NCBI GenBank assembly: GCA_947377275.1
Contig: CANCFV010000014.1
Location: 1-48,101 of the forward strand
DNA: 48,101 bases
Direction: 5' to 3'
Source of the DNA: Burkholderiales bacterium
GTDB lineage: Bacteria > Pseudomonadota > Gammaproteobacteria > Burkholderiales > Burkholderiaceae_C
The position numbers and the translations under genes were made by a program. A model generated the notes under the pieces. The model saw nothing but the letters and a program-made list of their open reading frames with translations. It had not been told where the DNA came from and did not search any database. Of the stretch, positions 1 to 48,101 are shown piece after piece. Numbering within the stretch: the first letter of the stretch is position 1; each line of letters opens with the position of its first letter.

Positions 1-1862
<1,862 letters not shown>

Positions 1863-1913
1863 TTACGCGCCAGCCCTTTACCATCTGAGCCTTGACGAGC
1901 CCTCAGGGACCCC

Positions 1914-3047
1914 ATGAGCAAACACCCTCGTGCCGACGCTTTCGATTACATGCGGCTCTTGGTCGATCGTGTGCCCACGATGCTGGCCTATTGGGACCGC
2001 GACCTGCGGTGCCGGTTTGCGAACCGCGCCTACGAGTCGTGGTTTGGCGTCAACCCAGACCACTTGCTGGGCACCCACGTTCGAGACCTCCTGGGCCCAG
2101 AGCTGTTTGCCATGAACGAGCCCCTCATGCGCAAGGTGCTGGCTGGCGAGCGCCAGGTGTTCGAGCGCGTGATACCTGGACCTCACGGGGTGCTGCGCCC
2201 CTGCCTGGCCGAGTACATCCCAGACATGGACAACGGCGTGGGGCTTGGTTTTTTGGTGCAGGTCACCAACTTGACCGAGCTCAAAGAGACACAAGCTGCC
2301 CTGCACCGCGAAACCCAGCTCAGAGCCGAGGTGCAAGCGTACGCGGAGCAGTTGCAAGCCTTGTTGCGCGAGCGAACCGAGATGCTGGACGTGCTGGCCC
2401 ATGAAGTGCGCCAACCCCTTCACAACGCGTCAGCGGCCTTGCAGAGTGCGCAATCCTTCTTGGGCGGTAAGGGTGAACGGCATGCCTCTGAGCAGCTGTT
2501 GCGGGCGCAAGGGGTGCTGGGTGACGTGCTGGGCAGCCTGGACAACACGCTGGCCGTGGCATCTTTGTTGGCCAGGCCTGATCCCATTCAGCGCGATGAC
2601 GCGGACCTGGACGTCTTGATCGCCATCGCGGTGGCCGACATGCCCGCGCCCGAGCGTCACCGCGTTGAGGTGCTGCGTGAAACCGGCACGCGCACGGTGT
2701 CGATGGACATGAGCTTGATGCGGCTGGCGCTGCGCAACGTGCTGTCGAACGCGCTCAAGTTCAGTCCTTCAGGCGAGGTGGTTCGGCTGCGCATCACAGA
2801 CACCCCTGAGCCACCGGCCGTGTTGATCGACGTCAGCGATGCGGGCGCGGGGGTGCCCATTGAGATGCAGCCGCGCCTGTTCACGCGCGGCGCTCGTGGC
2901 AACCATGTGCGAGGTGCCCATGGCTTGGGCTTGGGCCTGTACATCGTGGAGCGTGTCATGGCCCTGCACCATGGCACCGCCACCTTGGCTCACACGGGCC
3001 CAGAGGGCACCACGATCCGGCTGGTGCTGCCGCAGGCTGACATTTAG
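1914..3047 (+). CDS. PAS-domain sensor histidine kinase, soluble
   Basis: A 377-residue kinase with no membrane segment, so it probably senses a cytoplasmic or diffusible signal. An N-terminal PAS domain (about 10-125; PTMLAYWDRDLRCRFANRAY) is followed by a coiled-coil linker (about 122-158), a phosphoacceptor H-box with His163 (LAHEVRQPLHN) and an ATPase domain: N-box at about 275-284 (NVLSNALKF), G1 DAGAGVP at about 309-315 and G2 GLGLGLYIVE at about 337-346. The HEVRQPL form of the H-box is that of HisKA kinases. The stop is 7 bp from the end of the convergent response regulator, its most likely partner. AGGGA lies before the ATG at a normal distance. The signal cannot be told from the sequence. 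Confidence 0.88.
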   Translation: MSKHPRADAFDYMRLLVDRVPTMLAYWDRDLRCRFANRAYESWFGVNPDHLLGTHVRDLLGPELFAMNEPLMRKVLAGERQVFERVIPGPHGVLRPCLAEYIPDMDNGVGLGFLVQVTNLTELKETQAALHRETQLRAEVQAYAEQLQALLRERTEMLDVLAHEVRQPLHNASAALQSAQSFLGGKGERHASEQLLRAQGVLGDVLGSLDNTLAVASLLARPDPIQRDDADLDVLIAIAVADMPAPERHRVEVLRETGTRTVSMDMSLMRLALRNVLSNALKFSPSGEVVRLRITDTPEPPAVLIDVSDAGAGVPIEMQPRLFTRGARGNHVRGAHGLGLGLYIVERVMALHHGTATLAHTGPEGTTIRLVLPQADI

Positions 3048-3054
3048 GGCGCGC

Positions 3055-3741
3055 TCAGATCACCTTGATCGGTGCGCGAAACAGATAGCCCACGCCCGAT
3101 TTGGCGACCAATGGCACGGCCGCCGGTGTGGCACGCTCGATGCGGCGGCGCAGGCGAAAAATGGTGCCGTTCAGCCCACCGGAGTCTTCAGAGTCTGAGG
3201 CGTTGCCCAGGCACTGAATCAGTGCTTCTCGGGTCACCACCTCGCCTTGGGCTGCGATGAAGCAATCAATCAGCTTTTGATCGCGTTCGCTCAGGTGCAC
3301 CAAGGCGCCGTCGGGGGCGATCAGCTGGCCCACCCGGCGGTCAAGCCGCCAGGTGTTTTGTTGGGGGTCCAAGGTGCCCACGCGGCGTTGAACGGCCTCA
3401 ATGGCCACCTCAATTTGCTCAAACTGCACGGGCTTGGCGAGGTACATGTCGGCGCCGGCTTTGACCGATTGCTTGAAGGTGTCGGCGGCCAGCCGCCCTG
3501 AGACCACGAGCACGCCGGCTGTGGTGCGCCTGCGCAAAACCTTGATCAGGTCGATGCCGTCCACACTGGGCAGCATCAAGTCGGTCACATAAAAGTCAAA
3601 TGCGTAAGGGTCGCCGCAGGCCAGGAGATCGGCGCTGTCGTCGAACAGGGTCACCGTGACGCCTTGCTGGCTCAGGTGGAGCGACAGGGCGCTTGAGTAA
3701 GGCCGGTCGTCGTCAATCAACGCGAGGGAGCTGGGCAGCAT
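3055..3741 (-). CDS. OmpR/PhoB-family response regulator
   Basis: 228 residues with a receiver domain followed by a winged-helix DNA-binding domain. Receiver residues are all present: acidic pocket Asp10-12, phosphoacceptor Asp54 ([11 protein letters not shown]), Ser81 and Lys103 (YLAKP). The C-terminal part (from about 135) has the OmpR-type signature [12 protein letters not shown], then a [11 protein letters not shown] recognition helix and a GVGYLF wing. I start it at the ATG at 3741 ([12 protein letters not shown]), because the 21 extra residues of the longer frame do not match the receiver fold. It is tail-to-tail with the PAS kinase, an arrangement that suggests a cognate pair transcribed from opposite promoters. 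The upstream gap is shared with the chemoreceptor promoter. Confidence 0.87.
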
Positions 3742-3855
3742 CGTGCGGGGCCATGCTTGTGGGTGTTGACGGATTGAAGCACAAGACGCCCACGTGCAAC
3801 GCACCGTTCAAGCGTGACAAAAGACCGCCAATTTGCAGCCTGCAAATAAATTCGC

Positions 3856-3883
3856 TCAATCAAACACAAACACGCACCGATAA
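3856..3883 (+). promoter_or_regulatory. Candidate sigma28 (FliA) promoter of the chemoreceptor
   Basis: TCAATCAA at 3856 and ACCGATAA at 3876-3883 resemble the flagellar sigma28 -35 and -10 boxes (TAAAGTTT, GCCGATAA), with 16 rather than 15 bases between TCAA and the -10 box. The -10 match is good and the -35 match only fair. Chemoreceptor genes are often class-3 flagellar genes, which supports the reading. The element is about 80 bp upstream of the ATG. Confidence 0.35.
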
Positions 3884-3962
3884 GTGGAAATCGGACAAGC
3901 AGAAGACAGGCATGGGCCAGGCAGTGCGGCCACGCCCATGCATCACGCACAGAAAGACGCAA

Positions 3963-5528
3963 ATGAAACATGTAAGCCTCAAAGCGCAGTTGACGCTGGC
4001 CTTTGGTGCCCTGGTGGTGCTGGTGATGGTGGTGAGCGTATTGGGGCTGAGCAGCCTGAGTCGGGCGAACGATGGGTTCGCGGGCTATGTCGCTGGGCCA
4101 GCTCAGCGCGGGTACCTGGCCACTGAGGTACGCACCATGGCCAACCTCCGCGCCATTGGTGTGCGCGACATGGTGCTGAGCAAGACAGACGCTGATCGCG
4201 TCACGGCCAAGGCCATGGCGGTGCAGGCCCAACAGAACATCGAAGCCCGCCTCAAGGCGCTCAAAGACGCCGTGGCAAACGCTGCAGATGCGAGTGAGCA
4301 AGACCGCAGCTTGGTGGCCGCCATCGACAAGGTCGAGACCCAATACAAGCCGGTTGCCCTGGCCATTGTTGCACTGGGTGCCAGCGGGCAGAACGATGCC
4401 GCCACCGACAAGATGAACAACGAGTGCCGGCCTTTGCTGGTGTCGCTGATCACAGCGACCAATGCGTACATCGCCTACAGCCAGGAGCAAGCCAAAGCCA
4501 ATGTGCAAGCTGCGGCCTCGGCCTACGTCACCCAGCGCTCAGTGTTGCTGGGCATCAGCTTGTTTGCCGCTGGTCTGGCGGCCTTCCTGGGGTGGCGCAT
4601 CACCGCCCGACTGTCTGCCGCACTGGGCGCTGAGCCCGCAGACCTGAGCGACGCCGCGCAACGTGTGGCCGAGGGCGACCTCAGCGCGGTCCAGGGTGCG
4701 CACCAAGCCCCGGCCGGCAGCGTGTTGGCATCGATGGGGGCCATGCAGCGTCAGCTCTTGGGCCTGATCGGCCAAGTCCGCACCTCGGCAGACAGCATCG
4801 CCACGGCCAGTGCAGAAATTGCGCAGGGCAACAACGACTTGTCAGGCCGCACCGAGCAGCAGGCATCGGCCTTGCAGCAAACCGCGGCATCGATGGAGCA
4901 ACTCAGCTCGACGGTCAAACAAAACGCCGACAGCGCGCGTCAGGCCAACCAACTGGCCCAAGGTGCCAGCGCGGTGGCCATCAAGGGCGGTGACGTGGTG
5001 GGCCAGGTGGTTGAGACCATGAAGGGCATCAACGACAGCTCTAAAAAGATCGCCGACATCATCGGTGTGATCGATGGCATCGCCTTTCAGACCAACATCT
5101 TGGCGCTGAACGCGGCCGTGGAGGCCGCTCGTGCCGGTGAGCAAGGCCGCGGCTTTGCCGTGGTGGCCTCAGAGGTGCGCAGCCTGGCAGGCCGCTCGGC
5201 CGACGCCGCCAAAGAGATCAAGGCCTTGATCGGCGCCAGCGTGGAGCGCGTCGAACAGGGCACTGCTTTGGTCGACCAGGCCGGTGAAACGATGGCCGAG
5301 GTTGTCGGCTCGATCCGCCGCGTGACCGACATCATGGGCGAGATCAGCGCAGCCAGCTTGGAGCAGAGCAACGGGGTGAGCCAGGTCGGTCAAGCCGTCA
5401 CCCAAATGGACCAGGCGACACAGCAAAATGCCGCCCTGGTCGAAGAAAGCGCCGCCGCAGCCGAGAGCATGAAAGTGCAGGCACAACAGCTGGTTCGCGC
5501 GGTGTCGGTGTTCAAAGTGGCTCAGTAG
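3963..5528 (+). CDS. Methyl-accepting chemotaxis protein, Tsr-like
   Basis: 521 residues, an inner-membrane chemoreceptor. A first membrane helix (about 8-30, [16 protein letters not shown]) leads to a periplasmic four-helix-bundle domain (about 31-190, 4HB_MCP-like), a second helix (about 190-212, [19 protein letters not shown]), a HAMP-type segment and the cytoplasmic signalling domain. The hairpin tip is intact ([21 protein letters not shown]), as are flanking methylation-type helices rich in Gln/Glu. It ends at FKVAQ and has no obvious C-terminal NWETF CheR-docking pentapeptide. The ATG at 3963 directly precedes the first membrane helix; the 90 residues upstream in frame are not coding-like. 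The ligand is unknown. Confidence 0.92.
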
Positions 5529-5565
5529 CCCAGCTGAGCCAGATCGCAAGCCACGGCCAGCGCAG

Positions 5566-5585
5566 GTGGGGCGCTGCGCCCCCAC
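5566..5585 (+). terminator. GC-rich hairpin after the chemoreceptor gene
   Basis: GTGGGGCGC and GCGCCCCCAC form a strong stem with one extra C in the right arm and almost no loop, about 40 bp past the stop. There is no T-run after it, so it may be a weak or Rho-assisted end, or simply a dyad upstream of the nirB control region. Confidence 0.3.
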
Positions 5586-5596
5586 GGTGCGCACAT

Positions 5597-5611
5597 GCAC
5601 GGCGTTGGTGC
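5597..5611 (+). promoter_or_regulatory. NtrC-like binding dyad upstream of nirB
   Basis: The sequence reads GCAC-N7-GTGC. It matches the NtrC consensus GCAC(YA)NNN(TR)GTGC at both outer half sites and at the TR pair; only the YA pair differs (GG). It is centred about 84 bp before the predicted start site of the sigma54 promoter below. That is somewhat close but usable for an enhancer-type activator. Nitrogen-limitation control by NtrC is typical for assimilatory nitrate operons such as Klebsiella nasF. Confidence 0.5.
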
Positions 5612-5661
5612 CACGGCGCACTTGGCGAGCCCGCCCACCCGTGTCTGAGGCCCCTTTCCTT

Positions 5662-5678
5662 GGGCACGAAACCTGCAT
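5662..5678 (+). promoter_or_regulatory. Sigma54 (-24/-12) promoter of the nirB operon
   Basis: GGGCACG-AAAC-CTGCAT contains the invariant GG (5663-5664) and GC (5675-5676) separated by exactly ten bases. It differs from TGGCACG-N4-TTGCA only at the first base of each box. Transcription would start near 5688, immediately ahead of the first RNA hairpin at 5690, leaving a leader of about 148 nt. The fit of promoter, NtrC-like site and leader hairpins supports the call. Confidence 0.68.
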
Positions 5679-5689
5679 GCCTCCACGTC

Positions 5690-5742
5690 GAGGCAACGAC
5701 GCTTCCCTAGAAACACCAGAACCGCTCCGCCAACGAAGGTGG
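5690..5742 (+). promoter_or_regulatory. Two-hairpin ANTAR (NasR) target RNA in the nirB leader
   Basis: Hairpin 1 is GAGGC-AACGAC-GCTTC (5690-5705) and hairpin 2 is CCGCC-AACGAA-GGTGG (5727-5742). Each has a five-pair stem with one G.U pair and a six-base loop. Both loops have A at position 1 and G at position 4, the hallmark of ANTAR-bound RNA, and they share AACGA. The spacer is 21 bases. A competing fold for hairpin 1 (CGTCG-AGGCAA-CGACG, 5686-5701) exists, but it would begin before the predicted start site. The NIT-ANTAR protein at 15872-17197 is the obvious ligand. Confidence 0.65.
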
Positions 5743-5799
5743 GCTCGGCAGTTGCTCCGGCAACACCTGATCCGACCGTTCTGATCCGTTGGTTTGTGT
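5730..5799 (+). terminator. Candidate leader terminator competing with ANTAR hairpin 2
   Basis: CCAACG (5730-5735), which forms the 3' arm base and loop start of hairpin 2, can pair with CGTTGG (5787-5792), which is followed by TTTGTGT. Inside, AGGT (5737-5740) can pair with ACCT (5765-5768) around GTTGC-TCCG-GCAAC (5751-5764), a very stable C(UCCG)G tetraloop hairpin. These pairings exclude hairpin 2, as an attenuator would require. The T-run is imperfect and the structure is branched, so the exact terminator is uncertain. A further stem, CCGCAGC-ACCTTG-GCTGCGG (5800-5819), sits just before the nirB ribosome site. Confidence 0.4.
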
Positions 5800-5835
5800 C
5801 CGCAGCACCTTGGCTGCGGGGGAAGTGGAGCTCAA

Positions 5836-8364
5836 ATGAAGATCGTCGTCGTTGGCCATGGCATGGTTGGCCACAAGTTCCTGGAAAGCCTGGCTGAAAC
5901 AGGCTTGAGTGACGTGCAGGTCACGGTGCTATGCGAAGAGCCACGCCCCGCTTACGATCGCGTCCACCTGTCTGAATTCTTCTCGGGCAAAACGGCCGAC
6001 GACCTCTCTCTGGTCGAGCCCGGCTTCTTCGAACGCACCGGCATCACCTTGCGCCTGGCGGCCCGCGCGGCCAGCATCGACCGCGGTGCGCGCACCGTCA
6101 CCACCCAAGCCGGAGAGGTCGTGCCTTACGACAAGCTGGTGCTGGCCACGGGCTCCAATCCGTTTGTGCCGCCGGTGCCGGGGCGTGATCGCCCCAACTG
6201 CTTTGTCTACCGCACCATCGAAGACTTGGAGGCCATGACGGCCGCGGGTGCCAAGTCCAAAAGTGGCGTCGTGGTGGGTGGCGGGCTTCTCGGTTTGGAG
6301 TGCGCCAAAGCCTTGAGGGACATGGGTCTGGACACGCATGTGGTCGAGTTTGCGCCGCGCCTGATGGCGGTGCAGGTTGATGAAGGCGGTGGCCGCGTGC
6401 TGCGCCACAAGATCGAAGAGCTGGGCCTGCACGTGCACACCCAGCGCAACACGGTCGAGATCGTCGACGGCGCCACGGCCCGCCACCGCATGGTCTTCAC
6501 CGATGGCAGCCACCTTGAAACCGACATGATCGTGTTCTCGGCCGGCATTCGCCCGCGTGACGAGCTGGCCCGGGCGCATGCGCTGGCCGTGGGCGCGCGC
6601 GGTGGCATCGCCATCGACAGCCAATGCCGCACCAGCGACCACGACATCTACGCCATTGGCGAGTGCGCGGCCTGGAACGACCAGACCTTTGGCCTGGTGG
6701 CCCCGGGCTACGACATGGCCCGCGTGGTGGCCAAGCACATCGCGGGCGACACCAGCGCGGTGTTTGCCGGCGCCGACATGAGCACCAAGCTCAAGCTGAT
6801 GGGCGTGGACGTGGCCAGCATCGGCGATGCGCAAGGCAAGACGCCGCACAGCCGCGCCTACCAGTATGTGGACGAGGTCAAGCAGGTCTACAAAAAGATC
6901 GTGGTCAGCGATGACGGCAAGCAGTTGCTGGGCGCGGTGCTGGTCGGCAATGCCGATGAATACGGCACCTTGCTGCAAATGGCCCTCAACGGCATCACCT
7001 TGCCCGAGTCGCCCGAGTTCTTGATTTTGCCCAGCAGCGACGGCCAGGCCAAGCCTGGCCTGGGCGTGGACGCCTTGCCCGACAGCGCCCAGATCTGTTC
7101 GTGCAACAACGTCAGCAAAGGCCAGATTTGCGCCGCCGTGTGCGAGGGCGCAACCGACATCGCCAAGCTCAAGGCCTGCACCAAAGCGGGCGCCACCTGT
7201 GGGGGCTGCGTGCCCCTGGTCACCCAGGTGATGAAGGCCGAGATGAAGAAGCAAGGCTTGGCGGTGAACAACCACCTGTGCGAGCACTTTGCGTACTCAC
7301 GCCAAGAGATCTACCACCTGGTGCGCGTGGGCCAGATCAAGACCTTTGACGAACTGCTGGCCAAACACGGCAAGGGCCTGGGCTGCGACATCTGCAAGCC
7401 CACGGCCGCCAGCGTGCTGGCTTCGGTGTGGAACGAGTTCGTGCTCAAGCAGGACCTGGCCAGCCTGCAAGACAGCAACGACTACTACCTGGGCAACATC
7501 CAGAAAGACGGCAGCTATTCGGTCGTGCCCCGCATGCCCGGTGGCGAGGTCACGCCCGATGGCCTGATCGCCGTGGGCACCGTCGCCAAGAAGTACGGCC
7601 TGTACACCAAGGTCACGGGCGGCGCCCGGGTGGACATGTTCGGTGCGCGGCTGGAGCAACTGCCCTTGATCTGGGAAGAGCTGATCGCCGCAGGCTTCGA
7701 GTCGGGCCACGCTTATGGCAAGAGCCTGCGCACCGTCAAGAGCTGCGTTGGCAGCACCTGGTGCCGCTATGGCGTGGGCGACTCGGTGGGCTTGGCGGTG
7801 GAGCTGGAGAACCGCTACAAAGGCCTGCGCGCCCCGCACAAGATCAAGTTTGGCGTCTCGGGCTGCACCCGAGAATGCGCTGAGGCCCAGGGCAAAGACA
7901 TCGGCATCATCGCCACCGAAAAGGGCTGGAACCTGTACGTGTGCGGCAACGGCGGCATGAAGCCTCGCCATGCCGAGTTGTTCGCCTCTGACCTCAACAA
8001 GGAAGAGCTGATCCGGCTGATCGACCGCGTGTTGATGTTCTACGTGCGCACGGCCGACCGCCTGCAGCGCACCAGCACCTGGCGCGACAACCTCGAAGGC
8101 GGCTTGCCTTACCTGCAAGACGTCATCTTGAACGACAAGCTGGGCCTCAACGCTGAGCTGGAAGCGCAGATGCAGCACGTGGTGGACACCTACCAGTGCG
8201 AGTGGAAGACCGCCGTGACCACGCCCGCCGTGCGCCAGCGCTTCCGCAGCTTCGTCAACAGCGACAAGGTCGACGAGCACATCGTGTTTGTGGAAGAGCG
8301 TGGCCAGATCCGCCCAGCCACGGCGCAGGAGCGACCCGCTGTGGCCGCCGAGCCCGCGGCTTGA
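5836..8364 (+). CDS. nirB: Assimilatory nitrite reductase (NADH), large subunit NirB
   Basis: Reduces nitrite to ammonium with electrons from NADH via FAD, [2Fe-2S], [4Fe-4S] and siroheme, in the cytoplasm. The protein has 842 residues, normal for NirB. The N-terminal FAD/NAD-binding reductase part (about 1-400) begins MKIVVVGHGMVGH. A BFD-type [2Fe-2S] domain has Cys421, 423, 455 and 458 (CSCNN...CGGC), followed by a second BFD-like part ending GLGCDICKP. The sulfite/nitrite reductase half carries the cluster and siroheme cysteines 637, 643, 677 and 681 (CVGSTWC, CTREC). The ATG at 5836 has GGAAGTGGAG just before it; the 14 extra residues of the longer frame would come from the leader. It is first in an operon with nirD, nasA, the transporter and a FAD reductase. 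Confidence 0.97.
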   Translation: MKIVVVGHGMVGHKFLESLAETGLSDVQVTVLCEEPRPAYDRVHLSEFFSGKTADDLSLVEPGFFERTGITLRLAARAASIDRGARTVTTQAGEVVPYDKLVLATGSNPFVPPVPGRDRPNCFVYRTIEDLEAMTAAGAKSKSGVVVGGGLLGLECAKALRDMGLDTHVVEFAPRLMAVQVDEGGGRVLRHKIEELGLHVHTQRNTVEIVDGATARHRMVFTDGSHLETDMIVFSAGIRPRDELARAHALAVGARGGIAIDSQCRTSDHDIYAIGECAAWNDQTFGLVAPGYDMARVVAKHIAGDTSAVFAGADMSTKLKLMGVDVASIGDAQGKTPHSRAYQYVDEVKQVYKKIVVSDDGKQLLGAVLVGNADEYGTLLQMALNGITLPESPEFLILPSSDGQAKPGLGVDALPDSAQICSCNNVSKGQICAAVCEGATDIAKLKACTKAGATCGGCVPLVTQVMKAEMKKQGLAVNNHLCEHFAYSRQEIYHLVRVGQIKTFDELLAKHGKGLGCDICKPTAASVLASVWNEFVLKQDLASLQDSNDYYLGNIQKDGSYSVVPRMPGGEVTPDGLIAVGTVAKKYGLYTKVTGGARVDMFGARLEQLPLIWEELIAAGFESGHAYGKSLRTVKSCVGSTWCRYGVGDSVGLAVELENRYKGLRAPHKIKFGVSGCTRECAEAQGKDIGIIATEKGWNLYVCGNGGMKPRHAELFASDLNKEELIRLIDRVLMFYVRTADRLQRTSTWRDNLEGGLPYLQDVILNDKLGLNAELEAQMQHVVDTYQCEWKTAVTTPAVRQRFRSFVNSDKVDEHIVFVEERGQIRPATAQERPAVAAEPAA

Positions 8365-8463
8365 TGGCCAGCGCAGCAAGCTGACCAGCCTGTCCTTCCG
8401 ATCTGCCCTGATCCACGGCCCACTCACAGCCCACTTGTGGGGCCCCTTGCACCGAGCACCGAC

Positions 8464-8802
8464 ATGAGCACCGACACCCTGATCTGGACCGCCGTCTGCG
8501 CGTTTGACGACATCTTGCCCAACACCGGCGTGTGCGCCTTGGTGGAAGGGCGCCACGTGGCCATCTTCCGCGTGGGCCCTGATGCCTTCTACGCCATCGA
8601 CAACGTCGACCCCAAGTCGCAAGCCAGCGTGCTGTCGCGCGGTTTGATCGGCAGTTTGGGCGATCGCACCGTGGTGGCATCGCCCTTGTACAAGCAGCAC
8701 TACGACCTGCGCACCGGCGCCTGCGTGGAAGACGCGGCCTTGTCTGTTCGGGCCCATGAGGTGGCCGTGCGAGATGGCCGCGTGTGGGTGAGCCTCACAT
8801 GA
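8464..8802 (+). CDS. nirD: Nitrite reductase (NADH), small subunit NirD
   Basis: A 112-residue Rieske-fold protein that partners NirB. As in other NirD proteins, the Rieske cluster ligands are missing: the position of the second CxxH box reads SPLYKQHYDL, so it has a structural rather than electron-carrying role. The ATG at 8464 gives MSTDTLIWTAVC. The 99 bp between nirB and nirD hold nothing I could assign. The stop overlaps the nasA start (ATGA), so translation of nasA is probably coupled to it. Confidence 0.94.
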   Translation: MSTDTLIWTAVCAFDDILPNTGVCALVEGRHVAIFRVGPDAFYAIDNVDPKSQASVLSRGLIGSLGDRTVVASPLYKQHYDLRTGACVEDAALSVRAHEVAVRDGRVWVSLT

Positions 8803-11627
8803 GGATCCCGATCGAGCCGGTGCGCAGCGCGTTCACCCGCTCCACCTGCCCCTATTGCGGCACGGGCTGTGGCGTGATCATCGAGTCTGTCGCTGGACAG
8901 GTGGTGCAAGTGCAGGGCGACCCCGATCACCCCGCCAACCACGGCCGCTTGTGCACCAAGGGCAGCACCTTGCACCTGACGGCCGCGGCCAGCGTGACGC
9001 AGCAGTCGCGCTTGCTGCAGCCCCAGCAGCGCTTGCAGCGCGGAGGCACGCTCTCGCCGGTGTCGTGGGACTCGGCCATGGCCTTGTGCGTCGACCGCTT
9101 CACCGACGTCATCCAACGCCACGGCCCCGATGCGGTGGGCTTTTACGGCTCGGGCCAGTTGCTGACCGAGGACTACTACGTGCTCAACAAGCTGGTCAAA
9201 GGCCTGATCGGCACCAACAACCTCGACACCAACTCGCGCCTGTGCATGAGCAGCGCCGTGGCTGGCTACAAGGCCACGCTGGGCGTCGATGCGCCGCCGG
9301 CTTGCTACGACGACTTCCAGCACGCGCAGACCCTGTTCATCGTGGGCGCCAACACCGCGTGGGCGCACCCCATCTTGTTCCGCCGCATCGAAGACGCGCG
9401 GCAGGCCAACCCGCAGCAAAAGCTGATCGTGGCCGACCCCCGGCGCACCGAAACCGCTGAGGTGGCCGACCTCTACCTGCCGATCCGCCCCGGCACCGAC
9501 GTGGCGCTGTTCCATGGCCTGTTGCACGTGATGCTGCAAGAGGGCTTGACCGATGCGGACTACATCGCGCGTCACACCCAGGGCTTTGAGGCTTTGCAGG
9601 CCTTGGTGAGCGAGCACACGCCGGCCGCCGTGGCCGAGACCTGTGGCATCCCCGTTGCGGACCTGGTGCAGGCCGCGCGCTGGATGGGTGGCCACACGCC
9701 CACCTTGTCCTTGTATTGCCAGGGCCTGAACCAAAGCAGCCGTGGCACCGACAAGAACGCCGCGCTCATCAACCTGCACCTGGCCACCGGCCAGATCGGG
9801 CGTGCCGGTGCAGGGCCGTTTTCTTTGACGGGCCAGCCCAACGCCATGGGCGGTCGCGAGGTGGGCGGCATGGCCAACCTGCTCAGCGCCCACCGCGACC
9901 TGGGCAACGCCCAGCACCGCGAAGAGGTGGCGGCCTTGTGGGGCGTGCCTTCGGTGCCCGCGCAGAGCGGCAAAACGGCCGTGGAGATGTTCGAGGCCGC
10001 CGCGCGCGGTGAGATCAAAGCCTTGTGGATTGCCTGCACCAATCCCGCCCAGTCCCTGCCCGACCAGAACCTGGTGCGCCGCGCCCTGGCGCGTGCCGAG
10101 TTCGTGGTGGTGCAAGAGGCCTTCGGCACCACGGCCACTTGCGCTCACGCCGATGTGCTCTTGCCCGCCACCACCTGGGGCGAGAAAGACGGCACCGTGA
10201 CCAACAGCGAGCGCCGCATCACCCGCGTGCGCCCCGCAGTGGCAGCGCCCGGCCAGGCGCGCCACGACTGGGCCATCTTCACCGACCTGGGCCGCCGCCT
10301 GGAAGCCCGCTTGCCCGAGCGCGTGGCCGCTTACCGCGTTGGCACCTCGACCTTGTTCCCCTACACCTGCGCTGAAAGCGTGTGGCTGGAGCACCGCGAA
10401 TCGACCCGCGGGCGAGACCTCGACATCACCGGCTTGAGCTACGCCTTGCTCGAGACCGCTGGCCCGCAGCAATGGCCCTTCCCTGAAGGCGCCACGCAAG
10501 GGCAAGCGCGCTTGTACGCCGATGGCCGTTTTGCCACGCCCGATGGCCGCGCGCGCTTCGCCGCCGTGCCCTACGTGCCGCTGCAAGAGCCCGTGGACGT
10601 CGAACACCCCTTCAGCCTGAACACCGGCCGCTTGCGCGACCAGTGGCATGGCATGAGCCGCACGGGCACGCTGGGCCGCCTGTTCGGCCACGTCAGCGAG
10701 CCATCGGTAGACCTGCACCCGCAAGACATGGCCCGCTTGAGCCTGCTGGACGGCGACCTGGTGCGCGTGCGCTCGCGCCGTGGGCAGGTCTTGATCCCGG
10801 CCGTGGCCTCGGGCGCGCAAGCGGCAGGTCAGGTCCACATCGCCATGCATTGGGGCAGTGAGTTCGTCGGCGGGCGCGACGCGCAAGGCCAGCCCTTGTT
10901 GGGCGTCAACGCCCTCACGCAGAGTGCCTTCTGCCCCACCTCCAAGCAGCCCGAACTCAAGCATGCGGCGGTGGCCATCGAGCCAGTCAAGCCCGCGTGG
11001 CAGCTGGTGGCCATGGCCTGGTTTCCCGCGGGCAATGCGCTGGTCGTGCGCGAGGCGGTGGCCTTGATGGGCCGCACCTTTGCCTTTTTCAGCTGCGTGC
11101 CCTTTGGGCGCGAGCCCGATGCGCAAGGGCGCGTGGGCGTGCAATTGCGCTTGGCCAACGACCAGCCTGCGTCGCCTGAGCAGCTGGAGCTGCTGGCCGA
11201 ATGGCTGGGCGTGAACGGCGACGCCGTTTTGCGTTACGAGGACACGGCCCATGGGCATCGCCGCGCCATCCGCATCGCCAGCGATGGCGACGTGCAACGC
11301 GTTGAAGCCTTCATGGTGGCGGGCGATGTGCGATCGGCCGCCTGGCTGCGTCCACTCTTGCAAGACGATGCCCCTGTGCAGGCCATGGGCGCCATGCTGC
11401 TGTCACCGGGGGCGCGTGCGCCGGGCCAGGTGGCCTCGCGCGGCAAGCAAGTCTGCACCTGCTTCAACGTCACCGACACCCAGATCCAAGCCTGCCTGCC
11501 GCGCTGCACCGGCAGCGAGGCCCAGCGTTTGAGCGAGTTGCAAGGCGAGCTGCGCTGCGGCACCAATTGCGGCTCGTGCGTGCCGGCTTTGCGCAAATTG
11601 ATCCGAGAAACGCCCGTCGAGGCGTAA
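8799..11627 (+). CDS. nasA: Assimilatory nitrate reductase, molybdopterin catalytic subunit NasA
   Basis: Reduces nitrate to nitrite in the cytoplasm. It has 942 residues starting at the ATGA overlap with nirD. The N-terminal [4Fe-4S] cysteines are 17, 20, 24 and 52 (CPYCGTGC...RLCTKG). Cys149 in NSRLCMSS is the expected molybdenum ligand. Bis-MGD binding regions follow, then a molydopterin dinucleotide-binding domain and, at the C-terminus, a BFD-type [2Fe-2S] domain (Cys886, 888, 924, 927; CTCFN...CGSC), as in Klebsiella NasA. No twin-arginine signal is present, as expected for the assimilatory enzyme rather than NapA. The electron donor is probably the FAD reductase at the operon end. The 887-codon antisense frame is a composition artefact. 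Confidence 0.96.
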   Translation: MRIPIEPVRSAFTRSTCPYCGTGCGVIIESVAGQVVQVQGDPDHPANHGRLCTKGSTLHLTAAASVTQQSRLLQPQQRLQRGGTLSPVSWDSAMALCVDRFTDVIQRHGPDAVGFYGSGQLLTEDYYVLNKLVKGLIGTNNLDTNSRLCMSSAVAGYKATLGVDAPPACYDDFQHAQTLFIVGANTAWAHPILFRRIEDARQANPQQKLIVADPRRTETAEVADLYLPIRPGTDVALFHGLLHVMLQEGLTDADYIARHTQGFEALQALVSEHTPAAVAETCGIPVADLVQAARWMGGHTPTLSLYCQGLNQSSRGTDKNAALINLHLATGQIGRAGAGPFSLTGQPNAMGGREVGGMANLLSAHRDLGNAQHREEVAALWGVPSVPAQSGKTAVEMFEAAARGEIKALWIACTNPAQSLPDQNLVRRALARAEFVVVQEAFGTTATCAHADVLLPATTWGEKDGTVTNSERRITRVRPAVAAPGQARHDWAIFTDLGRRLEARLPERVAAYRVGTSTLFPYTCAESVWLEHRESTRGRDLDITGLSYALLETAGPQQWPFPEGATQGQARLYADGRFATPDGRARFAAVPYVPLQEPVDVEHPFSLNTGRLRDQWHGMSRTGTLGRLFGHVSEPSVDLHPQDMARLSLLDGDLVRVRSRRGQVLIPAVASGAQAAGQVHIAMHWGSEFVGGRDAQGQPLLGVNALTQSAFCPTSKQPELKHAAVAIEPVKPAWQLVAMAWFPAGNALVVREAVALMGRTFAFFSCVPFGREPDAQGRVGVQLRLANDQPASPEQLELLAEWLGVNGDAVLRYEDTAHGHRRAIRIASDGDVQRVEAFMVAGDVRSAAWLRPLLQDDAPVQAMGAMLLSPGARAPGQVASRGKQVCTCFNVTDTQIQACLPRCTGSEAQRLSELQGELRCGTNCGSCVPALRKLIRETPVEA

Positions 11628-11652
11628 CCCAAGAACCCCTGCTGAGAACACC

Positions 11653-12909
11653 ATGTCCAACTTCAAAACCTTCTTGCGATCGGGGCATGCGCCCACGCTC
11701 TTCGCTTCGTTCTTGTACTTTGACTTCACCTTTGCCATCTGGGTGCTCAACGGCGCCATGGCGCCTTTCATCAGCGAGTCCTTCCACCTGACGCCGGCTC
11801 AAAAGGGCTTCATGGTGTCGGTGCCCATCATCGCGGGCGCCTTGATGCGCTTCCCGCTGGGTTTGCTGTCTCAGTACATCGGGCGCAAAAGCGCGGCCAT
11901 GGTCGAGATGGCGCTGATCATCCTGGCCTTGGCTTATGGCTACTTCTGTGTCGATTCGCACGACGAGGTCCTGGCCATGGGCGTGCTGCTGGGCATCGCC
12001 GGTGGCAGCTTTGGCATCGCCTTGTCACTGGGCTCTGGCTGGTTCCCAGCCAAGTACAAAGGCCTGGCCATGGGCATTGCTGGCGCGGGCAACAGTGGCA
12101 CCGTGCTGGCCGTGCTGTTTGCGCCGCCCTTGGCCATGAAGTACGGCTGGCAGGCCGTGTATGGCCTGGCCGCCTTCACCATGCTCTTGCCCATGGCCGT
12201 CATGGCCGTCTTCGCCAAGGAGCCGCCTGACACCGAACACCAGAGCTTTCGCGAGCACATCGCCTGTCTGTTCGAAAAAGACGGCTGGGCCTTCAGCCTG
12301 ATCTACGTGATCACCTTCGGCGGCTTCATCGGCCTGGCCAACTTCTTGCCCACTTACTTTTACGACCAGTTCAAGGTCACCAAGGTCGAGGCTGGCCAGC
12401 TCACCATGCTGGCCACCTTGATGGGCTCGGCCACGCGCGTGGTGGGGGGCTGGCTGTCTGACCGCTGGGGGGGCATCAACACCTTGTCGGCGGTGCTGGT
12501 GTTCGTGGTGATCACCTTGGTGATCTGCGGCACGATGGGCGACAACCTCGCCCTCACCACCTTGCTGTTCATGCTGTGTTTTGCCTCGCTGGGCGCAGGC
12601 AATGGCGCTTTGTTCCAGCTGGTGCCTTTGCGCTGGCCTTTGACCACCGCGGTGGCGGGCTCGATGATCGGTGAAATCGGCGCCTTGGGCGGTGGCTTCA
12701 TCCCCAATGCCATGGGGCAGTCCAAGCAACACTTCGGCACCTACTTCTATGGTTTCGTGGCCTTTGCCGCGCTGGGCGTGGCCGTGCTGCTGATGATGCG
12801 CGTCATGCAGATCCGGTGGACACGGACGTGGGCCGAAAAGGGCGGCCGTGCGCGCACCACGGGCAGCACCGCCGCCACGTTCAAGCAAACAGCGGCCACC
12901 CGCCACTGA
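11653..12909 (+). CDS. Nitrate/nitrite transporter, MFS NarK/NasA family
   Basis: A 418-residue, about 12-helix major facilitator protein. It carries the two glycine-rich nitrate signature regions of the NarK family (GIAGAGNSGTVLAVLFAP and GAGNGALFQLVPL) and Arg residues in the matching helices (MRFPLGLLSQYIGRKSA and ATRVVGGWLSDRWGG). It most likely imports nitrate for NasA. The gene is 25 bp behind nasA and 13 bp ahead of the FAD reductase, so it is inside the nas operon. The last 30 residues are a basic, Thr/Ala-rich tail (RARTTGSTAATFKQTAATRH). Direction (uptake or nitrite exchange) cannot be read from the sequence; position favours nitrate uptake. Confidence 0.93.
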   Translation: MSNFKTFLRSGHAPTLFASFLYFDFTFAIWVLNGAMAPFISESFHLTPAQKGFMVSVPIIAGALMRFPLGLLSQYIGRKSAAMVEMALIILALAYGYFCVDSHDEVLAMGVLLGIAGGSFGIALSLGSGWFPAKYKGLAMGIAGAGNSGTVLAVLFAPPLAMKYGWQAVYGLAAFTMLLPMAVMAVFAKEPPDTEHQSFREHIACLFEKDGWAFSLIYVITFGGFIGLANFLPTYFYDQFKVTKVEAGQLTMLATLMGSATRVVGGWLSDRWGGINTLSAVLVFVVITLVICGTMGDNLALTTLLFMLCFASLGAGNGALFQLVPLRWPLTTAVAGSMIGEIGALGGGFIPNAMGQSKQHFGTYFYGFVAFAALGVAVLLMMRVMQIRWTRTWAEKGGRARTTGSTAATFKQTAATRH

Positions 12910-12922
12910 GGCCAAGAAGCCC

Positions 12923-14191
12923 ATGAAGCCCATGAAGCCACGCAAAAAGCTCGTCGTCATCGGCAACGGCATGGCCGGTGTCCGCACCGTGGAAGAGCTG
13001 CTCAAGATCGCACCAGACCTCTACGACATCACGGTCTTCGGTGCCGAGCCTCATCCCAACTACAACCGCATCATGCTGTCGCCGGTGCTGGCCGGTGAGC
13101 AAACGCTCGACGAGATCGTGCTCAACCGCGTCGAGTGGTATGCCGAACACGGCATCACCTTGCACATGGGCAAGGCCGTGACCGAGGTCGACCGCAGCCG
13201 GCGCCTGGTCACCGCGGCGGACGGCACGCAGGCCAGCTACGACCGGCTGCTGCTGGCCACGGGCTCGCAGCCTTTTGTGCTGCCCGTGCCGGGGCACGAC
13301 CTGGAGGGCGTGATCAGCTACCGCGATATCGCCGACACCCAGGCCATGATCGAGGCCACGCAAAAGCACCGTCATGCGGTTGTGATCGGTGGTGGCTTGC
13401 TGGGCCTGGAAGCGGCCAACGGCCTGAACGTGCGTGGCATGAGCGTGACGGTGGTGCACATCGGCGAGTGGTTGCTTGAGCGACAGCTTGACCGCGAGGC
13501 GGCCCAGTTGCTGAAGACCACCTTGGCCGAGCGCGGCTTGCAGTTCGCGCTGCACGCCCACACCGCGGCCTGTCTGGACGATGGTCAGGGTCGCGTGCGT
13601 GCCGTGGCGCTCAAAGACGGACGCGAGATCCCCGCCGACCTCGTGGTCATGGCCGCCGGCATTCGCCCAGATGTGCGCCTGGCCACGGCCATGGACCTGC
13701 AGTGCAACCGCGGCGTGCTGGTCAACGACACCCTGCAAAGCCTCACCGACCCGCGCATCTACGCCGTGGGCGAGTGCGCCAACCACCGTGGCACCGCCTA
13801 TGGCCTGGTGGCCCCGCTGTACGAGCAAGCGGTGGTGTGCGCCAACCACCTGGCCGACTTCGGCATTGGGCGTTACCTGGGCAGCCAGGTCAGCACCAAG
13901 CTCAAGGTCACGGGCATCGATTTGTTTTCAGCCGGGGATTTCATGGGCGCGGAGGGCACCGACCAGATCGTGTTGCGAGACCCTGTTCGCGGCGTCTACA
14001 AAAAGCTGGTGCTGCGTGGCGATGTGCTGGTGGGCGCCTGCCTGTATGGCGACATCCACGATGGCAGTTGGTACTTTGACCTGATCAAGCAGGCGCAATC
14101 GGTGGGCCCGCAGCGCGACACCTTGGTCTTCGGGGCCGATCCGGTCAGCGACGCGGCAGGAACACCAGCCAGTACACCAGCAGCAGGTTGA
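12923..14191 (+). CDS. FAD/NAD(P)-dependent reductase, probable electron donor to NasA
   Basis: 422 residues with the same fold as the first 400 residues of NirB: an FAD GxGxxG (VVIGNGMAGVRTVEE), ATGSQPF, an NAD site (AVVIGGGLLGLEAANGL) and YAVGECANH. Unlike NirB and Klebsiella NasC, it has no BFD cysteine set (no CxC...CxxC), so it is a flavoprotein only. As last gene of nirB-nirD-nasA-transporter, it most likely passes electrons from NADH to the [2Fe-2S] tail of NasA. The ATG at 12923 is followed by another at 12932 (MKPMKP), either of which may start. The 3' end overlaps the convergent phosphatase-kinase gene by 47 bp, and the final residues (about 405-422) are Ala/Thr/Pro-rich and may be poorly conserved. 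Confidence 0.87.
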   Translation: MKPMKPRKKLVVIGNGMAGVRTVEELLKIAPDLYDITVFGAEPHPNYNRIMLSPVLAGEQTLDEIVLNRVEWYAEHGITLHMGKAVTEVDRSRRLVTAADGTQASYDRLLLATGSQPFVLPVPGHDLEGVISYRDIADTQAMIEATQKHRHAVVIGGGLLGLEAANGLNVRGMSVTVVHIGEWLLERQLDREAAQLLKTTLAERGLQFALHAHTAACLDDGQGRVRAVALKDGREIPADLVVMAAGIRPDVRLATAMDLQCNRGVLVNDTLQSLTDPRIYAVGECANHRGTAYGLVAPLYEQAVVCANHLADFGIGRYLGSQVSTKLKVTGIDLFSAGDFMGAEGTDQIVLRDPVRGVYKKLVLRGDVLVGACLYGDIHDGSWYFDLIKQAQSVGPQRDTLVFGADPVSDAAGTPASTPAAG

Positions 14192-15875
14192 ACAACATCG
14201 CCACGGCGAAGGCGATCTTCCAAACCGCGGCTGGGTCGCGCTCCAACAGCGAAGAAGCCCGCGCCGGCGCCAGGGGGCGTGAGGCCCCGCGCTCCAGCGC
14301 CAGGTGCAGCTCTTCGGCCGTTTCAAAGCGCGCTTTGGGATCGCGTGCCACGGCCTTGAGCACGATGTGGTCCAGCCAAATGGGCACGTCAGGCCGCGCG
14401 CGCGAAGGCGGTGTCGGGTCACGGCGGTAACGGCTGACTTGGTACGGCTCGATCTCGCCATACGGCAGCCGCCCGGTCAGCCACACATACAGCGTCACGC
14501 CAAGGGCATACAGGTCAGACTGGGCGGTGGCACGGCCGACCTCAGGGTCGTCTGACCACTGCTCGGGGTTCATGTAGCTGGGCGTGCCCGCGTGCAAAAC
14601 GCGCAGCTGCTCCGGCTCTTTGCCCGACAAGGCCACGCCCAGGTCAAGGATGCGCCACTGCCCATCGTCGCCGCGGTGCACGTTGTCGGGTTTGATGTCG
14701 CGGTGGACCACGCCGTGCTGGTGCAAGCGACCGAGCGTGCGGGCCAGGCTGGCGCTGGCAGCGACCACCTCGGGCACCGTGAACGTGGCCTTGCGCTCCA
14801 GCATGTTGGCCAGCGACTCGCCGGCCAGCCAGTCTGACAGCGTGTAAAACGCCGTGGGGTTGTCGGGCTCGGTGACGTGCAGCAGCCCTTCGGCGTTGCG
14901 CTCAGACACCCGCGAGCCCAACCACGCTTCATGGGCCAGCATCTCGCGTTCGTGGGCATCGCTGGCCCTCGACTCGTGCAGCGTCTTGAGCGCATGCACC
15001 GTGCCATGCAAGAGGCAGCGCACCCGGTACACGCGGTGGATGCCGTTGCTGAACACGGGCTGTTCGACCTGATAGTGGTCGATCACGTCGCCCTCTTTGA
15101 GCCGGGGAGGTACGGGCAACTGGCGCCCACGCCGGCTCATGTCGGCCAGGCTCACCAGGTCCAGGCCCTTGACCCGCAGCACCACCGCGGTGGCGTTGTC
15201 ACGTCCGCCCGAGGCCAGTGCCTTGCTGACCAGGGCCTGGCTGGCCTCTTGCGCCGTGCCTTGCGTGGCCAGTTCATGCAGCACCGATTGCTTGAGGTGG
15301 CCGTGCACGCCATCGCTGGTCAACACCAGGGTGTCGCCAATGCGCAGGTCGCCGTCGGTGTAGTCCACGCGCAAGGCATCGTCCAGCCCCATGGCCCGTG
15401 TCAGGCCGTTTTGGAACTCGGTGCGACCCATCACGTGGTCCTGCGTGAGCAGGGTGCATTCGCCATCGCGGATCAGGTAAGCGCGGCTGTCGCCCACGTG
15501 CGCCAGCGTGAAGCCGTGCGCGCGCAGCACCAAGGCGGTCAGCGTGCAGGTGGCCGAGCCCGCGGCACGTGCGTCCATGCTTTGGCGGCGGCGGTTGTGA
15601 TCGACCAGCCAGGCGTTGTGCGCCGAGATCACGCGGTCGAGGGCCACCGTGGGGTCCCAGGTGGCCGGCGTGGCGTACCAGTCGTTCACGAGGGTCATGA
15701 CCGAGGTTTGCGCCGCCTCCTTGCCCAGCCCGCCGGTGGACACGCCATCGGCCAGCGCCGCGATCACCCCCCAAGCGGAAGCCTGTGGATCGGGTTGACG
15801 CACCTGCGCGAAGTCTTCGTTGTCCGAACGGGGCCCGCGCTCGCTGCTCAGTCCCGTGTCGACGCTGAAGCTCAT
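14145..15875 (-). CDS. PP2C phosphatase-Ser/Thr protein kinase fusion with C-terminal membrane anchor
   Basis: 576 residues. An N-terminal PP2C domain (about 1-235) holds the metal-binding motifs SDNED (17-21), ADGVSTGG (Asp43), HVGDSRAY, LTSDG and GRDNA. A Hanks-type kinase domain (about 270-525) has Lys297 (VHALK), HRDIKPDN (Asp393 catalytic) and Asp411 in DLG rather than DFG. Activation-segment GTPSYMNPEQ follows. The glycine-rich loop is weak. A single C-terminal helix (about 552-572) would tether it to the inner membrane with both enzymes in the cytoplasm. It follows nasR with an ATGA overlap, so it is probably co-transcribed and may tie nitrate assimilation to reversible phosphorylation. 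Its targets are unknown. Confidence 0.9.
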   Translation of the reverse strand: MSFSVDTGLSSERGPRSDNEDFAQVRQPDPQASAWGVIAALADGVSTGGLGKEAAQTSVMTLVNDWYATPATWDPTVALDRVISAHNAWLVDHNRRRQSMDARAAGSATCTLTALVLRAHGFTLAHVGDSRAYLIRDGECTLLTQDHVMGRTEFQNGLTRAMGLDDALRVDYTDGDLRIGDTLVLTSDGVHGHLKQSVLHELATQGTAQEASQALVSKALASGGRDNATAVVLRVKGLDLVSLADMSRRGRQLPVPPRLKEGDVIDHYQVEQPVFSNGIHRVYRVRCLLHGTVHALKTLHESRASDAHEREMLAHEAWLGSRVSERNAEGLLHVTEPDNPTAFYTLSDWLAGESLANMLERKATFTVPEVVAASASLARTLGRLHQHGVVHRDIKPDNVHRGDDGQWRILDLGVALSGKEPEQLRVLHAGTPSYMNPEQWSDDPEVGRATAQSDLYALGVTLYVWLTGRLPYGEIEPYQVSRYRRDPTPPSRARPDVPIWLDHIVLKAVARDPKARFETAEELHLALERGASRPLAPARASSLLERDPAAVWKIAFAVAMLFNLLLVYWLVFLPRR

Positions 15876-17197
15876 GGTTGGCGCGTGCCGCCTTGCCCCG
15901 CGAAGAAGGCGTCTGGCAAGGCCAGCGTGGCCTCAGCCACGTCCAGCAGGCGCTTGTTGTGGTCCATCGCCGCTTTTTGCAGCGAGCGGAAGGCGGCCTC
16001 TTCGCTCATGCCCAGGCGCGACATCAAGGCCCCCTTGGCACGTTCAATGACCTTGCGCTCGTGCAAGGCGCGGCGCGCGGCGTCCAGCTCGACTTCCATG
16101 CTCGACAGCCTGGCCGATTGCGTTTCGAGCAGGGCCATCAGCGAGGACATGGCCGCTTGGTCGCGCGCCTGAGAGGCCTTGGCCGCGGCAGGTGCTTCGC
16201 CCATGGCGCTCAGCACGGGCGCGGCCTCGGGCGCCACGCCGGCTTCGAAAAAGCGCGCCACGGCGTGCGTGTGCGGCGGTGGGTTGTCGCGCAGCTTTTG
16301 CAGCAGCCCTTCCGAGTCCTGCAGGTCTTGTTGCGCGGCGCGCCACTGCGCCTGGCAGGACTGGCGCAGGCCCTGCACCAGCTCGGCCTGCACGGCGTGC
16401 ATTTCGGTGATGCGTTCGCTGGCGACATCGAACCAAGTCTCGCTCACGGCCGTGTCGAGCGCGGCGCCGGGGCGGGCCGTGCACAGCGCGCGGCGCAGGC
16501 GCTCCAGTTGCGCCACCTTGGGCGTGAGTTGGTGCTGTTGCCAGCGCGCGCGCAAGGCCGCATCGGCGAACTCTTCGAACACGGCCAGGCTGCGCTCTTG
16601 CGCGTCGATCAGGTGCACCACGCGTTGTTGTTCGGCCTCCTCGTTGTGGCCACTGGCGAACAACTGGGCGCCCACGGCCCGTTCTTGTCCCGCGGCCTCT
16701 TTGCCTTGCAGCAGGTGCACCAAGGCCACCAGCAGGCGTGAGATGCCGGGGTGTTGGGCGGCATCGGCCACGTGGAAGGTCAGCTCCAGCAAGCCGGCGA
16801 TCAACTGGCTGAAGGCGGCCACGGCCTCGTGGGCGCTCAGGCCGTGCTGGTCCACGCGGGCGCGAAGCTCGCTCAGCGCATCGAGGTCGAGCAGGGCCCA
16901 AGCCAACAACGACAAGGTGCGCGGCGTGGCGCCTTGGTCAGGCTGAAGTTGCTGCGCAAAGCGTTCACGCAGTGCGGCTTCCAGCGCCAGGGCTTGGACC
17001 ATGGCGCTTTGCCTTTCTGCCCCGAACCGCGTGCCACCCGAAGCCAGGTGGATGCTGCAGGCGCCGCGCTCGCTTTGCAGCGCATGGATCAACTCGGCGA
17101 CCACGCTCACCAGCTCCACCCGATGGCTCAGGTGACCGATGGCATCGATGTCGAGCTGCTTGGCGCGCAGAACGAGGGCGGAGAGGGACAGGGTCAT
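15872..17197 (-). CDS. nasR: NasR-type nitrate-responsive antiterminator (NIT + ANTAR)
   Basis: 441 residues. The long N-terminal part (about 20-290) is all-alpha with the NIT start LIHALQSERGACSIHLASGG, the nitrate/nitrite-sensing domain. The C-terminal about 65 residues are an ANTAR domain (ERKVIERAKGALMSRLGMSE, then AAFRSLQKAAMD), which binds paired hexaloop hairpins. In Klebsiella NasR this arrangement prevents leader termination of nasF when nitrate is bound, and the nirB leader at 5690-5742 carries such hairpins. I start at the ATG at 17197, two bases after the carboxypeptidase stop; an in-frame ATG at 17230 would overlap that gene by 31 bp. It ends in an ATGA overlap with the phosphatase-kinase. 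Confidence 0.88.
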   Translation of the reverse strand: MTLSLSALVLRAKQLDIDAIGHLSHRVELVSVVAELIHALQSERGACSIHLASGGTRFGAERQSAMVQALALEAALRERFAQQLQPDQGATPRTLSLLAWALLDLDALSELRARVDQHGLSAHEAVAAFSQLIAGLLELTFHVADAAQHPGISRLLVALVHLLQGKEAAGQERAVGAQLFASGHNEEAEQQRVVHLIDAQERSLAVFEEFADAALRARWQQHQLTPKVAQLERLRRALCTARPGAALDTAVSETWFDVASERITEMHAVQAELVQGLRQSCQAQWRAAQQDLQDSEGLLQKLRDNPPPHTHAVARFFEAGVAPEAAPVLSAMGEAPAAAKASQARDQAAMSSLMALLETQSARLSSMEVELDAARRALHERKVIERAKGALMSRLGMSEEAAFRSLQKAAMDHNKRLLDVAEATLALPDAFFAGQGGTRQP

Positions 17198-17199
17198 GG

Positions 17200-18348
17200 T
17201 CAGGCGAACAGCGATTTGATGCGCTGCCACAGCTTCTTGAAGAATCCGGCTTCTTCGACCGCTTCGAGCGCCACCACGGGTTGCTCGGCGTAGGGCTGCC
17301 CATCCAGGGTCAGCACGACCTTGCCCAGCACCGCGCCCTGGGCGATGGGCCCGGTCAGGTCAGGGTTGAGCTTGACTTCGGACTTGATGTTGGCGCCTTG
17401 GCCACGCGGCACGGTGGCCACGACGTCTTGCGCCAAGCCCACCGAGACTTCATCGACCTTGCCAAAGCGCACAGCGCCCTTGGCCAGGGCGACACCCGCT
17501 TGCAAAGGCTTGACGTTCTCGAAGGTGGCAAAGCCCCAGTTGAACAGCGCGCGGGTCTGGTCGGCACGCGCTTGCATGCTGCTGGTGCCCATCACCACTG
17601 AGATCAGGCGCATGCCGCTGCGCTTGCTCGACGCCACCAGGCAATAGCCCGCGTCGGCGGTGTGGCCCGTTTTCAGGCCGTCGACCGTGGGGTCGGTGTA
17701 GAGCAGGGCGTTGCGGTTGCCTTGCTTGATGCCGTTGAACTTGAATTCCTTCTCGGCGTAGATGGGGTAGTAGTCCGAGCTGTCGTGGATGATGGCGCGC
17801 GCCAGGATCGACAGGTCACGTGCCGAGGCCAGGTGCGATGGGGCGGGCAGGCCCGTGGCGTTTTCGAAGTGCGTGTTCTTCATGCCCAGGCGGGCGGCTT
17901 CGGCGTTCATGGTCGAGGCGAACGAGGTTTCGGTGCCCGCCAGGTGTTCGGCCACGGCCTTGGAGGCGTCGTTGCCGGACTGGATGATGATGCCGCGCAG
18001 GATGTCGATGACCGAGGCCGAGCTGTTGAGCGGCAGGTACATGCACGACTCGGTGCTGGAGCCTCGGCACCAGGCGTTTTCGCTCACGCGCACGGGGTCG
18101 GTGGGCTTGAGGCGACCCGACTTGAGCGCTTGCTCGACGATGTAGCTCGTCATCATCTTGGTCAACGAGGCCGGCGGCAGGGCCTGGTCGGCGTTGGACT
18201 CGGCCAGCACCTTGCCCGAGTCGAAGTCCACCAGCAGGTAGGCCTTGTTTTCCAGGGCCGGAGGAGGGTTCACGGGGGCGGCGGCCCAGGCAGAAAGGCT
18301 CAAGCTGGCAAGCAGGCTCAGGGCGGCCAGGCGGATGGGTGTGTTCAT
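17200..18348 (-). CDS. D-alanyl-D-alanine carboxypeptidase (PBP5/6 type), DacC/DacA-like
   Basis: A periplasmic serine peptidase that trims the terminal D-Ala of peptidoglycan stem peptides. 382 residues from the ATG at 18348, with a signal peptide (about 1-24, ending SAWAAAP). Active-site motifs are complete: SLTK (Ser61, Lys64), SGN (124-126) and KTG (226-228). A PBP5-type beta domain follows and the extreme C-terminus is a basic amphipathic helix (FFKKLWQRIKSLFA), which normally anchors these enzymes to the outer face of the inner membrane. Upstream in-frame ATGs at 18456 and 18393 would destroy the signal peptide. Two bases separate its stop from nasR, so read-through into nasR is likely. 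Confidence 0.92.
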   Translation of the reverse strand: MNTPIRLAALSLLASLSLSAWAAAPVNPPPALENKAYLLVDFDSGKVLAESNADQALPPASLTKMMTSYIVEQALKSGRLKPTDPVRVSENAWCRGSSTESCMYLPLNSSASVIDILRGIIIQSGNDASKAVAEHLAGTETSFASTMNAEAARLGMKNTHFENATGLPAPSHLASARDLSILARAIIHDSSDYYPIYAEKEFKFNGIKQGNRNALLYTDPTVDGLKTGHTADAGYCLVASSKRSGMRLISVVMGTSSMQARADQTRALFNWGFATFENVKPLQAGVALAKGAVRFGKVDEVSVGLAQDVVATVPRGQGANIKSEVKLNPDLTGPIAQGAVLGKVVLTLDGQPYAEQPVVALEAVEEAGFFKKLWQRIKSLFA

Positions 18349-18513
18349 GGCGAGGGTGTCTTTCGAGGGCGCACAGCGTGGCGCATGCGGCATTGTCGCA
18401 AAGCCTGGGGTGTGTCTTGCCGCAAAGCCCTGCTTTACGCGCCGGAAGTGAAACAAAGGGTCTACCCGGCCATGCCACGCCCCTGATCACCCGCACCCCG
18501 CCGCGTTTGGCCC

Positions 18514-19233
18514 TCAGGCTGGGGCGGCGTTGTTTTGCGGGGGCAGCGTTTGGGCTTCGAGGGTGCGCGCGTACATCGTGCAGGCTTTGAAGATGGACAG
18601 TGCGTTGCGCAGCACATCGTCGACCGGGGTCTTGCAGCGATCCGCCACCCATTGCGTGGCGATGCGGGTGTTGGCGCCCACCAGGCCATCGGCGATCACC
18701 TGGTGGTCCAGGCCGGATTGCGAGAGGCGGGGGAACATCTGGAGCATGAAGCCCGCGATGAGGTGCGCGTAGTCTTGCGAGGCCTTGTCGGCCAGCTCGA
18801 CCATGTTCTCGCCCACGTTCAGCGCGTCGATCAGCGCCACGCGCGCGCGGCGCGGGTCGTCACGGATGAATTCGAAGAAGGTGCGCAGCGCGGCCTCGGC
18901 CAGCTTGTCAGGCTCGGGTTGGCAGCTGGCCAGCGACATGATGGTCTGCTGCATCAACTCCCGGTGGATCTGGGCGTACACCTCTTTGAACAGCGCGCCC
19001 ATGCTGTCGAACGACTCGTAAAAGTAGCGCGACGTCAGTTGTGCTTGTTTGCACACGTCACGCACGGTCGATTGGTGGAAACCTTGCTCACCAAACACGG
19101 CCAGTGCAGCCTCGACGAGCTTGAGTTTGCGCTGGCGTTGGCGCTCCTGTGAGTCGACCCCGCCATAACGACGTCCGCTGGACCCCGGAATCGAGGGCTG
19201 ACCAGGGTTAACCCTATTTCTGGAAACGGACAT
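18514..19233 (-). CDS. TetR-family transcriptional regulator
   Basis: 239 residues from the ATG at 19233. The N-terminal helix-turn-helix (about 30-80: KLVEAALAVFGEQGFHQSTV, then DVCKQAQLTSRYFYESF) is typical. The ligand domain is all-alpha and not informative. It is divergent from the SDR-esterase pair, with 224 bp between starts. Copies of a GTTGTCAAAT motif overlap its start and lie in that gap, suggesting that it represses both itself and the SDR-esterase operon. The ligand is probably a lipid- or steroid-like molecule, given the neighbours, but that is a guess. Confidence 0.88.
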   Translation of the reverse strand: MSVSRNRVNPGQPSIPGSSGRRYGGVDSQERQRQRKLKLVEAALAVFGEQGFHQSTVRDVCKQAQLTSRYFYESFDSMGALFKEVYAQIHRELMQQTIMSLASCQPEPDKLAEAALRTFFEFIRDDPRRARVALIDALNVGENMVELADKASQDYAHLIAGFMLQMFPRLSQSGLDHQVIADGLVGANTRIATQWVADRCKTPVDDVLRNALSIFKACTMYARTLEAQTLPPQNNAAPA

Positions 19234-19382
19234 TGTCAAATATTATTTTTGAAATTGATCGTTGTCAAATCAGGCCGTGCATCCACAGGTTTGAAAGCCA
19301 GGTGTTGTACGCGCATGCGTGCCGCATCTTGCCCCAGGTCTGCTGGTGCGCCAATGCGAGCAAGGCCGAATTTGACAACGAT
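19229..19382. promoter_or_regulatory. Repeated ATTTGACAA(CGAT) operator motif between TetR and SDR
   Basis: Three copies are seen: ATTGTCAAAT at 19232-19241 over the TetR start (within the dyad GACATTGTC at 19229-19237), ATCGTTGTCAAAT at 19258-19270, and its exact 13-base reverse complement ATTTGACAACGAT at 19370-19382. The first two are 29 bp apart in the same direction and the third is inverted, nearer the SDR gene. They are best read as binding sites of the TetR protein, possibly with looping. Confidence 0.5.
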
Positions 19383-19457
19383 ACCTTCACCTGGGTGGTC
19401 CTTCCGTGGGCCACCCGGCCCTTTCTCAAGCACAACCGCTGGCGACAGAGTGAACAC

Positions 19458-20297
19458 ATGAAAAGCTTCAAGAACAAAGTGGCCGCCATCACCGGCGCGG
19501 CATCTGGCATGGGTCGTACCCTGGCACTCGAACTGGCGCGCCGTGGCTGCCACTTGGCCTTGAGCGATGTGAACGAAAAGGGCCTGGCGGAGACCGCGCA
19601 AATGGCGGGCAAGCTGGGCGTGAAAGTGACCACAGCCAAGATCAACGTGGCCGATCGCGACGCCGTGTACGCCTGGGCCGACCAGGTGGTGGCCGACCAT
19701 GGCAAGGTCAACCTGATCTTCAACAACGCCGGCGTGGCCTTGGGTGCGTTTGCAGAAACGGTCAAGCACACGGACTTCGAGTGGATCATGGGCATCAACT
19801 TCTGGGGCGTGGTCTGGGGCACACAGGCCTTCCTGCCGCACCTCAAGAAGTCGGGCGACGGCCACATCGTCAACACCTCCAGTCTGTTCGGCTTGCTGTC
19901 GGTGCCCACCCAGGCCACCTACAACGCCAGCAAGTTCGCGGTGCGCGGTTACACCGAATCCCTGCGCCAAGAACTGGACATGGCCAAGTGCGGTGTCAGC
20001 GCCACCTGCGTGCACCCCGGTGGCATCCGCACCAACATCGCCAAAGACGCCAAGATGGACGAAAGCATCCAGAAGGCCACGGGCAACGCCGAAGTGGCTC
20101 GTGCCAACTTCGACAAGCTGCTGAACTTCACGAGCGCCGAAAGCGCCGCCTTGCAAATCCTGGCGGCCGTCGAGGGCAACAAACGCCGCGTGCTGGTGGG
20201 CCTGGACGCCAAGTTCCTCGACAAGCTGGTGCGCGTGCTGGGCTCTTGGTACCAGCCCATCGTCACGGCATTCGCCAAGCGCGACATGCTGGGCTGA
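19458..20297 (+). CDS. Short-chain dehydrogenase/reductase (SDR)
   Basis: A 279-residue classical SDR using NAD(P)H. The cofactor site is TGAASGMG (12-19), Asp37 after the second strand suggests NAD(H), NNAG is at 89-92, and the catalytic set is Asn113, Ser141/142, Tyr155 and Lys159 (YNASK). The ATG at 19458 starts MKSFKNKVAAITG. The 75 residues upstream in frame lie in the regulatory gap and are not real. It is 17 bp ahead of the esterase gene and divergent from TetR. The substrate is unknown; SDR plus HSL esterase pairs occur in lipid, terpenoid and alkanol ester breakdown. Confidence 0.92.
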   Translation: MKSFKNKVAAITGAASGMGRTLALELARRGCHLALSDVNEKGLAETAQMAGKLGVKVTTAKINVADRDAVYAWADQVVADHGKVNLIFNNAGVALGAFAETVKHTDFEWIMGINFWGVVWGTQAFLPHLKKSGDGHIVNTSSLFGLLSVPTQATYNASKFAVRGYTESLRQELDMAKCGVSATCVHPGGIRTNIAKDAKMDESIQKATGNAEVARANFDKLLNFTSAESAALQILAAVEGNKRRVLVGLDAKFLDKLVRVLGSWYQPIVTAFAKRDMLG

Positions 20298-20314
20298 ACC
20301 TTTCAGGAGACACC

Positions 20315-21295
20315 ATGTCTGCAGTCAAAGTGGAACCTTTCGTGCACACGGCGCGACCCATCGTCCGCCAGTACCAACCCCCAGCGGGTTTGCAAGAGTC
20401 GGTGGTGGCCGCGATCGTGCGTGTGGCCATGCATGTCGGCCTCAAGCCATTTCTGGGCCCACCATGGTCCTATGCCGTGCAGCGTTTCGCGCTGGCGCTG
20501 GGCTCGGGTTTGATGCCCCAAGATGGCCGGGCACAGGTCAAAGTCGACCGCATCGGTGGCATCGCCGTCGACCGGGTCACGTCTAAAACGGCCCCGATGC
20601 CTCGGCACGCCATTTTGTTCATGCACGGCGGCGCCTTCGTGGCGGGCAGCCCGCGCACGCACCGCAGCATCACGCGCCGCTTGGCCGTGTTGACCGGCGC
20701 CGAGGTGCTGGTGCCTGACTACCGCCTGGCGCCTGAGTCGCCCTTTCCTGCGCAAATCGAAGATGGCGTCAGCGCCTACCGCCAATTGCTGGCCGATGGC
20801 TACGCGCCCGAGCGGATCGCCATCGCCGGCGACTCTGCCGGTGGCAACCTCACCTTGATGGTGACCATGGCGCTGCAACAGGCTGGCCTGCCTTTGCCGG
20901 CGGCCTTGGTGATGATGTCGCCGGCTTTCAGCTTGCACGCCTTGCCCAACGGCACGGCGCATGAGCGCGAGTCGCGCGACCCCATGATCCGTCTGGCTTG
21001 GGCGCTCGATGTTGAAAAGGCGCTCAAGGTGCCGCAAGACCACCCGCTGGCCAACCCCATGGCGCAGGACCTGTCTTGTGTGCCGCCTTCTTTGCTGCAA
21101 GTGGGCGAAGACGAGGTGCTCTACGACAACGCAATGTGGTTTGTGCAAGCCGCCGCCGATGCAGGACGAGTCAGCGAGCTGGAGATCTACCTCAAGCGCT
21201 GGCACGTGTTCCAGGCGCAGGCTGGCTTGATGCCCAGTGCCGATCGGGCTTTGGAGCGTCAGGCAGAGTTCCTCAAGCGCCACTGGGCCAAGTGA
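20315..21295 (+). CDS. Alpha/beta hydrolase, hormone-sensitive-lipase (type IV) esterase
   Basis: 326 residues. The oxyanion-hole motif is HGGA (104-107, in place of HGGG), the nucleophile is Ser174 in GDSAGGN, and the acid and base are probably Asp266 (GEDEVLYD) and His297 (KRWHVF). The DYRLAPE strand motif of the HSL family is present (135-141). No signal peptide, so it acts in the cytoplasm on short- to medium-chain esters. AGGAGA at 20305-20310 fixes the ATG at 20315. It forms a two-gene unit with the SDR and is closed by a strong terminator at 21324. Confidence 0.93.
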   Translation: MSAVKVEPFVHTARPIVRQYQPPAGLQESVVAAIVRVAMHVGLKPFLGPPWSYAVQRFALALGSGLMPQDGRAQVKVDRIGGIAVDRVTSKTAPMPRHAILFMHGGAFVAGSPRTHRSITRRLAVLTGAEVLVPDYRLAPESPFPAQIEDGVSAYRQLLADGYAPERIAIAGDSAGGNLTLMVTMALQQAGLPLPAALVMMSPAFSLHALPNGTAHERESRDPMIRLAWALDVEKALKVPQDHPLANPMAQDLSCVPPSLLQVGEDEVLYDNAMWFVQAAADAGRVSELEIYLKRWHVFQAQAGLMPSADRALERQAEFLKRHWAK

Positions 21296-21323
21296 GCCGG
21301 CGGGCGCAACACGGGTCCCCATG

Positions 21324-21350
21324 AAAAGGCCGCTTACTGAGCGGCCTTTT
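21324..21350 (+). terminator. Rho-independent terminator after the esterase
   Basis: AAAAGGCCGCT and AGCGGCCTTTT form an 11-pair perfect stem with a 5-base loop. The symmetry (A-run left, T-run right) means it can also end leftward transcripts from the acyltransferase gene on the other strand. Confidence 0.9.
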
Positions 21351-21406
21351 CGCGTCTGATTGGCGTCTGATTTGCGGGTTCGCGTGAGCCGCTTGGTGAG
21401 GCCTGT

Positions 21407-22591
21407 TCAGCGACCCAGCAGCCTGTCCAGCTGAGCGCGCACTCGGTGCGTGTGCCGCTCCGTCAGTCGGTACACGACGTAGGTGCCGGCATACACCAAC
21501 AAGGTCAGGCCGGTGAAGTACAGCAGTCCGTTGGCATCGGCCTGCACCTGGATGCGCCAGCCCAGCCACTGGAAGCCGACGGCCGATGCAAACAGCATGA
21601 TCGGGAAGTGGCACAGGTAGGCGGTGTATGAAAAGTCGGCCAAGGCCTCATGCAGCTTGCGCAAGGGCAAGGGCTGACGGATGCGGCTGGCACTGACCAG
21701 TGCGACCACATAAGCCAAGCCCAGCAGGAAGTCCCGAGTGAAGTCGGTGAAGTGTGAATCTGCATCTGGGGGGAAGGGGCCGCGACTCCAGCGCGAGGCC
21801 AGCAGCGCCGCCAGAAACAGCGCAGTGCCCACAGCCGGGTGAGGACGCCACAGCTTCGATCGCATCCAAGTGTGCGCCAGCAAGCCCAGCAGCCAGACCA
21901 CGCCCCACAGCATCATCTTGGCCGGCAGCAGGGCCACCAAGGCCAGCGCGGCCACTGCCATCGGCGCCCGTGTCTTGCCTTGTCCGGTCAAGGCGGCGGC
22001 TGCCAGCGCGAACACGCAGTAATACCACCACTCATTGGCCAGGCTCCAAAGGGGGCCATTGCTGCCCAATGGGGTGGTCAGCACGCCTTGCTGCATCAAG
22101 AGGTTGCCCAGGAAGATGTCTGCCCCAAGGGCCTGGTCGATGCGGTGGCTCAGCGAGTTGGTTTGGTATTGCGCCGAGTTGGTGTACAGCTCGCTGACAT
22201 TGACGTGGTGAAGGCCGGTCCAATCGAGTGCCCACCCCAGCAGCAAGGCAGGGATCAGGACGGTGTACAGGCGGCTGACCCGCGCAGAAAAATAGCTTGT
22301 CAGGTCGGGGCCGCGTTGGCGCCAGCGCTCCAGCGTCAGCCCGCCCACCAAGAACCCGCTGATGACAAAAAAGACGATGACTGCCTCGTGCCCCAAGCCG
22401 GTGAAGGCGTACAGCCCCTTCAGCCAGGACTTCGGCTGGGCGAGGTCGGCGAAGTCGACCAAGATCAGGTGTCGAACATGATAGGCCAGCACCAGGAAGG
22501 CAGCCAACCAGCGTGACAGGTTCAAATAAGAAGACAGGCCAGGCGTCATCGGCTGAAGGTGAAGGTTGGGTGAGAGAGCGATGCCACGCAT
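21407..22591 (-). CDS. Acyltransferase 3 (OafA/YrhL-like) membrane protein
   Basis: About 394 residues and roughly ten membrane helices. The family signature is present near the N-terminus (LSRWLAAFLVLAYHVRH, with the catalytic-type His) and at FFVISGFLVGG, followed by SARVSRLYTVLIPALLLG. Such proteins O-acylate exported sugars, lipids or peptides at the inner membrane. Start is uncertain: ATG at 22591 (MRGIALSP), ATG at 22549 (MTPGLSSYL) and TTG at 22624 are all in frame and none has a clear ribosome site. It stands alone between two terminators, so its role cannot be deduced from neighbours. Confidence 0.85.
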   Translation of the reverse strand: MRGIALSPNLHLQPMTPGLSSYLNLSRWLAAFLVLAYHVRHLILVDFADLAQPKSWLKGLYAFTGLGHEAVIVFFVISGFLVGGLTLERWRQRGPDLTSYFSARVSRLYTVLIPALLLGWALDWTGLHHVNVSELYTNSAQYQTNSLSHRIDQALGADIFLGNLLMQQGVLTTPLGSNGPLWSLANEWWYYCVFALAAAALTGQGKTRAPMAVAALALVALLPAKMMLWGVVWLLGLLAHTWMRSKLWRPHPAVGTALFLAALLASRWSRGPFPPDADSHFTDFTRDFLLGLAYVVALVSASRIRQPLPLRKLHEALADFSYTAYLCHFPIMLFASAVGFQWLGWRIQVQADANGLLYFTGLTLLVYAGTYVVYRLTERHTHRVRAQLDRLLGR

Positions 22592-22641
22592 CGAACGCCC
22601 CGTATTGTCGTGGTGTTCAATCAAGGCGCTGTAACAAGAAA

Positions 22642-22664
22642 AAAGCCGCTCAGTGAGCGGCTTT
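22642..22664 (-). terminator. Rho-independent terminator of the acyl-CoA dehydrogenase gene
   Basis: Read on the minus strand, AAAGCCGCTCA and TGAGCGGCTTT make an 11-pair stem with a one-base nominal loop (opening to about three bases in practice), followed by TTTCTTG. It lies 25 bp past the stop of the gene at 22689-24509. Confidence 0.88.
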
Positions 22665-22688
22665 GGAGGTGCGTCAGATCAGGCCCGA

Positions 22689-24509
22689 TCAACCAAAGGT
22701 GAAATGGTTGTTGTCCATTTGCATGATCGAGCTGGTGGGCGCGAGCATGGTCTTCTTGTGGCCGTCTGCACGGGGCAGCAGGCGCTCGAAGTAGAACTCG
22801 GCCGTCTGGATCTTGGCGGTGTAGAACTCCTTCGACTCGGAACCCTTTTGCGTCAAGCCCTTGTTGGCGGCGATGGCTTGCTTGAGCCAGAAGTGGCCCA
22901 TCATCATGTAGCCCGAGTACATCAGGAAGTCGTAGCAGGCGGCGCTGACCACATCGCGGTCCTTGGCGGCGCGCAGCATCAGGCGCACGGTCAGGATCTT
23001 CCATTGCACGGCGCGCTTGAACGATGCGCGGGCCATCTTGCCGATGGGGCCGCCGTCCAGCAGGTGAGGCTTGGCCAGGGCGATCATGTCGTTGGTGAAC
23101 GACATCACGCACTTGCCACGCGTTTGCAGCAGCACCTTGCGGCCCAGCAGGTCAAGCGCCTGGATGCCGGTCGTGCCTTCGTACAGGGTCGAGATGCGCG
23201 CGTCACGGGCGATCTGCTCCATGCCGTGCTCTTTGATGTAGCCATGGCCACCGAAGACTTGCATGCCCAGGTTGGCGCTTTCCAGGCCCAGCTCGGTGAT
23301 GAAACCCTTGAGGATGGGGGTGTAGAAGCCCAGTTCACTGTCGAAGTGTTCGTACTTGGCCTTGTCGCCTTCGGCCACGCTCGCCACCATGTGGTCGGCC
23401 AGCATGGCTGCGTTGTAGATCATGGCGCGAGCACCTTCGGCCACAGCGCGCTGCGTCAGCAGCATGCGACGCACGTCGGCGTGCCAGATCAGGGCGTCGT
23501 TCGGGTGATCGACGTCCTTCTTGCCGGTCAGGGCGCGCATCGAGCGGCGCTCCAGGGCGTAAGGCAGTGCGCCTTGATACGACAGTTCGGCGTGAGCCAG
23601 ACCTTGCACGGCAGTGCCGATGCGGGCCGTGTTCATGAAGGTGAACATGGCTTCCAAGCCCTTGTTCTTCTCGCCGATCATGTGGCCGATGGCGCCGTCG
23701 AAGTTCATGACGCAGGTGGCCGATGCGCGGATACCCATCTTGTGTTCCAGCGCGCCAGCCTTGACGGCGTTGCGCTCGCCCAGGCTGCCGTCGGCATTGA
23801 CCAGCATCTTGGAGACGATGAACAGCGAGATGCCACGGGTGCCCTTGGGGGCATCGGGCAGGCGAGCCAGCACGATGTGGACGATGTTGTTGGTCAGGTC
23901 ATGTTCGCCCGACGAGATGAAGATCTTCGTGCCGGTGAGCTTGTAGCTGCCATCGGGCTGTGGTTCGGCCTTGGTCTTGACCTGGGCCAAGTCGGTGCCG
24001 CACTGGGGTTCGGTCAGGCACATGGTGCCGGCCCACTCACCGCTGACCAGCGGAGGCATGTAGATGTTCTTTTGCTCGGTGCTGCCGAACTGGAAGACGG
24101 TGTTCATGCAACCCAGGCTCAAGCCGGGGTACATGGTGAACGACCAGTTGGCCGTGCCCATCATTTCAGCCTTGAGCAGGTTCAAGGACATGGGCAGGCC
24201 TTGGCCGCCGTATTCTTGGGGGTGAGCCAGACCTTGCCAGCCGCCAGCGGCGTACTCGGCATAGGCTTCTTTGAAGCCCTTGGGTGTGGTGACCACGCCG
24301 TCGTTGATGGTGCAGCCTTCTTGGTCGCCGCTCAGGTTCAGGGGGGCGAGCACTTCTTCGCAGAACGTGGCGCAGCCGTCAATGATGGCCTCGACCATGT
24401 CGGGCGTGGCGTCGCCGCCGTTGGACAAACCAGCGTAGTGACCAGCGTAGTCAAACACTTCGTTCAGTTGGAAGCGCATGTCGCGCAAGGGAGCTTTGTA
24501 CTGCGGCAT
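22689..24509 (-). CDS. Acyl-CoA dehydrogenase, long FadE-like/DmdC-like type
   Basis: 606 residues. It oxidises an acyl-CoA to the 2-enoyl-CoA with FAD; longer than the classic 380-residue family because of an extra C-terminal domain (from about 470). FAD and substrate motifs are MCLTEPQCGTDL and KIFISSGEHD, and the catalytic Glu is in YEGTTGIQALDL. It is similar along its whole length to the product of 46131-47918 (shared opening Y-PPLRDM / YKAPLRDM, and VLAPLNL, YGGHGFI-type motifs), so they are paralogues. The family includes 3-methylmercaptopropionyl-CoA dehydrogenase DmdC, so chain specificity is open. Upstream are two palindromes of the type found before the TetR gene at 45319. Confidence 0.93.
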   Translation of the reverse strand: MPQYKAPLRDMRFQLNEVFDYAGHYAGLSNGGDATPDMVEAIIDGCATFCEEVLAPLNLSGDQEGCTINDGVVTTPKGFKEAYAEYAAGGWQGLAHPQEYGGQGLPMSLNLLKAEMMGTANWSFTMYPGLSLGCMNTVFQFGSTEQKNIYMPPLVSGEWAGTMCLTEPQCGTDLAQVKTKAEPQPDGSYKLTGTKIFISSGEHDLTNNIVHIVLARLPDAPKGTRGISLFIVSKMLVNADGSLGERNAVKAGALEHKMGIRASATCVMNFDGAIGHMIGEKNKGLEAMFTFMNTARIGTAVQGLAHAELSYQGALPYALERRSMRALTGKKDVDHPNDALIWHADVRRMLLTQRAVAEGARAMIYNAAMLADHMVASVAEGDKAKYEHFDSELGFYTPILKGFITELGLESANLGMQVFGGHGYIKEHGMEQIARDARISTLYEGTTGIQALDLLGRKVLLQTRGKCVMSFTNDMIALAKPHLLDGGPIGKMARASFKRAVQWKILTVRLMLRAAKDRDVVSAACYDFLMYSGYMMMGHFWLKQAIAANKGLTQKGSESKEFYTAKIQTAEFYFERLLPRADGHKKTMLAPTSSIMQMDNNHFTFG

Positions 24510-24570
24510 AGGTCACCTCGGTGTGTGTGCGGCGCTCGCCTAGGAGCAGCGGCCAGGGTTGTGTGGTTTT

Positions 24571-24603
24571 CGAACGATCGTTCATTTCAAACGGTCGTTC
24601 GAA
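24571..24603. promoter_or_regulatory. Double TetR-type operator upstream of the acyl-CoA dehydrogenase
   Basis: The perfect palindrome GAACGATCGTTC (24572-24583) is followed by a second site reading AACGGTCGTT (24590-24599), with centres 17 bp apart. The first is shared in its core ACGATCGTTC with the site at 45288-45297. The pair lies 62-94 bp before the ATG, over the probable promoter. It is likely bound by the TetR protein encoded at 45319-46056. Confidence 0.6.
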
Positions 24604-24687
24604 TCAGGGCGCATTTATACCCCAGCCACACCGCCTCGTGGTCAGGTATTTCTTCAGATTCAGGGGCTTTGGGGGTGAGAGGGGGTG

Positions 24688-24711
24688 AAATCCCCCAGAA
24701 ACGGGGGATTT
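24688..24711. repeat. Perfect 9-bp inverted repeat of unknown role
   Basis: AAATCCCCC and GGGGGATTT enclose the six-base loop AGAAAC. It lies in the 292-bp gap between the acyl-CoA dehydrogenase promoter and the paiB remnant. Nothing upstream on either strand needs a terminator here. No other feature was found in this gap beyond the TetR sites at 24571. Confidence 0.5.
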
Positions 24712-24801
24712 GGTCAGGGCGTGACGCCGAAGTGAATTCGGTCTGGCGCATGCAAAAACAGCTTGTCTTGACGTGACACTGGTTGACCCATCACCCGGAG
24801 G

Positions 24802-25077
24802 ATGTGCCTGTACCTGCCACCCCACTTCGCCCAAACCGATCCCGAGAGCCTGGTGCAGTGCCTGCGCGAGCACCCGCTGGCCACGTTGGTGAGCGTTGAC
24901 GCTGACGGCCCTGTGGTGCCCACTTGGAACCACGTGGCGGCGCATGTGCGGGGTGAGTTGGTCTTGCACGACGACCCCGCCTCGGCATTGAGCCAGATGA
25001 GCCTGCTGACCGATGTTCACCAGGCGGATCAGGCCCAGCCCTGGCGCCCCGACGAAGCCCCGCCCAGCCCACGCTGA
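24802..25077 (+). pseudogene. paiB-like FMN-binding regulator, internally deleted remnant
   Basis: The 91-residue frame starts like PaiB (YLPPHFAQTDPESL, then HPLATLVSVDADG, residues 3-36) and then jumps straight to the block that in intact PaiB (about 205 residues) lies near residue 115-165 (VVPTWNHVAAHVRGELVLHD, then LLTDVHQADQAQPW). About 80 central residues and the last about 40 are absent, so the FMN-binding barrel cannot form. The reading frame was kept by the deletion. It sits 9 bp ahead of the GST gene. It may still be translated, but I would treat it as a relic. Confidence 0.7.
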
Positions 25078-25086
25078 AAGATCACC

Positions 25087-25776
25087 ATGCTGACCCTCTA
25101 CATCGCCAACCGCAACTTTTCGTCTTGGTCTTTGCGCCCCTGGGTGCTGCTGGCCCACTTGGGCATCCCTTTTGAGACGCGGCTGGCGCCCTTCGCCCAG
25201 GGCAGCAACTGGGTGTCTTTTCGCGCCTTCTCGCCCACCGGCAAAGTGCCTTGTCTGCACGACGCTGAGCAGGTGGTGTGGGATTCGATGGGCATCGCCG
25301 AGCACCTGGCCGATCGCCACCCCGAGGTCTGGCCTTCGGACGTCATGGCCCGCAGCTGGGCCCGTTGCGCCGCGGCCGAAATGCACAGCGGCTTTACCCC
25401 TTTGCGCACACAGTGCCCCATGAACTGCGGCTACCGGGTGCGCCTGCTCGCCGTCGACGCGCCGCTGCAGGCCGATCTGCGCCGCCTCGATGAGCTGTGG
25501 TGCGAGGGCCTGTCGCAATTTGGCGGCCCCTTCTTGGCGGGCGAGGCCTTCACCGCGGTGGACGCCGCCTTTGCCCCGGTGGCCTTTCGCATCCAGACCT
25601 ATGGCTTGACCTTGTCTGAGCCAGCGCTGGCCTATGCGCAGCGTTTGCTGGCGCTGCCGGCCATGCAGCAGTGGTACGCCGACGCACTGGCCGAGTCCTT
25701 TGAAGAACCGGCCCACGACGCCGCCTGCCTGGTGCAGGGTGAGCTGTTGGCCGACCTGCGCCACCGCGGTCGTTGA
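25087..25776 (+). CDS. Glutathione S-transferase family protein
   Basis: 229 residues. An N-terminal thioredoxin-like domain begins [19 protein letters not shown], in which Ser12/Ser13 or Trp14 are the likely glutathione-contact residues, with the cis-Pro loop at GKVPCLHD and the glutathione gamma-Glu site at [15 protein letters not shown]. An all-helical C-terminal domain (about 90-225) follows. The NFSSWSLR start is characteristic of a proteobacterial GST subgroup with no fixed substrate. It is 9 bp past the paiB remnant and may once have shared a transcript. An A/T-rich hairpin (AAAAAAT-TCAG-ATTTTTT, 25776-25793) begins at its stop codon. Confidence 0.9.
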
Positions 25777-25802
25777 AAAAATTCAGATTTTTTGGGCTGG
25801 GG

Positions 25803-25828
25803 TGTAAGAACGCGGCGCCTGGGCCGAC
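25803..25828 (+). promoter_or_regulatory. Candidate ECF-sigma promoter of the bufferin operon
   Basis: TGTAAG (25803-25808) and CGAC (25825-25828) are separated by 16 bases, resembling the GTAACC-N16-CGAA element that drives bufferin-type genes in Caulobacter (SigF). The match is partial and no ECF sigma gene is in this window. It lies 65 bp before the bufA start. Confidence 0.3.
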
Positions 25829-25892
25829 CACCCCTTCGATCTTGTGCATTTTTAGCGCAAGACAACTTCACCCCAACTTCTGGAGTTTGACC

Positions 25893-26180
25893 ATGACCAT
25901 TCGTTCCAACGCCTCCCTCGCCGCCGCTGCCGCCTTCATGGCTTTGTCCACCGCTGCGTTTGCGGCTGATGCGCCCAAGGGCAGCTCGGGTGCTGCCGTC
26001 TCCGGTGGCGACAAGGTGCATTGCTACGGCCTGCACAGCTGCAAGGGCAACAGCGATTGCAAGACCGCTGAGCACAGCTGCAAGGGCCAGAACGCCTGCA
26101 AGGGCCATGGCTTCAAGGCGGCCGAAGCCAAGTCCTGCCTGACCCAAGGCGGCACCATCGGCGACATCAAGGCCATGTGA
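25893..26180 (+). CDS. bufA2: BufA2-type bufferin precursor (Cys-rich periplasmic metallophore)
   Basis: 95 residues. A signal peptide (about 1-25, [16 protein letters not shown]) is followed by a short linker and a core with six cysteines at 44, 50, 56, 63, 69 and 82. Three of them are in CKG triplets (HSCKG, HSCKG, NACKG), between HCYG and the end TQGGTIGD. Bufferins are ribosomally made peptides whose cysteines are modified by an MNIO enzyme and which bind copper in the periplasm. The next two genes encode exactly that enzyme and its partner. The spacing and CKG repeats fit the BufA2 rather than the DUF2282 BufA1 group. GGAG at 25882 supports the ATG. Confidence 0.85.
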
Positions 26181-26193
26181 CGTGGGCGCGCGC

Positions 26194-27081
26194 ATGAGCA
26201 TCGCCTCTTCAATGGGCAAGGTTGCCGCAGCGCGTGGGCGCGTGGGGCAAGCATCACCGGGCTTTGGCCTGGGCTTGCGCACCGCGCACTACGCCGACTT
26301 CCTGGCCGAACCACAACCGGTGGACTGGCTGGAGGTCATCTCAGACAACCACCTGGTGCCCGGCGGCAAGCCCATGCGCATGCTCGACGAGATCCGTGCG
26401 CGCTACCCCATGGCCATGCACGGCGTGGCCTTGTCCCTCGGGTCGGTCGCCGGCCCCGATGAAAACTACCTGCGCCAACTGCGGGCGCTGGCCGATCGCA
26501 TCTCGCCGCTGTGGGTCTCTGACCACCTGTGCTGGTGCGGTGTGCACGGCCGCCAATTGCACGACCTCTTGCCCCTGCCTTACACCGAGGAGGCGCTGGG
26601 CGTGGTGGTGCGCAACATCTCGCGGACCCAAGACGTGCTGGGCCGCCGCCTGGTGCTAGAGAACGTCTCGAGCTACGTGGCCTTTGCCCAGTCGCACCTC
26701 AGCGAGTGGGACTTCGTGCGCGAAGTGGCCGAGCGTGCCGATTGCCTTTTGCTGCTCGACGTGAACAACGTGTACGTCAGCAGCGTGAACCATGGGTTTG
26801 ACCCTGTGGCCTACCTCGACGCCATGCCTGTGGGCCGCGTGCAGCAGATCCACCTGGCCGGCCACACGCGCAACGACGCCTCGGGCCTCTTGATCGACAC
26901 CCACGACCAGCCTGTGCCCGACCCGGTGTGGGCCTTGTACCGTCATGCCTGTGAGCGATTCGGCCCCGTGGCCACGATGATCGAGCGCGACGACCACATC
27001 CCACCCTTGCCTGAATTGCTGGCCGAGTTGGACCAGGCCCGGGCGCTGTCGGCGCTGGCCTTGATGTGCGAGGTGGCTTGA
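26194..27081 (+). CDS. bufB: MNIO (DUF692) multinuclear iron oxidase, BufB
   Basis: 295 residues with a TIM-barrel fold. Metal-ligand motifs run in the family order: [52 protein letters not shown] and ERDDHIP. Members use two or three iron atoms and oxygen to turn peptidyl cysteines into heterocycles or related groups. Substrate here is the BufA2 precursor 13 bp upstream. The ATG at 26194 is chosen; a GTG at 26182 and an ATG at 26212 are alternatives because the first 20 residues are not conserved. One base separates it from bufC. Confidence 0.92.
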
Positions 27082-27082
27082 G

Positions 27083-27964
27083 ATGCCGATCGAGATCCAC
27101 ACCGACACCGGTGACCTGGCCGCTCTGCAGGCGCGCTTTCAGGCCCACCTGCTGCAGCCCCTGGCCGATGCCGCCACCGACGCTTTGGCCGATGTGGCCC
27201 GTGGGGTCGATGCACCCGACGCTCGCGCGAACGCTGCGCAGCGCCTGGGCGTGTATCACCACGCTTATCGCGCGCGTCTGCTCGACACCCTGCGTGACAC
27301 GCACAGCCACACCCTGGCCTACCTGGGCGACGACTGGTTCGATCGCTTGGCTGGGTCTTTCATCGATGTGCACCCTTCTGTGCATGCCAACTTGCGTTGG
27401 TACGGCCAGGGCTTTGCCGACTGGCTGGCGCAGCGCCTGGTCGGGCCCGATTCGCCCGTGGGTGATCACCCCGAGGTGGCCGAGTTGGCCCACCTGGACT
27501 GGGCCTTGCGCGACACCTTTGATGGCCCCGATGCCCCAGTGCTTCAGCCTGCTGCGCTGGCCGAGCTGAGCGCCGAGGCCTGGTCCACCGTGGCCTTTGA
27601 GGCCCACCCCACGGCACGCACTTTGCGCGTGGCGCACAACACCTTGGCGCTCTGGACAGCACTGGCCCATGACGAAGCCGTTCCACCCGCACAGGCCCTG
27701 GCCGAGCCCGTGGACGTGCTGGTGTGGCGCCAGGGCGAACAGCCGCACTTTCGCAGCCTGGACGCCTGGGAGGCGCGGGCCGTGGCTGGCTTGTTGGGCG
27801 GCCAAGCATGGGCTGTGCTGTGTGAAGCCGCTCAGGGCGTTTCAGACGACGCTTCTGAGGCCGCCACCGAGCAGGTGGCCCAGCGCGCAGGCCAGTGGCT
27901 GCACCGTTGGTTGCACGAAGGTTTGCTGTGCGCTTGGCGAGCGTCGCCTGAAGCAAGGGGCTGA
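27083..27964 (+). CDS. bufC: DUF2063 partner protein of MNIO, BufC
   Basis: 293 residues. The N-terminal half (about 10-105) is the helical DUF2063 domain (YHHAYRARLLDTLRDTHSHT, then YLGDDWFDRLAGSF), which docks the precursor on the MNIO enzyme. The C-terminal half (about 130-290) is a less conserved RRE-like domain. Start is one base after the bufB stop, so the two are surely co-translated. The end of the operon is not marked by a hairpin; the next gene, a GntR regulator, begins 59 bp on in the same direction. Confidence 0.9.
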   Translation: MPIEIHTDTGDLAALQARFQAHLLQPLADAATDALADVARGVDAPDARANAAQRLGVYHHAYRARLLDTLRDTHSHTLAYLGDDWFDRLAGSFIDVHPSVHANLRWYGQGFADWLAQRLVGPDSPVGDHPEVAELAHLDWALRDTFDGPDAPVLQPAALAELSAEAWSTVAFEAHPTARTLRVAHNTLALWTALAHDEAVPPAQALAEPVDVLVWRQGEQPHFRSLDAWEARAVAGLLGGQAWAVLCEAAQGVSDDASEAATEQVAQRAGQWLHRWLHEGLLCAWRASPEARG

Positions 27965-28022
27965 AACGCGACCCGGGCACGCGACATGCTTAGGCCATGG
28001 GCCCCGTCACTCTGAGCCGCGC

Positions 28023-28742
28023 ATGAAGCTGCTTGCCTCTTCGTCCAACCTCGATCTGCCTGCCCACACCCTGGGCGAGCGCCTGTATGCGCAGATCAAG
28101 CAGCTGATCTTTGACTTCGAGTTGTTGCCGGGCGAGCGCTTTTCAGAAAGCGAGCTGGCCAACCGCATGCAGCTCAGTCGCACGCCCTTGCGCCATGCTT
28201 TGCAGCGTTTGCAGCGCGAGGGCTACTTGCGCGTGTTCCCCAAAAGCGGATGGCAGGTCGCCGAGCTGGACTTTGTGGCTTTTGACCAGCTGTATGCGCT
28301 GCGCCTGTTGCTCGAAACCCATGCCGTGACGCGCCTGTGCGAGCTCGAAGCCCGCCCCGGGCTGGCCGAGTTGGCCGAAACCTGGCTGGTGCCCCCCGCC
28401 GAGCGCCACACCGCTTGCCTGGCGGTGGACCGCCTGGACGAGGTCTTCCACAGCGCCTTGGTGCAGGCCGCCGGCAACCCCGAAATGCTGCGCGTTCACG
28501 ATGACATCACCGAGCGCATCCGCCTGATCCGTCGCCTGGACTTCGTCAAACCCGCCCGCATCGAAGCGACGTACGAAGAACACGCGGCCATCGTGCGCGC
28601 CATCACCTTGCGCCGTGCCGATGAGGCGCAGCGTCTGTTGCGCGCCCATGTGCAGCACAGCCAGTTGGAGGCGCGTCACATCACCCAAGATCTGCTCTGG
28701 CAAGCCCGCGAGCGCTTTGCCCGCAATCCGGGGGGTGTCTGA
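28023..28742 (+). CDS. GntR-family regulator, FCD subfamily (copy 1)
   Basis: 239 residues. An N-terminal winged helix (about 14-85: ERLYAQIKQLIFDFELLPGE, then SELANRMQLSRTPLRHAL) is followed by an FCD ligand domain (about 95-225), with metal-type residues in DRLDEVFHSALV, and RADEAQRLLRAHV. It closely resembles the regulator at 37944-38660 over its full length. The two bracket the diguanylate cyclase and the BMP transporter/hydrolase operon. FCD regulators usually sense small carboxylates or amides. An overlapping upstream frame is discarded as it lacks a GntR N-terminus. Confidence 0.9.
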   Translation: MKLLASSSNLDLPAHTLGERLYAQIKQLIFDFELLPGERFSESELANRMQLSRTPLRHALQRLQREGYLRVFPKSGWQVAELDFVAFDQLYALRLLLETHAVTRLCELEARPGLAELAETWLVPPAERHTACLAVDRLDEVFHSALVQAAGNPEMLRVHDDITERIRLIRRLDFVKPARIEATYEEHAAIVRAITLRRADEAQRLLRAHVQHSQLEARHITQDLLWQARERFARNPGGV

Positions 28743-28832
28743 CTCGGGGGTATGAGCCTTTGCCTCGGCTGGTCATAATGATTGGTTGAATGCGGCCCGT
28801 TGGGCTGCTGACCATGCAAACAGGGACGACCC

Positions 28833-29957
28833 ATGCGCGAGCAAAGCGAAACCTCAGGCGCAGCGGCATGGCGATCGCCCTTGCTGCCGCCTGCTGTCGA
28901 CCCTGTTTCGCAGGGTGAGGTGGCTCAGGCGCACGTCCGCCTGATGGGCGCTGTGGGCCTGCTGGTGGCGTTTGCGGCCTTGCAGGCCTGGGGGCGCTGG
29001 GGCGCCTGGGATCGCGCCTTGACCGGGTTGGTGCTGTACGTGCCCGTGTGCCTGGGGTGGATTTGGGTGGTGCGTCGGCGCTTGGGCGCGCAGGGCGTGC
29101 GTTTGTGTGCCGCGGCGCTCTTTGAGCAAACGTTTTACGCTTTGTTCCTGGCCCACGCGCAAGAGCAAGCAGGGTGGTTGCTGTGCGTGCCCATGCTCTC
29201 GTCGCTGGGACACGGTCTGCGCTATGGGCCTCGCATGGCGGTGTTCAGCGCCTGCGTCGGCTCGGCCCTGCTGGCCGTGTCGGTGACGCAAAGCCCCTAT
29301 TGGCTGGCCCTGCCTGAAGTCAGCCTGGGTTTGGTTTTGGCCAACTTGACCGTGCCCATTCATGCCGCGGTATTGGGCCGCCGCCTGCATGCCGACCGCA
29401 CCGAGGCCGAGCGCCGCGCCGCCGTGTGGGAAGAGGCCTCCAAGACCGACGCGCTCACCGGGCTCTCCAACCGCGTCGGTTTGCTGGATGCCCTCGACCG
29501 CGTGTTCGCCTCGCAGCGTCAGGCCGCGCGCATCTGCGCCTTGTTCTACACCGACCTCGATGGCTTCAAAGCCATCAACGACGCGGCCGGGCACGCCGCG
29601 GGCGACGAGGTGCTGCGTCAAGTGGCCCAGGTGCTGCGCGACGCGGTGCGGGGTGACGACGTGGTGGCCCGCTTGGGCGGCGACGAATTCGCCATCGTGG
29701 CCCTCGGCCTGAGCACCCCCGAAGACGCCCGTTTGGTGGCGGTCAAGGTCATGCATGCCCTGGACCAGATCCGGGTGCCGGGCCACGAAGGGCTGCGCGT
29801 GGGTTGCAGCCTGGGTGTCTGCCTCTTGCCTGATCCTGCTTTGGCGACCGCGTCCCAGGCCATCAGCGCGGCCGACGAGTTGATGCTCCAGGTCAAGCGC
29901 ACCGGCAAGGGCAGTGTGCGCGTGCGGGGCGAGCCCGCACAGGTCATGCGCGCCTGA
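28833..29957 (+). CDS. Membrane-bound diguanylate cyclase (GGDEF)
   Basis: 374 residues. About six N-terminal membrane helices (about 37-185) form an uncharacterised sensor. The GGDEF domain (about 205-365) has the intact active motif GGDEF at 282-286 and the product-inhibition RxxD site at 273-276 (RGDD), exactly five residues before the active motif, so it should make cyclic di-GMP and be feedback-controlled. It has no EAL domain. It lies between a GntR gene and the BMP operon, with 90 bp before it and 154 bp after, so it is probably its own unit. Confidence 0.93.
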   Translation: MREQSETSGAAAWRSPLLPPAVDPVSQGEVAQAHVRLMGAVGLLVAFAALQAWGRWGAWDRALTGLVLYVPVCLGWIWVVRRRLGAQGVRLCAAALFEQTFYALFLAHAQEQAGWLLCVPMLSSLGHGLRYGPRMAVFSACVGSALLAVSVTQSPYWLALPEVSLGLVLANLTVPIHAAVLGRRLHADRTEAERRAAVWEEASKTDALTGLSNRVGLLDALDRVFASQRQAARICALFYTDLDGFKAINDAAGHAAGDEVLRQVAQVLRDAVRGDDVVARLGGDEFAIVALGLSTPEDARLVAVKVMHALDQIRVPGHEGLRVGCSLGVCLLPDPALATASQAISAADELMLQVKRTGKGSVRVRGEPAQVMRA

Positions 29958-29977
29958 TCGCTTCTTGAGTCGAAAGC

Positions 29978-30044
29978 TTTTTGCGCTCCCTGCGCAAAAA
30001 CAGGCACGGCTTTCGCTTGTATACCAGCATGTACATCACGTGAT
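29978..30044. promoter_or_regulatory. Palindrome cluster upstream of the BMP operon
   Basis: TTTTTGCGC-TCCCT-GCGCAAAAA (29978-30000) is a perfect 9-bp inverted repeat. TTGTATACC follows at 30017-30025, and ATCACGTGAT (30035-30044) is a perfect 10-bp palindrome. All lie 68-134 bp before the substrate-binding-protein start. The first could end the diguanylate cyclase transcript, but it lacks a T-run after the stem. TTGTATAC-like half sites are typical of FCD/GntR operators. Confidence 0.4.
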
Positions 30045-30111
30045 CTCTGGCCTTGCTTCAAGGCGGTGCGCGGGTGGTGTTTGTGCAATGTGCTGGTGCA
30101 AGGAGATGCGC

Positions 30112-31230
30112 ATGTCGGTTGAACAATCGGGTCGTCGTTCTTTGATCAAGGGCATGGGGGCCACAGGCGCCACGCTCGCTCTGGGTGGTTTGCCTGCCTT
30201 TGCCTGGGCGCAAAAGCCCCTCACCATCGGCATGATCTACGTCGGCCCCAAAGACGACTTCGGCTACAACCAGTCGCACTACGAGGCCGCGTCTGAGATC
30301 AAGAAGATGCCTGGCATCAAGATCGTGGGCGAAGAAAACGTGCCCGAAACCCAGGCCGTTCAAAAGACCATGCAGGGCATGATTGCCCAAGACGGTGCGG
30401 CCCTGTTGTTCCCCACCTCTTTCGGCTACTTCAACCCCCACATCCTCGAAGTCGCCAAGAAAAGCCCCGACGTGCGCTTTGCCCATTGCGGCGGCATGTG
30501 GGACGCGGCCAAGCACCCCAAGAACGTGGGCAGCTTTTTTGGCTACATCGACGAGGCCCAGTACCTCAACGGCGTCATCGCAGGGCACGCCACCAAGTCG
30601 AAGAAAATCGGCTTCATCGCGGCCAAGCCCATCCCGCAGGTGCTGCGTAACATCAATGCCTTCACGCTGGGCGCACGCTCGGTGCACCCCGACATCACCT
30701 GCTCGGTGATCTTCACCGGTGATTGGTCCATGCCCGTCAAAGAGGCTGAGGCCACCAACAGCCTGGCCGACCAGGGCGTGGACGTGTTCACCATGCACGT
30801 GGACGGACCCAAGGTGGTGGTCGAGACCGCGGCCAAGCGTGGCAAGTTCGTGTGCGGCTACCACGCCAGCCAGGCCAAGCTGGCACCTCAGGCCTACCTG
30901 ACCGGAGCTGAGTGGAACTGGGTCACGCCCTACAAGCAGATCGTGGAAGCGGCGCGGACCGGCAAGCCCCACCCCAACTTCCTGCGCGGTGGCCTGAAGG
31001 AAGGCTTCGTCAAGACCTCGGCTTACGGCCCGGCCGTGTCAGAAGGCGCGCGCAAGAACGCCGATGCCATCAAGGCCCTGATGCTCAAGGACCAGTTCGA
31101 GATCTTCAAGGGCGACTTGAAGGACAACACCGGCAAGGTGGTGATCCCCAAGGGCGTGACGATGATGCAGACCGACCCGGCCCTGGAAGGCATGAACTAC
31201 CTCGTCGAAGGCGTGATCGGCAAAGTCTGA
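30112..31230 (+). CDS. BMP-family ABC transporter substrate-binding protein
   Basis: 372 residues of the basic membrane protein (Med/BmpA) family, the periplasmic receptor of nucleoside-type importers. The N-terminus has a twin-arginine-like signal (SGRRSLIKGMGATGATLALG, then AFAWAQ), so it may be exported folded. The mature part has the BMP fold: PLTIGMIYVGPKDDFGYNQS, LLFPTSFGYF, VGSFFGYIDEAQYLNGVIAG, GVDVFTMHVDGP. AGGAG at 30101-30105 favours the ATG at 30112 over that at 30106. First of a seven- to nine-gene operon. BMP receptors bind purine or pyrimidine nucleosides, and related ones bind other N-rich compounds; the enzymes downstream suggest an amide or ureide here. Confidence 0.92.
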   Translation: MSVEQSGRRSLIKGMGATGATLALGGLPAFAWAQKPLTIGMIYVGPKDDFGYNQSHYEAASEIKKMPGIKIVGEENVPETQAVQKTMQGMIAQDGAALLFPTSFGYFNPHILEVAKKSPDVRFAHCGGMWDAAKHPKNVGSFFGYIDEAQYLNGVIAGHATKSKKIGFIAAKPIPQVLRNINAFTLGARSVHPDITCSVIFTGDWSMPVKEAEATNSLADQGVDVFTMHVDGPKVVVETAAKRGKFVCGYHASQAKLAPQAYLTGAEWNWVTPYKQIVEAARTGKPHPNFLRGGLKEGFVKTSAYGPAVSEGARKNADAIKALMLKDQFEIFKGDLKDNTGKVVIPKGVTMMQTDPALEGMNYLVEGVIGKV

Positions 31231-31291
31231 CCGCGCTGGGGTGCACGGCCCCATTCGGGGCTGTGCGTGGGTGTCGACCAAGGAGCAGTCC

Positions 31292-32440
31292 ATGAGCGGT
31301 GATCGCCTGGTGGCGTTATTTGACAGCGTGGCCCTGCCGGTGCTGGCCTTGGCCGGTGCCGTGCTCTTGTTCGGTGGCTTCGTGTGGCTGGGCGGCACCA
31401 GCCCCACCGAGACCTGGATGCTGCTGTTCAAGGGCGCCTTTGGCGATGCCTTCTCTTGGCAGAACACGCTGCAGCGCGCGGCACCGCTGATGCTCACGGC
31501 GCTGTGCGTGGCCATCCCCAAGCAGGCTGGCCTGATGGTCATTGGCGGTGAGGGCGCGCTGGTGCTGGGCGGCTTGGCCTGTGCCGGTTTGCCATATTTG
31601 TTTGCGCCACCCGATGGCGTGGCGGGCACCGCATCGGTGCTGCTGGCCAGCGCCTTGGCCGGTGCCGCTTGGATCGCCCTGGTGGGCGTGTTGCGCCAGT
31701 ACCGCGGCGTGAATGAAACGATTTCGTCGCTGCTGATGGGCTACATCGCCATCGGCCTGTTCAAGCATTTTGTCGAGGGCCCGATGCGCGACCCCAGCAG
31801 CTTGAACAAACCCTCCACGCTGCCCTTGAACGAAGGCATCTTGCTGGGTCTCATGCCTGGTTACGAGGTGCATTGGGGCTTGATGTGGGGCGTGCTCGCT
31901 TGCGTGGCCTGTGGCATCTGGCTGTACGGCAGCACGCATGGTTTTGCCATGCGGGTGGTGGGTGGCAACGCCCGCGCAGCGCGCCTGGTGGGCCTGCCCA
32001 GCCACCGGCTCATCATCACGGCTTGCGCCTTGGGGGGCGGTGGTGCGGGCTTGGCGGGGGGCATCGAGGTGGCGGCGGTGCACACCACGGCCAATGCGTC
32101 GATCATCGCGGGGCTGGGCTACACGGGCATCCTCGTGTCTTTCGTGGCGCGCCACAACCCTGTGGCGATCGTGCCTGTGGCCATCTTGTTCGGTGGCTTT
32201 GGGGCGGCGGGCAGCCTCTTGCAGCGTCGGCTTGATTTGCCCGATGCCTCGGTGCTGGTCTTGCAAGGCTTTGCCTTCGTGTTGATTTTGGCCAGCGAGG
32301 CCCTGCGAGGTCAGCTGGGCGAGTGGTTGCAGGTGCGTGCGGTGCGCAAGGCCGCGTCCACCGCCGTGCATGAGACCAGCCGCGTGCGGCTGGCACGTGA
32401 AGCCGCGGCCCTGGGTGCCGAGCGCAAGGAGGCCGCATGA
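31292..32440 (+). CDS. ABC transporter permease 1 (BPD_transp_2 family)
   Basis: 382 residues and about ten membrane helices. Family motifs are LCVAIPKQAGLMVIGGEGAL and the conserved cytoplasmic loop GGNARAARLVGLP with ALGGGGAGLAGGIEV. This is the YufP/NupB-like partner of BMP receptors. The last about 40 residues are charged and cytoplasmic. AGGAG at 31281-31285 sets the ATG at 31292; the 17 upstream residues are excluded. It ends in an ATGA overlap with permease 2. Confidence 0.93.
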   Translation: MSGDRLVALFDSVALPVLALAGAVLLFGGFVWLGGTSPTETWMLLFKGAFGDAFSWQNTLQRAAPLMLTALCVAIPKQAGLMVIGGEGALVLGGLACAGLPYLFAPPDGVAGTASVLLASALAGAAWIALVGVLRQYRGVNETISSLLMGYIAIGLFKHFVEGPMRDPSSLNKPSTLPLNEGILLGLMPGYEVHWGLMWGVLACVACGIWLYGSTHGFAMRVVGGNARAARLVGLPSHRLIITACALGGGGAGLAGGIEVAAVHTTANASIIAGLGYTGILVSFVARHNPVAIVPVAILFGGFGAAGSLLQRRLDLPDASVLVLQGFAFVLILASEALRGQLGEWLQVRAVRKAASTAVHETSRVRLAREAAALGAERKEAA

Positions 32441-33360
32441 GCGATGTCAATGTTTGGCTGGACGTGAGTGTGGCCGTGCTGGGCGGGGCCATCCGCGTGG
32501 GCACCCCGTTCTTGTTTGTGAGCCTGGGCGAATGCATCACCGAAAAGTCGGGGCGCATCAACCTGGGCTTGGAGGGCGTGCTGGTCCTGTCGGCCATGGC
32601 GGGCTTTGCTGGCAGCTACCTCAGCGGCTCACCCTGGGCGGGTGTGTTGTTGGCTGGGGTGGTGGGCGCTTTGCTGGCTGGCTTGCACGGCCTGCTGTGT
32701 TCACTCAAGGGCGTCAACGACATCGCCACGGGCATCGCCTTGATGCTGCTGGGCGCGGGCTTGGCCTTCTACCTGGGCAAGCCGCTGATTCAGCCGCAGG
32801 CGCCGCAGATCCCGTCGCTGGACTTGGGGATGTGGAGCGACTCGCCGCAAATCCAGGCCGCTTTGCGCATCAATGCGCTGTTCCCCATTGGCGTGTGTCT
32901 GGCTGGCTTGATGGCGTGGGCCTTGGCCGACACGCGCTGGGGTCTGATCGTGCGCATGGCCGGCGACAGCTCAGACGCTGCGCGTGCGCTGGGCTATTCC
33001 GTCAACACCGTGCGCGTGCTGGCCACCATGGTGGGCGGCTTCATTGCGGGCTTGGGTGGCGCCTCGCTGTCTCTTTACTACCCAGGCAGCTGGAACGAAG
33101 GCTTGTCGAGCGGGCAGGGCCTGATCGCTGTGGCCCTGGTCATCTTTGCGCGCTGGCGCCCCATGGCCTGCCTGGGCGCGGCCTTGCTGTTCGGTGGGGC
33201 AGGGGCCTTGGGGCCGGCCTTGCAATCGGTCGGCTTCAGCTGGGGTTATCACCTCTTCAATGCGGTGCCATACGCCTTGACGCTGGCCATTTTGGTGTGG
33301 ACGTGCAGCCCCAAGCGGGCGGTGCAAGGCGCACCCATGGAGTTGGGCGTGTCCCGCTGA
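32437..33360 (+). CDS. ABC transporter permease 2 (BPD_transp_2 family)
   Basis: 307 residues and about nine membrane helices, the YufQ/NupC-like partner of permease 1. Family motifs are FLFVSLGECITEKSGRINLG (N-terminal), LKGVNDIATGIALMLLGAG, and MAGDSSDAARALGYSVNTV (cytoplasmic loop) followed by GGFIAGLGGASLSLYYPGSW. It overlaps permease 1 by 4 bp and is followed after 47 bp by the formamidase gene. Confidence 0.93.
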   Translation: MSDVNVWLDVSVAVLGGAIRVGTPFLFVSLGECITEKSGRINLGLEGVLVLSAMAGFAGSYLSGSPWAGVLLAGVVGALLAGLHGLLCSLKGVNDIATGIALMLLGAGLAFYLGKPLIQPQAPQIPSLDLGMWSDSPQIQAALRINALFPIGVCLAGLMAWALADTRWGLIVRMAGDSSDAARALGYSVNTVRVLATMVGGFIAGLGGASLSLYYPGSWNEGLSSGQGLIAVALVIFARWRPMACLGAALLFGGAGALGPALQSVGFSWGYHLFNAVPYALTLAILVWTCSPKRAVQGAPMELGVSR

Positions 33361-33407
33361 AGGGGCGCCCGGTTCACGGCGGTTTTCGATCTGAAGCGGA
33401 ACATCAC

Positions 33408-34442
33408 ATGAGCGGACTGAGCGGCTTGAACAAATCGCCTTCGGGCATGGTGATCGGCCTGGTGCAACTCCAGCTGCCGGTGGTCGAGACGCCGGCGCAG
33501 CTGGCCTCGCAAGCCCAGCGCATCGTGGGCATGGTGGGCAAGGCCCGTCGCAGCTACCCCGGCATGGACTTGGTGGTCTTCCCGGAGTACGCCTTGCATG
33601 GCCTGTCGATGTCCACGGCCGACGAGCTGATGGTCACCTTGGAGGGGCCTGAAGTCGCCGCCTTCAAGGCCGCCTGCGTGCAGCACCGCATCTGGGGTTG
33701 CTTTTCGATCATGGAGAAGAACCCCGGCGGCATGCCCTACAACACGGGTCTGATCATCGACGACCAGGGGCAGCTGCAGCTTTACTACCGCAAGTACCAC
33801 CCCTGGGTGCCAGTCGAGCCTTGGGAGCCCGGCAACATGGGCATCCCAGTGATCACAGGCCCGAAGGGCGTGAAGCTGGCGCTGATCATCTGCCACGACG
33901 GCATGTTCCCCGAGATGGCGCGTGAGTGCGCTTACCAGGGGGCCGAGCTGATGATCCGCACGGCCGGCTACACCGCACCCATCCGCCATGCCTGGTCCAT
34001 CACCAACCAGGCCAATGCCTTCCAGAACCTCATGGTCACGGCCAGCGTGTGCCTGTGCGGCAGCGATGGCACTTTCGACTCGATGGGCGAGGCCATGGTG
34101 TGCAACTTCGATGGCACGGTGATGGCCCAGGGCGGCGGCCGTGTCGACGAGATCGTGTGTGCCGAGGTACGCGCCGACCTGATCCGCGAGGCCCGTGTGC
34201 ATTGGGGTGTTGAGAACAACATCTACCAGTTCTTCCACCGAGGTTATGTGGCGGTGAAGGGTGGGGCGCAAGACTGCCCCTACACCTTCATGCGCGACAT
34301 GGTGGCCGGTCAGGCGCAGCTGCCCTGGGAGGCCCAGGTGGTGCACACCGATGGCCAGTCTTGCGGGTTCGCGCAGCCCACCCGCCGCTTCAAGGGCGAT
34401 GAGCCCAATCTGTTGACTGCCCCACCTCAGGAGGCCGCATGA
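33408..34442 (+). CDS. amiF: Formamidase AmiF (nitrilase superfamily)
   Basis: 344 residues, the normal AmiF length. It hydrolyses formamide to formate and ammonium; close relatives (AmiE) act on short aliphatic amides. The catalytic triad is Glu60 (FPEYALHG), Lys129 (YYRKYHPW) and Cys162 ([10 protein letters not shown]). The start [20 protein letters not shown] and the stretch [19 protein letters not shown] are characteristic of AmiF. Cytoplasmic. The gene lies inside the transporter operon, between permease 2 and the BiuH-like gene, with which it overlaps by an ATGA. This placement suggests that its substrate is either imported by the transporter or formed from the imported compound. Confidence 0.9.
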
Positions 34443-35134
34443 GCACCTTTGTTGACGCCCAACCTTATGCCTGGCCTTACGACGGTGAGCTCAAGCCATC
34501 GAACACGGCCCTGGTCATCATCGACATGCAGACCGACTTTTGCGGCGTGGGCGGTTATGTCGACAAGATGGGCTACGACATCAGCGCTACCCGTGCGCCG
34601 ATTGAGCCGATCAAGGCCCTGCTGGCCGAGGCCCGGCGCGTGGGCATGCACGTGATCCACACGCGTGAGGGGCACCGGCCCGACCTGAGCGACCTGCCTG
34701 CCAACAAACGCTGGCGCTCGCGCCAGATCGGCACCGATGGCGCGGGCATTGGCGACATGGGGCCGTGCGGTCGCATCCTGGTGCGGGGCGAGCCGGGCTG
34801 GGACATCATCCCTGAGCTCTACCCCATCGCGGGCGAGCCCATCATCGACAAGCCTGGCAAGGGCAGCTTCTGCGCCACCGACCTGGAGCTGATCTTGCAC
34901 ACCCAGGGCATCCGTAACCTGATCCTGACCGGCATCACCACCGACGTGTGCGTGCACACCACCATGCGCGAGGCCAACGACCGAGGCTTCGAGTGCGTGA
35001 TGTTGACCGACTGCACCGGCGCCACCGACCCTGGCAACCACGCCGCTGCGTTCTCGATGATCAAGATGCAGGGCGGCGTGTTTGGTGCCTACACCGACTC
35101 CAAGGCGCTGATCCAGGCTCTGCAGACGCTGTGA
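34439..35134 (+). CDS. biuH: Biuret hydrolase-like cysteine hydrolase (isochorismatase fold)
   Basis: 231 residues. The triad is Asp29 (IIDMQTDF), Lys138 ([14 protein letters not shown]) and Cys171 ([15 protein letters not shown]). Long stretches resemble Rhizobium Biu[49 protein letters not shown] and KMQGGVFGA. BiuH turns biuret into allophanate and ammonium. No allophanate hydrolase is in the window, so if biuret is the substrate the pathway must finish elsewhere. A three-residue insertion (TDG after RQIG) differs from what I recall of BiuH. Translation is coupled to amiF. Confidence 0.8.
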
Positions 35135-35156
35135 ACCGCTTGAGAAAGGCCGTGCC

Positions 35157-36803
35157 ATGACCGCTCCGCTCGACCCCGCCTTGCAGCCACCGCCGAAGTC
35201 TGGCGCACTGGCCCTGAGCACCTACCGGCTGACCAAACGCTTTGGCGCCTTCACGGCGATGGATGGCGTCAGCATCGAGGTTCGACCGGGCACCGTGCAC
35301 GCCTTGCTGGGTGAGAACGGGGCGGGCAAAAGCACGCTGGTCAAAGCCGTGGTGGGCTACCACCAGCCCGACGATGGCGCCGTGCTGATCGATGGCCGCG
35401 AGGTTGCCATCACCTCGCCCGTGGTGGCCCGCCAGATGGGCATCGGCATGGTCTACCAGCACTTCACCGTGGTGCCCGGCATGACCGTGGCCGAGAACCT
35501 GCTGCTGGCCAAGGGTGAGCTGCCGGCCATCGTGCCGTGGCGCAAGGTGCGCGAAGAGCTGGAGGCCTTCATGGCCACCACGCCCTTCAAGCTCGACCTC
35601 GATGCCCGCCCGATGGACCTCTCGGCCGGCGAAAAGCAAAAGCTCGAAATCCTCAAACAGCTCTACCTCAAGCCCCGTTTGCTGATTTTGGACGAGCCCA
35701 CCTCGGTGTTGACCCCGCAAGAGGCCGACGAGGTCTTGGGTGCTTTGCGAGACCGTGCGCATGCGGGCGAGGTCAGCGTCATCATGATCTCGCACAAGTT
35801 CCGCGAGGTGATGGAGGTTGCAGACGACGTCAGCGTGCTGCGCCGCGGCAAGCTCATGGGCAGCCACCGCGTGCAAGACACCTCGCCATCGCTGCTGGGC
35901 GCCGAGATGATGGGCTTGGGCGGTGCGCACCTGGACGACGCGCCCCCGCCGGCCGGCGCCACCTCGGCAGCCACCAGTCACGAGCCCTTGCAACGTGCAC
36001 CCAGCGTACCGGGGGCCGCGGTGCGCCTGCGCGTTGAACAACTCAGCGTCTTGGGCGATCGCGGCGAGCGCGCCGTGCATGGCCTGAGCGTGCAGGTCAA
36101 GGCGGGTGAGGTGGTGGGCATTGCGGGTGTGTCGGGCAATGGCCAGCGCGAGCTCATGGAGGCCCTGGTCGGGCAACGCGAGCGCGAGTCTGGCCAGGTC
36201 TGGATGGCCGATGAGCCCTACCACGCACGCCGAGAACAGAACCAGCGCTTGAACGTGCGCAGCCTGCCCGAAGAGCCCCTGCGCAATGCCTGCGTGGGCG
36301 ACCTCAGCGTGGCCATGAACATGGGCCTGCGCCGCTTTGACCAAGCGCCCGCCGCGCGCCTGGGTTGGTTGCGCGCCGGCATCTTGCGGGACCAGGCCCG
36401 GGCCCTGATCGCCGCCTACCGCGTCAAGACCCAGGGCGAGAACGCGCCCATCAAGTCCCTCTCTGGCGGCAATGTGCAGCGCGCGGTGCTGGCCCGCGAG
36501 CTTGACGGACAGGTCGACGTGCTGTTGGTCTCCAACCCCGTGTTCGGCCTGGACTTCGCCGCGGTGGCCGAGATCCACGGCCGCATCATGGCCGTGCGCA
36601 ACCAGGGCGGGGCGGTGCTCTTGGTCAGCGAAGACCTCGACGAGTTGCTCAAGCTGGCCGACCGCATCGTGGTCATGAGCGAAGGCCGCATCGTGCACAG
36701 CTGCGATGCGCTGGACGCCGATCGCCACGTGCTCGGCGCCTTCATGGGCGGCGCCCACCACGACCCTTCGGGCGCACCATCGCCCAGCCTGGAGGCCGCA
36801 TGA
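35157..36803 (+). CDS. ABC transporter ATP-binding protein, two NBDs (nucleoside/BMP type)
   Basis: 548 residues with two ATPase domains in one chain, as in YufO/NupA. Domain 1 (about 18-260) is complete: Walker [10 protein letters not shown], signature LSAGEKQK, Walker [10 protein letters not shown] and switch His in MISHKF. Domain 2 (about 290-530) is degenerate as is usual in this class: Walker A position GVSGNGQRE, signature LSGGNVQRA, Walker B position [11 protein letters not shown] with no catalytic Glu. It completes the importer with the BMP receptor and two permeases, but is separated from them by the two hydrolase genes. It ends in an ATGA overlap with the next hydrolase. Confidence 0.93.
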
Positions 36804-37519
36804 GCACGAGCCTGAACACGGTGCGCACCATCGACGCGCAACCCTTTGCCTTTCCGTTTGCCCTGGCCAGCACCGCGCTGGTCATCATCGACATGCAGCG
36901 CGACTTCGTCGAGCCCGGTGGCTTCGGCGCCAGCCTGGGCAACGACGTCGGCCTGCTGCAAGCCATCGTGCCCACGGCCCAAGCCATGTTGCATGCCTGG
37001 CGCGAGGCCGGTGGCTGGGTGGTGCACACCCGCGAAGGCCACTTGCCCGACCTGAGCGACTGCCCGCCCGCCAAGCGCCTGCGCGGCGCGCCCAGCCTGC
37101 GCATCGGCGACCCGGGGCCCATGGGGCGCATCCTCATCCGCGGCGAGCCCGGTCACGCCATCATCCCCGAGCTGGCGCCCATCGACGGTGAGCTGGTCAT
37201 CGACAAGCCCGGCAAAGGCGCGTTCTACGGCACCCCCTTGCGCGAGGCCCTGCAGGTGCGCGACATCACCCACTTACTGTTCATGGGCGTGACCACCGAG
37301 GTCTGTGTGCAGACCACCATGCGCGAGGCCAACGACCGTGGCTACGACTGCCTGCTCATTGAAGATGGCACCGAGAGCTACTTCCCCGGTTTCAAAGCCG
37401 CGGCCATGGAGATGATTCGTGCGCAAGGCGCCATCGTGGGTTGGACCGCGCCCAGTGCCGCCGTGCTGGCGGCTTTGAACGCCCCTGCAGAGCCCATGCC
37501 GCATGGGGTGGCCGCATGA
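36800..37519 (+). CDS. Second isochorismatase-fold cysteine hydrolase, BiuH-related
   Basis: 239 residues, clearly related to the product of 34439-35134, with triad Asp31 (IIDMQRDF), Lys136 ([13 protein letters not shown]) and Cys169 ([15 protein letters not shown]). Substrate-pocket segments differ: [11 protein letters not shown] for [22 protein letters not shown] for [10 protein letters not shown], and [20 protein letters not shown] near the end. It probably acts on a different ureide or amide, perhaps an upstream or downstream intermediate of the same route. Overlaps with the ATPase gene before it and the AtzH-like gene after it (both ATGA) show tight coupling. Confidence 0.85.
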
Positions 37520-37935
37520 GCGTGATTGCCGCCCAAGTCAACCGCCCCGAGGTCGTGCAAGAGGTCACGGCGATCTTCGAGCGCTATGAGCGGGCCTTGA
37601 TGGACAACGACGTGGCCGCGCTCAACGCCTTCTTTTGGCACAGCCCCCACGTCACGCGCTATGGCATCGCCGACCAGCAGGCGGGCCACGACGCCCTGGT
37701 GGCTTACCGGGCCAGCGTGCCTGCGCCCAATTTCACCCGCAGCTTGCACGGGGTGCGCATCCACACCTTCGGTCCGGACACGGCGGTGGCCATGTGCGAG
37801 TTCGTTCGCAGCGATACTCCGCTGCGCGGTTATCAGACGCAAACCTGGGTCCGCTTCCCCGAAGGGTGGCGCATCGTCTCGGCCCACGTCAGCATGATCC
37901 CCGCGCCTGAGCCTCCAGCCCTTGCCGAAACCTGA
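37516..37935 (+). CDS. AtzH/HpxZ-like protein (DUF3225, SnoaL fold)
   Basis: 139 residues. Typical family features are [60 protein letters not shown] and [20 protein letters not shown]. Relatives are AtzH in the cyanuric acid operon of Pseudomonas ADP and HpxZ in oxalurate use, small cone-shaped proteins whose exact chemistry is unclear but which go with ureide amidases. Its presence strengthens the link of this operon to ureide or biuret-type nitrogen compounds. The ATG at 37516 overlaps the preceding stop. Confidence 0.87.
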
Positions 37936-37943
37936 TCCCGCCC

Positions 37944-38660
37944 ATGACCCTGCTTGCTTTGCCGCCCGCGTCGAACCAGCCGCCCAACACCCTGGCCGAG
38001 CGGGTCTATGCCCAGATCAAGCAGCTCATCTTTGATTTCGTGCTCTTGCCCGGCGACCGTTTTTCAGAGAGCGAGTTGGCCAACCGCGTGCAGGTCAGCC
38101 GCACCCCTTTGCGACAGGCCTTGCAGCGCTTGCAAAGAGAAGGCTTCCTGCAGGTCTTCCCCAAGAGCGGTTGGCAAGTGGCGCCACTCGACTTCCGCGC
38201 TTTCGACGAACTCTACGACCTGCGCGTGCTGCTCGAAACTCACGCCGTGGCCCGCTTGTGCGAAATGGAAGAGCGCCCGGTGCTCAAGGCCCTGGCCGAC
38301 GTCTGGATGGTCAAGCCGCACGAGCGGCAACATGCCTTCATCGCGGTGGACCGGCTGGACGAGAGCTTCCACTCTGACCTGGTGGGCGCCACCGGCAACA
38401 CCGAGATCATGAAGGTGCATGCCGACATCACCGAGCGCATCCGCATCATCCGCCGCCTGGACTTCACCAAGCCCGACCGCGTCGAGGCCACCTACGACGA
38501 GCACGCCCGCATCTTGCGCGCCATCACCCGCCGCCGCAGCGAAGAGGCCTTGCGCCTGCTGCGCGCGCACATCGAGCAAAGCAAGCTGGAGGTGCGCCAC
38601 ATCACGCTCGACACCCTCTACCAGGCCCGCCAGAAAGTGGCGGCCAGCCAGGGCGCTTGA
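37944..38660 (+). CDS. GntR-family regulator, FCD subfamily (copy 2)
   Basis: 238 residues, near-collinear with the regulator at 28023-28742: ERVYAQIKQLIFDFVLLPGD, SELANRVQVSRTPLRQALQR, VFPKSGWQVA, LETHAVARLCEME, DITERIRIIRRLDFTKP. It begins 8 bp after the AtzH-like gene, so it is the last gene of the transporter-hydrolase operon and a likely autoregulator of it. Its twin sits before the operon. Differences between them lie mainly in the FCD half, which may mean two ligands read by one set of operators. Confidence 0.91.
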   Translation: MTLLALPPASNQPPNTLAERVYAQIKQLIFDFVLLPGDRFSESELANRVQVSRTPLRQALQRLQREGFLQVFPKSGWQVAPLDFRAFDELYDLRVLLETHAVARLCEMEERPVLKALADVWMVKPHERQHAFIAVDRLDESFHSDLVGATGNTEIMKVHADITERIRIIRRLDFTKPDRVEATYDEHARILRAITRRRSEEALRLLRAHIEQSKLEVRHITLDTLYQARQKVAASQGA

Positions 38661-38698
38661 GCGCACCAGTGCCTTGTCAGCGCTGCATCTGAAGCACG

Positions 38699-40231
38699 TC
38701 AGAAACGCGGTAGCTCGGCCAGCGCGGCTTTCAAGGCCGGTGTCTGGCCCATGGCCTGACTGGGTGCGGGCCTGAGTTCGCCGCAGCGCGCCAGCATCGG
38801 GATCGCCTTGCCGGGGTTGAGCAAGCCTTGCGGGTCGAAGGCGGCCTTGAAGGCCAGCATCTGCCCGCGCTCGGCGTCTGAAAACTGCACGCACATGGCA
38901 TCGAGCTTTTCCACGCCCACGCCGTGTTCACCCGTGATGCTGCCACCCAGCGCCACCGCCTGCTTCAAGATGTCGTTGCCAAACGCTTCGGCCCGCTGCA
39001 GCTGCTCGGGGTCATTGGCATCGAACAAGATCAAGGGGTGCATGTTGCCGTCCCCCGCATGGAAGACGTTGACGCAGCGCAGGCCATGCGTGTCTTGCAA
39101 GGCCGCGATCGAGGTCAGCATGGTCGACAAGGCCTTGCGCGGGATCGACGCGTCCATGCACAGGTAGTCGGGGCTGATGCGCCCTGTGGCCGGGAAGGCG
39201 TTCTTGCGGCCGCTCCAAAAGCGCAGGCGCTCGGCCTCGTCCTGGCTGCACTCGATGCGCGTGGCACCGGCTTGCTGCAACACCACCGTCAGGCGCTCGA
39301 TTTCTTCGGCCACCTCTTCGGTCGTGCCATCGCTTTCCACCAGCAAGATGGCCTCGGCATCGAGGTCGTAGCCGGCGTGCACAAAGTCTTCGACTGCCGC
39401 GGTCATGGGCTTGTCCATCATCTCCAGGCCCGCTGGGATCAGGCCGGCGCCGATGATGGCGGCCACCGCGTCACCGGCCTTGTCGACCGCATCAAAGCTG
39501 GCCAGCAGGCAGCGCGCCACCTGGGGTTTGGGCAAGAGGCGCACGGTGACCTCTGTCGCAACGCCCAGCAAGCCTTCGCTGCCTATGAAAGCGGCCAGCA
39601 GGTCCAGCCCGGCGGCGTCCAGCGCTTCGCTGCCTAACTCCAGCACCTCGCCCTCGACGGTGAAGCCGCGCACGCGCAGCACGTTGTGCACCGTGAGGCC
39701 GTACTTCAGGCAGTGCACGCCGCCGGCGTTCTCGGCCACGTTGCCGCCAATGGTGCAGGCGATCTGGCTGCTGGGGTCGGGCGCGTAATACAGGCCGTGC
39801 TGTGCCGCGGCCTCGCTGATCGCCAAGTTGCGCACGCCGCACTCGACCACAGCGGTGCGTGCCAGCGGGTCGATGTGGACGATGCGGTTGAGCCGCGCCA
39901 GCGACATCGTCACGCCCATGGCCAAAGGCAGGGCCCCACCTGACAGGCCCGTGCCGCCGCCGCGCGCCACCACTGGCACCTGCAGTGCGTGGCAAGCCGC
40001 CAGCACCGCACCCACTTGCTCGTGGGTCTGCGGCAGTGCGACCGCCAGGGGGCGTTGCCGATAAGCGCTCAGGCCATCGCATTCATAAGGGGTAACGGCC
40101 TCGGTCTGCCACAGCACGCTGTCGGAGGGCAGCACCTTGAGCAAGGCCTTGACCACGGCCTGTTGGCGCGCAGCGCGTTCGACCACATTGAGCGTGGGCG
40201 GTTGGGGAGTGACCGTGGTGTCCATCGGCAT
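38699..40231 (-). CDS. FAD-linked 2-hydroxyacid oxidase, GlcD/D-lactate dehydrogenase type
   Basis: 510 residues. The FAD-binding PCMH domain (about 55-235) has VPVVARGGGTGLSGGALPL and PDPSSQIACTIGGNVAENAG; the C-terminal FAD-oxidase domain (about 270-480) has VNVFHAGDGNMHPLILFD and GSITGEHGVGVEK. It oxidises a 2-hydroxyacid such as glycolate or D-lactate. No GlcE or GlcF subunit genes are beside it, so it may act as a stand-alone D-lactate dehydrogenase. ATG codons at 40231 and 40225 are in frame; AGGCGG nine bases ahead favours 40231. It converges with the GntR gene, 38 bp apart, with no clear terminator. Confidence 0.9.
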   Translation of the reverse strand: MPMDTTVTPQPPTLNVVERAARQQAVVKALLKVLPSDSVLWQTEAVTPYECDGLSAYRQRPLAVALPQTHEQVGAVLAACHALQVPVVARGGGTGLSGGALPLAMGVTMSLARLNRIVHIDPLARTAVVECGVRNLAISEAAAQHGLYYAPDPSSQIACTIGGNVAENAGGVHCLKYGLTVHNVLRVRGFTVEGEVLELGSEALDAAGLDLLAAFIGSEGLLGVATEVTVRLLPKPQVARCLLASFDAVDKAGDAVAAIIGAGLIPAGLEMMDKPMTAAVEDFVHAGYDLDAEAILLVESDGTTEEVAEEIERLTVVLQQAGATRIECSQDEAERLRFWSGRKNAFPATGRISPDYLCMDASIPRKALSTMLTSIAALQDTHGLRCVNVFHAGDGNMHPLILFDANDPEQLQRAEAFGNDILKQAVALGGSITGEHGVGVEKLDAMCVQFSDAERGQMLAFKAAFDPQGLLNPGKAIPMLARCGELRPAPSQAMGQTPALKAALAELPRF

Positions 40232-40259
40232 CACTGTAAACCGCCTGCGCCGTTTTGGC

Positions 40260-40598
40260 TCACGCCACCCACAGGTCAGGCAAGCGGCGCAGCATCAATT
40301 CGTCGCGCGGGTCGATGTCAAGCAGGTGTCCGTGTCCCACAAAGCGGTATTGCAGGCCGGTGCTGGACGACAGCACGCTCAAGGCGCCATGCCCCAGGTA
40401 CTTTGCCAACAAGGGGGCGCGCTGTGAGCCCGTGCCGCGCGAGGGCGAAGCCCCATGCGCCCGCGGCCGGCTGACCGCACGGGATGCCGTGACGGCGTGC
40501 GAGGCCGATGTGGTCGCCCCCGCGTGCGATGACAGCACTTGCACCGTGGTGGCGCCGAAAGGGATGGGCCGAGGGCGGGTGATGGGGCGGGCAATCAT
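40260..40598 (-). CDS. Small hypothetical protein, 112 residues
   Basis: I do not recognise the family. The ATG at 40598 has CAGGAG seven bases upstream, a good start. The first 65 residues are Arg/Ser/Pro/Thr-rich and probably disordered. The last about 45 look folded: KYLGHGALSVLSSSTGLQYR, then FVGHGHLLDIDPRDELMLRR. No signal peptide or membrane helix. It is 28 bp before the GlcD-like gene in the same direction and 103 bp past the FIST gene. I cannot suggest a function. Confidence 0.6.
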   Translation of the reverse strand: MIARPITRPRPIPFGATTVQVLSSHAGATTSASHAVTASRAVSRPRAHGASPSRGTGSQRAPLLAKYLGHGALSVLSSSTGLQYRFVGHGHLLDIDPRDELMLRRLPDLWVA

Positions 40599-40701
40599 GT
40601 CGAACTCCTGTGCGTTTGGCTTTGCAGCAGTGTCCGTTTTTGCCGCACGAAAAAGTATCCCTAGCCATGGGGGGCTTGTCCAGGGGGAGGGCGTGTCGGT
40701 T

Positions 40702-41970
40702 TCAGCTGCCAAATACCGTGAGCACGCCCGTGTAGCCGTACAAGTGGTGGCGCGCAATCTCGCCACCGGCGAACAGGCCGATCAGCGGGATCTCGTCGCC
40801 CAGAGCGTGGGCAATGATCTCCATCTCGGCGTTGGGCGCGCCGAAGTGGGGGCCGCCTCGGCCGGCGCAGCTGATGTAGATCGCGCCTCGGGGCGTGCTG
40901 CCCGGGTGCTCGCTCGGGTCGAATTCTTCGCGCAACTCGGCGCAGATCCGCACCAGGTCTTGCCGTGCGGCTTGGACATGCCGTTGGCAGTAGGCCAGTT
41001 GCATGCCTTGCTCGACCACGTCGCTCAGCGCCACGCCCTGGCGCATGGGGTCCAGCCCGATCAAATGGCGCACCCGCGTGTCGGCGCCGAAGTGGCGCCC
41101 GTGCGTGAGCAGGTCACTGTGGGCGTCGGTCACGCCCGCCAAGGTGGCGCGCACTTTGGGCAAGGCCTCGCGCTGCCAATCGGGCGTCGTCACCTTGCTG
41201 GGCACCCCCAGGTCGCGCAGCAGGCATTGCAGGGCGGGTTCGCCATCGAGCTCGTAGACGATGTTGCGGTCACAGGCGGTGATTTCTCGCCGGCGCCCCA
41301 CGGGCTCACAGCCTTGCGTCACCCGCGACACCAGCCGCACGCGCTCGCCAAAGGCCACGCCCGACAGGCCGCCATGCCAGATGCCCGCGCCCAGTTCGAG
41401 CAAGTCGTCATGCGCAGTGGGCTGCGCCTCGTGGGGCAGGGCGTGCGGGTCCAGCGCGATGTGCAGGCTTTCGTTGTGCGTGGTGCAGACCCCGCCAAAC
41501 ACATAGCCCGTGGCGGTGCGCTGGGCCAGCTCATGGATCAAGTCGGGCAGGTCATGGGTTTGCCCATCGGCATGGACCTGCGCCGTGTGCGCTTGCCACA
41601 GCCCTGCTTTGGCCGTGGCCAGGCTGGCGGGCAATAAGGGCTGGCGCCCATGGAAGATGCGGAAGTCGTCGGTGGGCAGGTTGCACAGCATCACGGCCAT
41701 CGCGGGCTCGTCGATGTATTCCACCCCATTGGACAAGACCCCGGCACCCACGCCACCGACCCAGGCCACATGCGGCAGATGGGCACGCAGCTGCGACAAG
41801 ATCGACTCGACCCCGTGCGCCAGTTCTTCGCTCACATAACACCAGCCGAGGGTGGCCTCCATGCCGGCGGCGCCCTGTGAAGACAGCTGGGCCCACACCA
41901 AGGCCAGTGCCAATTCAGGCTCGGGGTGCATGGCATGGGCATGCAGAAAGCGCAGGTGGGGGTGGTTCAA
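40702..41970 (-). CDS. FIST-domain sensory protein
   Basis: 422 residues. FIST N domain (about 30-235; VAWVGGVGAGVLSNGVEYID, TGYVFGGVCTTHNESLHIAL) is followed by FIST C (about 235-400; AIYISCAGRGGPHFGAPNAE, then GLFAGGEIARHHLYGYTGVL). FIST domains are thought to sense small ligands such as amino acids. No output domain is attached. The opening HAHAMHPEPELALALVWAQL needs residues ahead of the only ATG (41931), so a TTG at 41970 is the probable start, though its ribosome site is weak. It is 22 bp past phaM. Confidence 0.85.
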   Translation of the reverse strand: MNHPHLRFLHAHAMHPEPELALALVWAQLSSQGAAGMEATLGWCYVSEELAHGVESILSQLRAHLPHVAWVGGVGAGVLSNGVEYIDEPAMAVMLCNLPTDDFRIFHGRQPLLPASLATAKAGLWQAHTAQVHADGQTHDLPDLIHELAQRTATGYVFGGVCTTHNESLHIALDPHALPHEAQPTAHDDLLELGAGIWHGGLSGVAFGERVRLVSRVTQGCEPVGRRREITACDRNIVYELDGEPALQCLLRDLGVPSKVTTPDWQREALPKVRATLAGVTDAHSDLLTHGRHFGADTRVRHLIGLDPMRQGVALSDVVEQGMQLAYCQRHVQAARQDLVRICAELREEFDPSEHPGSTPRGAIYISCAGRGGPHFGAPNAEMEIIAHALGDEIPLIGLFAGGEIARHHLYGYTGVLTVFGS

Positions 41971-41992
41971 GGCGAAGCGTCTCGGGTGGGAC

Positions 41993-42793
41993 TCAGCGTG
42001 CCGAGCGCGGCGCGGTTTTGCGTGCCGTTTTGCCCGCCGGGCTGGCCTTGCCCGCGGACTTGGCCGGCGCCTTGCGGGCCACTTTCGCGCTTGCCTTGGC
42101 TGTCGAGGGCTTGGCCGCAGTCGCAGCTTCGACCGATTCGCCCACGGTTTGAGCCGCTTGCGTGGCCAGGTGCGTGAATTGCTGTGTCAGGGTGTCCCAC
42201 CAACGCATCGGGTTGATCAGGCCGGCGGCATCGGTCGCGGCATCAGCGCTCGGCGCCGCCTCAGCCGCCGGTGCGTCGTCAGAGCCGCCTGTGTGCTCGG
42301 GCGCGGGTGCGCTGCCCCACGCGGCGCGCGCTGGGGCAGGGGCAGGGGCAGGCGAGGGTGCTGCGGGCGCAGGGGGGGGCGTTGACGCTGCGGGCGTGGC
42401 CGCCCGTGCCTTGAGCGATTCGCGCAAGTGGTCCATCGACACGTTCATGCCTTGCAGGGTCGACAGCGTCATGCGCTGCACCTCCAGGCCCTGGATCGAC
42501 ATGGCGATCATGCGGGCGTTCTGCTCCAGCCAGAACTGCACCGTCTTGAGGTCTTGGATGCGCTTGTCCAGCTCTTCGGGGTCCAGCGTGGGCATGGACC
42601 ACGCCGGCATGCCCGCGCCATTCGCCCCGGCCGTGGCGCCCGGCAAATGAGGCAGGGCACTGCCAGCGGCCTTGAGCCAGTCCTGAAAGAACCCCAATCC
42701 AGCGCCCATCCCGGACCCCATGCTCGCAAACGGGTTCAGCGGGTCGGTCGGGTTGGCGCCGGTGGGGTCGGGTGCGTCGGGGCGAGTGGGCAT
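41993..42793 (-). CDS. phaM: PhaM-type polyhydroxybutyrate granule/DNA-binding protein
   Basis: 266 residues. The conserved core (about 70-125, DPEELDKRIQDLKTVQFWLE, then MIAMSIQGLEVQRMTLSTLQ) is the PhaM helix that activates PHB synthase. A Pro/Ala-rich linker (about 135-165) leads to a second helix and then a histone H1-like basic tail (from about 220) with repeated AK and PAKSAGKA-type units, which binds the nucleoid so that granules are shared between daughter cells. GAGGAG lies eight bases before the ATG at 42793. It implies that the host stores PHB. The FIST gene follows closely. Confidence 0.87.
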   Translation of the reverse strand: MPTRPDAPDPTGANPTDPLNPFASMGSGMGAGLGFFQDWLKAAGSALPHLPGATAGANGAGMPAWSMPTLDPEELDKRIQDLKTVQFWLEQNARMIAMSIQGLEVQRMTLSTLQGMNVSMDHLRESLKARAATPAASTPPPAPAAPSPAPAPAPARAAWGSAPAPEHTGGSDDAPAAEAAPSADAATDAAGLINPMRWWDTLTQQFTHLATQAAQTVGESVEAATAAKPSTAKASAKVARKAPAKSAGKASPAGKTARKTAPRSAR

Positions 42794-42894
42794 GGGCGAG
42801 TCTCCTCGTGGTTCAACCCATTGTGCCTTCTCGTGCACACCTCGTGTCGCATGGCGAAGGGGGTGTGTGGGGGCAACGCATAATCGGCGCCTTC

Positions 42895-44493
42895 ATGCAA
42901 CGCAGACAACTCCTTCACCGATTGAGCATGGCTGCCGCCGCCTTGGCATGGCAGCGGGTGTTTGCCGCGCCTGCCGCAGCACCATCGGCGCCGTACAGCG
43001 CCTGGAAGGCCCCGGCAGACACCTTCTCTCTGGGCGTGGCCAGCGGCGAGCCGCGTGCGGACTCTGTGGTGTTGTGGACACGCTTGGCGCCTCGCCCCAT
43101 GCAAGCCGACGGTGGCATGCCTGGCCAAGCGGTGCCTGTGCGTTGGGAAGTGGCGCTCGACGCGCAGTTCCAGCAGCTGGTCAAAGTGGGGGCGTTGCTG
43201 GCCCAGCCGACATCGGCGCATTGTGTGCATGTGGAGGTCAGCGGCTTGATGCCGGGGCGGCAGTACCACTACCGTTTTCAGTCGGGTGGACAGCAAAGCC
43301 CGGTGGGGCGCACCCGCACCGCGCCCGCGCCCGATGCCCGTGCGCCGCGCCTGCGTGCCGTGCTGGCCTCGTGTCAGCACTACGAGGCGGGCTACTTCGC
43401 TGCGCACCGCGAAATCGCCACCAGCGACGTCGACCTGGTCTTGTTCGTGGGCGACTACATCTACGAGACCGAGCTCGATGTCTTCCAGACCGTCCGGCCT
43501 CACCCGCACACCTTCCCGCGCAGCGAGTCCGAATACACCTTGGCCGACTACCGCGCGCACCACGCCAGCTACAAGCTGGACCCCGACCTGCGCGCCGCCC
43601 ATGCTGCCCACCCCTGGCTCATGGTGTGGGACGACCACGAAGTCGCCAACGATTACGCCGGTGACGAAGACATGGACCTGCCTGACCGCGAGGCCTTCTT
43701 GCAGGTTCGCGCTTCGGCCTATCAAGCCTATTTCGAACACCTGCCTTTGTCGCCTCACCGTGCGCCCGTCGGCCCGAACATGCCCATGCACGACCGCTAC
43801 GAGTGGGGGCAGTTGGCCGAGCTTTGGACGGTGGACACCCGCCAGTACCGCGACCCGCATGTGTGCTCCGGTCTGCACGCGCCCATGCACGGCAAGGCGC
43901 TTTGGCGTTGCGAGGCGGCCCAGGCGCCCGAGCGCAGCATGCTGGGCCCCAGCCAGGAAGACTGGCTGGCGCAAGGCTTGGCGGCCAGCACCCGTGCCTG
44001 GAAGTTCATCGTGCAATCCACGCAAGTGGCGCCTGGAGAGGTTCGCACTCCGTTTGGCCCAGTGCAATACGCCGATGGCTGGGACGCCTACCCAGCGGCC
44101 CGAGAGCGCCTGATGGCCGCGATCGCCCAGCCGCGCGTGCCCGATGTGGTGTGCCTCGGTGGTGATGTGCACCGCCACGTCGCCGCTCGTTTGCGCAGCG
44201 ACCCACGCAACCCCCAATCGCCGGTGGTGGCCAGCGAAATCGTCACCTCGTCCATCTCCAGCCGTGGCTTGGGCGAGCTGCTCAACAACTGGCTCAAATC
44301 CAGCAACCCCGATTTGCTGCACGTGCGCAGTGACGAGCGCGGCTATGCGCTGCTGGACGTCACGCCCGACAAAGTCACCGTCGAGTTCCGCGGCACGCCC
44401 CATCCCGTGCGGCCGGACTCGCGCCTGCGCACCCAGGCCACCTACGTCATTGAGCGGGGCACGCCCGGGCCTCGTCTGGCCGATCCGGCCTGA
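42895..44493 (+). CDS. phoD: Alkaline phosphatase D (PhoD-like), Tat-exported
   Basis: 532 residues. The N-terminus MQRRQLLHRLSMAAAALAW is a short twin-arginine-like signal. A PhoD N-terminal beta domain (about 40-140) precedes the metallophosphatase domain. Metal-site motifs are ASCQHYEAGYF (Cys ligand), FVGDYIYE (Asp), WDDHEVAND (Asp-Asp-His) and LGGDVHRH. PhoD is a periplasmic or secreted Ca/Fe phosphodiesterase-phosphomonoesterase used under phosphate limitation. No Pho box was evident in the 100 bp upstream, which is shared with the divergent phaM. It converges on the HNH gene with stop codons 9 bp apart. Confidence 0.9.
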   Translation: MQRRQLLHRLSMAAAALAWQRVFAAPAAAPSAPYSAWKAPADTFSLGVASGEPRADSVVLWTRLAPRPMQADGGMPGQAVPVRWEVALDAQFQQLVKVGALLAQPTSAHCVHVEVSGLMPGRQYHYRFQSGGQQSPVGRTRTAPAPDARAPRLRAVLASCQHYEAGYFAAHREIATSDVDLVLFVGDYIYETELDVFQTVRPHPHTFPRSESEYTLADYRAHHASYKLDPDLRAAHAAHPWLMVWDDHEVANDYAGDEDMDLPDREAFLQVRASAYQAYFEHLPLSPHRAPVGPNMPMHDRYEWGQLAELWTVDTRQYRDPHVCSGLHAPMHGKALWRCEAAQAPERSMLGPSQEDWLAQGLAASTRAWKFIVQSTQVAPGEVRTPFGPVQYADGWDAYPAARERLMAAIAQPRVPDVVCLGGDVHRHVAARLRSDPRNPQSPVVASEIVTSSISSRGLGELLNNWLKSSNPDLLHVRSDERGYALLDVTPDKVTVEFRGTPHPVRPDSRLRTQATYVIERGTPGPRLADPA

Positions 44494-44506
44494 GTTTCGG
44501 CTCAGG
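44489..44506. terminator. Hairpin containing both convergent stop codons
   Basis: CCTGAG-TTTCGG-CTCAGG, extendable by one G.T and one G-C pair, holds the TGA of phoD in its left arm and the reverse-strand TGA of the HNH gene in its right arm. There is no T-run on either side, so it is at best a weak two-way terminator. Confidence 0.35.
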
Positions 44507-45068
44507 TCATGTCAAGGCGCAGGCGGCTGTTCAGCGGCACGCTGGCCAGCAAGAAGGCCATCTGGTCGGCCACGATGCGCCTGCCGCGCAAGATCATGTC
44601 TTCGTACACGCTGGGCACGTAGGGCAGGTAATAGAGCTGCCAGCCCAACTCGTCCAACGTGCGGTCGGCCTTGCGCCCATTGCAGCTGCGGCATGCCGTG
44701 ATGCAGTTGCGCCAGGTGTCGTGCCCGCCGCGCGACGTGGGCACGATGTGCTCGCGCGTGAGGTCGTCAAGGTGAAAGTGCCGCCCGCAGTAGGCGCACA
44801 GTTGGCGGTCGCGCGCGAACAATTTGGGGTTGGACAGTGCGGGCTCTTGTCGCCAGGCCCGGCTGGGCACCGCCCCCCGCACCGCGACGATGGGGTGCAA
44901 GGCCAGGCGCGACTGCAGGCCTGTGCGCCTCTGAACGCCTCCGCGCATGACCATGAACGGATCGCCCAGCGTCCAGGCAACCCCATCGTTGGCATACAAC
45001 ACCGCCGCGTCCCTGGCAGAGAGCCAGGCTTGGGGGCGGCCTGACACGTCAAGCTGCAGCACGTCCAT
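44502..45068 (-). CDS. HNH endonuclease family protein
   Basis: 188 residues. The HNH5-type core (about 85-140) has a zinc ribbon CAYCG...CRSCN and the catalytic stretch LTREHIVPTSRGGHDTWRN, ending GRKADRTLDELG. Full-length proteins of this kind are widespread single-copy chromosomal genes in proteobacteria and are not homing enzymes here, since no intron or intein is present. The N-terminal 80 residues (MDVLQLDVSGRPQAWLSARD) are typical of that group. The precise substrate is unknown. Confidence 0.9.
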   Translation of the reverse strand: MDVLQLDVSGRPQAWLSARDAAVLYANDGVAWTLGDPFMVMRGGVQRRTGLQSRLALHPIVAVRGAVPSRAWRQEPALSNPKLFARDRQLCAYCGRHFHLDDLTREHIVPTSRGGHDTWRNCITACRSCNGRKADRTLDELGWQLYYLPYVPSVYEDMILRGRRIVADQMAFLLASVPLNSRLRLDMT

Positions 45069-45230
45069 TGAGCCTCCATGTGGCCATTGGTTGCCACAGG
45101 ATAGATCAGCTTGTGTGACTTCCTCAAGTATCTGGCCCTTGCTGCAGGCCCAGGGTCAGGCCCATCCTGGGTCAAACCCCTTAGTCTGGTGACCCGTTTG
45201 ACTTGACGGGCAGCGCGCGGCGGCAGAAAT

Positions 45231-45249
45231 ACGCAAAAAATATTTGCGT
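45231..45249. repeat. Inverted repeat ACGCAAA/TTTGCGT before the TetR gene
   Basis: A perfect 7-bp inverted repeat with loop AAATA, in the 250-bp gap between the HNH and TetR genes. It has the size of an operator. A second small dyad, CCCGT-TTGACTTG-ACGGG, lies nearby at about 45193-45210. No function can be assigned. Confidence 0.35.
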
Positions 45250-45286
45250 CAGGGTCACACAGGCGCCATCATTTTCTGCAAAATAG

Positions 45287-45298
45287 CACGATCGTTCG
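45287..45298. promoter_or_regulatory. TetR-type operator in its own promoter region
   Basis: CACGATCGTTCG has the palindromic core ACGATCGT, identical to the core of the site at 24572-24583. It lies about 20 bp before the predicted TetR start, a position suited to autorepression. Confidence 0.55.
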
Positions 45299-45318
45299 TT
45301 TTATTCCGAGGTCTGCCT

Positions 45319-46056
45319 TTGTCCGATGTGCTGCCCCCCGACGCCAAGCTTGCCCCCGAGGCAGTGCGCGAGCGTGGGCGAGGCGCACCCAAGGGCCAGC
45401 AGACACGCGCCACCATCCTGGAGGCGGCGCTGAGCCTGGCCTCGCAGATGGGCATCGAGGGGTTGTCCATCGGTGCGCTGGCCGAAGTCACCGGCATGAG
45501 CAAGTCGGGCGTGTTCGCTCACTTTGGCTCGCGTGAAGAGCTGCAGATCTCTGTGATCCGCGAGTACCACGAGCGTTTCGCCGAAGAGGTCTTCTACCCC
45601 GCCATCCAGCAGCCCCGTGGCCTGCCGCGCCTGCGTGCCCTGTTTGACGGGTGGGTCGCCAAGGTCGCCACCGAAATCGATTCGGGCTGCATCTACATCA
45701 GCGGTGCCGTTGAGTTCGACGACCGCCCCGGCCCCGTGCGCGATGCGCTGGCTGGCATGGTCTTGCTGTGGCACGGTGCGCTGGGTCGCGCCATTCGCCT
45801 GGCTGTTGACCTGGGACATTTGCGCGTCGACACCGATCCGATGCAATTGCTGTTTGAAATCCATGGCCTGATCTTGTCGCTCCATCACGATGCGCGTTTT
45901 TTGCGCTCGGCTGGTGCAGAAGAGCGGGCCCGCACGGCGTTCGAGCGAGTGGTTCAGTTCTATGCACTGACCGCGCCTCAAGCGACGTCTGGAGCCGGCG
46001 CACCCCAAGGTGCGTTGCCTGTCAAAGGTGCCACAGCGCCCTTGACCTCTGTTTGA
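45319..46056 (+). CDS. TetR-family regulator, probable beta-oxidation repressor
   Basis: 245 residues. The helix-turn-helix (about 25-75) reads RATILEAALSLASQMGIEGL, then IGALAEVTGMSKSGVFAHFG. The ligand domain resembles the TetR_C_16/YcdC-type group (SGCIYISGAVEFDDRPGPVR). No ATG is available upstream of the helix-turn-helix; a TTG at 45319 with CGAGG eight bases ahead is the best start, with a GTG at 45328 as an alternative. It is 74 bp ahead of an acyl-CoA dehydrogenase gene in the same direction. Acyl-CoA is the likely inducer by analogy with PsrA/FadR-type TetR proteins, but this is inference. Confidence 0.85.
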   Translation: MSDVLPPDAKLAPEAVRERGRGAPKGQQTRATILEAALSLASQMGIEGLSIGALAEVTGMSKSGVFAHFGSREELQISVIREYHERFAEEVFYPAIQQPRGLPRLRALFDGWVAKVATEIDSGCIYISGAVEFDDRPGPVRDALAGMVLLWHGALGRAIRLAVDLGHLRVDTDPMQLLFEIHGLILSLHHDARFLRSAGAEERARTAFERVVQFYALTAPQATSGAGAPQGALPVKGATAPLTSV

Positions 46057-46130
46057 CCCCCCATCGCCTGGCCCTAACGTGATCAGGTTTTCTTCTTTTT
46101 GCGTGCCTTTCTAGACCGAGGAGCTTCACG

Positions 46131-47918
46131 ATGCCTTCATACACCCCCCCACTGCGCGACATGCAATTCGTCATCCATGAGTTGCTGGGTGCTGTCGACG
46201 AGCTGAAAACGATCCCTGCTTACAGCGATCTGGACGCTGACACCGTCAACGCGGTGCTGGAAGAAGGTGGCAAGTTCGCCTCCAAGGTGCTGGCCCCGCT
46301 GAACTTGGTCGGCGATGTGCAAGGCTGCGTTCTCGACAAAGCCACGCACGAAGTCAAGACCCCTGACGGCTTCAAGGCCGCCTACAAGACCTACACCGAA
46401 AACGGCTGGTCTGGCCTGAGCGCCGATCCAGAGTGGGGTGGCCAAGGCATGCCTCAGCTGGTGAACCAGGCTGTCTATGAAATGATGAACTCGGCCAACC
46501 AAGCTTGGACGATGTACCCCGGCCTGAGCCACGGCGCGCACGCCGCCCTGGAAGCCCACGGCTCTGACGAACAAAAGAAGACCTACCTGCCCAAGCTCAC
46601 CAGCGGCGAGTGGACCGGCACGATGTGCCTGACCGAACCCCATTGCGGTACCGACCTGGGCTTGCTGCGCACCAAGGCCGTTCCTCAGGCCGATGGCACC
46701 TACAAAATCACGGGCGCCAAGATCTTCATCTCGGCCGGTGAACACGACATGGCCGAGAACATCGTCCACCTGGTGCTGGCCCGTCTGCCTGACGCGCCTG
46801 AAGGCTCCAAGGGCATCTCGCTGTTCGTCGTGCCCAAGTTCAACGTCAATGCTGACGGCTCGCTCGGTTCGCGCAATGGCATCTTCTGCGCCGGCCTGGA
46901 ACACAAGATGGGCATCCACGGCAACGCCACCGCACAGATCGTGCTGGAAGAAGCCGTCGGTACCTTGGTGGGCAAGCCCCACCGTGGCCTGCCTGCCATG
47001 TTCGTGATGATGAACGGCGCCCGTCTGGGCGTGGGCAACCAGTCGCTGGGCCTGACCCAAGTGGCTTACGAAAACGCCGTGACCTACGCCAAGGACCGCG
47101 TGCAAATGCGTGGCCTGTCGGGTGTCAAGCGTCCTGACCTGGCTGCCGACCCCATCATCGTGCACCCTGACGTGCGCAAGATGCTGCTGACCGCCCGTGC
47201 TTACGCCGAAGGCGCCCGCGCCCTGGTGTACTACGTCGCCATCGAGCTGGACAAGTCGCACAACCACCCTGACGAGGCCGTTCGCAAAGAGTCCGACGAC
47301 ATCGTCGCTTTGCTGACGCCCATCGTGAAGGCCTTCATCACCGACAACGCCTGGGAAGCCACCATGCATTGCCAACAGGTGTACGGCGGTCACGGCTTCA
47401 TCCACGAGTGGGGCATGGAGCAGTTCGTGCGCGACGCCCGCATCAACATGATCTACGAAGGCACCAACACCATCCAGTCGCTGGACCTGTTGGGTCGCAA
47501 GGTCTTGGGTGACGGCGGCGCCAAGTTGACCAAGTTCGGCAAGATGGTGGGCCGTTTCGTCAAAGAAAACGCCGACAACGAAGCCATGCAAGAGTTCACC
47601 AAGCCTTTGGCTGAGCTGGGCCAGAAGGTGCAAGCCTTCACCATGGAAATCGGCATGAAGGGCATGCAAAACCCCGACGAAGTCGGCGCCGCTGCCGTTG
47701 ACTACCTGCGCGTGGTCGGTCACCTGGTGTACTCGTACTTCTTTGCCCGCATGGCCCAGATCGCTCTGGCCAAGCAAGGCGAAGACAAGTTCTATGTTGC
47801 CAAGCTGGCCACGGCTCGCTTCTACTTCGCCAAGCTGTTGCCTGAAGTCGAGACGCTGATGATCACGGCCAAGGCCGGTCTGAAGCCCCTGACTGAAATG
47901 GACGAAGCCCTGTTCTAA
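46131..47918 (+). CDS. Acyl-CoA dehydrogenase, long FadE-like/DmdC-like type (paralogue)
   Basis: 595 residues, collinear with the product of 22689-24509. FAD/substrate motifs are MCLTEPHCGTDL and KIFISAGEHDMAENIVH; the catalytic Glu is in YEGTNTIQSLDL. The C-terminal extension (about 460-595) is present. GAGGAG lies eight bases before the ATG. Codon use is more even in CGT/GCT than in neighbours, which suggests high expression. It sits between its likely TetR regulator and a 3-hydroxyacyl-CoA dehydrogenase gene, the next step but one in beta-oxidation. Confidence 0.94.
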   Translation: MPSYTPPLRDMQFVIHELLGAVDELKTIPAYSDLDADTVNAVLEEGGKFASKVLAPLNLVGDVQGCVLDKATHEVKTPDGFKAAYKTYTENGWSGLSADPEWGGQGMPQLVNQAVYEMMNSANQAWTMYPGLSHGAHAALEAHGSDEQKKTYLPKLTSGEWTGTMCLTEPHCGTDLGLLRTKAVPQADGTYKITGAKIFISAGEHDMAENIVHLVLARLPDAPEGSKGISLFVVPKFNVNADGSLGSRNGIFCAGLEHKMGIHGNATAQIVLEEAVGTLVGKPHRGLPAMFVMMNGARLGVGNQSLGLTQVAYENAVTYAKDRVQMRGLSGVKRPDLAADPIIVHPDVRKMLLTARAYAEGARALVYYVAIELDKSHNHPDEAVRKESDDIVALLTPIVKAFITDNAWEATMHCQQVYGGHGFIHEWGMEQFVRDARINMIYEGTNTIQSLDLLGRKVLGDGGAKLTKFGKMVGRFVKENADNEAMQEFTKPLAELGQKVQAFTMEIGMKGMQNPDEVGAAAVDYLRVVGHLVYSYFFARMAQIALAKQGEDKFYVAKLATARFYFAKLLPEVETLMITAKAGLKPLTEMDEALF

Positions 47919-47934
47919 TCAACAGCGTGCCCTC

Positions 47935-47965
47935 AAAGGGAGTCGGTTTGTACCGGCTCCCTTTT
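47935..47965 (+). terminator. Rho-independent terminator/attenuator after the acyl-CoA dehydrogenase
   Basis: AAAGGGAGTCGGT and ACCGGCTCCCTTT pair over 13 positions with one G.T pair and a TTGT loop, followed by T and CGTCT. It lies 17 bp past the stop and 35 bp before the next ATG, so it should reduce transcription into the hydroxyacyl-CoA dehydrogenase gene. Confidence 0.85.
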
Positions 47966-47999
47966 CGTCTCCCATACCTGAGTTCTGCTAGGAGAGAAC

Positions 48000-48101
48000 A
48001 TGAGTCAATTCAACGTGCGCAAGGTGGCCGTGCTCGGCGCCGGCGTCATGGGCGCCCAGATCGCTGCCCACATGGTCAACTGCAAGGTGCCGGTCGTGTT
48101 G
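48000..48101 (+). CDS. 3-hydroxyacyl-CoA dehydrogenase, N-terminus only
   Basis: Only 34 codons are in the window. MSQFNVRKVAVLGAGVMGAQ has the NAD-binding GxGxxG of 3-hydroxyacyl-CoA dehydrogenases, and the short lead without an enoyl-CoA hydratase domain suggests the long FadN-like or PaaH-like type rather than FadB with hydratase first. AGGAGAG at 47990-47996 supports the start. It belongs to the beta-oxidation block. Confidence 0.85.
   Translation, partial: MSQFNVRKVAVLGAGVMGAQIAAHMVNCKVPVVL

Follow-up and report, generated by a model that had tools for sequence, protein, structure and literature searches.

Among the systems already described, one close counterpart of the leader analysed here belongs to the Klebsiella NasR-nasF system, for which the cited excerpts describe two hexaloop hairpins with A at loop position 1 and G at position 4 (PMC7496416, PMC3369931). 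Another is the NalA leader of Pseudomonas nirBD, in which, according to the excerpt cited, an ANTAR leader stands behind a sigma54/NtrC promoter and is served by NasT/NasS (PMC12830290). In the part of Ramesh et al. (2012) cited here, broad hits were screened for a terminator overlapping P2, and nitrite reductase is named among the predicted targets; an earlier prediction of a related leader in that work is thus possible. Literature searches on ANTAR or NasR together with nirB in Burkholderia or Betaproteobacteria, and on Aquabacterium together with ANTAR, returned no title on the present leaders among the matches listed. Romeo et al. (2012) and gkad1117 are the references given for the Pseudomonas NalA/NasT leader.

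The window, that is, the whole stretch of DNA that was analysed, is the entire 48,101-base contig G000:C14 of a genome that is 86.9% complete with 6.2% contamination, and whose genus we took to be Aquabacterium (Burkholderiales). Its leader region contains the following features.

5575..5591, + strand: NtrC-like site TGCGCCCCCACGGTGCG, 88 nt 5' of the -24 GG
5596..5612, + strand: second NtrC-like site TGCACGGCGTTGGTGCC, holding GCAC-N7-GTGC (5597-5611)
5663..5676, + strand: putative sigma54 -24/-12 promoter GGCACGAAACCTGC, GG-N10-GC, predicted +1 near 5688
5690..5705, + strand: HP1, ANTAR hairpin 1, GAGGC-AACGAC-GCTTC (from sequence, covariation and the hold-out model)
5726..5743, + strand: HP2, ANTAR hairpin 2, TCCGCC-AACGAA-GGTGGG (from sequence, covariation and the hold-out model)
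5738..5777, + strand: candidate attenuator stem-loop using the HP2 3' arm, a weak predicted local fold (z -0.72 for the 56 bases from 5738) with no U-tract

Direct reading of the sequence bears out the first-pass annotation, which had reported GCAC-N7-GTGC, GG-N10-GC and two hexaloops: all are present where it had placed them, the loops AACGAC (HP1) and AACGAA (HP2) both having A at position 1 and G at position 4. The hairpins also stand, as it had claimed, in register with the predicted start, HP1 beginning at about +3. The assignment to NtrC and sigma54 is by sequence match to the consensus motifs. Rfam gave no match at the gathering threshold in the window and weak unrelated matches only within 5500-5900, so that none of its families fits the leader.

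The leader is followed by these genes.

5836..8364, + strand: nirB, nitrite reductase large subunit (TIGR02374, NF011565)
8464..8802, + strand: nirD-like Rieske protein (PF13806)
8784..11627, + strand: assimilatory nitrate reductase-like molybdopterin enzyme with a C-terminal BFD [2Fe-2S] domain, below the curated NasA/NasC cut-offs
11653..12909, + strand: NarK-type nitrate/nitrite transporter-like MFS protein, below the curated cut-off
12848..14191, + strand: NirB-like NAD(P)H reductase half (profile matches)
15872..17230, - strand: NIT-ANTAR regulator (NasR-like), the presumed reader of the leader (NIT 2.3e-47, ANTAR 1.1e-19; K. oxytoca NasR 4akk 3.6e-40)

The regulator thus lies in the same cluster, with matches to both of its domains, as had been noted at first pass. 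Among the 30 genomes listed with both genes placed, 20 have NasR on the strand of nirB and no more than 1.3 kb downstream of it, and 4 have it further downstream. The two genes are on opposite strands in 4 (including the window); in the last two genomes, NasR lies upstream of nirB in one and on a different contig in the other. Judging from this gene order, the leader may also control nasR in most relatives, as a positive feedback. A PP2C phosphatase-Ser/Thr kinase fusion (14145-15875, - strand) overlaps the NIT-ANTAR gene by 4 bases; a distant relative (27% identity over 565 aligned positions; L079 2564-4387) is found near nirB in G006, a genome without NIT-ANTAR. Elsewhere in the window, a gene for a RiPP-modifying enzyme of the MbnB/TglH/ChrH family (26182-27081, + strand) is followed by an open reading frame (27066-27569) with no Pfam match at 1e-6.

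The covariance search with a two-hairpin ANTAR model that had been suggested as a check was run on the nirB leaders of relatives. A hold-out model of both hairpins (R2), built from 17 relatives with the window excluded, finds the window's leader at 39.3 bits (E 4.2e-7), the next site having 13.9 bits (E 0.12). A model built from 18 leaders, window included (R1), finds a single leader per genome in 37 of the genus's 42 genomes and none in the other 5; 19 of the 37 leader-bearing genomes lie outside its training set, though a few of their leaders are identical or near-identical to trained ones, and the 37 leader rows amount to 32 distinct ones. Within the window's own genome, where the leader belongs to the training set, R1 scores it at 47 bits and the next site at 19.5. 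When the loci were then searched, the leader was present in 37 of 38 and absent only from L029 (G006). Standard pairs occupy 95.6% of the stem cells of the 32 distinct leaders, in an alignment fitted to the model, and 19 cells have both sides changed. Shuffles give 7.2 such cells, with none of 500 reaching 19, and when the register is slid no more than 5 are seen. Many relatives have an additional lower stem in HP1, absent in the window (0 of 2000 flank permutations as high; 36 of the 37 leaders tested). As for the conservation of the hexaloops, on which the first-pass annotation had staked its reading, the outcome is in its favour: among relatives, the columns of the promoter, the hexaloops and the stems are kept and the others drift, with the exception of G006, which has nirB and no NasR. 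The promoter-hairpin arrangement upstream of nirB is thereby confirmed as real and beyond chance.

The register is equally regular. GG-N10-GC stands 66-75 nt 5' of the HP2 loop in 37 of 37 leaders, within a search range of about 48 to 98 nt, and the predicted start is followed by HP1 after a few to about 15 bases. Over the same 37 leaders, HP2 lies between 24 (in L024) and 165 nt from the ATG. With one distance near-constant and the other variable, the promoter and the two hairpins behave as a single module. Allowing 3 of 12 mismatches at most, an NtrC-like TGCACC-N5-GGTGCA occurs within 200 nt upstream of 37 of 37 leaders, against 4.6 in mononucleotide shuffles; the best listed site is 79-114 nt upstream in 26 of the 37, and the window has two such sites, 5575-5591 and 5596-5612.

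A full-length NIT-ANTAR protein (match 3.9e-127 or better) is encoded in 37 of the 42 genomes, and these are the same 37 that carry the leader, although shared ancestry means that the 42 are not independent cases. A 38th match, in G010 (3e-11), is to the ANTAR domain alone, and the window's genome has one other, weaker ANTAR protein elsewhere, its cluster regulator being the NIT-ANTAR one. The nirB search covered 37 of the 42 genomes. G008, G010, G023 and G031 have no close nirB (best NirB 37-38% identity), no leader and no NIT-ANTAR; they carry ANTAR proteins in open frames of 208-657 aa, and a NasT-type system possibly replaces NIT-ANTAR there. The fifth genome, G006, has kept nirB (83%) and the sigma54 promoter, as TGGCACGCATATTGC; of HP1 there is a relic with an altered loop, AGGT-TTGATC-GCC, and HP2 is absent. 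A full-sensitivity model scan upstream of its nirB found no leader, and neither a NIT-ANTAR match nor an ANTAR domain was found in this genome, which is 94% complete. G006 amounts to a natural loss experiment, tying the hairpins to the regulator and separating them from the promoter. Across the genus, a promoter-hairpin module with covarying stems and a fixed register occurs together with the NIT-ANTAR gene.

We consider it probable that this is an NtrC/sigma54 leader whose dual hairpins would be bound by the NIT-ANTAR protein upon nitrate or nitrite, switching the nirB operon on. An NtrC-activated sigma54 promoter would make the leader RNA, the 5' end of which would fold into two hexaloop hairpins; the NIT-ANTAR protein of the cluster, sensing nitrate or nitrite, would bind both of them, and binding would let the operon of nirB, nirD, nitrate reductase and transporter be expressed when fixed nitrogen is low and nitrate is present. 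Hairpin binding, nitrate dependence and the sign of regulation would here follow NasR and EutV biology. Less firmly, an alternative stem-loop might in the off state take the HP2 arm and halt RNA polymerase without a strong U-tract, through imperfect termination, Rho-aided termination or pausing. The loops are not wholly uniform: HP2 has G4 in 36 of 36 and A1 in 29 of 36 genus leaders (L024 set aside), and G rather than A at position 1 in 7 of 36 leaders, in each hairpin, counts against this reading; the HP1 search itself required A or G at position 1 and G at position 4, and did not find L027.

The protein has changed as well. We mapped the window's regulator to 4akk and to the residues of PMC7496416, the numbering offset being derived from the named residues. 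It has a NIT domain and then an ANTAR domain, both of which align with 4akk; of the residues that matter for RNA binding by K. oxytoca NasR, R340, K347 and N373 are kept (R392, K399, N425), while W362 is replaced by Phe414 and R366 by Gln418. In the excerpts cited, W362 is said never to be Phe in NIT-ANTAR proteins, the W362F form of K. oxytoca NasR shows substantial RNA binding without nitrate, and R366A abolishes RNA binding of Klebsiella NasR (PMC7496416). An excerpt on the EutV-RNA structure has Tyr164 stacking on G4 and Arg168 contacting the RNA (PMC8934654), residues which, by their spacing, would equate with NasR W362 and R366. Phe stands at the W362 position in 32 of 120 loci with a match, some of these loci duplicating one genome. 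In a tree of 99 rows, one branch (SH-aLRT 100) comprises 27 rows, all of them with Gln418; position 414 is Phe in 22, Tyr in 4 and Leu in 1. Twenty-five of the 27 are labelled as having a nirB leader, a label assigned by genus or by a leader seen (the flank in records L132 and L133 is too short to see one). Gln at 418 recurs in two small groups outside this clade. On the RNA side, the NasR SELEX consensus has a C:G closing pair, whereas 35 of 36 genus leaders have U.G as the HP2 closing pair, which weighs against the NasR-like reading; as the window itself has C:G, the changes in protein and RNA are only loosely correlated.

Outside the genus the picture is more scattered. R1 was run over an even sample of 399 Burkholderiales genomes, of which 21 gave a site at E <= 0.1, about 40 being expected by chance; of the twenty others we kept four (G245, G391, G418, G429), with sites directly before nirB. 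A NIT-ANTAR match at E <= 1e-20 was found in 18 of these genomes besides the window's. Among the 17 non-genus loci scanned from the 18 (weak G200 was left out), a generic scan detected the sigma54-HP1-HP2 module near NasR in 5, and R1 added G418, making 6 of 17. Of the 80 named NIT-ANTAR loci, 42 gave the module in a strict scan; 79 of the 80 were also scanned as dinucleotide-shuffled copies, with 0 sites. A looser scan of 28 loci gave extra sites of mixed quality. That the module was not detected at every NIT-ANTAR locus counts against the preferred reading. So does G245: a strong leader (38.9 bits) precedes its nirB and is followed by a stem with z -4.7, yet at E <= 1e-20 the genome has no NIT-ANTAR protein and one other ANTAR protein only; either it has recently lost NIT-ANTAR or it uses another ANTAR protein.

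The commonest form outside the genus, here called classic, has an HP2 of GGAC (once CGAC)-AANGGC-GTCC located some 190-490 nt beyond nasR, and a strong stem with a U-tract comes after it; its 34 sites were hand-chosen from the strict scan, leaving out nirB-type sites, L138, L185 and the second sites in L148 and L157. In other Burkholderiales and in Rhodocyclales with NIT-ANTAR, the module precedes NMT1_2-family (nitrate-binding-protein-like) genes, cobA or another nirB: of six downstream genes tested, one was cobA and one another nirB. The remaining four matched nothing in NCBIfam at 1e-40; two of them were run against Pfam, and both belong to the NMT1_2 family. G429 has three leaders, before an NMT1_2-family gene, cobA and nirB. 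In L142 (Rhodocyclaceae, outside the Gln418 clade) a GGAC-AACGGC-GTCC hairpin stands with sigma54, which suggests that the classic form is the older one.

At first pass the locus had been likened to the logic of Klebsiella nasF. This stands for the NtrC- and sigma54-like sites, the dual ANTAR hairpins in register, the NIT-ANTAR gene of the same cluster and their shared presence and absence in the genus; it does not extend to the intrinsic terminator overlapping HP2, since no such stem with U-tract was found in the window and the genus is without the U-tract. This counts against the preferred reading, and the off switch of the window's leader stays a proposal. Terminator-like sites occur in 21 of the 37 genus leaders, against 15.0 in shuffles, and in 5 of 6 outgroup leaders; one genus leader, L073, does have a good site. 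The best T count per 8 bases after HP2 has a median of 7 in classic leaders (34 sites) and of 5 in the genus (37; Mann-Whitney test, p 5e-11, indicative given that the sequences are related). For the 56 bases that start at the HP2 3' arm, the fold z averages -4.8 in classic leaders (23 of the 34 sites) and -1.26 in the genus (36 leaders, L024 being too short), with -0.27 in a control upstream of the promoter (36 leaders). Acidovorax-type leaders (three Acidovorax, one MAG) have a strong stem (z -2.7 to -3.8), in which, by eye, GGAAC of the HP2 3' arm pairs with GUUCC, a best T count of 3-5 in 8 and no U-tract. The nirB leaders of G418, G391, G429 and G245 have none either (T 2-4 in 8), so that the absence goes with nirB, even where NasR keeps Arg (G429). 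HP2 itself is rarely formed in the free-energy ensemble of the whole leader (mean probability 0.04, 37 leaders), which again speaks against the preferred reading; it would need protein or co-transcriptional folding.

A partner for the HP2 5' arm may be part of an alternative fold. GCGGAGG or GCGGGGG, complementary to the arm CCTCCGC, lies 63-71 nt after HP2 in 7 of 8 nirB leaders from other genera and in L027 (p 0.035 or less for each of these eight against shuffles). Most Aquabacterium leaders are without it, and within the genus such pairing is not above shuffles, with p < 0.05 in 2 of 36 leaders (L027 and the window, 0.045); the window has GTGGAGC as a match to its arm GCTCCGC, located 81 nt beyond HP2 where the Shine-Dalgarno site is (p 0.045, one of 44 tested). 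GCGGAGG is seen 64-67 nt after HP2 in L134, L135, L136, L146, L027 and L250, with an ATG soon after in L027 and L250 and a GTG in the others; anti-HP2 pairing and a short leader peptide are both possible roles.

One might speculate, and we do so tentatively, that the NIT-ANTAR clade of Aquabacterium, Acidovorax and their kin combines an altered RNA-binding face (R366 to Gln in 27 of 27, W362 to Phe in 22 of 27) with an altered RNA target (HP2 closed by U.G, some G1 loops) and no intrinsic terminator, and would control nirB through an output new for NasR, either a U-less attenuator or translation. The translational version taken by itself, in which HP2 would act as an antisense to the region of the nirB start and NasR would free the ribosome site by holding HP2, we regard as unlikely. 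In its favour, the genus leaders have no U-tract terminators, HP2 of L024 ends 24 nt before the ATG, and translational ANTAR RNAs exist in actinobacteria, according to the excerpt cited (PMC8164766). The HP2 apex pairs with nirB codons 3-7 at a mean of 12.1 of 13 positions over 18 distinct combinations, with 12 of 13 in the window (5729-5741 against 5844-5856) and up to 13 of 13 in relatives, and 1 of 262 background gene starts pairs equally well or better with the consensus HP2 (p 0.008). However, this pairing was noticed after the fact, its two sides do not covary (permutation p 0.48), and ten leaders compared with gene starts gave p 0.008 to 0.37, the window 0.09 and at a different site. 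Moreover, in NasR-less relatives with the nirB start placed (n=11, including leader-bearing G245, one further misplaced start being set aside), 9-11 of 13 positions of nirB already fit the HP2 consensus, so that the match comes mainly from the conservation of these codons. When HP2 is forced, the openness of the Shine-Dalgarno site goes from 0.42 to 0.44 on average (13 of 37 leaders more open, 7 less); opening of this site by HP2 was rejected for want of a consistent effect over the 37 leaders.

It is similarly improbable that the clade is partly uncoupled from nitrate by the Phe at the NasR W362 position, leaving the leader near-constitutive or differently cued. Phe414 does align with the very residue whose change to Phe left K. 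oxytoca NasR with substantial RNA binding in the absence of nitrate (PMC7496416, in the excerpt cited). Yet the clade also includes four Tyr (nirB-type L084, L137, L139, L140) and a Leu (L131), all accompanied by nirB leaders; the NIT domain, too, is conserved, and a single residue does not settle the coupling to nitrate. A reading of the inverted repeats as operator sites in the DNA, or as palindromes that arose by chance, is hardly credible as an alternative to RNA hairpins: genomes of this kind do have many short, GC-rich inverted repeats, but these sit at a fixed spacing downstream of the sigma54 promoter, covary, keep G4 in the HP2 hexaloops and are lost together with the RNA-binding regulator. 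An RNA leader read by the NIT-ANTAR protein thus remains the preferred reading. On this reading, one-component nitrate antitermination reaches almost all of a betaproteobacterial genus, and the natural protein and RNA variants bear on ANTAR specificity and nitrate coupling at residues that have been mutated in Klebsiella NasR. The data also suggest that such leaders would escape any search in which the pair of hairpins must be followed by a terminator.

Compared with known systems, it is well supported that the kind of switch is a known one and that, in this group, the usual stop signal is missing and the protein is altered at key positions. With Klebsiella oxytoca nasF/NasR, as described in the excerpts cited, the locus shares a NIT-ANTAR regulator, a pair of A1/G4 hexaloop hairpins and a nitrate assimilation operon; it differs in having nirB first, no intrinsic terminator found and Phe/Gln at W362/R366, the leaders being likened by published description rather than by alignment. 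The nirB-first order that had been singled out at first pass is indeed present, but it is not new, as the excerpt on Pseudomonas describes nirB-first ANTAR leaders with NasT behind sigma54/NtrC promoters (PMC12830290). The NalA leader thus shares nirB first, the sigma54/NtrC promoter and the ANTAR leader; it differs in its two-protein NasS-NasT sensor, in place of a one-component NIT-ANTAR protein, and in the transcription-blocking hairpin described there. EutV-type dual-hairpin RNAs, in the part of Ramesh et al. (2012) cited, have the same two-hairpin recognition element and differ in sensor, genes and terminator. Close as well are the classic leaders of Variovorax, Azoarcus, Thauera, Polaromonas and others, which have the same sigma54-HP1-HP2 module and NIT-ANTAR protein, and which differ from those of the genus in their GGAC-AANGGC-GTCC HP2, the 3' arm of which opens a strong stem with a U-tract.
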